From contig MSJI02000919.1 of assembly GCA_001931905.2 (NCBI GenBank), positions 21,507 to 85,506 on the forward strand: 64,000 bases of DNA, given 5' to 3'. Numbering within the stretch: position 1 is the first letter of the stretch; each line of letters begins with the position of its first letter. The DNA is from Cladosporium sp. IMV 00045 (lineage: Eukaryota > Ascomycota > Dothideomycetes > Cladosporiales > Cladosporiaceae). The notes below the pieces were generated by a model. The model was not told the origin of the DNA. It saw only the letters and a program-made list of their open reading frames with translations, and did not search any database. This document shows, in pieces, positions 1-64,000 of this stretch. Made by a program: the position numbers and the translations under genes.

Positions 1-216
1 ACTAGCTTTAGAGACCTCCTATTAGTGCTAGTAGCTGCTCGTAGGCTAAACTAACCTCTCCTATACTACCTATTCGATAATAATTATATTTATAGTAGTA
101 CTCTTTTACCTCTCTTACGTTCCTTATTATTATAAAGGTCCTAATCGATAGCTAATTAAGATTACCTACGCTAGCCTAGATATCCTAGTTCTAGGCTACG
201 ATAATATCTAGATAAA
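1..216. other. RIP-degraded AT-rich flank of the retroelement
   Basis: This stretch has the same composition as the element to its right: very few CpA or TpG dinucleotides, many TpA steps and no open reading frame. It lies outside the left LTR, so the gypsy copy probably sits inside older repeat DNA that was mutated in the same way. I could not identify the older repeat. Confidence 0.5.
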
Positions 217-415
217 TGTAATAGGGGTAATAGCTAGTAGTAGGAAGTTAACTAAGAGGTAGGCTTCTTAGGTATAAATAATAGAGAGTAGTAACAATCT
301 AACTAATCGATATACTTAGATAGTAAATTTAAGTACTAGCTTTATTACTTAGATTAAGTATAAGGCTTCTATAAACTATAGACTAACTCTAAATCTATAT
401 ACTAAAGAGACTCGT
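217..415 (-). repeat. Left LTR (3' LTR of the minus-strand element)
   Basis: Matches the right LTR base for base over about 200 bp apart from transitions. It carries more TpA than its partner: where the right copy reads GGTGATAGCCGG this one reads GGTAATAGCTAG. It begins with TG after an A-rich flank. The inner end is unclear because similarity fades after about position 415. Confidence 0.85.
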
Positions 416-750
416 AGCATTAATCTATAAAGAGGATAGATTAGTCTAATCTATATACTAGATTAGTTTGCGTCCTAACTTTAGGTTAGTTAAGTTGTTA
501 CCTTAGGTACTAACTTAGATTAGTCTATAACGTAGGGTCGTAACCTAGTTATAGCGATTACGTAGAGAGGCTTCTATACTCCTAGGAGTATTATATTATC
601 CCTTTTCTAGCCTAGCGTTATCCTAACGCTTATCTATAGCTAGAACTTTATTAGTTAACTTGCTTCCTTTCTTTATGTTTCCTAATAGCTTCTACTACTA
701 AATATAAACGCTTTCGACTTACTACTAAAACCGCTACTACTAGTACCGAA

Positions 751-1400
751 ATGCCTCTCTATACCTACTATTAAAACGCTAAAGTTAAGCCTAGTAAGAC
801 TCGCTCTAAATATATCGTTAGCCCTAAATCGGGACGCTATTTAGAGTGTATTCGGAAAGGGTACTATAAAGAATGTAACGTAAAACTTTTTATCCCTAAG
901 TAGGAGAAGTTTCGTAACATGCGTAAGCGTCTTAGTAAGGAGCTAGACAACGCTAATAAGGAAGAAGTGCGCTTATTAACTGCGTAATAAGATCTTCTAT
1001 AGAAAATTTCTTAGGATAAGACTAAGAAAATCTATCTTCGTAAGTAGCTTTAGCTAGTAGAGAATCGTACTGAAAATGCTATTTCCTAAGAACTAGATAA
1101 ACTAGAAGCTATAGAATCTATAGAAAACAAATTCCTTCCTTCTTTCGAACTCTTAGGTATAGAAGTATCTAGCCTTTTTATTAACTCTAATCCTTAGAGT
1201 ATATCCCTTTTAGATTAGGTAAGTCTCTACGACCCTACCTTCCTATTAGAGGGTTTAGAGTTATATAGTTCTTTAGTAGGAGTCTCTAGCGCTTCCTTAG
1301 AAGAAACTCTTTAATTAGCCTTAGCGAATTAAAGTTCTTCTTAGGTTCCTACGTGTTTTCTATATAGTTATATCCTATCTATTTAATAAGATACTATTTC
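751..1400 (+). pseudogene. Decayed accessory ORF antisense to the gypsy pol genes
   Basis: A plus-strand reading frame starting at an ATG at 751 stays in one phase for roughly 200 codons, interrupted only by stops of the TAA/TAG kind expected from mutated CAA and CAG. The readable parts show a short motif resembling C-x2-C near residue 32 (CIRKG context), a Lys/Arg-rich segment with RKRLSKELDNA, and a Glu/Leu-rich probable coiled coil (ELDKLEAIESIEN). It lies between the integrase region and the 3' LTR, on the strand opposite gag-pol. I do not recognise the protein. The single-phase open frame in otherwise shredded DNA argues that it was once a gene. Confidence 0.6.
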
Positions 1401-1689
1401 TAACTTTATATAGTTCTTTTATTAAGGATCCTTTCTACTTTATAGGAAGGTTCTTATATTTCTAGATTAAAGTCTTCTATCTTATCCTATAGCGTAGCGT
1501 CTAGTATTACTAGTTCTAATAAAGATATATAGAATACTAGGTATATACGTATTTTCCTAGGTAGTTCTAGCTTAAAGCTAACTAGTCCCTTTTATTATCG
1601 AATTTTAAATAGTTCTAGTTTAACTATATCTAGTTTCTTACTTAGTTTATTCAATTTTATATTACGCTATAGGAGATAGACTTTATCCC

Positions 1690-4600
1690 TTCTCTTAAAA
1701 GTTAGTTCTTTAATCCTCTTCTTATTTACTTATCTTATTATCTACTAACGTATAAATATAAGATCTAAATATAAGTTCTTATATAATATAGACATCTATT
1801 TTGCTATAAACGCTACTACTAGGTTACTAGCTAATACTTCTATAGTTCCTATTAGTTCTAGTAGATTAAACCCGAAGTTCGCGTAGAAAAGTAACGTCCC
1901 TATTATTATCGATAGCGACTAGTTATACGTAATCTATGCGAGTAGAAGTAAAGCAATCTAGTTGTCTTAATAGTCGTTAATATAATATCTAAGATACTAC
2001 TCTAGAGTCTAGTTAAGTCTCTCTATTTATCTATCTATCTATAGGTAATACGCTATACTAAGCTTATATTTAATGCCTAATTCCTACGATAGCGATATCT
2101 AGAAGTTTAATATAAATAGCTTGTCTCTATTAGTAATTAACGTCTAGAGTATACTATAGTTTATAACTATATTCTTTATAAAGATATATATAAGCTTCTT
2201 TACTCTCTAAGTTTCTCTATATAGTATAAACTATCCGAACTTAGTAAACCTATCTATAATTACTAGGATGCTATTATAGCTTTCTCCTATAACTAGATTA
2301 GTACTAGCTAGTAGCTTTATAATAAAGTCTATAGCTACTAATTCCTATAGTTATTAGGGAACCTATAGTAGCTATAGTAACCTATATAGCGTATAGTAGT
2401 TATACTTATTCCTTCTATAAATAGAATAGCTACGTATATATTCCTTAATTATACTCTATATCTTTAGGAAGTAATATGTCTTCTTAAGTATCTCGAGTAT
2501 CTTTACTATACCTAGATATCCGAGGACTAGACTATTATACTATGCTATTAGTAACGATTTGCGTAGCGTTAGTAGTATATAGGTCTAGCTTTCGAACTCC
2601 TAGAGTTTTATCTTCTAGCTATAAGTAAACCCTAGATACTCTTCTAGTCTTACTATAGCTCTTTAGTATATACTATCCTAGAGTTATTCTTTTTATATCT
2701 TATTATAGACTAAACTTAAGTCTATAGTAGAAGTAGTAGTAATCTTATTAACTTAAAGGGTTCTATTAGAATTCTATTTTAATAACTAGAACGACTAAAG
2801 CTTATTTCCCTTTATATAGTCCTATTATCTACTTATAGCGTCTACCCGGGCGTTCTTAGATCCCTTATAGTAATATATCTATATCTTAAAAGTTATTAAA
2901 TCCTAGTACTACTAAACTTATCGTAGAGTAAAGACTTTAGTTATTATAAACTTAGTTAAGTTCTTATAATCTAAGATAACTATGATTTCTTCTAGATATC
3001 CTTTTAGGTAGATTCGCTATTATTAATAAGCTTCGATAATTATAAGGAGTTCCTTATTATAGATTTCATAATTTATCTTAGTAGGCGCTATCTTCCTCGA
3101 TAGGTAGGCGACTAGTCTAAGCTTCCCTTTCTTATTAGACTAGCTTAGATATGCTCTAATAGTAAAGTTAGATATATCTATTTCTACTATAATATTCTTC
3201 TTTAAGTCGTAAATTATAAAGATAGGTTTTATAGAAAAGCGCGTTTTTAGTTCCTAAAATGCAGCTTTAGCCTCTATTATCTACTTATATCCTTAATCTT
3301 TCTAGGTTATCTATATTAGGGGTATAGTTATCTTAGAATAATCCTAGATAAACTATTAGTAGAAATTAGCAAATCCTAGGAATAATTAAACCTCCTTAAC
3401 TATAGTTAGCTTTAGCTAACTAGTTATAGCTTTAATCTTCTTTTTATCTATTTTTAAACCTTCTCGCGATATAATATATCTAAGGAATTTAACTTCTAGT
3501 TTATAGAACTCGGTTTTTTCTAGCTTAATACGCATATTTGCGTTCTTTAAAGCCTAGAGAACTTTTTATATATGCTATATATAGTCCTTATACGTCTTAG
3601 AGTATACTAGGATGTTATTTAGGTAGACTACTATAAAGACGTCTAGATACTTCTATAATATATTATTAATATATGCTTAGAAAGTAGCTAGTGCATTAGT
3701 AAGTCCGAATAGCATAACTAGATACTCGAAAAGTCCGAATCGAGTTCTAAATGCTATTTTCTATTCTTCGCCTTCCTTAATTCGAATTCGGTTATACGCG
3801 CCTAGAATATTAAAGGCTATAAACTATTAAGCTCCTTATAAGCGATCTTATAGCTTATAGATTAAGAGTAAAGAGTAACTGTTTTTTATAGTTATATTAT
3901 TTAATCCTCTATAATCTATATATACTCGATAATTATTTCCCTTAGGAATAAGATATAATAAGTAGCTAGCTAGTAAATTAGATTCTCAAATATATCTCTT
4001 TTAGAGTCTATTATTAACGTATTTTCTAATAATCTCTGCCTTTTTAGTAGTTATTAGTCGTAATAGTTCCTTCTTTAGTTGCTTACCTTCTTAGATCTTA
4101 ATCTTATAGTCCTAAGGTTAATATGCTAGTAACGCTTCCTTATTAGATTCCTTCTCGAATAACTATTAAAAATCCAAATATTCTAGAAGTATAGTAAACT
4201 CTGCTTTTTTCTCTTCTATTTTCTTATAATATAGAACCTAAATCTATTCTAGTATTATTTATACTATTTAGAGCAATTCTTATACTAATATTACTTCTAC
4301 TCCGATCTTACCTAGCGCGTCGTATACTATAGGTAGAGGTATCGGGTCGAGTCCTTCGAACTAAATAATACTCTTTCCCTAGTTTATTATTAGGTTAGAT
4401 CCCTTAAGCTAAGGTAATCCTAAAACTATATTAAATCCGGGAGTATCGGTAATATTAAACTAGAGCTTCTCTAGGTAGCGTCCTATCTATAGAAGTATCT
4501 TCTTAGTTTCTTATATAATTATGCTATTATTATACTTAACTGTCTTCCTATCGAACGCTCTTAATAAGAAGGGCTCTACCTTATAGGAAAGAGGTATTAT

Positions 4601-4760
4601 ATGCCTCTTTATATACCCTAGCGTTATAAAGATTCCTATGTATCCGGAATTAATTAAGGCGATAGTACGAGCTATACCTATTATTACCTAAACCCGTAGG
4701 TTATTAGCGTAACGAGCCTTACCTACTAATACTATTCGTTATAGCCTAAGTAAATCCTAC
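1690..4760 (-). pseudogene. Decayed pol: protease, reverse transcriptase, RNase H, integrase
   Basis: Minus-strand translation shows four landmarks. Around 4,635-4,665 is the protease active site, with Asn in place of Asp (INSG). Around 3,610-3,720 is reverse transcriptase, with FGLTNA followed by YLNNILVYS, where the catalytic Asp pair has become Asn pair. RNase H should lie near 2,900-3,300. Around 2,050-2,330 is the integrase core, with the stretches AIDFI, ILVIIDRFTKFG and TNRDKLF. Dozens of in-frame stops are present. The Asp-to-Asn and Gln-to-stop changes are all C-to-T on one or other strand. The product cannot be functional. Edges are approximate. Confidence 0.85.
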
Positions 4761-5559
4761 TAAGGTCTATCTTCTAGAGGATCTAGGAGTTTCCTAAACT
4801 CCTCTTATAACTCTATTATAGGGTCTTAGGTATTAGTAGTCTTAGTTAGGTCTACGAGACTTATAGTACGTATCGAGTTATTACTAGTTCTTCGAATATA
4901 ACTTCGGATCGTGATATACTAGGTAGCAGCTAAATTCTTAGATCCTTTTGCTTATTATACTCTTCTTAGTAGTCTACCTATATCTATCGTACTCTACCTC
5001 TAATATAGAGTACGATATAGATCTCATCCTACGTAAAGTATAACCCCCTAGTCGTAAATTAACTTTCTAGTAGTAGTATCTCTTATATAATTCGAGAATA
5101 GTCTATACTATAAGGTTCTATTAGCATATTCTATAATATCCTCTAGATCCCTTAGTACTAATCTAGGAGTAGTCTCTTATAGACATATTATACTCCCTAG
5201 TACTATAGGAAAATGCAGCCTTACTACGCGATTAGCGTTCGTAATATAGCTAGTATTACGTCTCCTACCTAGAAGGTCTACGAGAATTCTTCTCGAGATA
5301 CGCTTCTAGTAGCGTTTCTTATCGATTCTATTCTACTTTCCTACTTAGCATTCTTACTCTCGGAATTGCTTTCTATACTACTATCCTTAGGCGTTCTATC
5401 CTAAATAGTTATTAGAGCGAGTTATCGTTCTTCCTACTAATAGGCAGGTCCTCTCTAAGCGTAGTAGATACTTTATCGTTAGTAACTTAGGAAATATCCT
5501 AATCTGTTTTTATTATTATAATAAATAGTATAGCTATTATCGTAGTAAGCTATCTAGGA

Positions 5560-6790
5560 TATTAATCTATAATTATCCTAATCCTTTAGAGCGCTAGTTC
5601 CTATAGTATTATATACGCTACGCTCTTATTCCACGTCTTCGTAGGTCTAATTATAGGTAGTAGTAATTATTACTAGCCTCGGAGACTCCTCCCCTATACT
5701 TATTCCTTTAGTTGCCTTAAATGCTTCCTGCCTTCTAGATTTCTATAGGTTATAACTCTACTTCTAGGCCTTATATTTGTTCTTAAAGTATCCCTTCTTA
5801 CTATAGCTATAATACTCGACCTATAACTTATCCTTAGACTTCTTTAGGCCTTTCTTCTAGCTTTTAGAACCTAGCTTGCCTTACGTAGCGTTAAGTTGCA
5901 TTTTCTATAACCTATAATAGTTGTCTCTCTATTTAGGAACTTCGCGCTTAGCCTTACTATTAGCTATACCTTTCTGCGAATAGTTTCTACTCTTTTCTAG
6001 CTAAAGTTCGAAAATCCGGTTATCGATCTTAATAGCTAGTTCTGCCATTTCCTTTAAGGTCGATAGTTAGTTATATCGAATTGTGATTTCCTCCCTAACT
6101 CTATCCTTTAATCCTCTATAGAACTAGGAAGCTAAAGCTTCGTTATTCCATTCGATCTTAGATACTAGGATCTAAAAATCCGTATAGTATTTTACCGCTA
6201 ACGTCCTCTAACGTAGGGCCCGGATGTCGCGTTCGGCTTTAATAGCCTCGTTACTATTATCGAATACTTCCTCTATTTCGTCGAAAAGGGACTTATAGTC
6301 CTTAAATAACTTCTTTATGTATTCCTTCTATTTAGATCCTAAATGCTATAGGAAATCCTTAAAATGCGGGTAGACCCAATCGTAGGCTAGTCTACGTAGG
6401 AATGACACGATATATAATACCTGCTTCCGTTCCGAACTAAGCTTATTTCCTCCTATCTTAATAGCGAAGAGGTACTGCATTCGGAACGCCTTAAACGTTC
6501 CCCGAGCTCTAGTAAACTCGGCTAGTATATTAACCTTAATCCTAGAAGTATTACCTACCGGAGTAGTAGTTACCGATAGGGGTTATAGGGCTATATTAGA
6601 TTCGATATGGAAATTATCGACCTACTAGGTAATAGTATCGATCGCTTCTACTTATTCGTCGGGAGTTAGCTCTAATCTAACTTCGGATAGTATATCTTCT
6701 TCTTTAGAGGTAGCTTCGCTAGATAATCGTTCGTCTTCCTTAGATATATACTCTATCTAGGACCCTAAGTCGCCTCTCGGTGCTTCCGAG
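5560..6790 (-). pseudogene. Decayed gag with zinc knuckle
   Basis: In minus-strand translation the region near 6,120-6,300 gives recognisable capsid-type sequence (RTLAVKYYTDF, SKIEWNNEALAS, FYRGLK) as in fungal Ty3/gypsy Gag. At about 5,770-5,825 there is a zinc-knuckle relic whose Cys and His ligands are now Tyr (YYSYSKKGYFKNKY). Several stops interrupt the frame. Gag therefore reads leftwards from the right LTR, which fixes the orientation of the element. Confidence 0.8.
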
Positions 6791-6804
6791 AATAGTGCTT
6801 AAAA

Positions 6805-7006
6805 TGTAATAGGGGTGATAGCCGGTAGTAGGAAGTTAACTAAGGGGTAGGCTTCTTAGGTATAAACGATAGAGAGTAATAACGATCTGGCTAATTAATA
6901 TACTTAGATAGTGAATTTAAGTACTAGCTTTATTACTTAGATTAAGTACGAGGCTCCTATAAACCGTAGACTTAACTCTAAACCTATATACTAAGGAGAC
7001 CCGTAA
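6805..7006 (-). repeat. Right LTR (5' LTR of the minus-strand element)
   Basis: Direct-repeat partner of the LTR at 217, starting TGTAATAGGGGTGATAGC. It keeps more C and G at CpA/TpG sites than the left copy, so it was mutated less. After about 7,006 the two copies diverge, although fragments such as ATTATACTAGGG near 7,170-7,185 hint at a longer LTR. Confidence 0.85.
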
Positions 7007-8719
7007 GAGATACACTCTACTCTATCGTGAGGAGAGTAATAGAGTAGTAGAGCATATAGAGCAGTAGAGCACATCACGTGATCTGTAACCTACTCTGAAG
7101 CGGGCTGCACTGGTAACCGCAGAGCAGTCTTCCCGCAACGCGCTGCGCGCGTTCCTACCATCCTGTGGTTATTATACTAGGGTTATTATAAAGGGCCGTA
7201 AGGCTCGCTTAGCGCTAGACCTCATTGTAAATAGCTAATAACACCTTTAAATACCTATACCACTACAAATTTGACGATAAGGTCTTATTTAGGGGTCGAT
7301 AACGAGGTCAAAAGTGTGATGCTAGTGCTAGTTTCCACGTTTGTATGAGGATCCCTATATAAAGCTGGAAAGCCGGCTAAGCCTCGCATTGACCACCTGC
7401 ACCAGACATTTTGCAGATGATTGTATAGAGCAGATCTGCCGAATCGACAGGGTTCACGAGTCAGAATGTCCGGTTGCGAGTCCAAAGGTTAACAAGAATC
7501 GTGAATTGAGCCATTTGTTTGTGAATTTTGGGTTCACATTTCGAGCCAACGATGCAGACGAAACGGTGCATGTTGAAACGTGTCGGAACGTTTGCTGAAG
7601 CAACGGTCATACCAGGGTTTCGGCTTTCATATTTGCAATGCAGAACTCTACCATCGACGTGACTTCAGTCTTCGGAGTTCTGTTTCAACAAGCCAGCAAG
7701 ATCATCGACGATGATGAAATTAAAGAGTCGCACGATCCTACCAACACGCCATCTCATGATCACCTGCCTTTCTCCCACTACGAGGAACTATCGTTTCAAC
7801 ATTCTCCGAAGCGCAGTCCACTTGTCTTCACGATGTCTAAACATGATTCGGCAACGACAAAATTGACGACAATGTGATGCGACCACTCAGCAACTTTGGT
7901 GAGACATCGAGAAGTCCTGATTCCTTTCCACCGTTCACTTGCAGTGTCTCTTCCTGATCGCACAATTGGCGCAAGGGATCTTGTGAAGAGAAGGTGCGAC
8001 AGCTTCATCCATATTGGTCTCTCCGGCAGGGATCTGATGCCCGACTGTCTCTGTTTTTCGGTCACACATCAAAAGGCGTATGCTCGTACCATCAGCTTTC
8101 GCATAATATCAGCAAGGCTCCATGGTGGGGATCATAGGCGCAACGAGCGAGTATCTCTGCCATCACCGTGCTCGTGTCATCGGCTCCAGCGCTCTCAGAA
8201 AACCGATTTGCCCTTGGGAACCTGGCCAACGAGATCGAGTCTTCCCACGACCCACGTGCAGGTATCATCGGTCATAGCATACTAAGCAAACCATCTTACC
8301 ACTAAGAAGAGAGTACGGTTAACGTGAGCATGACTGATCTTGAGATGAATTTGATGGTATTGATGATTCAACATACCGTCGATTGGTATCAGCGCTGATA
8401 GAGAAATGGGTACAGACTCCAACCAAGAAATGTCGCAGCATCGACCCAAGATTGCTGCCAAGACCGAGGGTTAAAACCATGACAGTCCGCGTCTTAGAGC
8501 GAGAATGCGAGAACCCAACAACAATGCGTTCCATGATATAAGAAAGAGTAAATGAAGAGTAAATGAAGAGTAAAAATCCCACCATCAACGAAAATCATAG
8601 AAGGAAAATAGAAATCGAATCGACAGTTCTGCCCAGAAAGTAAGAAAGAGAGAGCGACCAACAGCAGGGTCTATAGAAAGAGAATCAAAACGCCATCAAG
8701 TATTTCATCCCGCGAAATG
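7007..8719. other. Gene-free stretch beside the retroelement
   Basis: Base composition returns abruptly to balanced G+C near 7,020. Only short open frames of 60-130 codons occur on both strands, none with a recognisable domain, splice pattern or codon signature. A GC-rich segment with CGCG runs lies at 7,130-7,155. I see no supported gene. Confidence 0.4.
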
Positions 8720-9380
8720 AGGGTGGACGATCCATCTTCCGTAGACCGAAGATGGGGCCACCAACAGCGTATTTCTGGGCGAGCCATCTTCCATAGACCG
8801 AAGATGGGGGCCTACCGAGTGTGGCAGAAACCACAAACAGTCAATTTGAGGGGGACGAGCCATCTTCCATAGACCGAAGATGGGGCCACTGGCCTGCAGA
8901 TGGACGAACCACCAAACAGGGGATTTGAGGGGGGCGAGTCACATTCCATAGACCGAAGATGGGGGCGTACCTGAGGATGGGCGAACCACCAAACAGGGGA
9001 TTTGAAGAAAACCTGAAGATGGGCGAACCACCAAACAGTGAAATGCCGTAGACCGAGGATAGGCGGCCATCAACAGCGTGTTTCATGCATGAGTTGAGGG
9101 TGGGCGAGCCATCTTCCATAAGACCGACGATGGGCGGCCACCAACTGAGCTGGGATCACCAGGGAGATTGGGTTTTTACCGAGTCTGGCAGAGCCACAAA
9201 CAGTCACATTGGGTTTTGAACTGAGGCTAGAGGATCACCAACAGCGCAGTTTCATAAACTGCGTTTATTGGCAACTGAATGCGCGAGCCAACAGTGGGGT
9301 TCATGAAGTGAAGTGGAAAGCCACAGGCAGTTCGTTTGTTCGTGGCTGAAGGCGCGAGCCAACAGTGGTTTTCAATGTCC
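8720..9380. repeat. Degenerate interspersed repeat field with hairpin core
   Basis: A short motif recurs about five times. Its core is CCATCTTC, an eight-base loop CATAGACC or close variant, then GAAGATGG, so each copy can fold into an eight-pair hairpin. Good copies lie at 8,732-8,755, 8,784-8,807 and 8,860-8,883; worn copies near 8,938-8,962 and 9,109-9,133. Between them other short words recur: ACCACCAAACAGGGGATTTG (near 8,909 and 8,986), CCAACAGCG and GAGCCAACAGTGG. Spacing varies from about 50 to 150 bp, so this is not a simple tandem array. It resembles neither a CRISPR array nor a known transposon end that I recognise. Confidence 0.7.
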
Positions 9381-10143
9381 AGCGCCAAGTTGGGATCCGC
9401 TGGCGATCTCACGAGAGCACAATGATCTGCTTGTCTGTTAGTGAGGTTCTCCAATGCCCTCAAGTCTTTCTCTGGAAGCGGAAGTGTTAGTTGAATCCTT
9501 GCAGCAGGGTTATATCACGCGACGGCGAGCCGCGGTCTGAGTTTGGTGCTCTGCTCTCTTAGGTGATCCTCTGGATCTCCAGCGTGGTGTCCGGCGTAGA
9601 TGAGATAAAGAGTGAAGGGTTTGAAGGGGTTTGCGACTAGGTGAAACATGATGCGCTTAGTCGTTGTTGGATGCGCTCGGTGGTGATGGTGTTTGTGTTT
9701 GGGGGCAAAACGAACGACTTGTTTACTAAGCGAGATCTTGGCTGACAGGGAGGGACGGGCTGTTGTCCTTGGCTCCTCTGATAAGAGATGTGTTATCAAG
9801 TACACTTCTCTGTATAAACCGACCTCCGAACACTATTCAAGGCTTGTACTTGACAGCGACTTTGACAAACACATGACTGAATTCCAGCATCCCGCTACAC
9901 CATTCAAATCGTTCAAATTGAGAGTAGTGCCGATTTGATTCGACGAACCCACATCGGAACTCGATGGGATTGACAGATGGATCTGCCTGTATCATCAAAT
10001 CGACGATTTTTTGCTCATGTCTAATTGCTTCGTGACCTGTCCTTCTCCCAGGCGATGTGACGTGACAAGCCATTTCATTCTTACCTAGCACACTCAAACA
10101 AATTTAAGATTGTGGGAGACGCTGTAACGATCTCTCATAACTC
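9381..10143. other. Intergenic, nothing recognised
   Basis: Short open frames only, such as a His-rich one near 9,620-9,700 on the minus strand, with no supporting features. Confidence 0.35.
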
Positions 10144-10873
10144 TCATCTCAAAGTCGTCTTCGCACAAGCCTCTCTCAACTCCCTCTCAATCGTCTTCTC
10201 CGCCGAAGTGCCCAAACACAGCATAATGGACACAGCAACGCAAGCAATCGCACCAAAGATCGCACTGCAGAGCGCGAAAAGGATCATGCCCTCACCGCCA
10301 GTCTCAGTCACCAGCAGGGTGACCATGACCGTCTCCCAGACGCTGGCGAAGAGGGTGAAGAAATCTGCAGATATGCCTGTTAGCGAAATACATCATCTGT
10401 GAAGAAACACAATAAGAAACAGGACGCAACTCACAAACCTTATACCTAACAACAAACTTCCACAACGCCACCCTCACCTCGCGGAAAAGCACCCACCCGT
10501 CCTCCCGTCCAAACACCTCAAAGAACATGCTCGGACTATACTGGCGCAGCTCCAGCCCACTGCCGACGGTCCAGCGAGCGGCGATGTCGCGCGCGTGGTC
10601 TTGTGAGAACCCACGCTGCTTGACGAGCAGGTAGGCGAGGGAATCGCGGATTTCGTCGGGCCGTGCATGTCTCGCGGGGAGTGACGGGGTGTGCGAGTGA
10701 AGTTCGTCGTGGCTGGAGGTTGGGATTGGGTCTTCTTCTGAGAGGGAGGAGCGGTAGAGGGGAAGGCCTTCTTCTTCGAATTCGTCTGGTGACATGGGGT
10801 TTTCTTGCTTGGTTGGAGAGAGAGGGAAGATTGGTGGTGATGATGCTCGGTAATCCATGGTGATGTTGCTCAT
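10144..10873 (-). CDS. Hypothetical protein with C-terminal membrane segment
   Basis: Two exons, 10,435-10,873 and 10,144-10,376, separated by a 58-bp intron with a GTGAGT donor and an AACAG acceptor; the phases agree and give 223 residues. The N-terminal third is acidic and Pro/Ser-rich. A conserved-looking middle part contains RPDEIRDSLAYLLVKQRG and a Trp/Phe-rich stretch (SMFFEVFGREDGWVLFREV). The C-terminal 60 residues carry one long or two short hydrophobic segments (ILFALCSAIFGAIACVAVSI), so the protein is probably membrane-anchored. The start at 10,873 was chosen because it lies just ahead of the acidic region; an in-frame ATG at 11,071 is possible. I do not recognise the family. Confidence 0.65.
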
Positions 10874-11505
10874 TTCGACTTTGTTTTGGATGAGAGTGAT
10901 GTTTGGTGGAGAGATTGTGAGTGTGTTTCGAACAGCTGGATGGCGAGAGGTCGCGTATATGTATTGAGAAGCGAGCTCCATTTGTAAGGTTATGTCCCGT
11001 CTTGCTACAAATGTGCAACCATTGAGTGGCTCCGACGACCTCCGGAACGGTTTCTGGTGTGAGAGAAACATTGGCCAGCCTAATATTGATGAGTAAGATG
11101 TTTCTCAAAGTCAAAGCCCGAATAAAGTTCTGAGTAGCTGGGCCATATTTCGAAGTCAATTGTTGATGTCGTGAGGTCGAAGTAGTGTGAAGGCCCTAGA
11201 GAATGAAGATAGATTGTTGTAGTCATGTATCAATATATAAACCGCCCGCTTCAGGGGCTCATTTCATGAAAAGAAAACCAAAACATAGGGTATAATGCCA
11301 CTCTTGCGAAGAGAGTGCAACGTAAAAGAAGAACCCGACAAATGAAACATTAAACCCTCCCTCGCTTCGCGCGGTGAAGCCTTTCCTTCCTTCATCTTGT
11401 CCTTGTCTTCCCTTCTTTCCTACCAGACCCAAACGCCATCGCTTAAATCATGACAAGCAACAAGCCCAGTTGTACTTGTAGATGAGAATGTTCCCCGAAA
11501 TGTTT
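10874..11505. other. Intergenic between two minus-strand genes
   Basis: Holds the presumed promoter and 5' UTR of the hypothetical gene and the 3' UTR of the RGS-LOV gene. No further gene seen. Confidence 0.4.
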
Positions 11506-14500
11506 CTACCTCGTCCTAACGCTGAAGCTTTGACTCTCGCCGGTATCCCTCCTGATGTTTTCCGGTCGGTTGTATTGGCCGGCGACGTGCCCTGAGAGTG
11601 CACTCAAGTTCGCGCCATCCCCATCACGGTTTGTCATGCTCTGCGCACGAGAAGATGCTGGGCTCTTCTGTCCGGCATGCAAGCTAAACTGTGATGCAGA
11701 CGGCGGGTACTCGCGCGAAGAAGTCAGCGGGCCGGTGAGAGAAGCGTTCGAAGGCCTCCTGTCAATTGAAGCGGCGCTGCTGTGTACATTGTGGTTTGGG
11801 TAGTTGTTGAAATAATTCGCGCTGTTGGGAGCATTTGCTCCACTTCCAGCTCCTCGACGCTGTGTATCAGCGTCGTACGCGTTCAATTGGCGACGTTCGT
11901 TTTGGCCAGTCGTGCGGGCGGTCGGAGGCTCCCAGTCTTTACCACCAATGCTTGTGGCAACAGGCGGCGCAGTACGGAACCGACGGTTCGCGCTGATGCT
12001 TTCGCGGCTTCCTTCTTCATCAATCAACACGACCATCCAGACGCCAACCGCGCCCGTATGGCCGATCAATGGTGTGCAGTGGATCCAACGAGGGCGACCC
12101 TCACCCTCACCATCCTCATCCGGGCGTGCCAGCCAACGGATCTTAGCGGTCACACCGCGACCTTCTTCCAAAGCGGCAGAGAGGTCGGCACGAACACGTG
12201 GAGAGCCACCAATGCGGTGAAGGAAAGGTGATTGCAAGATACCAGGCACTCGAAGAGACGGCGAGGTGAACAAGATGCGCATAGAGGGTGCAGGGCGAAT
12301 AAGGAGGTACTGCCACAGTGTTAGCTTGCCGATCAAAATGCATGGTTTGCAAGAGTACAGCCTGCAAAGAAATCTGGTGAGAACTCACGTTTTGATAGAC
12401 GCCTGCGAGCTTGCCGTTGACGCGGTCCTTGTCGACGGGAGGAACTCCTGGCGCAATTCTCTCCGTCTGCTTGTCGAGAATTTCCTGGCTTGGGTCGGAC
12501 AGCATAAGTCGAGGGCGGCCACGATCAGCGCCACCCTTGATGCTTTCCGCATCTTCATTGTCGACGTACTCCCTATGCATGCTTCCTCCACGACGGCGGA
12601 CAGTGTCAAGCTCGACTCCGTTAAACATCTCAGACAGCTCCTGGAACTCGTCCTTCTTCTTCGATTTCTTCTTCTGAGCGTTGTCAACAGATTGCTCGAT
12701 CTCTTCCTCCACCAGCTTCGCAAGACCCGGTAGCTCGCTGCAGGTCTTGAGCAAGCCACTGACGTCGACCTGTGCGCCAATGAAGTAGCGAACAGTTCCC
12801 TTGCTGTCCATGAGAGGTGCTATCATCAACAAGTTGAGGAAAGGACTTCCATCTCGTCGGTAGTTGACAAAGACCTCGCTTTGTTCTACACCACTCTTGC
12901 ATGCCTCAGCGAGCCTGCGAGGGGAGTTCGGGTCTGTTCGGGGTCCTTGAAGGAAACGGCAGTTGCGGCCGATTGAGTATGACATGCCGTATTGCGTAGT
13001 CCGCGAGAACTCCTCAGAGGCGAAAACAATAGGGTTGTCAGGGCGCGAAGGATCGGTCAGACAGAATACTTCCGCAAGGCCTTCGCTGGCCTCCCTCAGA
13101 TGAGGTGCCAGTGTACCTGTGATGCGCCTGGAAATGCTGGTCGAAACAACCTGGATATATGTAAAGGTGATGTACGCAGGCAGATCCTCCCTGACAAGAA
13201 TTTCGAACGCCTTGTTCGCCTTTTCTTCGAGAGATGCATTATTCGTCTGCTGTACAGCCTCTTTGGTAAAGTCGCAGGTTGTGATAGGCTCAAGTGCCTC
13301 CGCGACGGCATTAGCATACTTGATGGCACGGAGAGCCTTGAGTGCGTCCAGATAGTAAATCAACACAGGAATACTTTGCGGCCGGTGAGAATTAAGAAAT
13401 CCAGTGAATTTCTGCAGGAGTTTGGAGTTGTTGAAGATCTCTTTGAGATGCTCCTTCGACAGCAACAGATCGGCCTGCTTCTCGAGTGCGTACATGCCGA
13501 CATTTCCCGCCTCTTGCGGTGGCTCAACTAAGTCAAATGATCGTGGGTCATCCTCAATGAGAGGCTCGAGTGCATGCGCATCGTTCGGGTCGAGACCCTT
13601 ATTCTGCAAAGGCGGAAGAGTATGGACAGAGGTAGCAGTGGTGTCCAACGAGTCTCGAGAGTCCCTGCTGCTACCATCGCCGACGCCATAGTGACGATCG
13701 GTCATCGCGTCTGGGCTGGAGGGTTCAGATTCTGGGATAGTGGAAGAGGTTGACTTGCGTGGAGCTTCGGGCATGCGATGGAGGATCTCGTTGATACTGC
13801 TGTCGGCGTTGCTGGGTTTAGCAGTGTTGCTTTGTCCGGAGCTGCTGTCCTGATGTTAGCGATGTCCTTTGACATGGCATTGGCTTTCCACCATTGTCGC
13901 CAGTGACGCTTCTTCAAGAATTCAAAGCGTCGCATGGGTCCAGAGCGGTTGATTGTAGCTCCACATCTGGATCATGCCGAAGAGAAGAACAGCAGTGATG
14001 GTGACAAGACATACCTAGTCCTTGGTGGAATGCGTAAAGTCTTAGGAACGTCACCTCCGGCCTTGGGTGACGAGGGCTGAGACAAGTTCGAGTACGACGG
14101 TTTCGCGTAAATGCTGGTAGGAGACAATGGACGGGATGACAAGGGCTGAGAAGACTGTCGTCTATCCTGAAAGTCCTGTGCGACCGGCCTTGTGGGGTGA
14201 TCCGAAGATGCGTGAATGTCGTCAAGGTTCGAAACACCGTAAGCAATGTCGGCCTGGTCCGGGCGACGCTGCTGCTGTTGCTGTTGGTGGAAGATGTGAT
14301 CCTGAATACGGGACGTAGGACGAGTTATGGTAGAGTCAGAGGCCTGCCGTATATCACGGCGGCCGCTGGCAGTCTGGTGAGGATACTGTGCAAAGAATTG
14401 CGTCAGTTATAAGGGAACCTTCGAGCTCCGGACAACGGCTACTACGTAAACCCAGGCATTTTATGGTACGAGCGTGGGCCACGCGAGCGCGGAGTACGGG

Positions 14501-15088
14501 ACGAAAGACATGAGGATGTGTGAGTGGTCGTAGGTGTGATGAGACCGGAGTCCGTGCCCTCTATGACGCAGAAGCCACTACCACCTGCAGCCAATGAACC
14601 AGAAAAAGCTCTGGCGAGCAGAGATCACCGATTCGCCAATCGACTGATTGATATAGGAAAACCGTGATCCCCTGGCGAGCGTCGATGAACGGTGACTTCT
14701 CGCACTTACACCGGCTTCGCCTTAAGCGAGCCTCTGGTAGATGCGTGTCTTGTGATGCTGAGCCACACTGTTCAAGGCCATACGGACGGACTGAAGGAAA
14801 TTAGGAAGAACGTACCAGTCGATACACAGGTCCCATCGTGTCGGTATAAGATGATTGCTCGGTGTAGGATGGTTGCTCCGCAAGAAACTCGGCCAGATCG
14901 TCTTCGACAAAGGCTGCTTCTGAGCTCTGAAAGGAGCGCCTCAAGGAAATGCGCCGGGCATCCGCTCGTGCTCCAGCTTGGCCGACAGACACGGCAGAGT
15001 CGTGTTTGGGGAGCAGAGAGCGGCGTTGTTGTTGCTGGAGGCTGTTGCTGCTAACGCTGCTGCTCGCCGAGTTGCGTGCTGAAGCCAT
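11506..15088 (-). CDS. RGS-LOV blue-light photoreceptor
   Basis: Proposed five-exon model: 14,816-15,088; 14,015-14,385; 13,892-13,966; 12,389-13,844; 11,506-12,309, giving 992 residues with consistent phases. A disordered Ser/Gln-rich N-terminus precedes an RGS-like helical domain at about residues 358-473 (KEHLKEIFNNSKLLQKFTGF). A LOV/PAS domain follows at about 483-603 with the flavin-binding motif GRNCRFLQGP; its Cys, near residue 535, would form the photo-adduct. A second PAS-like C-terminal part and a Ser/Asn-rich tail complete it. The order RGS, LOV, C-terminal domain matches the fungal RGS-LOV family typified by Botrytis cinerea BcLOV4, which binds membranes in blue light. The third exon (25 codons, basic, containing FEFLKKRHWRQ) is the least certain part of the model, and intron 1 is unusually long at 430 bp. 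Confidence 0.88.
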
Positions 15089-18000
15089 CGAGGAGAGAAT
15101 CAAGGGTCGAGGCTCTACTTGAAAGGCGACTGAGGATCGCTTCTGGTGCATGCGGTAGCAGTCTTTGAAGCAGGGCTGGTGATCTCATCCACCGCGCCGT
15201 CTATATTCCGCGACGCTGCCGCTATATTAGAGATCTTGATCGGGAAGGGGGCACTGGAGGGAGGCGAGGCGTTCAACGGGCCGGCGCAGGTCTCTCCAGC
15301 GATGCGTGAAAGGCTGTTGTCGATCGGGCTGAGTGGTGCTTAAGACAGAACGCATATATGTGCACAAGAAACGCTTCAGGCAAGCTCAGTAGGATCGGGA
15401 TCTTGATTTTCGAGGCAGGCGTGCGCTCGTCCAGGATAATAATGGCTGTCCCCTGATCATCGCGAGACGGAGCACACTCTCCTGCAGCTGTAGCACTTCG
15501 GCCCGCGTATTCTGTGTGGCCCATCGATCAAGACAGCGCATGCACCTCGACCCTCTCCTGTCATGCACGGCCAATAGGGACCGTATCCGTCACACTGTGG
15601 AGTGCATACCAGGGGAAGTGGCTCCGCCGTCCAACGGTCTTTGTGGACATCGCGCATGCAGGACGCTCCGAGTCAAACCTGCCGCTTCATGCGCTTTCAT
15701 GAAGTCTTCGCACCATCGTATAGTGATAAGGCGGCGAGACTGCAGAAGTACGCCGCAAGCAGAGGCTGAAGAGACTGTTCGAGGAGAGTCGAGGTGTCGT
15801 CGCAATTCCCCCACCCAGTTCATCTCGCTTAGGCAGATCCTCGCGATCCTCGCAGGGGTAGAAACGAGATCAAATTACATACTCAACCCGACAGCCTGGC
15901 ACCTGGGCGGTGTCAAGCGCCGGCGATGGTTCACGGTGGTGGTGTGTACGCCATTAGTCGCTAGATTGACACCCCCTCTCTGCCAGCCACCCGAAAGCCA
16001 CTGACATGCTTAACGCTACTGCACGCAAATGACATTCCAGGGCGATGGATCGAGTGGGTTCAAGATAACCCAAGCCGATGGTTGAGTTTTGGAACAGCTA
16101 GACAGCTGGGTATCCATTGTGGGTTCTGACACGTGAGTCCAGAACTGCGTGCGAAGGAAGCGGCTAAAGAGAAAGTGTCGGGTACCGTATCGGGCCAATG
16201 CGCTAAGTGGGCCACATTCCCGTAAATGTTCCCTTCTTCCTTGTCTTTTTTGCTCTTGGGGACTTTCCATCTCTTATTAGTTCAATCTCCAGGCTGGGGC
16301 CGTCGAGAGCTGTCGAGGGGTCTCCTCTTTGGTGCCTAGCCAGGGTTTCGCGAACAATGTTGTGGACAGATTATGGATCTTGATGGGTATCTCAGGCGGA
16401 GGCAGCAGTGACCAGCAACAATGTGTTCGGCGGCTGAGAAAGCTCCATGCCAGCGAGCCAAAGGTGGAGCTCGCATGCCATGCGATTTTCAAGTGCTGCC
16501 ACATCGATGCTCTACTTTCACCGGCAGCAAACAACGGCTGGTAGATCAGAAATAAGCTGTTGGATGTAACCGTACGTTCCAAACAGGCGTTTGCAGCCCT
16601 GAGCGGTTGACGCAACGATATAGAATACTACGCTATAACTTGCAACGCTCGCGCGATCATACCGTCGATAAAGCAAACTCCATTGTAGGATAGCTCCCAA
16701 CGCTCGATAGCGTGCGTGCAAAGCCAAAGACTCCGGTACAAACAGAGAAGGATGTAAGTTTGGGGACAAGAGACCCTGCAATCGCACACCCTTACACATT
16801 CAGACCGGCATATCCTGTCCTGAATATCAATAAGACGTCCGCTATATCACTAGACGCTAGCAAAGCATGCCTCTTCATGTCTCTCCCTCCGAGGCATCGG
16901 GTCTGTTTGGGCTCAACACAAGCAGTCCTCCCGAGTAAGGTAATGGCGTCTCCGCTACCAGCCTTCCAGCTCCGATGCAGTAGTGGATTCTGAACCATGT
17001 CTTTGGAATTGCATGCTGCAGTCCGGAGTTGCACGGTCGTGATATCGCCCTATACTACAACTGCGATATAGCCCTGTGGAGATGGGCTGCCAGATCGCTT
17101 TGCGTTGGGGACCTTGTGGGGTGGGGTGTATGGGGTTTCGGCTCCTGAACTCTTACACGTTGGTATCGCTGGTATGAACACGATGAGCGAGAAATGATGG
17201 TGTGTTTGCCGCATCGGCAATGGTCGCAAAGGTAGAAGTCAGTCATCCTCGGGAGAATCACAGACATTGGCTTGCGAAAGAGGGGGTGGAAAGTCGGTAG
17301 CTGGCTCGACGTACGGCTCCTCGAGCGTGCCATTGATGTTTGCATGTCATTGATGTTAGTCCTTGAGAATAATCCGCCGTGCTCATACTCCTGCATGAGT
17401 ACCTCCGACTTGTGCTCATCATCGAAACGCGAAGCTTGCGCGGTCGACAGCCAGGGAAGTGCACGCATACAAGGAAAGAGATATCCCAAGATACAGGTCA
17501 TGAATGCATGTTTAAACCTAGTCCCTACGAGATGGTTCCTGCATGATCATCGATCAGTGGCAATAGGTGATTACAGAAAATACGCAGGCGTAGGATCAAT
17601 TAGAAAGGCTGACAGATTCGTAATGGCCAGCCCCAACCCTAACCCTTCTGCGGCCATCTTTTGATCGGCAGACTTCGGAAAACAGAGCCGCTCCTCCTGC
17701 AAGATGTCCATGGACGTACACAATTGCCTTCGCTTCCCTGTGCCAATACTGCTGGTGATACCACAATCGATCCTCCAATGAACGGGAGCAGAAATATTGC
17801 CTTGCGTGACCCGATTTTCTTAATGGAAAGACATCGATCTGGTGGTGCTGAAGCCGCTGATACCACCACGACGCCCGCTTCACAAAACGGAAGCCTTGTC
17901 TCGCGACATTCCAGCTTCTTAGCCTTGTAAGAATATTTCATATACGCGACAGGCTCTCCGTCCACCAAATGATTGTCACCCACCGCCAAGCGAACCTAGT

Positions 18001-18111
18001 CAGGAGCCGCCAAGCATGAAAATAAACGTACTCGACATCAGTAGCGTCTAAGACCTCGAGAACACGCTGAATGATGGCATTCATACTCTAGACAATGCCA
18101 TATCCTAGGCG
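15089..18111. other. Three-kilobase gene-poor stretch
   Basis: Upstream region of the RGS-LOV gene plus sequence of unknown role. Open frames reach 162 codons (15,516-16,004, plus) but none shows a domain, a plausible intron or codon bias. A CCCTAA doublet near 17,632 is too short to be telomeric. A large regulatory region or worn-out coding DNA are both possible. Confidence 0.35.
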
Positions 18112-19653
18112 ATGGCGTGTCAAACCCCGTCTTCCTTAGACTTTGCTCTGAGATTGATCGCCTTCTTTGCGTGTGCGCTGTCTTTAGTGATGCAGAGCCC
18201 ACGACAAGAGTCGCCCACCCCTATCGTCTCCTCCAAGGCCTTAGAAGAGGTTCGCCATCTGCGAGTGTCAGCAGAAAACCCCGTCACCAGCACCAACGAA
18301 CACCTAGACTTCAAACGCTGCGCCGCTCTACACAATGCAATCGTCAAACATGCATGGGAGGCTGGCGGGCAGGATCCTGCCACAATACCGGCACGTCCTC
18401 TCTGGAACGAAGACTCCATACCCAAGGAGCAACAGATCGCATACATCCAGACTTGATTGAGTACACCAAGCGCTGTTTGTCGATACATGGTTGGAACTTC
18501 TTTCACTTTTCTGGAGCTCTGAACCCCGATGCAAATATATGGGAGTGGGTCGAGGAAGAAGACCCTATTACACTGTACATTACAAATGATTCTTCTGGAC
18601 TATCGGGAGCCAGCATTCTGTGAGCTACGATGAAGTTTCACCAAAACTAACACAACTGACCTGGAAACAGCTACGATCAAACCGACCATTACTGCAAGTT
18701 CGACGGACCATGCCATGATTGGGTCAATCCGGACCTACCAACACAATGGCATCGCCTGGAGACACTACTGTCACACTGGATATGCCTAATCGAGCGCGGC
18801 AAGGTTGTAGCTCTCCATCACTCGACGGAAAACGCCGACAGTCGTCGTCCATCCGAAGTTCCACTCATTGACGCTACAACCGGTGCTCGACAACAGTGGA
18901 CAGACCAATAGCCCTGGACAGCAGTACCATACGCAAAACAAGATCTAGTGGACACACTAGACGCATGGCACGATCTCATAATCATCATCAACGAGAAAAT
19001 GCCCAAACCTCGGACACAGCCCTTCATAAGACGCGGTCTCTTTAGCCGCGACACCCTGATAGCAGCGAATATCCGTGAGGACAGTTTTGCCTGGAACTTC
19101 TTCACCAATGCGTGGAAACCATCAAGGGCCCGGCCTGAGGCTCGCGACAGACGACCATCTCATCAACAACCCAGCAGCATCCGCCCCGGTCCACATCGGA
19201 GTAGAAGATGACGATATCGCCTTTCCCATCCCGTTCCTCGTCGGAAGCAACACGACCAAAATCTGGCAACGTGGCACCAAAGACTTAGATCTTCAAATAC
19301 CATGGGGCCTCTACCTAGACCAAATCTATGTCGAGCAAGACTTCCCCGTTGCAGACAGCTGCCGACTCGCCCTGCCGTACCCCCTAGGAGCCAACGGATT
19401 CGCAATCAGGGCAGATGGCTCACCATCGAATTCTGAGCACGTTCAGGGACAGTTCGAGCTTTATCAGCTCGGACAGCACCCTTTCGTGCCTTGTCATCGT
19501 ACGCAGCTTTACATAATTCTGGATGCTTTCGCGCGCCATGTGAAGGATGGGTTGTGGCGGGTCAGTACGGATGGGGTGGATGAGGCTGAGACGATTTTCC
19601 AGAACGCGGACACCGAGGAGGGAAGGGATGACTATCGAGTCCATGTTCTATAG
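18112..19653 (+). pseudogene. Decayed gene for an unknown, possibly secreted protein
   Basis: A continuous protein can be followed only by allowing lesions. It starts at 18,112 with a basic then hydrophobic segment that could be a signal peptide (LRLIAFFACALSLVM). A one-base shift is needed near 18,455, where EQQIAYIQ must join LIEYTKRCLSIHGWNFFHF. A normal intron follows at about 18,619-18,670 (GTGAGC donor, AAACAG acceptor). An in-frame TAG at about 18,909-18,911 interrupts the frame before PWTAVPYAKQDLVDTLDAWH, and another shift near 19,130 precedes LRLATDDHLINN. The last third is a clean frame ending at 19,653. I do not recognise the family. Multiple independent lesions make a pseudogene more likely than sequencing error. 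Confidence 0.65.
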
Positions 19654-19828
19654 CTTTTGCCAAAAATCAGTAAGCAGTGCGCTTTTGCGCATTGAGATCT
19701 GGGTATATCAGCTGCAGTAAACGTTGCACATTTACCACCGCGATGCCTCCTACGATTTTCTGCAAACGTGGAGCAGAGCTGTGTAGATTATTTTATGCTT
19801 TATGAATTTAATTGTCGGAGGCCTTGAT

Positions 19829-19947
19829 ACATACGACCATAGGTCAGTGAAAACTGGGCATCCCGTCCGCTCTGCCATACATAAGCACTGAACCGGGCGA
19901 CTAGTACTAGAGTGGGTGACCATCTGGGAATCCCGCCTGTTGTATGT
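19829..19947 (+). rRNA. 5S ribosomal RNA
   Basis: A 119-nt sequence beginning ACATACGACCATAGG and ending GTTGTATGT, closely like fungal 5S rRNA. The ends pair over nine positions, with one G-U pair, to form the terminal stem. The internal segments expected for 5S are present: CATCCCGTCCGCTC, AAGCACTGAACCGGGC (internal control region for TFIIIA/RNA polymerase III) and GGGTGACCATCTGGGAATCCC. A T-run follows directly (19,947-19,951) and would terminate RNA polymerase III. It stands alone between unrelated genes, as is usual for dispersed 5S genes of filamentous ascomycetes. Confidence 0.95.
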
Positions 19948-20440
19948 TTTTGCTCTTTAGTCACACCATTGTGAATCCTCTTTTTGCACCGCTTGAGCTC
20001 GTGAGTAGACTGATGTGAAGCGTCGTGTGGTTGACTAAGTTGGTTATCCAAGAGTTTTGGAAGCTAATGAGATGGTGTATCCATCGTGTCCGAGGCTGTA
20101 GATTCGCAAGTACTTGCCGCATTTACGTCCTTTCAGAGACTCAAAATGAGAGCCTTCGATTGTGCTCTCGCAGAATGGCCTTCGCCGTTCGTTCGTTTAC
20201 TCAGAGCTTCGCGGGGACGATTTGGATATAGTCTGACGAAGGATTCGAAGGATGCGCTTGTCGATCATGACGACCGATATCAAGGCGCAGCGCTGACAAT
20301 CCTTCAGCTGACTGCCATTGCTCAGAGCGCTCTCGTCGACTCGCCGTAAAGACTGACAAGCCTCTCACTACCACTGAGAGCCAACTTAACTAGACTATTG
20401 CGACTTGTGCTTCAAAGACTTGCAGCAGCGAACCGACAAT
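19948..20440. other. Intergenic after the 5S gene
   Basis: Contains the 5S terminator run and the presumed promoter of the phosphodiesterase gene. A short plus-strand open frame (20,086-20,349) has no supporting feature. Confidence 0.4.
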
Positions 20441-21646
20441 ATGGACACCGAAAGCCAGACTTCGCCGCAGACAGGACCGGTCCACCGATTCATACGGGCA
20501 GGAAAATTGCCACTCCCAGTGAGAAGGAATCACGTAGTTTCCGATATCCAGAAGATTGCTCTCTTCGTAATATTCGCAGCGTGAGATTCAGACTCTGTCA
20601 CAGAGGTGGTTTCTATAAAGTCACTGACACTTTCTGCTAATAGATGTATTGGCCAAATCTACTACATACAAAGAATTCGGACAGGCATAGCTCGGATTCC
20701 CAACGACCGATTTGATATCAGTTTCGGGAAGGGTATCACAAGATCCAACCCGGCAATATGGGAAGACGCACGGCAGTCTTTCATCCACGATGCCAACCCA
20801 GTCCCGGTTCATTCGCACAACGACGAGGAGCGGCGGATACCGTTGTTCGAAGCACTCGGGTCTGGGTGCATCAGCATCGAAGTCGACGTTCATTTGGTCA
20901 AGGGTGATCTGCTCGTTGGCCATTCAGATAAGAGTCTACATCGTGACTCCAATCTACGCTCAATGTATCTGGAGCCCCTGCAGCGCATGCTGGAAAGGCA
21001 GAGTGACGGGCTTACCGGAAGCGATGGTACATGGCGCGGAATTTTCAATCAATATCCCCAGCAGACAGTCGTACTTCTTGTCGATCACAAGAGCTCAGGA
21101 CCCGAGACGTTCCAGGAGCTTTACAAGCAACTCCAACCACTCCGCGAGCTTGACTACTTGACCTTCTGGAATGGGACGGAGAAAGTCATGCGACAGCTGA
21201 CCGTCGTTGCGACGGGGAACGCCCCTTTCGAAGCAGTGACTGCACTCTCTGAAACTCATAGGGACATATTCTGGGACGCCCACCTGGAAAGGCTACCATC
21301 GATAGACGACGACTTCACCACCGACCCTCCTACATTCAAGTACAACCGATCAAACTCTCACTACGCCTCAACGCAATTCCGCAACGCAATCTTATACAAG
21401 GCGCCTGATGAATCGCGACCGCCGCCTTCCACACCGCAGGGGAGGGATATCTATGCAACGCACGCTGAGCAAGCTGCTGCGAGGGGCTTGTTGACAAGAT
21501 ACTGGGACACACCCTCTGGCCCGCCGAATTTGAGGGATATCGTATGGCGTGTCTTGGTCGATGCTAAGGTCGGTTTGATCAATATGGACGATATGGGCGA
21601 GGTGAGGGATAGGACGCATGGGTGGGGACGTTTTGGAGGACGGTGA
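20441..21646 (+). CDS. AIM6-like PLC-type phosphodiesterase, membrane-anchored
   Basis: Two exons, 20,441-20,580 and 20,644-21,646, with a GTGAGA donor and a branch site TGCTAATAG merging with the acceptor; 380 residues. A single hydrophobic segment spanning the splice site (IALFVIFAACIGQIYYI, about residues 38-57) anchors the protein. The rest is a TIM-barrel phosphodiesterase of the PLC-like/GDPD superfamily. VHSHNDEERR supplies the first catalytic His and the following Asn-Asp, CISIEVDV the metal-binding Glu and Asp, and VGHSD the second His. This arrangement is that of the yeast AIM6 family (altered inheritance of mitochondria), whose substrate is not established. The upstream start at 20,441 is preferred because only it supplies the anchor. 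Confidence 0.85.
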
Positions 21647-22243
21647 TGTAGGGAATGGCATGGCTAGCCTTGCGCGACAAAGGCAGTTGAATCAAGGTCT
21701 GAGTCAATCGGTTAATAGATAATGTCGTCGCCGTTCCCGAAGACAATATCGGGGCTTGCGATTGCACCACGCTGTAGCTTGACAGGAAAGGTCGTTCACT
21801 CTGCGCAACAGCCGGTTTCAGTACACTGAAGCAGCTGATAACAGTACGGTGGTCTTGGAGACACACGATTTCTATGGCCAGGTTCTCAATGGCGCGGGTC
21901 CCTTCTCGCTCTCGCGATGGGATCACGTTTACGCTGAGATAATTAGTTCTCGATGCGCGTTTCTTAGTGGTAAAGTATTTTTCTTAGTATGCTGTGCCCG
22001 ATGAGATGAGCACGTTAGTGATGGAAGCACTCAGTCTCGATAACCAGTTCCCCATCGGCATGCCAATTCTTTTCTCGATGTCTATGAAATGGCGTGGATC
22101 GTTCTGCATAGGTGGGATCATAAATCCACCTCTCGTAGCAAATACCTTTCAAATGTATCTATTTATCTGTCGATCGATCCTGCTCGCCCGCCACCGTGCG
22201 GTTCAGGTGATAAGTAGATTTGTCCATCTTGACTTCTGATCAT
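21647..22243. other. Intergenic between convergent genes
   Basis: Holds the 3' ends of the phosphodiesterase and PRMT5 genes. No gene seen. Confidence 0.4.
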
Positions 22244-24730
22244 CTACATCAAACAACCATTCTTACGGCTAGAGTGCAGCTCCGACATGGCAACTCTCAT
22301 TTTCTTGCCGTTCAGACGGATGAAAACCTCAACCACCCATTCGTACCAGACTTTGCGGTCGTCTGTTTGACGCCACATGCTGACCTCAGCCTCAGCATTC
22401 TCGGGAATACTTATGGGCGTCTAAAATAAATGTCAGTACTCATAACTGTAGTTGGCCGTTCTATCAATGACTTACCTTCAGTGGAAAGAAGATCGGAAAC
22501 CAGCTGATCATATCGCAGCTCTTGGCCTCCATGGTCACAGGGTTGGTGCTCAGCTCGACCTTCTCTCTGTTGGAGCTTGCGTACAACACGGACTCGAAGT
22601 AACCAGCGAGGCCGTGGCAAGTTCCGCGGTCTTGAATGGTGAATTTCACCTTGCAAGATCTCGAGTTGTGTTCGTTGCTTCCATCCCCACCCACGGCACC
22701 GCCGGCTCCTCCATGCTCTGCGCTGCCACCCCTGCGTGCCTCACCTTGTTCGAGGACAGCTTCGGGAACAGGATGCGAGAATACCCAGGCATCTTGCACG
22801 TCCGGTGTGACAGTATCGTTGTCTCCAGGCTTCACAGACAGAAAGTCGAATTGCTGGAACATTACAACGTAGGGGATTTCCCATTTGTCGGAGCCACCAC
22901 GGCTGAGGAGATCGTTGTATAAGCGCGGAGTCGCAATCGGAGTCAGGTGCGCGCTGTAGCTTTGCGGGATGTTCACACCGTGGCTCGGGTCAAGGACATG
23001 TTGCACACCGTCAAGGCATTCCGGAGAAAGCTCATTGTCGGCGAAAGATCCAAGCAACTCAGAAACAAGAATGTCGACTTTGCGAACAGTCCCATCAACC
23101 ACAGGGCCCTTCCACGCGCGCATGTCGCTCTTGACAACAGTGACTTTGTTGTCCCAGAGGCGGTCTGTCATATTCCTCCTTTGGAGATGCACATATGCAT
23201 TTTGGTTCTTCTCCACTACCCACGGCTTGATCTTGACGCCACTTGAGCGACTTGCCAGAAGGGCTTTGGACATAAGGGGACCTCTTCCGGCTCCGGCAAC
23301 AGCGACAATGATCTCTTTGTCACTTCCGAGCTTTGCGGCAAGATCCTTGAGTGCAAGAGCAATGGCACGCTCATACCAATCGTATTTGATCGGGTCTTTT
23401 TCAAAGACTTCGTAGGTGACGCTCTCCAAGTTGTCCGACAGGGGCTGTAGTGGGGACTGCATGAAGTCCTGGTAGCCTTGGCCGAACCTTTCAATCGGAG
23501 CCCGTGGCGGTTGGGTCTGCTGCAGGTGTCGTAGGTAGCGCAAGTGAGGCACAGGGTCATGTTGCACAATAGTCGCGGCTTCTGCTGGAGTAGGCTCAGG
23601 CTTGGGGGCTGCTTCCGGCGAGCCAATAGGGCCGACGTCACCGAGGAGAATCCAAGGTGTCTGACGAAGGCGCATGAATTGAGTCAGATACTGCTGGTGA
23701 GCCTTGGATAGAACCGGGAAGCCCTTTGCGTTGCGAAGGAAGGAGGTGTGAGGGAACACCAAGCTGCGCACAGGTTCGGAGAACCATCTTGACTGAACGC
23801 TTTGTTGAGGGAGTTGGCGTGGAAGCTCGAGAGCTGTTGACCGTCTTGTTAGCTCTAGTCTTGTGCGAATAGTTCGAGGTAGGTGAGATTGTACCTTTGC
23901 CCCTTGTCTTTGACTCTTGGAAAAGAACTATATCATGGAGTGTCTTATCACATCATTGCTAAGACAAGTGGCAAGATGACAATAGTGAAAAGATGAGAGG
24001 AACGTTTAGAAATTTGCTTACCGATAGAGACGCGAGAATCGTAGTTGCAGATGGTCCTGAGCGCGTCCCAGTTATCCCAAGAGCTAAAGGGATCCTCCGC
24101 ATCATCTTCCTCAGGAAGCACGAATTCTTGCTCCTGCGCGAACTCGGCAAGATGAGTCCCATCACCGCCCTCGTTCTCAAGCTCGCCGACCATCGGCATC
24201 AAGACATGAAGTTGAATGTACGGGCCCATGCCAATAGCTTCAGCGACAGCCCGGGCATATTGAGCGACGTTTGAGCCAGGTAGAGGACCATGCATCATGA
24301 CATGTTGAATGCCACAGAAGGCAGCGTATGCGATTTCGAGATTGAAGACCTGCAGACTGATATTGGCAACCAATGGATCCGTAGAGCCAAGGTCGATCCA
24401 TGGACTCGACACAGCAATCAGAGCAGAGTTGCTATCGGCAGGCGTGAGATCAGTATCCTTTGGGGTGAAAGGAGATATCAAAGGCATGGGAATGGACTCC
24501 CGATCGGGTGAGTGAGACAGCTTTTCGACATGCTGCTCCAACTGTGCCACCACCCTAGACTGGAATTCAGTTGTAGAGATCGGCGTTGTGAGCATGTCGT
24601 ATCCAAGGTCCTGGGCGCCTCTCAAGACCTCGCTGGGGCCACCGAATACGGTGCGATTGGTCTCATGTTGGCCAACAAACCATAGCTCCATGGGCTCTGG
24701 CGGTGCAACGTCGTTCACGGTGGGATCCAT
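22244..24730 (-). CDS. Protein arginine N-methyltransferase 5 (Skb1/Hsl7 family)
   Basis: Three exons, 24,022-24,730, 22,476-23,833 and 22,244-22,420, giving 747 residues. It catalyses symmetric dimethylation of arginine on histones and Sm proteins, with S-adenosylmethionine as donor. The N-terminal TIM-barrel-like part is followed by the methyltransferase domain. That domain has VFEKDPIKYDWYE, whose Phe (near residue 380) is the PRMT5-specific product-setting residue, GAGRGPLM (near 417) for SAM binding, and SELLGSFADNE (near 495-504), the double-Glu loop. A C-terminal beta barrel ends with VWYEWVVEV. Intron 1, at 188 bp, is longer than its neighbours. The gene is head to head with the WD40 gene, with 255 bp between the starts. 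Confidence 0.95.
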
Positions 24731-24985
24731 TGCGATAACACAGCTCCGTGAAGAGCTGCCGGTGAATTAGAGTAGAGAAGATGGTGAATCAGTTACATGT
24801 ACTTTTGCTTGTTTCACCGCACTCGAAAAAAGTATCCAGGGTCCTGTTGCGGAGAGGCTCGACCGAGAATCTTCCGAGGCTTTCCTTCCACGACTCCATG
24901 CAAAATGAGGTCAAACTTCACTTACATCTGCTTATCCACCACAGCCGCAAAGTGTACCCTGGCGAAAATACAACTCCAAAAGTGA
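24731..24985. promoter_or_regulatory. Shared divergent promoter region, PRMT5 / WD40 gene
   Basis: Only 255 bp separate the two start codons on opposite strands, so both promoters must lie here or overlap the genes. PRMT5 methylates Sm proteins and the WD40 partner belongs to a family acting in snRNP or telomerase RNA biogenesis, so co-expression would make sense. I could not point to a specific factor site. Confidence 0.5.
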
Positions 24986-26257
24986 ATGATCATGTCTTCG
25001 ACATCAACGCAAGACTTGCGAGAGCATCCACTATATGAGGAAGAGCAGCAAACACAACAGGCTGCTCTATTGAACCCTCGATGCATAGCCAGCACTAGCG
25101 AAGCCTCCAGCAGTCTTATAACTCATAATACACCCAATACTGCATCAAGAAGTCACAGCAAGTATAATTATTCTTTCTTCAAAGAGGCCCAATTGAGCGC
25201 GGATGGCTCCACCATAGTCAGCCACAATGATGACCGTAGCCTGCGCACATTCGTACTCCCCGAAAACCTCGAGGACGAAAACAAACAACCACACACCCTC
25301 ACTCCAACCACCACCCTCCCCTCACCCACTAACATCCAGAGCTACGCGCTATACCCGGGCTTCACACAATCCGACCCAACCACCAACCTCCTCCTCTCCG
25401 CTCCAACCGACCTACCAATCCGCCTAACCCACTCCACCAACCCCTCAACCCCCCTCATGACCTACCCCTTCATCCACCCCCCAACAGAAGCCTACCAATC
25501 CCCCCACAGTCTCGCCTGGAGCCCTTTCAACAACCACTTCATCGCCGGCAGCAAAGGCTCCCTCGCCATCTTCGACGCCAACGTCGACGCCTCCGGCCCC
25601 ATCGCCACGCACAACAACAACCCGCGCGACCAACGCACCGCAGTCTCCAGCATGCGCGACAGCGGGCTAATAATGTCCCTCGCCATCTCCGGCGGCGGCA
25701 CCCTCGCAGCCGGCAGCTCCAACCGCAGCATTGGGATTTTCTCCACCTGCGGCCAAGGGCCGTGCGAAGCTGCCTTCTCCGTAGCACCCGCGCACGACGA
25801 CCCGCTCGCCTCGATCTGCAAAGGCACGGGCGTCACCTCCCTCGCCTGGTCGCCGGACGGCACCTACCTGCTCGCCGCCGAGCGGCAGAGCGATGGGATC
25901 CACGTCTTCGACGTGCGCTGCCAGCGGCGGCGGCTCGCGTGGCTCGCGGGGAGGAACGCTCTCACGCCGCAGAGGTTGGGGATTTCGACCGTGCAGGTCA
26001 TGTCGGGGGTGGAAGTTTGGGCGGGGGGCAAGGATGGGGCGGTGAGGATGTGGCGGAATCCGGGGTGGGGAGAGGGAGTGAGGGGGCCGGATGGGGTTTT
26101 TGAGGGAGTGCATGGGGATCCGGTTGGGAGTGTCGTTTGGGGGCCGGGAGGGAGGGAGATGGTTACTTGTTCGGGGCAGAGGAGGGTGGGTGGGGAGGAT
26201 TCGGATGATGAGGAGGAGGGTGGGGGGGATAGTAGTTTGAAGGTGTGGAGTGTTTGA
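24986..26257 (+). CDS. WD40 protein of the TCAB1/WRAP53 - Swt21 type
   Basis: Single exon, 423 residues (or 421 from the second ATG at 24,992). After a disordered N-terminus comes YNYSFFKEAQLSADGSTIVSH, typical of the start of the propeller in TCAB1/WRAP53 and yeast Swt21, which bind small RNAs or act in snRNP biogenesis. Further WD-type blades include PHSLAWSPFNNHFIAGS, GVTSLAWSPDGTYLLAA with HVFDVR, and a final SLKVWSV. The last quarter is Gly- and acid-rich (GGEDSDDEEEGGGDSS), a low-complexity insertion within a blade. The assignment to this WD40 subfamily is by pattern and less certain than the fold. Confidence 0.8.
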   Translation: MIMSSTSTQDLREHPLYEEEQQTQQAALLNPRCIASTSEASSSLITHNTPNTASRSHSKYNYSFFKEAQLSADGSTIVSHNDDRSLRTFVLPENLEDENKQPHTLTPTTTLPSPTNIQSYALYPGFTQSDPTTNLLLSAPTDLPIRLTHSTNPSTPLMTYPFIHPPTEAYQSPHSLAWSPFNNHFIAGSKGSLAIFDANVDASGPIATHNNNPRDQRTAVSSMRDSGLIMSLAISGGGTLAAGSSNRSIGIFSTCGQGPCEAAFSVAPAHDDPLASICKGTGVTSLAWSPDGTYLLAAERQSDGIHVFDVRCQRRRLAWLAGRNALTPQRLGISTVQVMSGVEVWAGGKDGAVRMWRNPGWGEGVRGPDGVFEGVHGDPVGSVVWGPGGREMVTCSGQRRVGGEDSDDEEEGGGDSSLKVWSV

Positions 26258-26393
26258 GCAGGGTTACGTTCTGACTTGATTTCAATTCGGCTTCACCTGG
26301 TGTGATGCAGGATTGTAAAGATACAATCTACCCTTCGCCGATCCTTAATCTATCCATAGCGCTCTACCGTCACAACACTACGAATGGGCCAAC

Positions 26394-29300
26394 TCAATGA
26401 ATCCTCCTCAACCCCTCCACAACCCCCCTAACCTCCTCAACCCCCCTCCCCAACCCCTCCACGGCACTCTCCATCCCTTCCTGATCCAAATCCAAAAACG
26501 CCTCCACCAACTCCCCATCGACAAACCTCACCGGCCCTTCATCGCCCATATCCCTGACCCCCGACCTAAACCCCCTGAAACGATTAAACTTCACGCCGCC
26601 GGGACTCTTGACCAGCTCCGCCAGCCTCGCCTGCAACCTCATGAGCAAATCCTGCAAATGCGGCGCAATGAGCGCGAAGAGGTAAATACTCCCGTCGACG
26701 GTGGCGAGGAAAGCGCGCGGGACGACGGGCGCGTTAGGGCTAGCTTGCACGTCCACGCGGCGGATGCGATTGACCATTTCGCCCAGGAGGAGCTCGCTCG
26801 TGACGCGCAGACGGCGCTTGTCCTCGGCCGCGTAGGAGGCGACGTCCTGCTCGAGCACGAGCAGGTTGCCCTCGGCGTCGGCTTCAAGGTAAGTGTTGGG
26901 CGCGACGCAGGCGACGGCCGTGCCCCAGACGGTTTCGTAGTGGCGGGCCGCTTCGGCGAGGGTGGAGGGCAGGCCGGAGCCGGAGGGGGAGGGGGTGTAT
27001 TCGACCAGGGAGAGGGATTTCATCAGGTCGGTGATGGCGATGGTGGAGTCGGTGACGGTGATGTCGATTGGGGCCGTGGCGGTGCGGTAGGAGGCTTTTT
27101 TGGATAGGAAGGGCGTGCTGGGCGTTTCGTATTCGAAGGCGTAGATTATGACCTGGCGTTGTTGTTAGGGGTCTGTTTTAGATAAGTGGTTCTGGATTTC
27201 TTGAACTTACCGTCTTGATGAGGGCCGCAACAATGTTGCCCTTGCACATGCTCAAGCAGCGACAAGCTCCTCTCAGTGCTTGCTCGGCGACTACCTTCAA
27301 CTGCCTGCTCTCGGTGACCTCGAACACCAGAATTCTTCCACGAGCGCTCTCCGCCGAGTCATCATCAAGGTACGCTGTGCCGACGACAAATCTCTCAGCA
27401 AGACCACCTGCGCCATCGTCAAGTTCGCATCTCATGCAGCTCTCGATCAGCTCGTCCTGGTTCAAGGCGAAAGTATGCAATTCTTGGAAAACGACTTCGT
27501 CAACCAGTTTGAAATGCGATTGGACTTCTTCGACGCCAGCCTTCAATGTTCTCTTGATGGTGCCAAGGCCAAAGGCCTTCAAACTCGAGCTGTACGCGAT
27601 GCGACGAACGGTCTCATGGACGGGTAGCGTTTCAACATGAGTTGTCCTCTCTTGATCGACGACGGCCAGTTTGAGCTCGCCTGTGTCCGCAGAAGCAATG
27701 GCAATGGCGCCGGGATAGGCTGCACTGTCGAATGGAGAGACACATGTCGTATCTTCCGCCGTGACAGCACTGTACACCATTCTCCCTTCGCTGCTGTAGA
27801 TCAATGAGGGGTGTTCGCAGATAGCAAGAACGTTCTGCAACCCGTCCGCGCGTGAGAGTGTGGTGAAGTTGGCTTGCTGGGTTCCGAGGACGATACTTTT
27901 GCGTGAGGAGAAGAGCTTGTCCTCCGACTCGACGGAGTATGTGACCACGTTGCCATCAGCAAGGCCGACGAAGAGGGTTGGCGGGCTATTTGGAAGAATT
28001 TTGGCGATCGCCAGCGAGCGAGGTACAGCCAGCGTGTCGTCCTCCGCCACTTGCTCTGTGGCAATGGGCTGTAGCGTGTCCATGTTGAGAAAGCTGACCT
28101 TGCTATCTTGCCAAAAGCCGACCACGCAAGCATTAGGAACTGCAGAGCTCAATGCCACACAGGAGACTTGTTCGCTGGCGGAAAACTCACGCTGCACCTT
28201 TACACTGATACCTGTACCAGCCAAGTCAAGCAGCACAAGCACAGCGCCCTTGAGAGAGACTAGTAGGTGATTGCCAGTCGCGGATACTGATGTGATGGAC
28301 ATGCCCTCAGGCGAACGCCAAGTGTCCGTGACCATGCCAGACTCAGAATCGGTCAATTGGATCGCCGAGCCGGTGACTTGCACCGCCCGGCCATCAGCCA
28401 GGTTACCAGCATACAACGTAGTCTCGGCCAGGTCGAAGCCCTGAAACTCGTCTACCTCCTCGACTTGACCTTCAGCGTCGAAGACAAACACCCTGGTATG
28501 GCTCACAAAGCTGACCACCAAAGTATCGGCCTCCTTAGAAGGCGCGTTAGTACTCGTCAAGCTGAAAATGGCCGATACTGGGGCACCCATTTCACCGATG
28601 GTGCCTAGATCTTCCAAGCCGACGCCAGAGCGAACGCTTCGTAGACTTCCGTCTTTGAAAGCACCAGAACCGGTCACAATGCGAGCCTGACCGCTGGAGA
28701 ACTCGTTCACGGGAGCGTCTGAAGAGCGATTGCCCATATCCATGACTGTAAAGTCCAGAATAGGTGCGATGTTTGCGAACGTCTGCACAACGTCAAGGCC
28801 GCGCTCTTTAATCTGAATAATCTGGCTATCACCCTGGTTGCTGCCGACAAAGATCCGGCCCTCGTCGAGGTAAACCAGCGTTGAAGCTCTTGAAGTCTCG
28901 CCTAGAACGTCGATTTGATGTCCTGCGTATTCGCCCTCTGCATTCTGCTGGATGAAAAGCAGGTAAAGCTTGCCGTAGTCATCGGCCAAGGCGTATCGTT
29001 GGTCATCCACAGCACACCAGGATACAAAGACGGTCGCTTCTTCCAAAGGCTTTGTCTTTTCAACCTTGTAGTCCCACTCCTCGACGTAGCTAATGCTAGT
29101 CTCACCCACGACCATGAAGCCATACATTGGTGGCGGCAGAGGAATCAGGTGACTCGCGCCCAGCTCAACCTCCCCCCGAACGTCTCGACCTTTCTCAAGC
29201 TCAGCGCTTGCCGGTTCTTCTTGAGGCCGCAATGAAGGCGTGTATTCCAGCTCTCGTACCTTGATGTGTAGTCTGTGCTGCGGGTCCTCTTCCAGCAGCA

Positions 29301-29889
29301 CAAGCTCGGGGTTCGGCAGTTTGGGGCCGGCCTGCCTTTTGTGTAGGAAACATGTGCTTCTGACAAACAGCTCCGGCACACGCACAGGTATGGGATCTTC
29401 GAGGTGGCCAATCTCATTGTCTGCCGCCTTCCTCTTGCCTTTGCCAGCATGGGCGATGGGTAGGACGTTGACGACGCCCTCGTAACATTCCAAGGTCATG
29501 AATCGATTACTTGGATCAATGTGCACTCTGTCGCCGGTTTGGTTGTCCCTCGCTGCCTTTTCTGCAACATCGACGCAGCTCTTCTCCGTCCGCAGCTCTT
29601 TTGACTCGGCATCCCAGCTTAATGTGAAGTAGTGGTATCTGTCTGTTCCCACGAATAGATGGTCCGTTTGTGACGTGGCCGGGCGCAGCTTGTGTAGAAG
29701 TGTGACCTTCCCGTATATGGTTTTGGAATGCTGGAGAGAGAGCTGTTCTGGTGCCTGCGGGTTTGGCGAGTAGATCTCAAGGCGATTGGCCTTTGCTACT
29801 ATGAGGTCGTCGCTGTCCGGGCTGAGAAATGAGATTTTGATGGCGTGCCGCACGCTCGATGGACGATGTATGGGCGCTATGTAGGCCAT
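26394..29889 (-). CDS. DNA damage-binding protein 1 (DDB1), CUL4 ligase adaptor
   Basis: Two exons, 27,211-29,889 and 26,394-27,152, joined by a 58-bp intron (GTAAGT donor); 1,145 residues, the usual length for DDB1. It begins MAYIAPIHRPSSVRHAI and ends VVEGLRRIH, both typical of the family. The N-terminal MMS1-type and C-terminal CPSF-A-type regions build three beta propellers that link substrate receptors to Cullin-4 in nuclear ubiquitin ligases used in DNA repair and heterochromatin control. Recognisable C-terminal blocks are FLATVDGSIYLFALI, FNRFRGFR and FVDGELVEAFLDL. The gene is head to head with the polymerase III subunit gene. Nothing unusual seen. Confidence 0.95.
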
Positions 29890-30337
29890 GGCTGGTTGTG
29901 TATGTTGGGTGTCGGTGTGGAAGTTCGAGTTGTATGTTGCAGATGAGTATCGTCGGTTGGAGGTGAGATGTTGACGTCTGCTCTGCTCTGCTTTGGTGTG
30001 GGTGATCGCTTCCAGGTAAGGACTGTATCAAGTCGCGTCTGCTTGAGTGGGTCTTGACGGAGAGTGTACCTCGTCACAGTGGTTATCCGCCTTGTTTTGT
30101 CGTTAATGTCTGTTTTCAAATTGGTGTTGGTTGATGTTTTCCACTAAACCCGCACCGTCATCAATCAATGATGCGCGTCTTATCGCCGCCGCAGCAGCCC
30201 GCCAGATCAAGCTCAAGCACCTCCACACGAGCCTCGGCTCGCCCGCAACCGTCAAGTGTGAGAACGTCAAACAAAATTCCACCATGTGCTGACAGCACGA
30301 CTCGACATCTATTCCCTTGCTTGAGCGCAACCACACC
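29890..30337. promoter_or_regulatory. Divergent promoter region, DDB1 / Rpc37
   Basis: 448 bp between two opposite start codons. It presumably holds both promoters and 5' UTRs. No conserved box could be assigned by eye. Confidence 0.4.
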
Positions 30338-31490
30338 ATGGCACGTAAGTCGCTTCACACATACCCTGATCGACCTCATGCCCACCATGAGACCTCATCG
30401 CTCACCAACTAACACTCCCACAGCCTCACGAGCGGTCGACGACGACCCAGTAACCGCCGAATACGACGTCTACCTCACCGCCGCGCAACAAGAGCAAATC
30501 TACCTGCTGCACTACCTGAACCGCACACGAGAGCGACCATACAGCCAGCGCTTCGGTGCGCAGCCCGTGGACGTGCGAATCAAGCCCAACTCCGGCCACT
30601 TGGAATTGGACGTCGAGCTCAGCACAAACTACAATTTCAACAAATACCAAGGCCTCAAATGGGGCGACGCAGTGCAAGCGTCGAAAACGATCCAGAACGA
30701 CTCAGGAACCTACGGCCCGGCCTCAGGCTTCGGCGTCCCCCGTGGCAAACCGGGCGGCCGCAACCAACTCAAAGACAAAGCGGACATTGAAAACCAAGTC
30801 GCCAACGACCTGGCCGCCTTCCGCGACGCCGTGGACGAAGACAAAGTGATGCACAAGCAAACCCTCGGCGGGCAGATCTTCCGCCACGACAACCAAGGCG
30901 AAGACATCTCCCAGCCCGTCTACTTCCTCGGCGCCTTCGCCGGAAACCAACTGCACCTCAGCAAAGTGGACGGCACGGTGCAAATGCGGCCTCAATTCCA
31001 CCACATCGACGCCGAAGCGCACCGCAATCGCCTCGCCACATCGCGCGCCACGGCAGAAGCGGACGGCGCAGCCGCGAAACCCGCGCCCGTCGCGCGCGGG
31101 CTGCAGCAGAGCTACAAGGAGATGTCGGACGACAAGGACAAAGACGCGCCGGAGCGGCTGATGCGCAAAGCGCTGGCGGACGCGGAGGAGGAGAGCTGGG
31201 TGCCGCTGGAGTATGTGGACGAGGCGGAGGAGGCGGCCTTCGAGCTTTTCCACGAGAGGATGTTTTTGCACGACGCGGAGCAGGCGCCGCAGTTGAATAG
31301 TGGCATGGATGACGATGCGTTCTTGGATGCCGTCAGTATGCCGAGGGAGGGCAGCCCGCATAGGAGGAGGAAGAGGCCGCCGAGGAAGAGGGATGTTGAG
31401 CAGGGGGATGTGGGTGCTGAGACGGCGGCGGCGGGGCAGGAAGAGGCTGTCGCGCAGAACGAGGGAGCGCAGGATCGTCTACCCTCCTGA
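30338..31490 (+). CDS. RNA polymerase III subunit Rpc37 (RPC5/POLR3E)
   Basis: Exon 1 is only 7 nt (30,338-30,344, Met-Ala plus one base). A 79-bp intron follows with GTAAGT, branch AACTAAC and a CACAG acceptor, then exon 2 (30,424-31,490); 357 residues. The protein starts MAPSRAVDDDPVTAEYDVYL. Its core has LHYLNRTRERPYSQRF, VRIKPNSGHLELDVEL and a long region corresponding to the Sin/Rpc37 fold that pairs with Rpc53 in termination and reinitiation by RNA polymerase III. The tail is basic (RRRKRPPRKR) then Glu/Ala-rich. An in-frame ATG at 30,168 exists only by reading through the intron and is rejected. Confidence 0.88.
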
Positions 31491-32021
31491 AGGCGAGCCA
31501 ATGGAGGCGTCAATCAATCCTGAGTTGTTACGAAAGATCTAATGCGAGAACATTTCCCCACAGCAGCGAATCCATTGCGGCCTCTGATAATCTTTGGACA
31601 AGCTCGCAGTTGTTCACTTGCACTTCACCTCGAGCGGCGATCTCTCACCCGTGAGAGACTTTCCTTCACTTTGGCGAAAAAGCACGAAGGAGAAAAAGGA
31701 GCTTTCCTTGCAATTTCATAATCTCTCACTGGCTACCCTACTCACGCCCGCCACAAGGAAGGAAAAAAAAAGAAAAAAACCAAATAATAAATTCAAAACC
31801 CCGCTTTCGATCGACTTCAAAAGGAAAATCCTCGATCCTTGAAAAACAGCGCGTCTCGCATCATTTCAGGCCGTGAAAGACTCATTGGCAACGTCATCTC
31901 AAGGACAGTCTCAAAGGCACAGAGAGGCACAACACCACCAACCAGCAAATAGCCCTGGTACCCCCTCCTCCGATTCACCAAATCTCTCATTCAGAGTCTG
32001 GATCCGACTTTGGCTTCCTGG
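31491..32021. other. Intergenic between convergent genes
   Basis: 3' regions of the Rpc37 and HeLo-like genes, including an A-rich run near 31,761-31,800. No gene seen. Confidence 0.4.
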
Positions 32022-32912
32022 TCAAAAAAGCCTTGATCTTGCTGGCCTGCCGTGGGAGTCATTCGGGATGAATCGACCCGGAGCCGCGAGTGTCACGCTG
32101 CTCCGGTCCCGAGTTACCGAAAGACTGCGAGGAGTTTTCCCCTTCGCTTTGTTGGCTGTGAAAGTCTGGTCCCTTACTGGGCCCGGTCCCTCTGAGTTGC
32201 CGAATTTCTGCGAAGCGCTATCGCCCTCGGCTTCATTGTCCGAGAACGTCTGTTTGGGCATCGCGGATTGTTGACCTGGTAGAGTTCGGGGCGTCACGAC
32301 GGGATGTACGGTCTCGGGCAGAGCGACGGCTGAGCTCGGATTTCTCACAGCGACCTCCTTGCCAGTGTCGTCGGTCTGTTTGGTTCAGCATACAATCACT
32401 ACGCGCATCACAGGAGAACAGCTTACAGATGTACGCTCAATCCCGAACAAGATCCTCTCTATAACGGTAGGCGCTTGCGTCCGCGCCGGAAAGCCGGCCT
32501 CTCTGTTGGGTCCTTCCGCACTCATGTAGAGATTAAGCGTCTGGCAATCCAGCTGAAGCGAAGCGAAGCTCGAATCTACCTCTTTCTCGCGGATGACAAA
32601 ACCCAGCGCAGCGCGAAGCCTGCGAGTCGCAGAGTCGGTGGGCTTTTGGGATCTGGTCCGGATGATGTCGTGGAGGGCTTGGATCCTGTCTTGCACGGCT
32701 GAAAGGTAGCGGGCGAGGTCACTGCTATGCAGGTGTTCGCTCACGCCGATTTTTCGAACGGTCAGGCTCAAGATTTCCAGCTGTTGGCTTCTGTCTCGCA
32801 GCAGTGAAGGCCCGTTCTTGACGGCGGCGCGGATGTCGAGGATCGTCGAGACGATGTTGCAGGCGTACGCGAGTATTTGAACCCCGCTCGCGGCGGCGCC
32901 GAGTGCTTCCAT
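32022..32912 (-). CDS. HeLo-like/SesA-like protein with HRAM-like repeats (putative cell-death executor)
   Basis: Two exons, 32,427-32,912 and 32,022-32,375, with an intron having a GTAAGC donor and an AAACAG acceptor; 279 residues. Residues 1 to about 135 are helical, starting MEALGAAASGVQILAYACNI. This is the style of the N-terminal domains (HeLo-like, SesA, NACHT-associated) that precede fungal NLRs or stand in HET-S-type membrane-damaging effectors. After a Pro-rich linker come three related repeats: FSDNEAEGDSASQKFGNS (206-223), FTANKAKGKTPR (from 234) and FIPNDSHGRPARS (from 264). The first has the spacing F-x2-N-x3-G-x2-A-x-Q-x2-G-N. The domain order, helical domain then C-terminal amyloid-type repeats, is that of HET-S and HELLP proteins. 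The membrane-damaging function is inference. The gene is divergent from its partner by 401 bp. Confidence 0.75.
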
Positions 32913-33313
32913 TGCTATGAAGATATGAAGGTACTTTGTAGATGGGATGAGGGTCTGCTGTTCTTTTTCGCCCCTCGCACTTCACCGGTCGGGCAGGGCG
33001 GTTTGTGCGACTTGAGACGGACTTTTCATTGGACCCTGCTATATTACATACCGCGGTGGCGCAGCTCAAGGCATCTCGAAGGTGGTCAGCCTGGCACACA
33101 TGATACCGGATGATCGTTATCATGAATGGCCGCCTCGTCGATCATCCCGTGCCTTGGCAAGGCGGCATGCTTCTCTGAAGACTGGGTGCATAAATCAACC
33201 ATACCTGGACCATACGCCGCTCGACCCGTACGACAGCCTTTCTTCGTTTTGAACTGTTATAGTTCAGTCATGCATGTTCCTCGCGATCTTCACGAACGAC
33301 GAGCGACGTGGAC
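32913..33313. promoter_or_regulatory. Shared divergent promoter of the HRAM-like pair
   Basis: 401 bp lie between the two start codons on opposite strands, so the pair is probably regulated from a common region. No individual site was recognised. Confidence 0.5.
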
Positions 33314-34109
33314 ATGTCGCAGCAACATTTGCAACTAAACGACTTGAGCCAGCAGGGTTTCGAAAGCAACAGTGTCGGCGGTCAACACGCCAGGCAGCAC
33401 TTGGGCAATTCCAACTATTCGAGCTCTCACAACGTGATCAACAATTATTACTCCGCCAGTCCACACGGGTCAAACAGAATCCCACAACGCGAGGATGCCG
33501 AGGAGGACCAGGGTCCCGGACCAGTTTTGGATCGCCAGCACATCGGAGGAAGACACCCCAGCTCCCTCAGGAGCTTCGTCCATTCACGAAGTTTTCGACG
33601 ATGGGCGATACCAATCATGATCGTCCTAGTGATCCTTGTCGCAGCTCTCCCGCCTTCGCTGATCCTGACGAACCGAGCGACTGGGTCGTCGGAAAACGAG
33701 TAAGCGTAACCGACTTAAGAGCAGGCGAAGCACAAGCTAAACGATATATAGGGCGGAAGGCTCGTCGACAGACACCACCCGTGATTCCACAACCGCCGAA
33801 GCCTCGCCATCAAGCACACCAACGAACGCGCCCAAAACATCTTCCTCAGGCACAGACACAGCCAGTGATCCATCAAACGCCACGCCAGGAAACACTCTCT
33901 CTTCCAGCCAGTCCACGATCACAGACTTGACCACAGTCTCCCTCCCAAGCGATGATCCGCGCGCCTCAACGTTTTCCACTTTCGTCTGTCAATGGGGATG
34001 CCCCGGGCGACCTTGCGTCTCCGACCAAGACTGCGGCGAGCAACCGCTGGGCACGACGACGGTCCAGATCTGGTGTGTACAGGCGAACAAGACTTGCGCT
34101 ACGCCCTGA
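33314..34109 (+). CDS. Single-pass membrane protein with cytosolic HRAM-like motif and outer Cys-rich domain
   Basis: Two exons, 33,314-33,699 and 33,752-34,109, with a 52-bp intron (GTAAGC, branch GCTAAAC, TATAG); 247 residues. No N-terminal signal peptide. Residues 16-33 read FESNSVGGQHARQHLGNS, then comes a Gln/Asn/Tyr-rich stretch (HNVINNYY). Positive residues (RSFRR) precede a membrane segment at 97-119 (WAIPIMIVLVILVAALPPS), predicting N-in/C-out topology. The outer part is a Ser/Thr-rich, probably O-glycosylated stalk with N-glycosylation sites (NAT, NKT). It ends in a short domain with six Cys between FVCQWGCPGRPC and NKTCATP. The tail motif matches the first repeat of the divergent neighbour in spacing. 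I know no named family for the whole protein; a sensor role is inference. Confidence 0.75.
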
Positions 34110-34328
34110 TGACACCGGAGCGTATTGAACTTGCAAGAGGTGGAGTTTTGAGGCAGTGTATGTATTGTAGAAGAGTATAGCTGAAAGCATGGTGGGATCC
34201 GACGTCCCATATTCGGACAAGCAAGTTTGTCCCTACATGTCAACACGACACCATGCAGAGCCATATGACCGCTACCCGCATTGTTCAAAGATTCCCTCTA
34301 AAGACAAGAAGGGACCGCAATCTACTTC

Positions 34329-35750
34329 TCACCTCCCCTTCTTCCACTCCAACACCCTATTTCCAGCCTCCACCAGATAAAAATCCCCATAACTCAGTCC
34401 GGTGTCGAAATTCTTCGGCTCCGCTTGCGGATTATTGTTACTCGTCGCATGCATCAGAACTCCCTCAAACCCCCTCGACTCGCTCGTGTTGGCAGGCGTG
34501 TCGAGGCCCGTCTCCGCGCCCAGCGCAGGACTGTCCGCGAAACTGATCTCGCCGGCGAGCGAGAGCGAGATGCTCGAGGAGAGGAGGGAGAGGGCGGAGG
34601 CGCGGTAGTTGCGCTGTTTGCCCTTTTGCCTCAGCTTCTTGCTCTGGCGGTGGGCGGAGCGGTCTGGTTTGCTAGAAGCGGATTTCTCAAGCTGCTCTTG
34701 CAGCAAGATCATCCCGCTGGCGGCAATGCTCGCCGCACTGCTATCGCGCGGCGTGACGCCGGGCAGCTCCTCAGCGTCGAAGTCCCAGAACGGCAGCCCG
34801 TCTTCGGGGAGGTGGTCGATGAACCAATCCGCCATGCGGCGGGCGGTGCGCAGGTAGGCTTCGTCGCCGGTGAGAGAGTAGAATTCTGCGAAACCGTAAA
34901 ACCCCCACGCCTGGCCGCGGGCCCAGGTGCTGTTGTCCGCGAGGCCTTGGGCGGTGCGGCAGGTGTAGACGGCGCCGGAGGTGGCGCTGTAGTCGCAGAC
35001 GTGGAAGGAGGAGCCGTCGGGGCGGATGTGGTGGGTCATTGTTTTGTCGGCGTGCGAGACGGCGATGGACAGGAGGGTGGTGTTGTGCGTGTAGGTTGAG
35101 GCGCTGCGGGCGAGGAGGGCGAGGTTCATCATGTTGTCGATTATTACTAGGACGGAGTCGGGGTGGGAGCAGCGGGAGAAGGGGGAGGTGGAGTTTTCGG
35201 CGCAGTCCCAGGATCTGATGATGCCGGCGCCGGGTTCGAAGCGGGCGGCGAGGTTGAGGGACATGTTGTGTAGGACTGGCAGGTAGGTGTCTTCGTTGAG
35301 GATTTGCATGGCGCTTTCGAAGGGTTTGGCTAGGAAGCCGAGATCGTGGGTGTTGGTGAGGTTGATGTTGGTCTGCAGAGGGTCTGTCCATGCTTTTGCC
35401 ATTGCCAGCCATTCTTCTGGTGAGGGCTCGTGGGGGTAGTCATCTCGGGGTGCTAGATCGATCCTTCTACGGTATGCCTGCCACAATGAGTCCGGGTAGA
35501 ATCCAGACGTCCATCCTGATGCGTCTGTTTTGACGTACGCTCCTGGAAGGACGCCATCCTCTTGAGGCGTGTTGTTGTATGCTCCTTGAGTGAAGTGTGG
35601 CCATCCATGCTCGTCTCCCAAGGTCGGAGGTCCGGTCAATGCAATCCGCCACAGACGTGCATATACGTTCTCGGCGAACATTGCGCCGAGTTCATCGGGT
35701 GCCGCCCAAGAGACTCCGGTACAGTAAAGCAGGAGAAGGTTGGTTCTCAT
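34329..35750 (-). CDS. Secreted glycoside hydrolase family 88 (unsaturated glucuronyl hydrolase)
   Basis: Single exon, 473 residues, with a signal peptide (LLLLYCTGVSWA). An alpha/alpha-barrel enzyme that removes unsaturated uronic acids left by polysaccharide lyases. Family landmarks are WTSGFYPDSLW (about 80-90), THDLGF with Asp136, IIDNMMNL with Asp205 (the two acids known to be catalytic in bacterial GH88) and WARGQAWGFYGFAEFY (about 276-291). The C-terminal NFDTGLSYGDFYLVEA also fits. Residues about 352-380 form a very basic low-complexity insertion (KPDRSAHRQSKKLRQKGKQ) between two helices where family members are normally short. The gene ends 219 bp from the receptor-like gene, tail to tail. 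Confidence 0.88.
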   Translation of the reverse strand: MRTNLLLLYCTGVSWAAPDELGAMFAENVYARLWRIALTGPPTLGDEHGWPHFTQGAYNNTPQEDGVLPGAYVKTDASGWTSGFYPDSLWQAYRRRIDLAPRDDYPHEPSPEEWLAMAKAWTDPLQTNINLTNTHDLGFLAKPFESAMQILNEDTYLPVLHNMSLNLAARFEPGAGIIRSWDCAENSTSPFSRCSHPDSVLVIIDNMMNLALLARSASTYTHNTTLLSIAVSHADKTMTHHIRPDGSSFHVCDYSATSGAVYTCRTAQGLADNSTWARGQAWGFYGFAEFYSLTGDEAYLRTARRMADWFIDHLPEDGLPFWDFDAEELPGVTPRDSSAASIAASGMILLQEQLEKSASSKPDRSAHRQSKKLRQKGKQRNYRASALSLLSSSISLSLAGEISFADSPALGAETGLDTPANTSESRGFEGVLMHATSNNNPQAEPKNFDTGLSYGDFYLVEAGNRVLEWKKGR

Positions 35751-38131
35751 GGCTGCAATTGCGTTGGTTGATAGAATGAGATGTCTCTCGAAACACCGTG
35801 ACTGCCATTGCAGGCATACGACCTCATCGATCTAATATAAAGACAGCGAAAACAATCATCGAGAGATCTGCAATTCGAGCGCAACCTTCTCCGCACTTTG
35901 ATTCAAGAGAAGGCATGTTTATTGATGGGATATTTCTGAACCACAGCATGCTTCTTGGATATTCGGGTGAACTGAGTCCGCAGGTCAGCACTTAGGCCTT
36001 TTGATAACTTCCATTCCCATTTCATAAGTCCAGGCGAGAAGGTAACAGGCAGTACGGGTTGTGAGGCTTTGAATTGAAGGCAAGAAGTTGACTCGCCTGG
36101 AAGAATTCAGCGGCAGCTCCGAACAACTTAGACCTCGATGACATGCCAGACCAGGACTCTCATCTCGACTTGCTAATGCCTGTTCCTGAGCAATAAAGCA
36201 ATACTCCGCATCGTTCTCGTGTTCCGCGGACATGCGAGCGTCGGTGGCTGGTCTCTCTCGGCGTAGACTTGGCCATTGAGCACAGCGTCTCGCTGACAGC
36301 AGCAGACGAGAATGCCATGCAGCTTGAGAGTCCACCCAAGACGCATGATTATTCATACCAGATGAACGCAAGCGGATACCGCAGCAAGCATGTTCCTGGC
36401 GATCATGCTAGAAGTGACCAGGAACCAGTAAGCAGTACGACGTTCACCTACATGTACTTCCTACCTTCTGGAAGCACACGCGACCCGGCAAACGGCTTCA
36501 GTTGACTTTTTGAGGCTTTCGGCACGTCATACTTTGGAGGTATGACGATGGATTCGTATACTGTTGTTAAATATATACACACGTACCGAGCATGTATAAT
36601 CTATTGAAGTTCCATCACTCAAATACATTACCTAGGTAAGCATTGTAGGAGAAACAGAACCCCCTCCCTGCCGTACCACCACCCAAGGGCTCGCTTAGGC
36701 CATCTCCGCGACACCGAACAACACCCGATCGTGAGTCTGCAGACGCCCCAAAAATCCACCTTCCACATCCAGGTCCACGGAAGAGGAGAGGGCATCACAT
36801 GCACACATGCGGTAAAGCTACTTCCCCCCGACATCCGCGCGTGAGTTTGCTGTGGAATCTTGCGCAAAAGACCACATTCCATTTTCGGCGGTCAGGCATC
36901 GTGACATGCTTTCTTTTTTTGCTCTTACTCGCTCGCTCTCGCTCCGCCAAGTGCCGCCGTCCCTCCGTCCACCGCCGCTGGGGGCTGTTTCTGCAGGCGC
37001 CGTGTGACCTTCGGGAAATCGTACGAGGTCTCTCGGGCGTTTGTCTTGACCGCGTGCATGTAGAGATGTGCTGGCTGCTTATAAAGAAGTGGCATGTGGC
37101 TCATGGGTAGGTGGAGGTTTTGATGCTTTTCTTTCTCGTTCTGTTTGTCGCTCCATACCAAGGACACTTTGCTTCATCCTCAATAACATCGACATCACCT
37201 CGCCAAAAACAAAGCCATTTCTTGTGAAATCAAATACGACACGCATCGCCGCATACGAATGTCCGCCAGTGACAGCATTGTTCTCGGATCACACTGCCGT
37301 TGCCAACTACTATCGTCGGAACAATGCTGCCCCTAATCCCCGTCGTGGTCCTGGCCTACGCCGCTCTCTACCTCTTCACCTGAGATCAGCCATCACTTCT
37401 ATACTCTGGAACATGACCACGAAGTAAACTACGAAACATGACGTAGCACCACCGCTACCACCACCACTACCGCCATAGCAAGGCCATTCCCGGTGCCAGA
37501 TCCCACGCGACACATCCCACGCGACACATCCCATCCACGCCACTCCCGCACAGCCCTCGACAGGACATTATCAGCCGCTGCCACCATTGCTTCACCATGA
37601 GCACTGCGAGTAAGATTCTCGATGTGTAGGCACATCCAGGATGTCCCTAGTGGGCGGACCGAAATCTGCACGCCGGGCCGGGGAAGGTGGTATGCTGCTC
37701 TGCCATCTCGCCGCCGGCAGATCTGTCTTGCAGGCCTTGAAGGTGCTTGGCGCCACTACCATGGAGGATCGAAGGTCATTCGCACCGCGCACGCTGTTTG
37801 GCGTGATGATGAAGTTGAGCTACGGGGCTCAAGATGTGAAGAAGGAAATCGGGCGTGAGAAGTGGCGCTCTACGGAGCAAGCTCAGGCATGTTCGAGCTA
37901 CGTTTCCGTGATCAAGAGCTCGTAACGTGCATGCATGCATGAGATGGGTGACGAGAGCGGCTTGATATCTTTGGCTGCAAGAAGACGAGGAAGAAAGGGA
38001 GAGTTGCTCGAGGAGTCGTGTTGATTGTTCGTGGCTATTTATGTTTCATTCATATGCTACGAACAATGCATTTTTGCTTTCTCACCCTCACACGTTTCAT
38101 CGTGCTGCGAGAGCGAGGTCAAGCGCTGCGT
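35751..38131. other. Gene-free stretch of 2.4 kb
   Basis: Many short open frames, none above 120 codons with any domain or splice pattern. It contains promoter sequence of the GH88 gene at its left end and the 3' UTR of the protease gene at its right end. Confidence 0.35.
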
Positions 38132-40121
38132 TTACTTGTGGAAAGCCGCCTTGACCAGCTGGCCGAAGTTCTAAAAAAGATATCAAACGTTAGCCCAGAT
38201 CAACCCAAGAGAACAATCAAAAAAACCAACAAAAAAACTCACCGGAGTGCCCCAACCAGTAACAGCATCCCAGCCCTTCTGCGCCGGGAAACCCGTCGTA
38301 TTACACCCATAACTCGACCCGATCGTCACATCCGTGAAAGTCTTGTAAGCCTTTCCATAAATCCACGGATTCAAGAACCCCAGCGGCTTCTTCCCCTCAG
38401 CGAGCAAAGCATCATTAACAAGCGCAATGACAGCCGCGAACGTTGGGCTGGAAGCCGACGTGCCGCCCACGGTGCGGACGCCGCCGGCCCAGACGATCAC
38501 GTCGTGGTTGCCCTGGGCTGCGACGTCGGGGTAGGCGCGGCCGGTTTTGTTGTACAGCCCGTCAAATTGGCCGGAGAGGCTGCGGATGTAGGTGTTGACA
38601 GTGCTTTGCTGGTAGGTGGGCGCGGAGAAGTAGTTGCTGAAGCCCGCGCCGGAGGCGAAGCGCTCGACGGCCGTTTCGGGGGCGAAGTTGGCCGTGCCGC
38701 CGACGGAGGTTACCCACGGGCAGGAGGTGGGGAAGTTCTGGTTGGGGTTCAGGTTAGCATTGGATGGGTGGTGGGAGTAGGGAAAGGTGGGATTGAGGAC
38801 GACTTACAGGCAAAAATTGGGTGTGGTTGCGGCCGTCGTTGGTCAGGCAAGTGCCATCTGCACCAACACCGGCATCACCAGAAGAAACGAGGTATGAGAT
38901 GCCACGGGCACCGAGCTGGGCGAAACCGGCGCAAACACGCTTGGCGTAGGAGTATGGGATGGTCTGCTCGTCATCGCCGTATGAGCTGCTGATAACGTAC
39001 GGCAGGTCGTCCTGCGCTAGCGCGTAGTTGAGGAATTCGAGGTATGGCTCGTTGGTGTTGCTCGGCGTGCTGATGCTGGGCTTGAACGGTGGCATACCGC
39101 CGGTGTTGTAGGCCTTCATCTTGGTGGGATAGCTGATGCCGAGGACAAGCTGGGCGTCGAGATTGCCCTCAACGTCGATTCCAGACTCCCGCACTTGCGA
39201 GACGTTGGGACCCTGGTAGTTGGCTCCGTTGTTGATGATCTCGAATTCGAAGTCGTTCGCTGCACCAGCGGCTTCTGGGCGGAAGGCCTTGAGGAACTGA
39301 GCAGCATCGTCACGGCGGCTGGTCTCGTTTAGGTAGTTGTTGATACCGATGCTGTTCTTGTCCACAGCCTTCGCCTTGTAGTCAATGGTGCCGTAGAGAG
39401 TTCTCAGGCAGTCGAGCGTGGTGAAGCTGACATTGCAGAATGATGGGTCGCTCACATCGCCGCCTTTGCCGTGGTGTTCGCCATACTGGTGCTTGCCAGT
39501 GTGCTCCCACCATGACTGGGTGCCTTCTTCCTGGTTGTCCAGGACCGGGCCGGAGTTCTTAGCCACGGCCTCGCCTCTGGGCTTGAAGAAAGAGGTGGTG
39601 GGTTGCACGACTTCGATATGCTCGTGCAAGTGAGCAGGGAGAGACCACTCAGGCGCGCGGGAAACAGAGTGGCCATCGCGGTGCTCAAACTTTGTGTAAC
39701 TGGTCTTGAGGAGCTCTTCGGCCTTCTCAATGGGGACCACAATGGAGATCCAGTCTTTGGCTGGAGAGTAGTCGATGTCGTCAACGCCGTGCTCCATCAA
39801 CCAACTGTGGACTTGAGAGATGCTGTCATCATGCGGACGAACAATATCCGCGATCTCAGCAGCAGTGAGGTGCTGGCCGTATCTCTCATGGCTTGGATCC
39901 GAGACCTCGATGAGGTGACGCTCGACGAGACCTTCGTTGCGCTGCTTGAGGCCTATCTGCAGGTTGATAGAGTCTCTTTTGTTGGCCGGGCCGGTTGCTG
40001 TCCAGGCTTGAGGAACAGCGTGGCGCTCCTTGACAACATAGTTCTCAGAGGATGTGGTTGGAAGCGCTTTGACGCCGACGAGAGCAGCAGCAGCACAGAG
40101 GGCAACCTTGAGGCTCGCCAT
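38132..40121 (-). CDS. Secreted tripeptidyl peptidase, sedolisin family S53
   Basis: Three exons, 38,808-40,121, 38,243-38,737 and 38,132-38,170 (last exon 13 codons including stop), giving 615 residues. Signal peptide (LCAAAALVGVKAL), then an activation-type prodomain to about residue 200, then the subtilisin-like catalytic domain. Catalytic residues visible: Glu318 and Asp322 in ESGIDVEGNLDAQ, the oxyanion Asp near 383 in SSYGDDEQT, and Ser532 in GGTSASSP. The calcium-site region GWDAVTGWGTP lies at the end of exon 2. These enzymes cut tripeptides from protein N-termini at acid pH outside the cell. Intron sites are GTAAGT and GTGAGT with CTAAC branch sites. Nothing appears broken. Confidence 0.95.
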
Positions 40122-41365
40122 TCTCCAAGAGTCGCGCCGGCAAGCGTAATGAAGAAGTGTGGTTGTGAAGGAAGCTCAATGGCAGATAGAAGGCGGTTGT
40201 GAAGACGGCCACCAGTATTTATTTCATGACCAAGCTCTTCCAAGCTTGCTCAAGCTCTCTCGCGCAAGGCAGGCAAGACCGGCACCACAAGGCAGGGCAC
40301 GCGATCGGCTGGTGTCAAGCAAGCGAAGCAAAATGCTTAGCATATTGTGGTAGCGTTGCATATCGCATATAGAGTGTCGGCGATCCCGCCGGATAAGGAA
40401 GGTGTCACTATAGCCCGAGTCTCTTATCGCGGTGTTGATCGTTGGGGTCGAGCAAATTCGCCGAAACAAAATCTACAACACCATCTCCAGCTGGCATTCA
40501 ATAACTCTGCTACTATAATCACATAAAAGATACTTTGCGGTAACATACTCGAGACAAAAGCAAGATCAGATCAATCAAGCAGCAAGGAACGCGATAGATC
40601 ATGCAGGAGGAATAAAGCCTGCCCTGACCACCTCCAACGGTGGCCCACAAACGGAACGTTTGTGGCGGGTCTTCACCCTTGAGCCGGACTGGGATCCAAG
40701 CTTGTCTGATACCGAGGTTCGCGAGGCAACATTCCTCACCTTCCCATCGAGGATAGATGGGGTGACATGCGATACGACCTGCCTCTTACATATCATCTAG
40801 CAAAAGCGAGAGTGTCGTACAATACATATTCGATATTGGTCCTAGGCCACCTGCAGTCCACCACTTGCGACAATGGACAAAACCATGAGGAAGGTCGCTA
40901 CGAACATAATATACGAGGCTTGTTAGTGAGAGTGGATTTCATGTTCCTGGAGCACACAACTCCTTCCTCTCTTTTCCTTTTCGACTTTAGCACCGAGCAT
41001 TAATGCTCAAGTACTGTCATGCACCTTGACAAGTTCCTCGAATGACCAAGACGAACGACAGAATATGAATGCTCCCCATGCTCATCATAAAATCCTCCCG
41101 ACCCATTGCTAGATGCCCAATAATCTCGAGATATACTGCTCTACACATACCAGAGAAAAATCTGGATCAATCCTTTCACTCTTCAAACCACATCCATGTG
41201 CACGCACTCCAGATGTCCTCCTCTTCTCTCCAAGAGATGACGTCAAGGTGAACAAATGAGACGAGACCTTGGTGATGAAACAGAACTTGTGCTTACATGC
41301 CACAGGTAGAGTACTCACAGAAACTGTATAAAAACAAGAATCCCCGCCTACAAACTTCAAACAAA
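40122..41365. other. Intergenic between divergent genes
   Basis: 1.2 kb carrying the promoters of the protease and GFA genes. No gene or repeat recognised. Confidence 0.4.
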
Positions 41366-41850
41366 ATGCCCACAACAAAAGGTCGCTGCCTCTGCGGCCA
41401 GGTCCAAGTACGCCCTCAACCATCAAGGTGGCCATCCGTTCCCTCCATCATTACGAACTGACCCACCCCAACCCACAGGTCAAAGTAACCACCCCTCTAT
41501 CCTCAGTCTCCAGCCTCATCTGCCACTGCGCAAACTGCAAACGTCGCTCCGGCGGCGTGGCCTCCTACGCCTTCATGATCCCCAAGCAGCACGTCGAGAT
41601 CTCAGGCGAGAGCCACGTCAACCACAGCGATCCGCACACGAGCTCCGGCAAGCCGATGCAGAGGAGCATGTGTGCTGCCTGCGGCAGTCCGGTGCGGATT
41701 ATTGAGGGCCATGCGCCGGATGTGTGGTGTTTGCAGTATGGCCTTTTCGCGGATGAGGTTGAGTTGCCGAAACCGAAGTTGGAGCTGTTTAGGAGTAAGG
41801 CTTGTGCTTGGATGGGGGTTGTGGGTGAGGATGTGAAGGAGACGCAGTGA
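41366..41850 (+). CDS. GFA/CENP-V-type zinc protein
   Basis: Two exons, 41,366-41,407 and 41,479-41,850, with a GTACGC donor and a CACAG acceptor; 137 residues. It has the zinc-binding pattern of the glutathione-dependent formaldehyde-activating enzyme (Mss4-like) fold: CLCGQV at the start, then CHCANCKRRSGG, then CAACGSPVR. Family members act in formaldehyde-glutathione adduct handling, but many fungal paralogues have no known substrate, so an enzymatic role here is tentative. The first zinc motif is split by the intron. Confidence 0.85.
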
Positions 41851-42856
41851 GGAGTTCTGTAAGATGGTCTTCTGTCATGTCGCTTTTGTAGACCGAGCTT
41901 CAAAGCGAACGAGGAGCGATGAGGCCTTTGCCACGGGGAGCTACGGTATACGATATGCTATGGAAGAGGTCGGAGCCGGCCGCATGAGACCTTTGAATTA
42001 AGTGCTCGAGGATGGATGTATGCTAAAGGATTTTATGCGTTGCAGTAGCTCTAAGCACTTCAGCCTACTAGGAGGTATTTCAGAGGCCGCAGCTTGAACA
42101 TAATGACACTCCAGCTCTTTCTATAAGCGAGTTCCTTCTGGCAACATGAGAGCACAAGCTATTGTTGCCGAGTCTCGCACAATAAGCTTGAATCCCTCAG
42201 AATCGTCCCACGATCCCCTTCAAATCATCCAGCAACCACAGCAGAACAAATAGCCCAGAGCAAAATCATAACTCAACACCGGCTTTCCCAATCCATCAAT
42301 CGACGCACATCTGCATCCCCCCGCAAAGCACCTACCATTCCCCCACAGTCTACCAAGACAAACCCCGCGCCATCCAATCCTCCCAAGCCTTCAATCACCA
42401 CAGACATTCGCGGGCGTGTGACCACTTGACCATCCCCCTCAAACAACAACGCGCGCCGCCTTCGCTAGCAAACAATCCCGAGGTTCTGAGAGCGCGTGCA
42501 GCTGGGCGGCCCTCGTCCTAGAGAGCTCTCTGTCCCCCAAAATGGTACCTGATTTGCTTTTTGTAGCTCTACCTCTCCCTGTAACTCACTTCCGCTTTCC
42601 TCTCTTTCTTCATCCCCTGCTTGTGTCACTCGAGGTGTTTGCTTGTTGACCTTCCCCTGCACAACTGCGATACTCGCAGGTCTGACATACGAGGTCGGCG
42701 AACTGCACGCGGCTACCTGCATCTGGCGTGGCAGTGACGCCTCTAGGAGAGCCCTGCAGGTGACAAACAACTCACAAGACATTGTCTGGTCTCATCTGCG
42801 CACCTCGCTCCAATCTTCTTGTCTGCAGGTCAATGATAACCACCTAAGCCGCCACC
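41851..42856. other. Intergenic; promoter and 5' UTR of the transhydrogenase gene
   Basis: About 1 kb. Just before the transhydrogenase ATG the sequence reads GCCGCCACC, an optimal translation-start context. Short open frames upstream on either strand show no domain. Confidence 0.45.
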
Positions 42857-45800
42857 ATGTGGCCCTGTTCGCGACCTTTGCGGTCGCATGTACGCAACTC
42901 ACGCAAAAGATGGATGCCAGCCCCATGCCAGGCCTCAACGAGGCTCTTCCACACATCTCAGAAGTTCTCACAAGGAGCCTCGCAATCCTCCCCTGCCGAT
43001 CCCGAGTCTGTCAAATGCACGCCATACAGCGAGTTGACCATCGGCGTCCCTACCGAGGTCCGCTCAGGCGAGCGGAGAGTGGCCATGACACCGCAGAACG
43101 CCGCACTGCTGCTCAAGAAAGGCTTTAAAGAAGTGCTAATTGAAAACGGCGCGGGCTTTGCGGCGCAGTTTCCAGCCCACGACTATGAAAAAGCAGGCGC
43201 GACACTCGTCAATGCCAGTCGCGTATGGTATGACAGCAACATCATCCTGAAAGTCCGCCCGCCGAGAATCTCCACCAGAGGATTGATCGGTGTGAACAAC
43301 TACCTCGAGGGCTTCCGCGAGGGAGGCGTGATTATCAGTACGCTACAGCCGAATCTCGAAAAGAACAAACCGGTCGTGGACTCGATGGTCAAAAAAGGCT
43401 TGACCAGCTTTGCCATGGACATGATTCCGCGCATCACGCGAGCTCAGTCGTTCGACGTCCTCAGCTCGATGGCGAACATCGCTGGCTACAAAGCCGTGTT
43501 GGAAGCTAGCAACCATTTCGGTCGATATCTGACCGGTCAGACGACAGCTGCGGGTAAGATTCCACCGTGCAAAGTCCTGGTGATTGGTGCCGGCGTCGCA
43601 GGTTTGAGTGCTATCGCCACTGCCAGGCGAATGGGCGCGATAGTGCGAGGCTTTGATACACGTTCTGCAGCTCGGGAGCAAGTCCAATCTCTGGGAGCCG
43701 AGTTCATCGAGGTCGACATCAAAGAGGATGGATCCGGTGGAGGCGGATACGCGAAGGTGATGTCAAAAGAATTCATCGAGGCGGAGATGAAGCTCTTCAT
43801 GGAGCAGTGCAAGGAAGTTGACATGGTCATCACCACGGCTCTCATCCCTGGTCGTCCGGCTCCCACACTGATTACTGAAGAAATGGTATCGGCAATGAAG
43901 CCTGGGTCAGTTGTTGTTGATCTCGCTGCCGAAGCAGGCGGCAACTGCGAGATCACTGTGCCTGGCCAGCTTTCCATGCACAAAGGTGTGACAGTCATTG
44001 GATACACGGATCTTCCTTCCCGGCTGCCAACTCAGGCATCGACGCTGTACTCGAACAACATCACCAAATTCTTGCTCTCGATGTCGCCGAAGGAAAAGCA
44101 TTTCGGCATCGATTTGAACGATGAAGTCGTTCGCAGATCGATCGTCACCCACAACGGCGAGATGGTGCCCGCTCTCCCTCCGATTGCCCCGCCTGCGCCT
44201 CCTGCAGCGAAGCCAGCTGAAGTGGTGAAAGAGGAGGTGAAAGCAGTAACACCTTGGCAGAAGGCAGTCCGCGAGGTGACAACCGTCACGGGTGGTATGG
44301 GAGCCGCTCTCGCGCTTGGAAAGTTCACCGGACCGCTGTTCATGAGCAACTTCTTCACTTTCTCCCTGGCCTCTCTTATCGGTTACCGGGTTGTTTGGGG
44401 CGTCACGCCCGCTCTTCACAGTCCGCTCATGTCTGTCACAAACGCCATTTCAGGTGTTGTGGGCATCGGTGGCTTCTTCATCATGGGTGGTGGATACTTG
44501 CCCCAGACGTTCCCTCAATACATGGGCGCGGCATCCGTACTGATGGCCTTTGTGAACGTGGGCGGAGGCTTTGTCATTTCAAAGCGTATGTTGGACATGT
44601 TCCGCAGACCGACTGACCCGCCTGAGTACATGTGGCTCTACGCGCTGCCTGCTGCGCTCTTTGGCGGAGGCTTCATCGCTGCTGCTAGCACGGGCATGGC
44701 AGGCTTGATCCAGGCTGGTTACCTCGTCAGTAGTATGCTTTGCATTGGATCGTTGAGCGGTCTGGCATCCCAGGCTACTGCCAGAGCGGGCAACATGCTT
44801 GGAATGCTGGGTGTTGGATCTGGCGTGCTGGCGTCGCTGTTGGCAGTTGGATTTACTCCGGAAACTCTTGTACAGTGTCTGGGCGTCGCTGGTATCGGCA
44901 GTTTGCTCGGCGCGTTGATTGGAAGGCGAATTACTCCGACTGATCTTCCCCAGACAGTGGCTGCCCTTCACTCGGTGGTTGGTCTAGCTGCGGTGCTTAC
45001 CAGCGTGGGATCGGTCATGGCCGCGGTCAATCATCTCGACAGTCTGCATATGATCACCGCATATCTTGGGACCTTGATCGGCGGCGTGACATTTACTGGT
45101 TCTATTGTCGCTTTCATGAAGCTCGCTGGCAAGATGTCTTCTAGGCCAACAATCCTTCCAGGCAGGCACCTTGTCAACACATCTCTCTTGGGAGCTAATG
45201 TCGCCACGATGGGCGCTTTCTTGACGATGGCTCCAGGAGCTCCGGGTATCGCTGCGGCATGCTTAGCGGGCAACGCGGCACTGAGCTTCACAAAGGGTTT
45301 CACGACTACAGCAGCAATCGGTGGTGCTGACATGCCCGTCGTCATCACAGTGCTCAACGCTTACTCTGGGTTCGCACTGGTAGCAGAAGGTTTCATGCTG
45401 AACTCGCCTATCCTCACCACTGTTGGTGCACTGATCGGCACGTCTGGTTCGATTCTGTCATACATAATGTGCGTCGCTATGAACAGAAGCCTTACCAACG
45501 TTTTGTTCGGTGGCATTGCACCTCCACCGTCCAACAAGGAAGCCAAGAAGATCGAGGGCGAGATCACCAAGACGACGATAGAAGAGACGGTCGACTCGCT
45601 GAAGAACGCGCAGAAGGTCGTCATCGTCGTGGGATACGGTATGGCAGTAGCTAAGGCGCAGTATCCCATCGCCGAGTTTGTTGCTGGCCTTCGAGCGCAG
45701 GGTATCGACGTGAAGTTTGCCATCCATCCCGTGGCTGGACGAATGCCAGGTCAATGCAACGTGTTGCTTGCCGAAGCGAGCGTCCCTTACGAGATTGTCC

Positions 45801-46243
45801 TGGAGATGGACGAGATCAACGAGGAGGGTTTCGACGACGTCGATTTGACGGTCGTGATTGGCGCTAACGACACGGTGAACCCGATTGCTCTGGAGCCAGA
45901 CAGGTGAGTTGCCACAGCAGATGTGAACATTCGAAATCTTTCGATCGCTGACAGTATCTCCTAGCCCGATCGCGGGCATGCCGATTATCGACGCCTACAA
46001 GAGCAAGCAAGTGATTGTCATGAAGCGTGGCATGGGCAGTAAGTGCAAAAACGATATTACCCGTCCTCGCTTGGCTCCGAGAGACAAGCATGATAGCCCT
46101 AAGAGCATGCTGACACGATCGGAACAGGTGGATATGCGGACATCCCGAACCCGATGTTCTACGCCCCCAACACCAAGATGCTGTTCGGAGACGCAAAGGC
46201 GAGCTGCGATGCGATCAAATCGGCCTTGGACGCTGCCAAGTAG
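42857..46243 (+). CDS. Mitochondrial NAD(P) transhydrogenase, single-chain
   Basis: Three exons, 42,857-45,903, 45,965-46,038 and 46,128-46,243, giving 1,078 residues. It couples hydride transfer between NADH and NADP+ to proton flow across the inner mitochondrial membrane. The N-terminus is Arg-rich without acids for 45 residues, fitting a mitochondrial presequence. Domain I (NAD binding) has [18 protein letters not shown] and [19 protein letters not shown] Pro/Ala linker leads to the membrane domain, with many hydrophobic segments from about residue 490 to 870. Domain III (NADP binding) has [29 protein letters not shown] and the last exons' [10 protein letters not shown]. All three domains are fused in one chain, beginning with domain I, as is usual for eukaryotic forms. 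The start has a perfect Kozak context. Confidence 0.95.
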
Positions 46244-46757
46244 TGAGCTTCTCGTTTCGTTCTCGTTGGGGACATGTCTGTAGACACATAGGTAGAGCAA
46301 GATTGTAGAGATGGCGCGAGCCTGTTTCCGGAGGCGGTCTCCGCGGATCATATGAAAACGATGCTCCGATACTCGTTCACAGACAGTCTGAGCATACCGT
46401 GATGTCGCTGAAGAAAGGTCGGGATGTGGGTGGCGGAATACTATTCTCCTCCACCTGCACCCGACGGCAATGAAGTTGGAGCTCGGAGATATGCGCTCAG
46501 CCCTACCCGGGCGGGCACTAATCTCTTCTCAGAGGCGGAGAATGACTCGGAGGACTCGATGTCTGTGTGGAGGCGGGGGAGAGGTGGTTGAGGTCAAGTT
46601 ACGTTTCGCCCTATGGTGGGACGCGCAAGCAACGCTCCTGCGTAATAAACACCCAGCCCGCTTCCCCTACTCTTGTTGCGACATTTCTTCTCTACACCCA
46701 CACAATCTACTCGCAACCTCCTATCCTCATATACCACCTCTTTGATATTCGCGCAAT
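46244..46757. other. Intergenic; promoter of the epimerase gene
   Basis: 514 bp between same-strand genes, with CT-rich tracts near 46,660-46,740 typical of fungal core promoters. No gene seen. Confidence 0.4.
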
Positions 46758-48199
<1,442 letters not shown>

Positions 48200-51100
48200 G
48201 TGGTTGTGTTTGGGGAGTCTTCTCAGATGAGATGAGGTGTGAGCAAGGGTTGAAGTCAGGACTGCAGGTTAGGGAACTTTACGACGCTTTACACGAACGA
48301 GCATACTCTACTATACAAAAAAGAAAAAGCAAAAGCAGTGAAGGAATTTCTTTCTTTGCTTGAGAGGGAAGCATGGATTTATTTTTGATACCTGGATATT
48401 GGCGGCATGGGAAATATAGATATATGAAAAGCAGTCTTTACGGAGCTCTGTCTTCATCTCAAGAAGTCTCTTCGTCAGCCTTCAATTTTTGTCTCAGATT
48501 GTCGCTGTACTTTGCGTGTACTTTCGTCCTCGCAGCCCTCTTTTCCCGTCATGCGCGTCGAAGATACGGTACTTTGATGTTTGGACGTTGTTGAATAGGG
48601 TAGCTCACTTTCCGCTGGGTACTGGGTACCTGGTTCGAGGGACGTGAGAAGCTCGTCCCCACCACTCACTCATTCGACATCCCGTCCAAGAGCACGAATC
48701 TTAGGTGGTGCTTCAACAGGGCTAAATTGATCAGAAAGTTTGGAAAGTTTGAGACTTTACGCATAAATACCTCAAAGACCCACTTCGAAGCCGATTCGCC
48801 TGGCGTTTCGTTTCTATCGAGCGTGAATACACTCATCGCTTTAAGAAACCACCAGGGGATCAAGCTTCGATTGGATTGAATTTTGATTTTGATTTTGAGC
48901 TTGATCTTGCCCTTCGGCTGGCGGATGTGGATGTGGAAAACCGCAGCGCGCTTTGGTGTTGTCTTCTTGGATCTGTGTTCTTTTTTTTTTTTTGCTGTTT
49001 GGGTTTTGTTCAAAAAGTTGCTGTTGTAGATTTGAGTATGTGCTGGGCTGAAGGCTGGGGTGAATCGATCTGTATTGGGTTCGAGGTCTTCATTCTCTTC
49101 TCATTCTTCGTCTTCTACTTATCATCATCTCTTTTAGTTCGCGCCGGGAGGTCCTGTGGTTGGATGGAGTGATTGAGAGATAAGCTGCTTGTTCAGGCCG
49201 CACTCGATGACGACTTACTCTTATCATTTCTTCCAATCTTTCTAACTCAACTCATTCATTCGAATGATCACGATTGCTTTCCACCTGCTGGCTAAAGTAT
49301 GTATGATCCATCTTTCCAATACTACATTGAAAACCGACTGGGGCCGCTTTCGAAGTCCGTATCGTCTCCTGACATCTGGGTGCAGAATGGTACAGCTTTG
49401 GTATAGTAGTCTTGTTTGGTTGCACAGTGAGATCTGCTGATCTGAAATCTCTTGTTGTCTTCGAGGTATTTCTTCTAGCATCGTTCGTATGTCTCTTTCT
49501 TCGTTTCTTTCCTTCCTTCCTTCGACCTTTTCTAAAGGAAGTTTGAGGGCCCGGGTTGCATCGCGCGCGGATCGAATGGTCAAGTCTTGTAACACTGGCT
49601 TTGCTGGCATCTTTGAACTGTTTGAATCGATCATCGGGCTCAGGTGACTGGTCGGATCATCTGAAATGGCTTTGGGGTCTCCAGTCTCTTGATTGCTTAC
49701 TTGCTTTCTCTTCTTAAGTCGATCAAAAACGGCTTTGAGGTCTTCGGTCTCGACTTCGAGTTTTCGCGAAGACGATGCTTGTTTACTTGCTTGTTGCTGG
49801 CACTGCGTTCACGTTCTGGATCGATCGGCGTTAGCATATCGACAGACTGGCAGAGGCTGGGCGATATTCGTTGGCTTTTCGAAGAAGCACGTCGGTATTG
49901 TTCATGTTGTCGTGGGTATTAAGTCGTCAAAGCTTCTGCCGTTCACTTCAAGTATTTGTGAGGACATCGGGGCAAGAAAGGTTTGGGATACTCCGGTGAT
50001 ACTTTGGTGCTTTGAAGACTGTTTGTGGCATCGGAGTATGTTGTCGCTGACTGTCGGCAATCGATGAGTTGCCCAAAGTCAAAAGATTGGACTGACGCAA
50101 CGCTCTTTCGCAAGGATTCATGGCTATTCAGTTGAAGCTGCTCGTGTTGATTGCTGGCGCTGGCCACCAGGGTGAGATAAATGTGTTCTCGTGTTCGAGG
50201 CGCAACAAAGCGATCTTTATTGTGTTGAAGACGCTATTGCGCTGCATTTAGAGCGGCTTTCAATGCCTGAGCAAGTGGTCAGTGACAGTGAACAACGCAG
50301 TCACTGGCAAGCCTTGGTTGAGCAGATCATAGCTTGTCGGTCAACTTTGTTGGGCATCGTATGAGTCGCTGTGAATCGATTTATAATACAACAGAATGCA
50401 ACCCAGCACTGCGGGCTGCTCAGCACATTCCGAATTGAACAAGCACGAACTTCGTGCAGTCTCGTTCGTCGGAGAGACTGGTAACATATGTTCTGGATAC
50501 ATCCTGGTATTCTTGTCGCCTGAGCATTGAGATGTTTTCCAAAGCCTTTCATGACTTCCATCTCTTCTTCTTACCGATGTTCTGGGTCCTTTGACGCATC
50601 CTCGTATGTTCTCTGTATCTTCCTTCGACTCCTTTTGTTCTGCCGCCTTGACGTGCTCGTGGCGATTCGAGGTCGTCTAGCGGCGAGTGGTGTTCAAAAG
50701 CCACGATCGGTCGTCCTTGATGTTGTAATACGCATAGATTGGAGATGAGGGCAGAAGGAGATCTTGTGTGCTCTGGATGAGCTTCTCTCGAAACGAGTGG
50801 TGATGATTGTGGCGAGCATCTCGTGCACCTAGGCTGGGAGGTTTGTTAGGCTTGGAGGTATTCTGCGGCATATCTCTTCTAATTACTATTCTGTGACGAG
50901 ACCAACGACGTGACGGGTAGAAAAGGTTGCCTATATGTTCAATGAGGTTCTTCTGGCGATGTGAATGGGTTGACAGCGCTGCTTTCCTGCCCTGAGACCG
51001 CTTCTCGATCGTCTTTGTTGACTAGAACTGTTAGTGAATCTTGAAGGTATTGCAAGATGCTTTCGAACAAACCCCAAGGCTACCGGATGCCATGCTTGAA

Positions 51101-51291
51101 TCTCCTTGGCCTGTCGAGCGATATCTTGGGGGAGAGTGGAGTGAATGAGCATCACGACACTCGGCTGCCTCAGAGAGTCTCTTTGTTTACCAAGCGTTGC
51201 ATCCAAGCTTTCACATGACTACGACCTCTACAGCTTCTTCTTTCTGTCGCTCCAATTTCCCTCAACCAGCATCAGAACACGCACTTATACC
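48200..51291. other. Three-kilobase gene-free stretch with strand-biased composition
   Basis: From about 48,850 to 50,870 the plus strand is rich in T and G and poor in A. It includes a T-run at 48,978 and repeated TTGATTTTGA words at 48,879-48,903. Open frames are short and unconvincing on both strands. It could be a long upstream leader or promoter of the Asn-rich protein gene, or a non-coding transcript; no direct evidence. Confidence 0.4.
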
Positions 51292-52192
51292 ATGGCACCA
51301 ACTCTACCATATCCAGTCCGGAAAGGCCGCGTCGATGAAGACGGGTTTTTCGTCTCCGTGGACAGCTCTCTTTCGCTAATGCATCCCATCCCCGATGCAG
51401 AGCATGGTGGCGTTCGGTCGAGAGACAGGCACTCCCGTCGCTCTTCGACCCATTACGTCTACCCCGATCCGACACCTCAAGAAGATGACCCTCTCAAGGG
51501 CTACTGGACGTGGAACGACACCGGCGACGAGGCTGAGCAGCAAGTCCGACCGAGATTCTCCAGTGAGATGCCCGAGATCAGAGAGAATGGACGCCTTGTT
51601 AACGATGGAAATGAGAGAATGAACACTCACATCGTTGTACGCCCAGCAGAGACCTTGACAAACACGTCAGATCAACCTGCCTACCCTTCGGAGGCTCGCA
51701 GCAGTGCGGCAAACGATCAAGCATCCGCTCCTAATGAATCTACGCCTGCTTACTCCCAAGAACACCGCCGAACTGCGGCCAATCGCTCTTCATCCACGCT
51801 TTTGCTTCAGCAATTTCAACGACGTTCAGCTCTGCATGGGCCTCGAAATGACTTCAGCATCACTTCGAGCGCAGGCAAGACACCTAGTCAGCTTGTCCAG
51901 AGCTCGCAAGACCCGAAGATCGACGCCAATGGCTCGCAAGCGTCGTCTCCATACCCGATGGTTGCGCCGAATAGTGCATCAATGCATACGGGCACCCTCG
52001 ATTCTCCTCAAACTGTTTCCAATCCGAAGCTGCCGGCAACGGGTCACTGGAGTTTACCGGACGCCACTTCTCAAGCGCAAGGCGCGTTCGGTCTCACTCA
52101 ACGCAACTACATGCCATTCGGAGCCTTTCAAGCGTCCGACAGTGCTCTCAACTCTTCGTCAGTTCCTCGTTTGCCCTCTGGTGGCGACGACG

Positions 52193-52223
<31 letters not shown>

Positions 52224-52674
52224 CGCCAACACCACATCAGCATCGAACGCAGCGAACGCCAATCCCGCAAGCTTCCTTCCGATTGCTTACTCAACCCCAA
52301 CTCCTTCAACTTCAAACAAGCTTTCCCTACCTCTCGGCTCAAAAGTCTCCCAACCGTTGACCGCCAGCCTCCAACTCGTAGTCGCAGCCATCACAGCCTT
52401 GACAAAGAAAAACATCAACACCCACCCCCTCCGTTCGGACCTGAAGAGACCCCAACTGGTCCTCCCTCAAGCGGCGTCGGACGCTCTTCGAGAACACTTT
52501 CACAGCAGCACGGGGCTGATAAGGCAGGATTCGGGGTTGAGGGATTGGTATGGAGATGAAGCACTGCTTCCGGCTGAGGTGTGGGAGTTTGTCACGGTTC
52601 AGGCTCTGAGGCCGTTGCGCAGGAAGAGCAATCGGATCGCTGGTGGAGCTGCACTGGATTTGGAAAACGTCTAG
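51292..52674 (+). CDS. Unknown Asn-rich, largely disordered protein
   Basis: Single exon, 460 residues from the ATG at 51,292, which has a good start context (ACCATGGCA); an in-frame ATG at 51,145 also exists. Most of the protein is Ser/Pro/Gln/Asn-rich and predicted disordered, with a run of ten Asn near residue 302-311. Two short parts look constrained. The N-terminus MAPTLPYPVRKGRVDEDGFF is one. The other is a helical C-terminus containing ASLQLVVAAITALTKKNI and LRDWYGDEALLPAEVWEFV. No known domain recognised. The unusually long gene-free region upstream suggests a highly regulated gene, but this is inference. Confidence 0.7.
52195..52224 (+). repeat. (AAC)10 microsatellite in coding sequence
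   Basis: Ten perfect AAC triplets coding for Asn, directly after three Asp codons. Length variation would change only the poly-Asn run. Confidence 0.95.
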
Positions 52675-53088
52675 GAGAATCCGCGATTCCTCGAGACGCT
52701 CGGAACGCATGGAAGTGAAGATAACGTGTAGGTTTGATGCGATGATTGGTCGTATTGTGTGATTCTTTGAGGGGAGCGAACGAGGTCGATGTTTTGCTTG
52801 TTCTTTCTTTGCTTTGTTTGGGTTAAGCATTGCAAATTCCTCTGGAAATAGTGGCCAAGGGCGACGCATTGTGATTTGTGCAGGTTTCGGGTATGGCTTC
52901 TGTAAGATATAAACAATTACCAGTATTGAGCACGTCTGACCGTATCGAAGTGTCCTTGGTGATCCATTACTTACACCGCTGGGACGGGCTGTGAGCCTCG
53001 TTTGAGAAGCCATCAGTCGGAGTAATTAGCCTTCGCAAAATTGCATTGACGCTGTATCGACTTGCTAGGAAAAGACGCCTCATGTCAC
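52675..53088. other. Intergenic between convergent genes
   Basis: 414 bp of 3' flanks. Nothing recognised. Confidence 0.4.
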
Positions 53089-54463
53089 TCAATGGTTGGC
53101 CCAGCCTTTCCGTGTCCAGTTTCTGACCGGAGATGAGGAGATTGTCACCTCGTCGGTCCTCTTGATATTTTGTACGCTTCTGTGTCGACTGTCTGATCGG
53201 CCGACATTCGGCGCCTGCAGTTCATGTTCCGTCAAGATCCTCTCTTGACTCCCTAGATCTGTTGCTTGGCTGACCCCAATCTTCGTACGTGTGAACGACT
53301 TTCCGTAATTGCTCAGTTCGCCTGAAAGTGCTATGTCGGAGGTGTGTGTTTGTTTGCGGCTCGAGTTGCGGTCGCTGTATCTGGCGGCTCGACGAGCGCT
53401 GCTGAATGCGTCTCTGCCAATGATGACTTTGACGAGCGGCTGAAGGATGGGGATGCATGATGCGATGATGATTGTTGAGCCTTCGACGCTGTATCGGCGA
53501 GATTAGCATGCGTATTCCCAAGAAAATCTCGAATGGCTTACCAAGTCCACACTACTAGGTCCGCTGTATGATCTGAATCGCCGCGAATTAGTTGAAGCTC
53601 TCCTCGTAGTTTGGAAGGCATCACTTACAACTGAAGTCATCACTCGCCAACCCAGGAATGCGGGTACATTTGTACGCCGCGACGACACAGGCGACCGATC
53701 CGATGCCAAGTGCGATCGCAAGTCCAATCTTCTTCTGCAGATTCATCTGCAACTTGAAGAGAACATAGGCTGGGTAGACGGCTAAGTACAGATCCACCAA
53801 GGCGGATAATGCTTTGAGAGTCAGCTCGCCTCTCGAGAAGAAAATCCTAGTACAAATCTCTTACCTCCGGCGAAGATAGCGTAATCGATCAGGATCCATA
53901 CTGACCAGCATTCACCCTGTATCGAAAAGTCCCATTGCGATCTCGATGGTGTGCATTGGGCGTAGAGAATGATCACGCAGCCAAAGAGCACCAAAGTCGT
54001 CACGCCGGAAGCGATCCACATGAATATCAGATGAGCTCGGCTAGGATTCATGAGTTTGGTCAAGAGGGCAACCACTGCAAGCTTTGGGATCGCAAAAGAG
54101 AGAATACCCGGGCAAAAGGCTGCGATCGTATACTTGATGACGTTTTGTTGGTTCTCGAGACTGAGGGTGTTGAAATGTCGCCCGCTGCCCGATGCCGCTG
54201 CTGCGCTGGATATTCCTAGGTTGACAAAGGCGCAAACCTTGCTTTGGTCAGCACCATGCTCTTTGCGTTGTGGTCTTTCTGGGACCGACCATTGCCAATA
54301 TGATGAGGTAGTCATCAAGTCCAAGTTTGCGGTTCATCTTGAAGCGGACAAACAGTCGAGCTGCCACGAAGATTGCAGATATGCCCGTGAGGCTACCGAC
54401 AACGGCAACAATGGTGGCTCCGCGGCCACTAAGGCCATTCAAGTTACCTGGATCCGAGGACAT
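53089..54463 (-). CDS. Pth11-like seven-transmembrane protein (fungal rhodopsin-fold domain, no CFEM)
   Basis: Five exons, 54,290-54,463, 53,865-54,237, 53,629-53,811, 53,542-53,572 and 53,089-53,488, giving 386 residues. All four introns are 50-60 bp, except a 53-bp to 83-bp range around the 31-nt fourth exon. The first 270 residues hold about seven hydrophobic segments, with ARLFVRFKMNRKLGLDDYLII after TM1 and IPKLAVVALLTKL, CTPSRSQWD, CWSVWILIDYAIFAGALSALVD further on; these are hallmarks of the Pth11-related receptor-like family. The C-terminal tail is polar, Ser/Arg-rich and cytosolic. There is no N-terminal Cys-rich CFEM domain. Family members sense surfaces or chemicals through G proteins; the ligand here is unknown. 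Confidence 0.88.
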
Positions 54464-55946
54464 CCTTCGATCCGTTGAAGTTCAGGAAAGCGTGAAATAG
54501 TGGGTTACTGAATTGACTGCACTCGTGGACATGGAGGCAAGGAAATCTCGCAGACAAGGTCGAGACGTGATCAACAGAGCCAGAAGAGCAACATTGCGAG
54601 ATCAGCAAGTGTTCACTGAGGAAGAAAGGAGAAGCCATTCGGGTTTGAGAGCTCGATACTCGATCGACGACGTCCACACCTCGAAACCTCGCATGTCTAA
54701 ACTGTCAAACGGTCGGTGTGCAGATCATTTATGTGCACGTTCTCTGAGGGGGACAACGGAACGCAAGAGGAGTCGTTGTTGGCATCCTTTCATGTCCGTT
54801 GGAGCTGCTAGATGTGCACCATTGCTGGGATGTATATTCTTTGGGGCTGCAACATGGCACGTGTCCCATGGCCCTGCACCATGGTTGAAATAATCGTTTC
54901 AAGCATTCATGTTGCAAGGAGGTACTGCATCTCTGCTGCGAGAGTGATGTCAATTGAGGGAAGAAATGCAAGAAGAGAAATTCTGAATACTTGCTCTATA
55001 CAGTACAGTCTCGCATTTGATGAACAAACGCGTTGGCTAGAAGAGATCGTATTTCGAGCATTCGTGACTCGGTGAACAGCTTGACTCGTTGGTTACGCAA
55101 GAAGTCAACATGGATGTATCTCAAGTGGAGTCGCGTAGCCAGTGCCAATAGTTAAGTCGAACAAAACTATTGTCCTGATCGAGCCCCATATTAGCGAGCC
55201 TAGTTTGACTGGGCAGCCGGGGGGATTGTGAACGAATCGACAGACTCGGTTAACGTCTGTTGCGCCGGCAGTTATAGTCGCTCCACTGAAATTGATTGAA
55301 GATCAGGGGTTTGAATCCTGCAACGCATGGATAACTTCTGAAGACTGAAAATCGACGATACTGTTGTACCTTCACAAAAATCAGGCGGCAACTGCTCACA
55401 ATTACGATTCAGAAGTGTCAACCACGTCAAATGATAGTGTACCTTACAAGTTGGATTGCCTAGCTCACATCAACGAGCAATCATTCCTGTAATCGACTAT
55501 CGAGTCAACACAGGGCGCTCAGTAACAAAGCAGTCTGTAACCGACGACAGCCAAGGCAACTAAAGAGTTAGCAGCTAAACTTGTAGTCCGTTCAGACCTT
55601 GAATATGCATCTCACACCAAGCATACTCCACTCGGGGACGAGGTGCCGGGTCCACTTTCACGTTTCTCTCGAGTGCCATGTGTTCCATTCATCCTTGCGT
55701 TGGACAAACAAGCAACGAGCTCTACTTACGTGTTTCTGTCTTCGGAAGGTGGTGGATCTCTTCAACGCGCCCGCGAGACCCTGAGCATTTGATCCACATC
55801 TTGAAGTTGGTGGGTCGTATCGCCATTCCCGCGAGTGCTAGAAGGAAAGCATGGCATAAAAAGCAGGCCTTAGCAATGGCCGAAGTGAAATCCTCTCTTG
55901 CTTTTGGACCATCTTCAATCTATAGTCATTATTGAATTTAGCAAAA
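54464..55946. other. Intergenic 1.5 kb left of the terpenoid cluster
   Basis: No supported gene. A tRNA-like B-box word (GGGTTTGAATCC) occurs near 55,308 without a matching cloverleaf. This stretch is the probable left border of the biosynthetic cluster. Confidence 0.4.
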
Positions 55947-57431
55947 ATGGGTTCAATCGGAGAAAACATCGAGGTTAGCAACGGAACTCACTCCTTTGTG
56001 CAGCCTCCTACCGAAGTTGCGACCTCCCCAAACGATTTGAACAGAGTCCCGGCGGCCATTAAATCGATCCAAATTCTTGGAGATGGCTTCTCAGCATCAA
56101 ACAACAATGTCAGGCTCAAGCTGCTCGCTGAAGCTCGTCAGTTAGTCAGATCGTTGGAGACTCCAAGAGAAACTATGATCAAACATAACTGGGCCCAGGT
56201 AAGCTTACCCATGCATATGTGTGTGAGCCATACTGATCAATCTAGCCCGCCGCACACATGGCCATCACTCTGGGTGTTGATATCGGCCTCTTCAAAGCCA
56301 TGCTAGCAGACAACGCGTCCCCAAAGACTGTGGCCAAACTAGCGTCAACCTTGAAGGTAGACGCTTCGCTTTTGGGTAGGCAACCTATGAGTAGCTAAAG
56401 GATTTCGGCAAGTTCTAACAATGTGTTAGCTCGCACCATGCGTCACCTGGGTGCTATGGGATACATCGCAGAGACCGGAGTTGATGAGTACGAGCCCACG
56501 AACTTTTCGAGATCGCTTGCCATTCCCATCATCGGTGACGGCTATCCTTGTTTGTAGGTTTTGCCTTGCGTGCTCTTCGTCAGGTGACTAACTAGCACTA
56601 GAGCTGGCGGTGCCAACTTTTCTCTTATGAAATTCAACACCTACGCAGCGAAGAATGGCTATTTGGAGCCGAAGTCTGCGGAAGACGGCCCATATCAAGA
56701 CGCATACAACACTCAGCTCAACTTCTTCGCGTATTTGCAGTCTAACCCGCCTTTTGGGCCTCAGTTCAACCATCACATGGGTGGATATCGTCAAGGCAGG
56801 CCCAGTTGGATGGATGATGGCTTCTTCCCCGTCCAAGAACGCTTGATCAAGGGCGCCAAGCTCAATGCAGACTCAGTGTTCATTGTCGACATTGGAGGAA
56901 GCATTGGGCACGATGTGGCTGAGTTTGCAAAGAAGCATCCTGATGCTCCAGGTCGCCTGGTCTTGCAAGACCTGCCTGCCGTTTTGGGCCAGATCGGAAG
57001 CCTGGATGAGAGGATCGAGCGAATGGAGTATGATTTCTACACCAAGCAGCCGATAACTGGTGAGTCCTTTTGCTCAACGATAGCAGCAACATAGCGAGTT
57101 GACAGTCAATGCAGGTGCTCGTGCGTATTATATGCACTCTGTTCTTCATGACTGGCCCGACGACGTTTGTGAGCGTATCCTGGCAAACGTCAAAGCCGCA
57201 ATGGAACAGGGATACAGCAAGTTGCTGATCAACGAGAACGTCGTACCGGATGTCCAGGCCCATTGGGAGACAACTGCGCTGGACTTGATGATGTTGGCTC
57301 TTTTCGCATCCAGGGAACGAACTCGCGCCCAGTGGAAACATCTTCTCGAAGATCTTGGAGGATTGAAGATTGTCAAGTTCTGGGATATCGGCAATGGCGT
57401 AGAGAGTCTCATCGAATGCGAGCTACCTTGA
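55947..57431 (+). CDS. SAM-dependent O-methyltransferase, secondary-metabolite type
   Basis: Five exons, 55,947-56,198, 56,246-56,375, 56,430-56,553, 56,602-57,059 and 57,115-57,431, giving 426 residues. The N-terminal helical dimerisation part is followed by the class I methyltransferase fold of the plant-type O-methyltransferase family. Visible motifs are FIVDIGGSIGHDVAEF (SAM binding), LVLQDLPAVL, MHSVLHDWPDD with the catalytic base His333, and KLLINENVVPD. The four introns are short (46-55 bp), each with matching phases. Its neighbours suggest it decorates a hydroxylated terpenoid. It converges with the regulator gene, with only 48 bp between the coding ends. Confidence 0.9.
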
Positions 57432-57479
57432 GAGGTGGATGAGTTTTATGTTGCACCGAGATTGGTAGGCCTGAGTGGT

Positions 57480-58875
57480 TCAAACAGGTCCCAAGCCAGA
57501 ATGTATCCAATCGTTGTTGCTATCAGCTCGCGCAAGAATCGCATGTATTACTGCATCGTCTTTGTGGTAAGATTGAAGATACAGCCGAATGGCAGGGCAC
57601 TCCACTCTCGCTCTGAGTTCTATCCACCATGTGCCGCGGCTTGCTTTGCAATACCACAGATAGAGTAGTAAAAGTGCTGCCGGATCTTTCCCTTTAAGTA
57701 AAATTCAAAGGAGCCACGAATTGTCCGAGTGAAGACTGGAATTTGCCCTAGACTTACTTCATGATCGGGAATCAGAAGCAACTGTGACACCGCGTGAGTG
57801 GCGAGAAAGTAGGGATTGGATTCAGGCGTGGAGTCATGATGCAGTTTACCGAGGCTTGCTAAGGCTGCTGGAATCCCATTTGTCCCTCGTTCTGGGAGTG
57901 GCGAGCTCATTTGTGCATAGGTTGTTGTCAGGGTTCGAAAGACACTGTCCGGTCGCAATGGATCGAAAACAGACCACAAGGACATTTTACCGTTGAGCAT
58001 CCCCAGCCATTCAAAATCAGCAGAACATTGTCGTCTCAAAGGCCAAGCTTGATCTGGCGAGCGTGCATCGGGGGACGAGACTGTCATGATAGCCAGTGCA
58101 GCCGAAGTGCCCCAGATGGCGTCTTTGTCCTGTGGCTTGATCGGCTTTTGGAGTCGCTCACTCAAGAGAGCAGTGCCTCGATGCCAGTGAAAGCACTCTT
58201 CCAGAGTACGACCAGAATGGATAGTTCCATGCATATAGCGGTCATAGGTAAATGCGACGGCCAAAGAGGTGTGCATGAGATAGGGATGCTGGGAAAGGGT
58301 CAGACTTGTGCCCGGAAATTCTTCTGACTTGTAGTCTATCGAGAAGCGAGTATCTCTTGTCTGGAAAGCCACCTACATAGAAGGCAAGAGCCAGAAGGCT
58401 GCGATTTACGTCCCGCATTTTGGTATCATCGGGGTCTGTAAGACTTTGGCCAAGGTGCCTTGTGATAAGATCTCGACATCTTTTGCTCAATTCATAGACA
58501 TAGCATGATGATGTATCGGAGGTTTGGAAGGTACTTGTAGGGAGAGGTCGTAGTTGCCTACTAGGCATCATTGTTTTCGACGGTATGAGCCACGGTGCAT
58601 GATCAGTTGTTGGCTGAAGGTCGAGCATTGTATTGGATATAAAGTTGCAAAGCACCCCAAAAGTCACGCACTTACTGCAATGCGGCTTACTTTCATCGCA
58701 CTTGTAGAAAAAGACATCCAGTCAGTTCACTTATAGGCGCTTGGATTCGAGACTTACGTTTCAGGGGTGATGCTTGAGGTACCTTCAATTTTCTCAGCTT
58801 GCAATTGCGGCAGCCGAATCTTGATCTTCGTAGCCGTTGTCGGTTTTTGGAGTCTCCAGTGCTAATTTGAGTCAT
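57480..58875 (-). pseudogene. Zn2Cys6 transcription factor, frameshifted near its 3' end
   Basis: Exons 58,783-58,875, 58,377-58,700 and 58,327 downwards. Residues 22-48 form the binuclear zinc cluster: CRNCKLRKLK, an intron, then CDESKPHCSKCVTFGVLC, with spacing C-x2-C-x6-C-x6-C-x2-C-x6-C. The rest is the usual helical fungal regulator domain (SQHPYLMHTSLAVAFTYDRY). Translation runs normally to YLKGK, then shifts: one base is missing at about 57,683-57,690. In the next frame the family's normal ending continues (DPAALLLLYLWYCKASRG, then WWIELRARVECPAIRLYLQ) to a stop at 57,480. As written, the protein would end at 57,620 with a foreign tail and lack about 65 normal residues. DNA-binding would remain. 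A sequencing error is the alternative. Confidence 0.8.
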
Positions 58876-59106
58876 GTTGATTTGAATGCTTCTTTGGGTC
58901 CCAGTAGGATGGGGAAAGTACTTGACAGTTGTTGGAGGAGATGTTGGAGGTGTAGTGGAAGTGAAAACCTAGGGGAGGCAATTTGTACTGGTGCTACGCG
59001 TGAACGTGACTCAAGCAACACAAAGGGCAAATCCTCTCTAACATTTCCGCGTTCTTATGAACAGACAATAACAAATACATTCAACTTTCATACAATACAT
59101 GTAATC

Positions 59107-61410
59107 TTAGTCAACGGGCATGATATTGCACTTGATCCCTTCATCCTCCTGTGATTTGACACGCAAATATTCGTTGAGAGCCATCATAGGGAAATAGTGA
59201 CTGTAGAAAGTGTAGCCAAGGTAAAAATGGTTCGGAAACCCGGTACCTGTGAACCTTTCCGTCGACCATGTCAGAGCAGGGACAAAACTTTCTGAGTTGT
59301 GACCTTCCGGGCTTGTAGCACGGGGTTCAACTGCTTCACTCTTGAAGCAACGCTCTGGATGTTGTGGATCAGCACCATTCCTGCTGCGGGTGTTCACAGC
59401 AGATCTCAAGCCTGACACCGACTGAGTGGAAACGAGATGCCGGGTTCCTCGATCAATCGCTGGATGAGATGTGGAAAGATATGGTAGAAGACCCATGAGC
59501 GCCCAGGCCGTTTGAGATGGTGTTGAGGGGGCGTGAAGTAGTTTGCGGAGATCCATCCAGTTGTGGCGAGTAATCGTCTTAAATTGATAGGTCTGAAGTG
59601 ACTCGCCCCAACCGCCGTCTTCGTTCTGAGAATCTATCAGAAAGCGCAAGGCTTTTTGTATCATCGTGGCAACAGTTCCTCGAGCGATGACGCTCGTACT
59701 TGTATGGGAAGGCTCGAATTTGGTGTCTGCGTCGGGGAAATAGTGGTACGCAAGACCAGAAAGCACATTGCATGTTCCATAAATGTAGTTTGCTCCCCAT
59801 CTCCCGTACCACGCTCCGCAGATCGTCTGCGTCTTAGCCAAAAAGGCTATCCCACGTTGACAAGCGTCATGCATTCGTTTCACCAGCCCGTCAATTTGAG
59901 GGTTGCGGCATGATCCTTTTTCCGAAGCAAGCAGCATGAATAGTCCAAATGCCTCTAGAACACGGCCAACAATGTCAGATGTGGATGGATCACAGAGGCT
60001 ATCCATATCAGAGAAAGGAATCTTGTTGAGAAAGAGTTTGTCGTTCTCCACATCAAACGCGGCCCACCCCCCGTCTTTATTCTGCATTCCGAGAACCCAT
60101 TTGACTGCGTCTAGTACATGTGGGCTAGTCAATGCAGAGCCGTCGTCTTTGAGAAAGGCTATGATGGCTGCAGAGGTGTCGTCAACGTCCGGATACCAAG
60201 TATTATGATACTCGAAACTGAAGCCACCGGGAGCCAGCAACCGTCGATAGACACGCCAGTCTCCGTGATTCTCAAGAAGTTGTCGTGCCTTGACCCAGTC
60301 CAGTCCAGCTTTGCGCATGCTATTCGCATTGTGGCACCATGGCATAGTCGTTACTGCATTCGGTATGCCGGATAGTGCGATCGACATGAGCACAGTGTCC
60401 CAGAGCGGGCTGACACAAGCTTGCATGCGCTTGCCTCTGTCATCTTGCCATGCGAAATCTTCGATAGCGGAGAGAGCACGACGCACACGTCCGTCTTCCA
60501 TGTCATAGCCCTCTAGGATATATGCCAACGTTCCAACGTGCATCGGCGGAAAGATTCCTGCCCAATCGCCAGAAGTCTCTTGGTGCGAGATAATCCACTC
60601 CATGCAGCGGTTAATGGCGATCCTTCTGAGGGGATTGTAATACCTGAGTCCTCCGAGAGTCTTCAGTGCATTGTCGATTGCCGCGAATATCGAAGCATTG
60701 TAGTCGCCATCCGCTAGAATGTTAAGAACACCTTTGTGGTAAGGCACGTTCTTTTGCGCTGAGTCGCACCAGAGCTCGTCTAGGAAGTCGCTTGAGGGCG
60801 ACGAGCCATTTGGCAGAGCGAATATAGGCTTATGATGACAGACCACAAGAAGGGGAACAACAGTGCTTCGGGCCCAGGAGGATAAAGTGTAGATGTTGAT
60901 TGGAGCTGCAGCAGGCATGAAGATCAATTCCGCCGGGAGTTCAGGCACAGCTGTCCAAGGAAGTAAGCCAAAGGTGGCGAGGTATATTCTTGTGAACACT
61001 CTGACGTTCTCAACACCACCACCTGCGGTGGTGATCCATCTCTTAGCTCTCAACATGGCCACAGATTGGTCGAGTGACTGGCCAAGTATCTTCAATGCAA
61101 GATAAGCTTCCGTCGACGTGGAGACATCCCCAGGCTCACCAGGAGCGTTGCTCCATGAACCATCTTCGTTCTGTTCTGAAAGTAGGTATCGACAGAGAGC
61201 GTCCCTGTCCGTGACCAATCGCTGATGTTGAATTGCTTGTAACAAGAAAACATACTCGGCTGTGATGGTGCAATTGGATTTCAGTTCTCCACACCAATGG
61301 CCGTCGGCTTGCACAGAGTCATTGGCAAACTGACAAGCCTGGTGCAATGCTTTTAGGACTTGGTGATGTAAACTGCCTGTCAGACTCTTGCTGCGAGCCG
61401 GAAGTCCCAT
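59107..61410 (-). CDS. Squalene-hopene-cyclase-type triterpene cyclase
   Basis: Single exon, 767 residues from the ATG at 61,410 (an in-frame ATG at 61,521 adds a basic stretch of 37). The fold is the alpha/alpha-barrel pair of class II triterpene cyclases. The protonating acid motif is DVDD at residues 408-411 (WYPDVDDTSAA), as in bacterial squalene-hopene cyclases; oxidosqualene cyclases have a different D-C-T-A motif here. QW-type repeats are visible as QNEDGSW, QNKDGGW and QNEDGGW, and the C-terminal block FTGTGFPNHFYLGYTFYSHYFP is typical. About 45 polar residues are inserted before that block. Likely product is a hopane-type or related triterpene made from squalene, bound to membranes; the substrate is inferred. 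Lack of introns fits the known bacterial ancestry of fungal members. Confidence 0.9.
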   Translation of the reverse strand: MGLPARSKSLTGSLHHQVLKALHQACQFANDSVQADGHWCGELKSNCTITAEYVFLLQAIQHQRLVTDRDALCRYLLSEQNEDGSWSNAPGEPGDVSTSTEAYLALKILGQSLDQSVAMLRAKRWITTAGGGVENVRVFTRIYLATFGLLPWTAVPELPAELIFMPAAAPINIYTLSSWARSTVVPLLVVCHHKPIFALPNGSSPSSDFLDELWCDSAQKNVPYHKGVLNILADGDYNASIFAAIDNALKTLGGLRYYNPLRRIAINRCMEWIISHQETSGDWAGIFPPMHVGTLAYILEGYDMEDGRVRRALSAIEDFAWQDDRGKRMQACVSPLWDTVLMSIALSGIPNAVTTMPWCHNANSMRKAGLDWVKARQLLENHGDWRVYRRLLAPGGFSFEYHNTWYPDVDDTSAAIIAFLKDDGSALTSPHVLDAVKWVLGMQNKDGGWAAFDVENDKLFLNKIPFSDMDSLCDPSTSDIVGRVLEAFGLFMLLASEKGSCRNPQIDGLVKRMHDACQRGIAFLAKTQTICGAWYGRWGANYIYGTCNVLSGLAYHYFPDADTKFEPSHTSTSVIARGTVATMIQKALRFLIDSQNEDGGWGESLQTYQFKTITRHNWMDLRKLLHAPSTPSQTAWALMGLLPYLSTSHPAIDRGTRHLVSTQSVSGLRSAVNTRSRNGADPQHPERCFKSEAVEPRATSPEGHNSESFVPALTWSTERFTGTGFPNHFYLGYTFYSHYFPMMALNEYLRVKSQEDEGIKCNIMPVD

Positions 61411-62305
61411 GCTGGGGGACGGAGAGTATTGATATTGTGTATAGCGCAAACAAGAGGTAACACATGATGGAGAACACAGCGATCTATGTATCCGAATCAC
61501 ATTTGGCCGTCTTCGCTTCACACGATGATGCGTGGTCCGATACTAATCATGGAGCTCAACGAAAAGGGTACTGAGTCGGTCGGTTAGTGGTTGAGACGTT
61601 TATCCCGAGACAGAGGTCAACACGCAACTGCAGTGGCCAGGGATAGACGCCGAATTCTCGTGATAGATCGACTTGATATGAATGAGTTCTGCGGCTGGGT
61701 AATAGCATCAGACCCTTTGCAACAACTTCAGAGGCTTTAACGAGTTTCGAGATTGTTTCCTTATTAGGGTATTGCAATAGCAGATTCCAATAATGGTGGA
61801 ATTCCATTGCTTTCATCCAAGCGCCTTCGTTGAGTATCCGTACGTATCAATGCCTGCCTATATGTGAATTCTGCATGTCATACTGGACGTTCAACCGCAT
61901 GTGCTTATGACTGACGAACTGATACCAGAGATCATTGAACGGCTTTCGTTCTTTCCACTGCATGCAAATCTTTTTTTTAATCCGTTCGATCGTCGATCTC
62001 ACGTTAGTATCGCATTGTTGCTGTATCGCAGGCTTCTTGAGAGGTTTAGGCCAAGTTGGGATATGTACAACAAATCAGCCCATCGGTGCAATAGTCACAG
62101 GTGCTTTGTACCACTGTCTCGGGACACCGTACGTGCATAGAAGTCGCAGCTCTATGGTAAGAAAGACGATCCGATAGCTGTGACCGCCTTCAAACCTTCC
62201 GCTAAGACCACTACGTGCATGCCTGCATTGTTCTACATCTCAACTTTTTTTTCGTTTCGCAGGAGTTTCGTCCCCTTCGCACAACGACGATTTTACGGCT
62301 CTACA
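61411..62305. other. Divergent promoter region, cyclase / P450
   Basis: 895 bp between opposite start codons. A minus-strand open frame of 86 codons (61,556-61,816) has no recognised domain. The region presumably carries the control sites for both genes; inverted CGG-type sites for the Zn2Cys6 regulator could not be assigned. Confidence 0.4.
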
Positions 62306-63960
62306 ATGATCAAAGATTTGTTTTTCCAAACATTACCAATAGCTTTGGCTATTGGACTTGCTATGATCGCTTACATCTCACACTTACTGTTCTTCTCCGG
62401 TAAACTACCAGAAGGAGTACCATGGGGGCCATCTGGAAACAACGGGATCTTGTCCGCGCTCGACAGTGCTGTAAGTACTGCAATGGATGTTCGCGCCATC
62501 TTTGAGAGAAGCAGTGTGCTCCCTGCCGCAAAGTCGCACGGATTCGCCATCTCAACTTTGCTGGACGGAACTTTCATTGCCTTGCCTTTGCGCAATATCA
62601 AATGGCTATCAACGCTGCCTGAGGGCATTGCGTCGTTCTACAATGCGCAGCAGGATCGTCTGGCATTAAGCTTCACTGTACCTGCTGCTACTCTCACCGA
62701 CCCTGCGGCAACCAAGCTTTTGGTCAAAATCATGACACGGCGGTCAAAGAGTACCGTACCCGACTTGTGCGATGAGGTCAGACATGCTTGTCAGGAAAAT
62801 TCATGCAAGGGAAGTGACTGGCAATCGCTATGTCTATACCCCGAGCTCTTGCGCATATCGGCCGCCACCACGAACCGAATGGCCGTCGGGCTGCCTTTGT
62901 GTAAGTACGAGATCATCGCATAGCTTCCTACAAACCTGACCGCGCGTAGGCCGTGATCCTGAATACCTAGAGCTTTTGTCGGATTACAGCAAGACAGCCT
63001 TACCATCAGCTTTGATTCTTCGTACCTTTCCACCTGCGCTTCGATCCGTAATAGGCTATCTCGTCAAGGCATGGAGAGTCCGCCGCTATCATCACCCTCT
63101 CTTGCGATTGCTTGTGCCTGAGATTACTCGGCTCTGGGATGAACAAAAAGATGACAAAAAGTTCAGAGACAAACAAACATTCGCCTCGTGGTGGATAGCA
63201 GAGACTGCAAACCGCGACGACGTGGTTGCAATTGATCCTAAGCCATTGGGAGAGATCATAATGCAACTGAACTTTGCGGGCTTGCACACGACGTCCCTCG
63301 CAGCGAAAAATGTCTTCTATCACATCCTTTCCTACCCAAGAGCGAATGAGCTAATCAATGATATTCGGGCTGAGGCTGACCGGTTTTTGTACCATGATGA
63401 TGGCGAAATGACATGGGCTTGCCTGGAGAGGATGGTTATACTGGACAGCGTCATTCGCGAATCACTCAGACTCGCACCGCTAGACGCTGCTGCGATCAAC
63501 CGGACAATTTTGGAGGACGTTGAAACGCCGGATGGCCTGACACTGTTGGCAGGTACGAGAGTGTGCGTGCCTGGCTATCTCGCAAACATGGACCCTCTGT
63601 TTTACAACAATGCACACACCTTCGATCCCCACAGGTTCCTTGAGAAAACTACTGGCGGCAAGGTTGAGAAATCCTGGACCATCACGGATAACTTCACGAC
63701 CTTTGGGCATGGTCTCCATGTGAGTAAATTTGATCAGATTACGATTGATAGGAAAGCTAACGATGTCTAAGGAGTGCGCTGGACGGTGGTTTGCCATTGC
63801 TGAGATCAAGTTGATGGTTTCATATTTCTTGGTGAATTACGACATGCAAGCGTTGCCCTCGATGCCAAAGGCGTTTAGCCTTGCTACAATGCTGATTCCG
63901 TCGACGACTCAGAAGATTCGTATTCGGGAGCGACAAGGGAGGGCTCAGATGAAGATGTAG
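62306..63960 (+). CDS. Cytochrome P450 monooxygenase
   Basis: Three exons, 62,306-62,900, 62,950-63,719 and 63,772-63,960, giving 517 residues. An N-terminal membrane anchor (LPIALAIGLAMIAYISHLLFF) is followed by the Pro-rich hinge (LPEGVPWGP). The oxygen-activation helix reads NFAGLHTTS, with His where many P450s have Asp or Glu. The ExxR motif is ESLR (Glu369, Arg372), then FDPHRF, and the heme loop FGHGLHECAGRWFA with Cys457, split by the last intron. The start at 62,306 gives a normal-length anchor. Placed head to head with the cyclase, it probably oxidises the cyclised triterpene in the endoplasmic reticulum. The gene is complete and ends 40 bp before the window edge. Confidence 0.9.
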
Positions 63961-64000
63961 CTCGTCTTCAGTGGATAGTCAGTATTAAGTATTTCTGCGC

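What the first reader, a model, noticed from the sequence alone, without database searches (positions are those of the whole stretch)
32022..34109. Divergent gene pair sharing an HET-s-type amyloid motif, with a transmembrane receptor-like partner
Seen: the minus-strand protein carries FSDNEAEGDSASQKFGNS (206-223) and the plus-strand protein carries FESNSVGGQHARQHLGNS (16-33). F, N, G, A, Q, G, N and S fall at offsets 0, 3, 7, 10, 12, 15, 16 and 17 in both. Known: fungal NLR and HET-S/HELLP gene pairs are neighbours and signal by prion-like templating of such motifs (HRAMs). Inference: here the sensor is not an NLR but a single-pass membrane protein with an outer Cys-rich head, so an outside signal could seed amyloid on the inner face and trigger a HeLo-like membrane-damaging partner. 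I know of no described fungal system with this architecture.
Basis: partly seen in the sequence, partly recalled or inferred. Interest (0 to 1): 0.93.

Follow-up and report, generated by a model that had tools for sequence, protein, structure and literature searches.

The report
Putative fungal membrane-receptor amyloid-signalling gene pair
Two neighbouring fungal genes share a short conserved motif, once on the probable inner tail of a single-pass membrane protein and twice on the tail of a helical protein that resembles cell-death executors, which suggests that a cell-surface protein rather than the usual internal sensor may switch on cell death by seeding a protein fibre.

Summary
The minus-strand gene (279 aa) has a helical, weakly SesA-like N-terminus and a tail with two motif copies, not one. 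The second copy is split over two frames in this assembly. An unnamed relative has both in frame (P0008), and its membrane gene (P0005) lies on a contig of equal length. The plus-strand gene (247 aa) carries one copy near its N-terminus, then one membrane span, an S/T-rich stalk and a six-Cys head. A profile of effector repeats alone ranks that copy first outside the effector gene among 250,580 windows; 0 of 5000 shuffles reach it. The copy is kept in all four in-frame sequences seen. Two copies on one protein and one at the neighbour's N-terminus is the HET-S/NWD2 layout, but the neighbour is no NLR. Against one relative the Cys head diverges fast, as a recognition domain might. Not shown: amyloid, membrane damage, ligand, interaction. 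No Pfam HET-s match; SesA scores are below cut-off; the fold is inconclusive. Best reading: an amyloid-signalling pair triggered by a surface protein, a new variant of a known kind. Nearest analogue: Drosophila PGRP-LC/IMD.

The parts
32427..32912 (-). effector-like gene, exon 1 (residues 1-162), contains the helical, weakly SesA-like domain
   Evidence: gene model; homologues P0001-P0003
32376..32426 (-). 51-nt intron (GTAAGC...ACAG)
32022..32375 (-). effector-like gene, exon 2 (residues 163-279 in the main frame), C-terminal tail with motif repeats
   Evidence: relative P0008
32514..32909 (-). helical domain, residues 2-133, weakly SesA-like
   Evidence: PF17107 E 0.22 in the window protein, beside four other weak families at E 0.11-0.18; E 3.7e-4 in homologue P0003, 0.073 in P0001, none in P0002, all under the curated cut-off; predicted helices H2-32, H37-57, H64-88, H95-133, mean pLDDT 56.5
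32193..32252 (-). motif repeat R1, residues 204-223 (QTFSDNEAEGDSASQKFGNS)
32110..32168 (-). motif repeat R2, second copy, split over two reading frames in this assembly
   Evidence: in-frame counterpart in P0008
32913..33313 (.). 401-bp intergenic region between the divergent start codons
   Evidence: gene models
33314..33699 (+). membrane-protein gene, exon 1
   Evidence: homologues P0005-P0007
33700..33751 (+). 52-nt intron
33752..34109 (+). membrane-protein gene, exon 2 (stalk and Cys-rich head)
   Evidence: relative P0004
33353..33412 (+). single N-terminal motif copy R0, residues 14-33 (QGFESNSVGGQHARQHLGNS)
33605..33670 (+). probable membrane span, about residues 98-119; basic residues on its N-side suggest N-terminus inside
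   Evidence: Kyte-Doolittle 2.65 over 19 residues; topology inferred
33752..33971 (+). S/T-rich stalk; 68 of 71 compared residues identical in P0004
33972..34109 (+). six-cysteine C-terminal head; 32 of 45 residues identical in P0004, all six Cys in register

Best explanation
The two genes are a receptor-effector pair that signals by templated assembly of a shared amyloid-type motif. The plus-strand protein sits in the plasma membrane with its N-terminus inside and its six-Cys head outside. When the head binds something and the proteins cluster, the single inner R0 motif takes up a beta-arch fibre fold. This seeds the two-repeat tail of the minus-strand protein, whose helical SesA-like domain is thereby released to act on the membrane and kill or arrest the cell. 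Shown here: the anatomy, the shared motif, its two-plus-one arrangement and its presence in relatives. Inferred: topology, kinship of the helical domain to SesA/HeLo, amyloid formation, seeding, membrane action and an outside signal.
For: The effector tail has two motif copies, in frame in relative P0008 and split in the window; the partner has one copy at residues 14-33. An effector-only profile finds R0 as its best place outside the effector gene among 250,580 windows, and 0 of 5000 shuffles reach it. R0 matches 7 of the 9 columns invariant among three effector repeats, against 3 of the other 11 when any effector repeat may match (one-sided Fisher p 0.035), or 2 of 11 against the window R1 alone (p 0.012). 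R0 is kept in 4 of 4 in-frame sequences (window, P0005-P0007) with at most two substitutions from the window. P0005 (membrane gene) and P0008 (effector tail) each come from one contig of 11,985 bp, which I take to be the same contig. R1 and R2 carry opposite charges at facing places, E/K twice in the window and D/R once in P0008; inter-repeat charge complementarity is a published trait of HRAM pairs (PMC4518210, passages). R0 has 2 charged residues against 5 in window R1, as reported for receptor-side motifs. Homologue P0003 matches SesA at E 3.7e-4. None of the listed NACHT, NB-ARC or SesA matches of the genome lies on this 190-kb contig, and R0 and P0008 queries list no other clear copy in the 49.9-Mb genome. 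Against P0004 the Cys head changes at 13 of 45 residues and the stalk at 3 of 71 (p 0.0003), while the exon-1 reading frame of the effector differs from P0001 at 1 of 175.
Against: No match to Pfam HET-s PF11558 nor of the motif profile or P0008 to HET-s-type solved structures. Position 8 of the motif is Asn where HRAMs have a hydrophobic residue, and the motif is one residue longer. SesA scores are under the curated cut-off; in the window protein four unrelated families score as weakly as SesA (E 0.11-0.22), and P0002 has no SesA match. The window's R1 and out-of-frame half of R2 also face each other with like charges once (D/E), and P0008 R1 and R2 have few charges (2 and 3), so the charge contrast with R0 is not general. 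Models are of low confidence (pLDDT 56.5 and 59.7) and the two give different neighbours. In the window R2 is frame-broken. Homologues are few and close (84-93 % for membrane exon 1), so conservation there is weakly informative. The fast-changing head rests on one relative, and the linker between motif and membrane also changes there. No 19-residue stretch of the effector exceeds a hydropathy of 1.6. Amyloid, topology and toxicity are untested.
Confidence: 0.58

Rival explanations
1. The two-repeat protein is an ordinary SesA-type amyloid effector switched on by an unlinked NLR. The membrane protein is a dock, decoy or brake that uses the same motif to recruit the effector to the membrane or hold it there, not a sensor.
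For: The genome gives 79 NACHT and 20 NB-ARC matches at E up to 0.01 (some places overlap), and non-adjacent NLR-effector amyloid pairs are proposed in PMC9815663 (passages). A membrane-anchored motif could equally inhibit.
Against: A 44-residue R0 query lists only its own place in the genome, and a regex finds no other copy in the loci of 30 of the 79 NACHT places; the other 49 were not read. The fast-changing Cys head fits recognition better than docking.
Confidence: 0.2
2. The shared segment is a non-amyloid binding motif: a short polar strand by which the membrane protein and the helical protein bind each other in some ordinary signalling or trafficking role.
For: The motif is Q/N/S/G-rich with a weaker hydrophobic core than HRAMs; no match to any amyloid family in Pfam or to solved amyloids. 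The membrane protein has one weak match, DUF1180 (FAM174-like membrane protein) at E 0.17, under its cut-off.
Against: Tandem repeats on one partner and a single copy on the other, near the published layout; opposite charges between repeats at some places; SesA match of P0003.
Confidence: 0.14
3. The resemblance is chance or low-complexity similarity between two unrelated Q/N/S-rich tails.
For: Eight identities in 18 alone are reached by 351 of 2000 shuffles.
Against: Effector-only profile: 0 of 5000 shuffles, best place outside the effector gene in 250,580 windows and in the immediate neighbour gene. Repeats and motif kept in relatives.
Confidence: 0.04
4. The pair is a real amyloid-signalling system in relatives, but in this strain the effector is a decayed copy because its second repeat is frame-broken.
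For: R2 split over two frames while P0008 is in frame. Compatible with the best explanation, as a statement about this strain only.
Against: R1, the helical domain and R0 are all open in the window; P0001 keeps the exon-1 frame with 1 of 175 changes; an assembly error cannot be excluded.
Confidence: 0.35

Closest known systems
NWD2/HET-S of Podospora anserina and the HRAM pairs (PMC4518210: section 4 and passages; PMC5485727: passages)
   Same: Adjacent gene pair; HeLo-related (here weakly SesA-like) N-terminal domain with two C-terminal motif repeats on one protein, single motif copy at the N-terminus of the other; invariant G followed by a polar residue; short G-containing inter-repeat loop; some opposite charges between repeats.
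   Different: Partner is a single-pass membrane protein, not an NLR. Core position 8 is Asn; motif one residue longer; no PF11558 match. Amyloid not tested.
HRAM5 / HELLF of P. anserina (named as HRAM5 in PMC7885112, passages)
   Same: Gln at core position 16, described for HRAM5; Gln at position 3, described for HRAM2 and for a supergroup merging HRAM2 and 5 (PMC4518210, passages; the text names HRAM5 in two supergroups).
   Different: No sequence alignment to HELLF was made here; the resemblance rests on published position descriptions and my own numbering.
SesA of the Nectria haematococca ses/sigma locus (PMC5485727, passages)
   Same: SesA-type HeLo-related domain with an amyloid-type motif.
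   Different: Sigma motif is about 40 residues with a three-fold repetition of submotifs, and its partner is an NLR (HET-eN).
Drosophila PGRP-LC / IMD (PMC9496462, passages)
   Same: Surface receptor with a cytosolic amyloid (cryptic RHIM) motif that, on ligand-driven clustering, induces amyloid of the same kind of motif in a downstream protein.
   Different: Animal, unrelated RHIM-like motif, output is NF-kB signalling through an adaptor; no HeLo/SesA effector (recalled).
Mammalian necroptosis, RIPK1/RIPK3-MLKL (PMC12881547, passages)
   Same: Amyloid motif assembly upstream of a four-helix membrane-damaging domain, triggerable from cell-surface receptors.
   Different: Kinase relay; the surface receptor itself lacks the amyloid motif (recalled).

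Membership tests
HRAM (HET-s-related amyloid motif) pair | two motif repeats at the C-terminus of a HeLo/HeLo-like/SesA protein | tested here: met
   two repeats: in frame in P0008, R2 split in the window; that the N-terminal domain is SesA is itself only weakly supported
HRAM (HET-s-related amyloid motif) pair | single motif copy at the N-terminus of the adjacent gene's product | tested here: met
   R0 at residues 14-33
HRAM (HET-s-related amyloid motif) pair | invariant G at position 19 followed by a polar residue | tested here: met
   GN in all six aligned copies
HRAM (HET-s-related amyloid motif) pair | hydrophobic residues at positions 5, 8, 10, 16, 18 | tested here: not met
   F at 5 and F/L at 18 met; A/T/V at 10 partly; N at 8 not; Q at 16 only as in HRAM5; one extra residue between 12 and 16 (sequences; numbering mine)
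HRAM (HET-s-related amyloid motif) pair | inter-repeat loop of 6-18 residues | tested here: met
   nine residues between GN of R1 and Q of R2 in both the window and P0008, about 6 by the 21-position numbering (read; range)
HRAM (HET-s-related amyloid motif) pair | match to Pfam HET-s_218-289 (PF11558) | tested here: not met
   only 38 of 155 published double-repeat proteins match it
HRAM (HET-s-related amyloid motif) pair | amyloid beta-solenoid formation and seeding | not testable with these tools
   needs experiment
NLR-based amyloid signalosome | partner contains a NACHT or NB-ARC domain | tested here: not met
   no NLR family in the membrane protein or in P0005 and P0006; none of the listed NACHT or NB-ARC matches lies on contig C915
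SesA domain (PF17107) | score above the curated cut-off of 26.3 bits | tested here: not met
   window 12.1 bits over model positions 2-109; P0001 13.7, P0003 21.1 bits (E 3.7e-4), P0002 no match
HeLo/MLKL four-helix fold | four-helix bundle matching MLKL/plant NLR CC domains | tested here: inconclusive

The most novel reading that the evidence does not exclude
A fungal cell-surface receptor that reports an outside signal by seeding an amyloid on its cytosolic tail, which templates a SesA/MLKL-like executioner encoded next door. This would be a membrane-receptor branch of fungal amyloid signalling, built in parallel to insect PGRP-LC/IMD, with a fast-evolving recognition head and a private motif class.
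Probability: 0.45. Interest if true: 0.92.

Novelty: new variant of a known kind. Interest (0 to 1): 0.77.

Why it matters
In the papers I saw, fungal amyloid signalling has an NLR as its sensor. One survey started from HeLo-related proteins and looked for NLRs next door (PMC4518210, passages and section 4); another started from NLRs and from effectors near NLRs (PMC9815663, passages). Of 155 two-repeat HeLo-related proteins in the first, 98 had an adjacent NLR, so 57 did not and could hide partners like this one. A review says that fungi do not seem to have extracellular pattern-recognition receptors with LRR motifs and raises the open identity of the sensors for other microbial molecules (PMC9119436, passages). 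A membrane protein wired by an amyloid motif to a cell-death-type domain would make that question directly testable.

Tried and rejected
Chance similarity: rejected by the effector-only profile, though plain identity counts are not special. Hidden NLR nearby: Pfam on ten large ORFs of the window found none (smaller ORFs not scanned), and none of the listed NACHT, NB-ARC or SesA matches lies on C915 (for NACHT 87 of 117 candidates were scored). Other copies of the motif in the genome: none by regex in 66 sequences (65 loci and the window), which include loci of 30 of 79 NACHT places and 25 of 25 SesA places, and none clear with protein queries R0 (one candidate, its own place) and P0008 (one further match, with stops, at E 1.2). 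PP-type pattern NxGxQxG: no match in those 66 sequences. Paralogue of the effector: a degenerate piece with stops and an N run (L004) and one match at E 3.24. Paralogue of the stalk/head: none convincing (best E 0.556, with a stop). Solved HET-s-type structures did not appear for the motif profile (one unrelated match, E 1.4) or P0008 (none). No chain named HeLo or HET-S is in the 50 rows shown for each fold comparison, which does not exclude them. Foldseek gave no match at E under 0.001 for either model. The organism was not identified. Papers: the rows listed by the searches (and 69 for the insect analogue) named no fungal amyloid-motif membrane receptor; some searches found more papers than they listed (20 of 17,844; 15 of 23; 10 of 155), and the library holds open-licence PMC papers only.

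Full report
WHAT IS THERE. Two genes are transcribed away from each other with 401 bp between their start codons. The minus-strand gene has exons 32912-32427 and 32375-32022 and encodes 279 aa. The plus-strand gene has exons 33314-33699 and 33752-34109 and encodes 247 aa. Both introns (51 and 52 nt) begin GTAAGC.

A MISSED SECOND REPEAT. 84 nt after the first motif copy the minus gene has another. Its first half (QTFTANKAKG) is in the main frame, its second half (EGENSSQSFGNS) in another frame. The second half matches the first repeat at 8 of 12 places, which 2 of 20,000 shuffles of the out-of-frame peptide reach. Thus the tail is, or was, a two-repeat tail. In relative P0008 both repeats are in frame. 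Whether the break in the window is real or an assembly error cannot be told here.

IS IT MORE THAN CHANCE. By identity alone the pair is unremarkable (351 of 2000 shuffles); by BLOSUM62 score it is at the 0.9 % level (18 of 2000). The stronger test uses a profile from three effector repeats (window R1, P0008 R1, P0008 R2) that has not seen the membrane protein. Over six frames of 63 sequences (272,470 nt, some loci overlapping, 250,580 windows counted; the seven loci that repeat the pair were left out, the window kept) the best place outside the effector gene is R0 in the neighbour gene at 20.9 bits; the next unrelated one scores 15.7. None of 5000 shuffles of the membrane protein reaches 20.9. 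R0 agrees with the effector repeats at 7 of 9 columns that are invariant among them, and at 3 of the other 11 when any effector repeat may match (p 0.035), or 2 of 11 against window R1 alone (p 0.012).

RELATIVES. Three protein searches of 5.8 billion sequences gave eight homologues, all from one source ('lgn') and unnamed. Effector exon 1: P0001 (1 of 175 residues changed), P0002 and P0003 (55 and 50 %). Membrane exon 1: P0005, P0006, P0007 (84-93 %), all with R0 kept (one or two substitutions in R0). Effector exon 2: P0008 (63 %); its R1 differs from the window's at 9 of 20 residues, and the residues that stay include the nine columns Q-F-N-G-S-Q-F-G-N also shared with its own R2. P0005 and P0008 each occur on one contig of 11,985 bp, which I take to be the same contig; P0001 and P0004 both list a longest contig of 5,780 bp. 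P0004 reads exon 1 of the membrane gene in a wrong frame and exon 2 in the right one; over the motif the out-of-frame reading differs from the window's at one residue of 37. Genes in that source seem cut at introns, so full-length orthologues were not seen.

THE MEMBRANE PROTEIN. One strongly hydrophobic stretch (about residues 98-119) and no other 19-residue stretch above 1.6, so no N-terminal signal-like stretch; basic residues before it; then a stalk rich in S and T and a head with six Cys; sequons at residues 34, 171 and 241. This suggests N-terminus inside and head outside, by inference. Against P0004 the stalk keeps 68 of 71 residues but the head only 32 of 45, with all six Cys in register (p 0.0003). 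That is what a recognition domain under pressure to change would show, but it is one comparison. The out-of-frame exon 1 comparison differs at 17 of 141 residues, with a cluster in the linker between motif and membrane, so the head is not the only changing part. Pfam gives only a weak DUF1180 match (E 0.17).

WHICH KIND OF MOTIF. Numbered by me like HRAMs (Q at 3, F at 5, G at 19), the motif has Q3, F5, N8, A/T/V10, G12, then one extra residue, Q16, F/L18, G19, N20 (sequences). Q at 16 is given for HRAM5 and Q at 3 for HRAM2 and a supergroup merging HRAM2 and 5 (PMC4518210 passages); HELLF is the HRAM5 protein of Podospora (PMC7885112 passages). N8 and the extra residue do not fit. Facing residues of R1 and R2 have opposite charge at positions 9 and 11 in the window and at one place in P0008, but like charge (D/E) at one place in the window; position 11 is among those reported for HRAMs. 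It is best called HRAM-like, outside the five described groups. It does not match the PP pattern nor the published description of sigma.

HOW IT PROBABLY WORKS. By analogy with NWD2/HET-S: clustering of the receptor-side motif nucleates a beta-arch fibre that templates the two-repeat tail and frees the helical domain to act on the membrane. The new element is that the nucleator sits in the membrane with an outside head. A like logic is described in insects, where PGRP-LC nucleates IMD through cryptic RHIMs (PMC9496462 passages). Steps shown: anatomy, shared motif, repeat number, presence in relatives. Steps inferred: topology, fibre formation, seeding, cell death, signal.

NOVELTY. In the rows listed by seven paper searches and in passages of ten papers (one section) I saw no fungal membrane receptor with an amyloid signalling motif. 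I rate it a new variant of a known kind.

Noticed in passing
window 1-6000: G+C falls to 28-34 % in the first 6 kb, against 47-58 % beyond 8 kb, as in mutated repeat regions of fungal genomes; no gene of interest followed there.
   Followed up: no
window 19829-19948 (+): 5S rRNA gene (Rfam RF00001, 81.6 bits).
   Followed up: no
window 24986-31490: Flanking genes: a WD40 ORF (24986-26254), an RSE1/DDB1/CPSF1-type beta-propeller protein (27178-29889, -) and an RPC5-type RNA polymerase III subunit (30168-31490, +). On this side the pair's neighbours look like housekeeping genes, not an NLR cluster.
   Followed up: partly
window 34329-35750 (-): ORF of 473 aa without a Pfam match at E 0.001; it looks like a secreted unsaturated-glucuronyl-hydrolase type protein (recalled impression, not tested).
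   Followed up: no
window 59110-63767: Squalene-hopene/oxidosqualene-cyclase-like gene near a cytochrome P450 ORF: possible triterpenoid cluster.
   Followed up: no
L004 1501-1683: Degenerate relative of part of the effector's helical domain (36 % identity over query residues 35-95, two stops, an N run next to it) on another contig.
   Followed up: partly
whole genome G000: 79 NACHT, 20 NB-ARC and 25 SesA matches are listed (17 SesA over cut-off). NACHT matches with equal scores on C154, C155, C503 and C685 may be duplicated contigs or recent copies.
   Followed up: no
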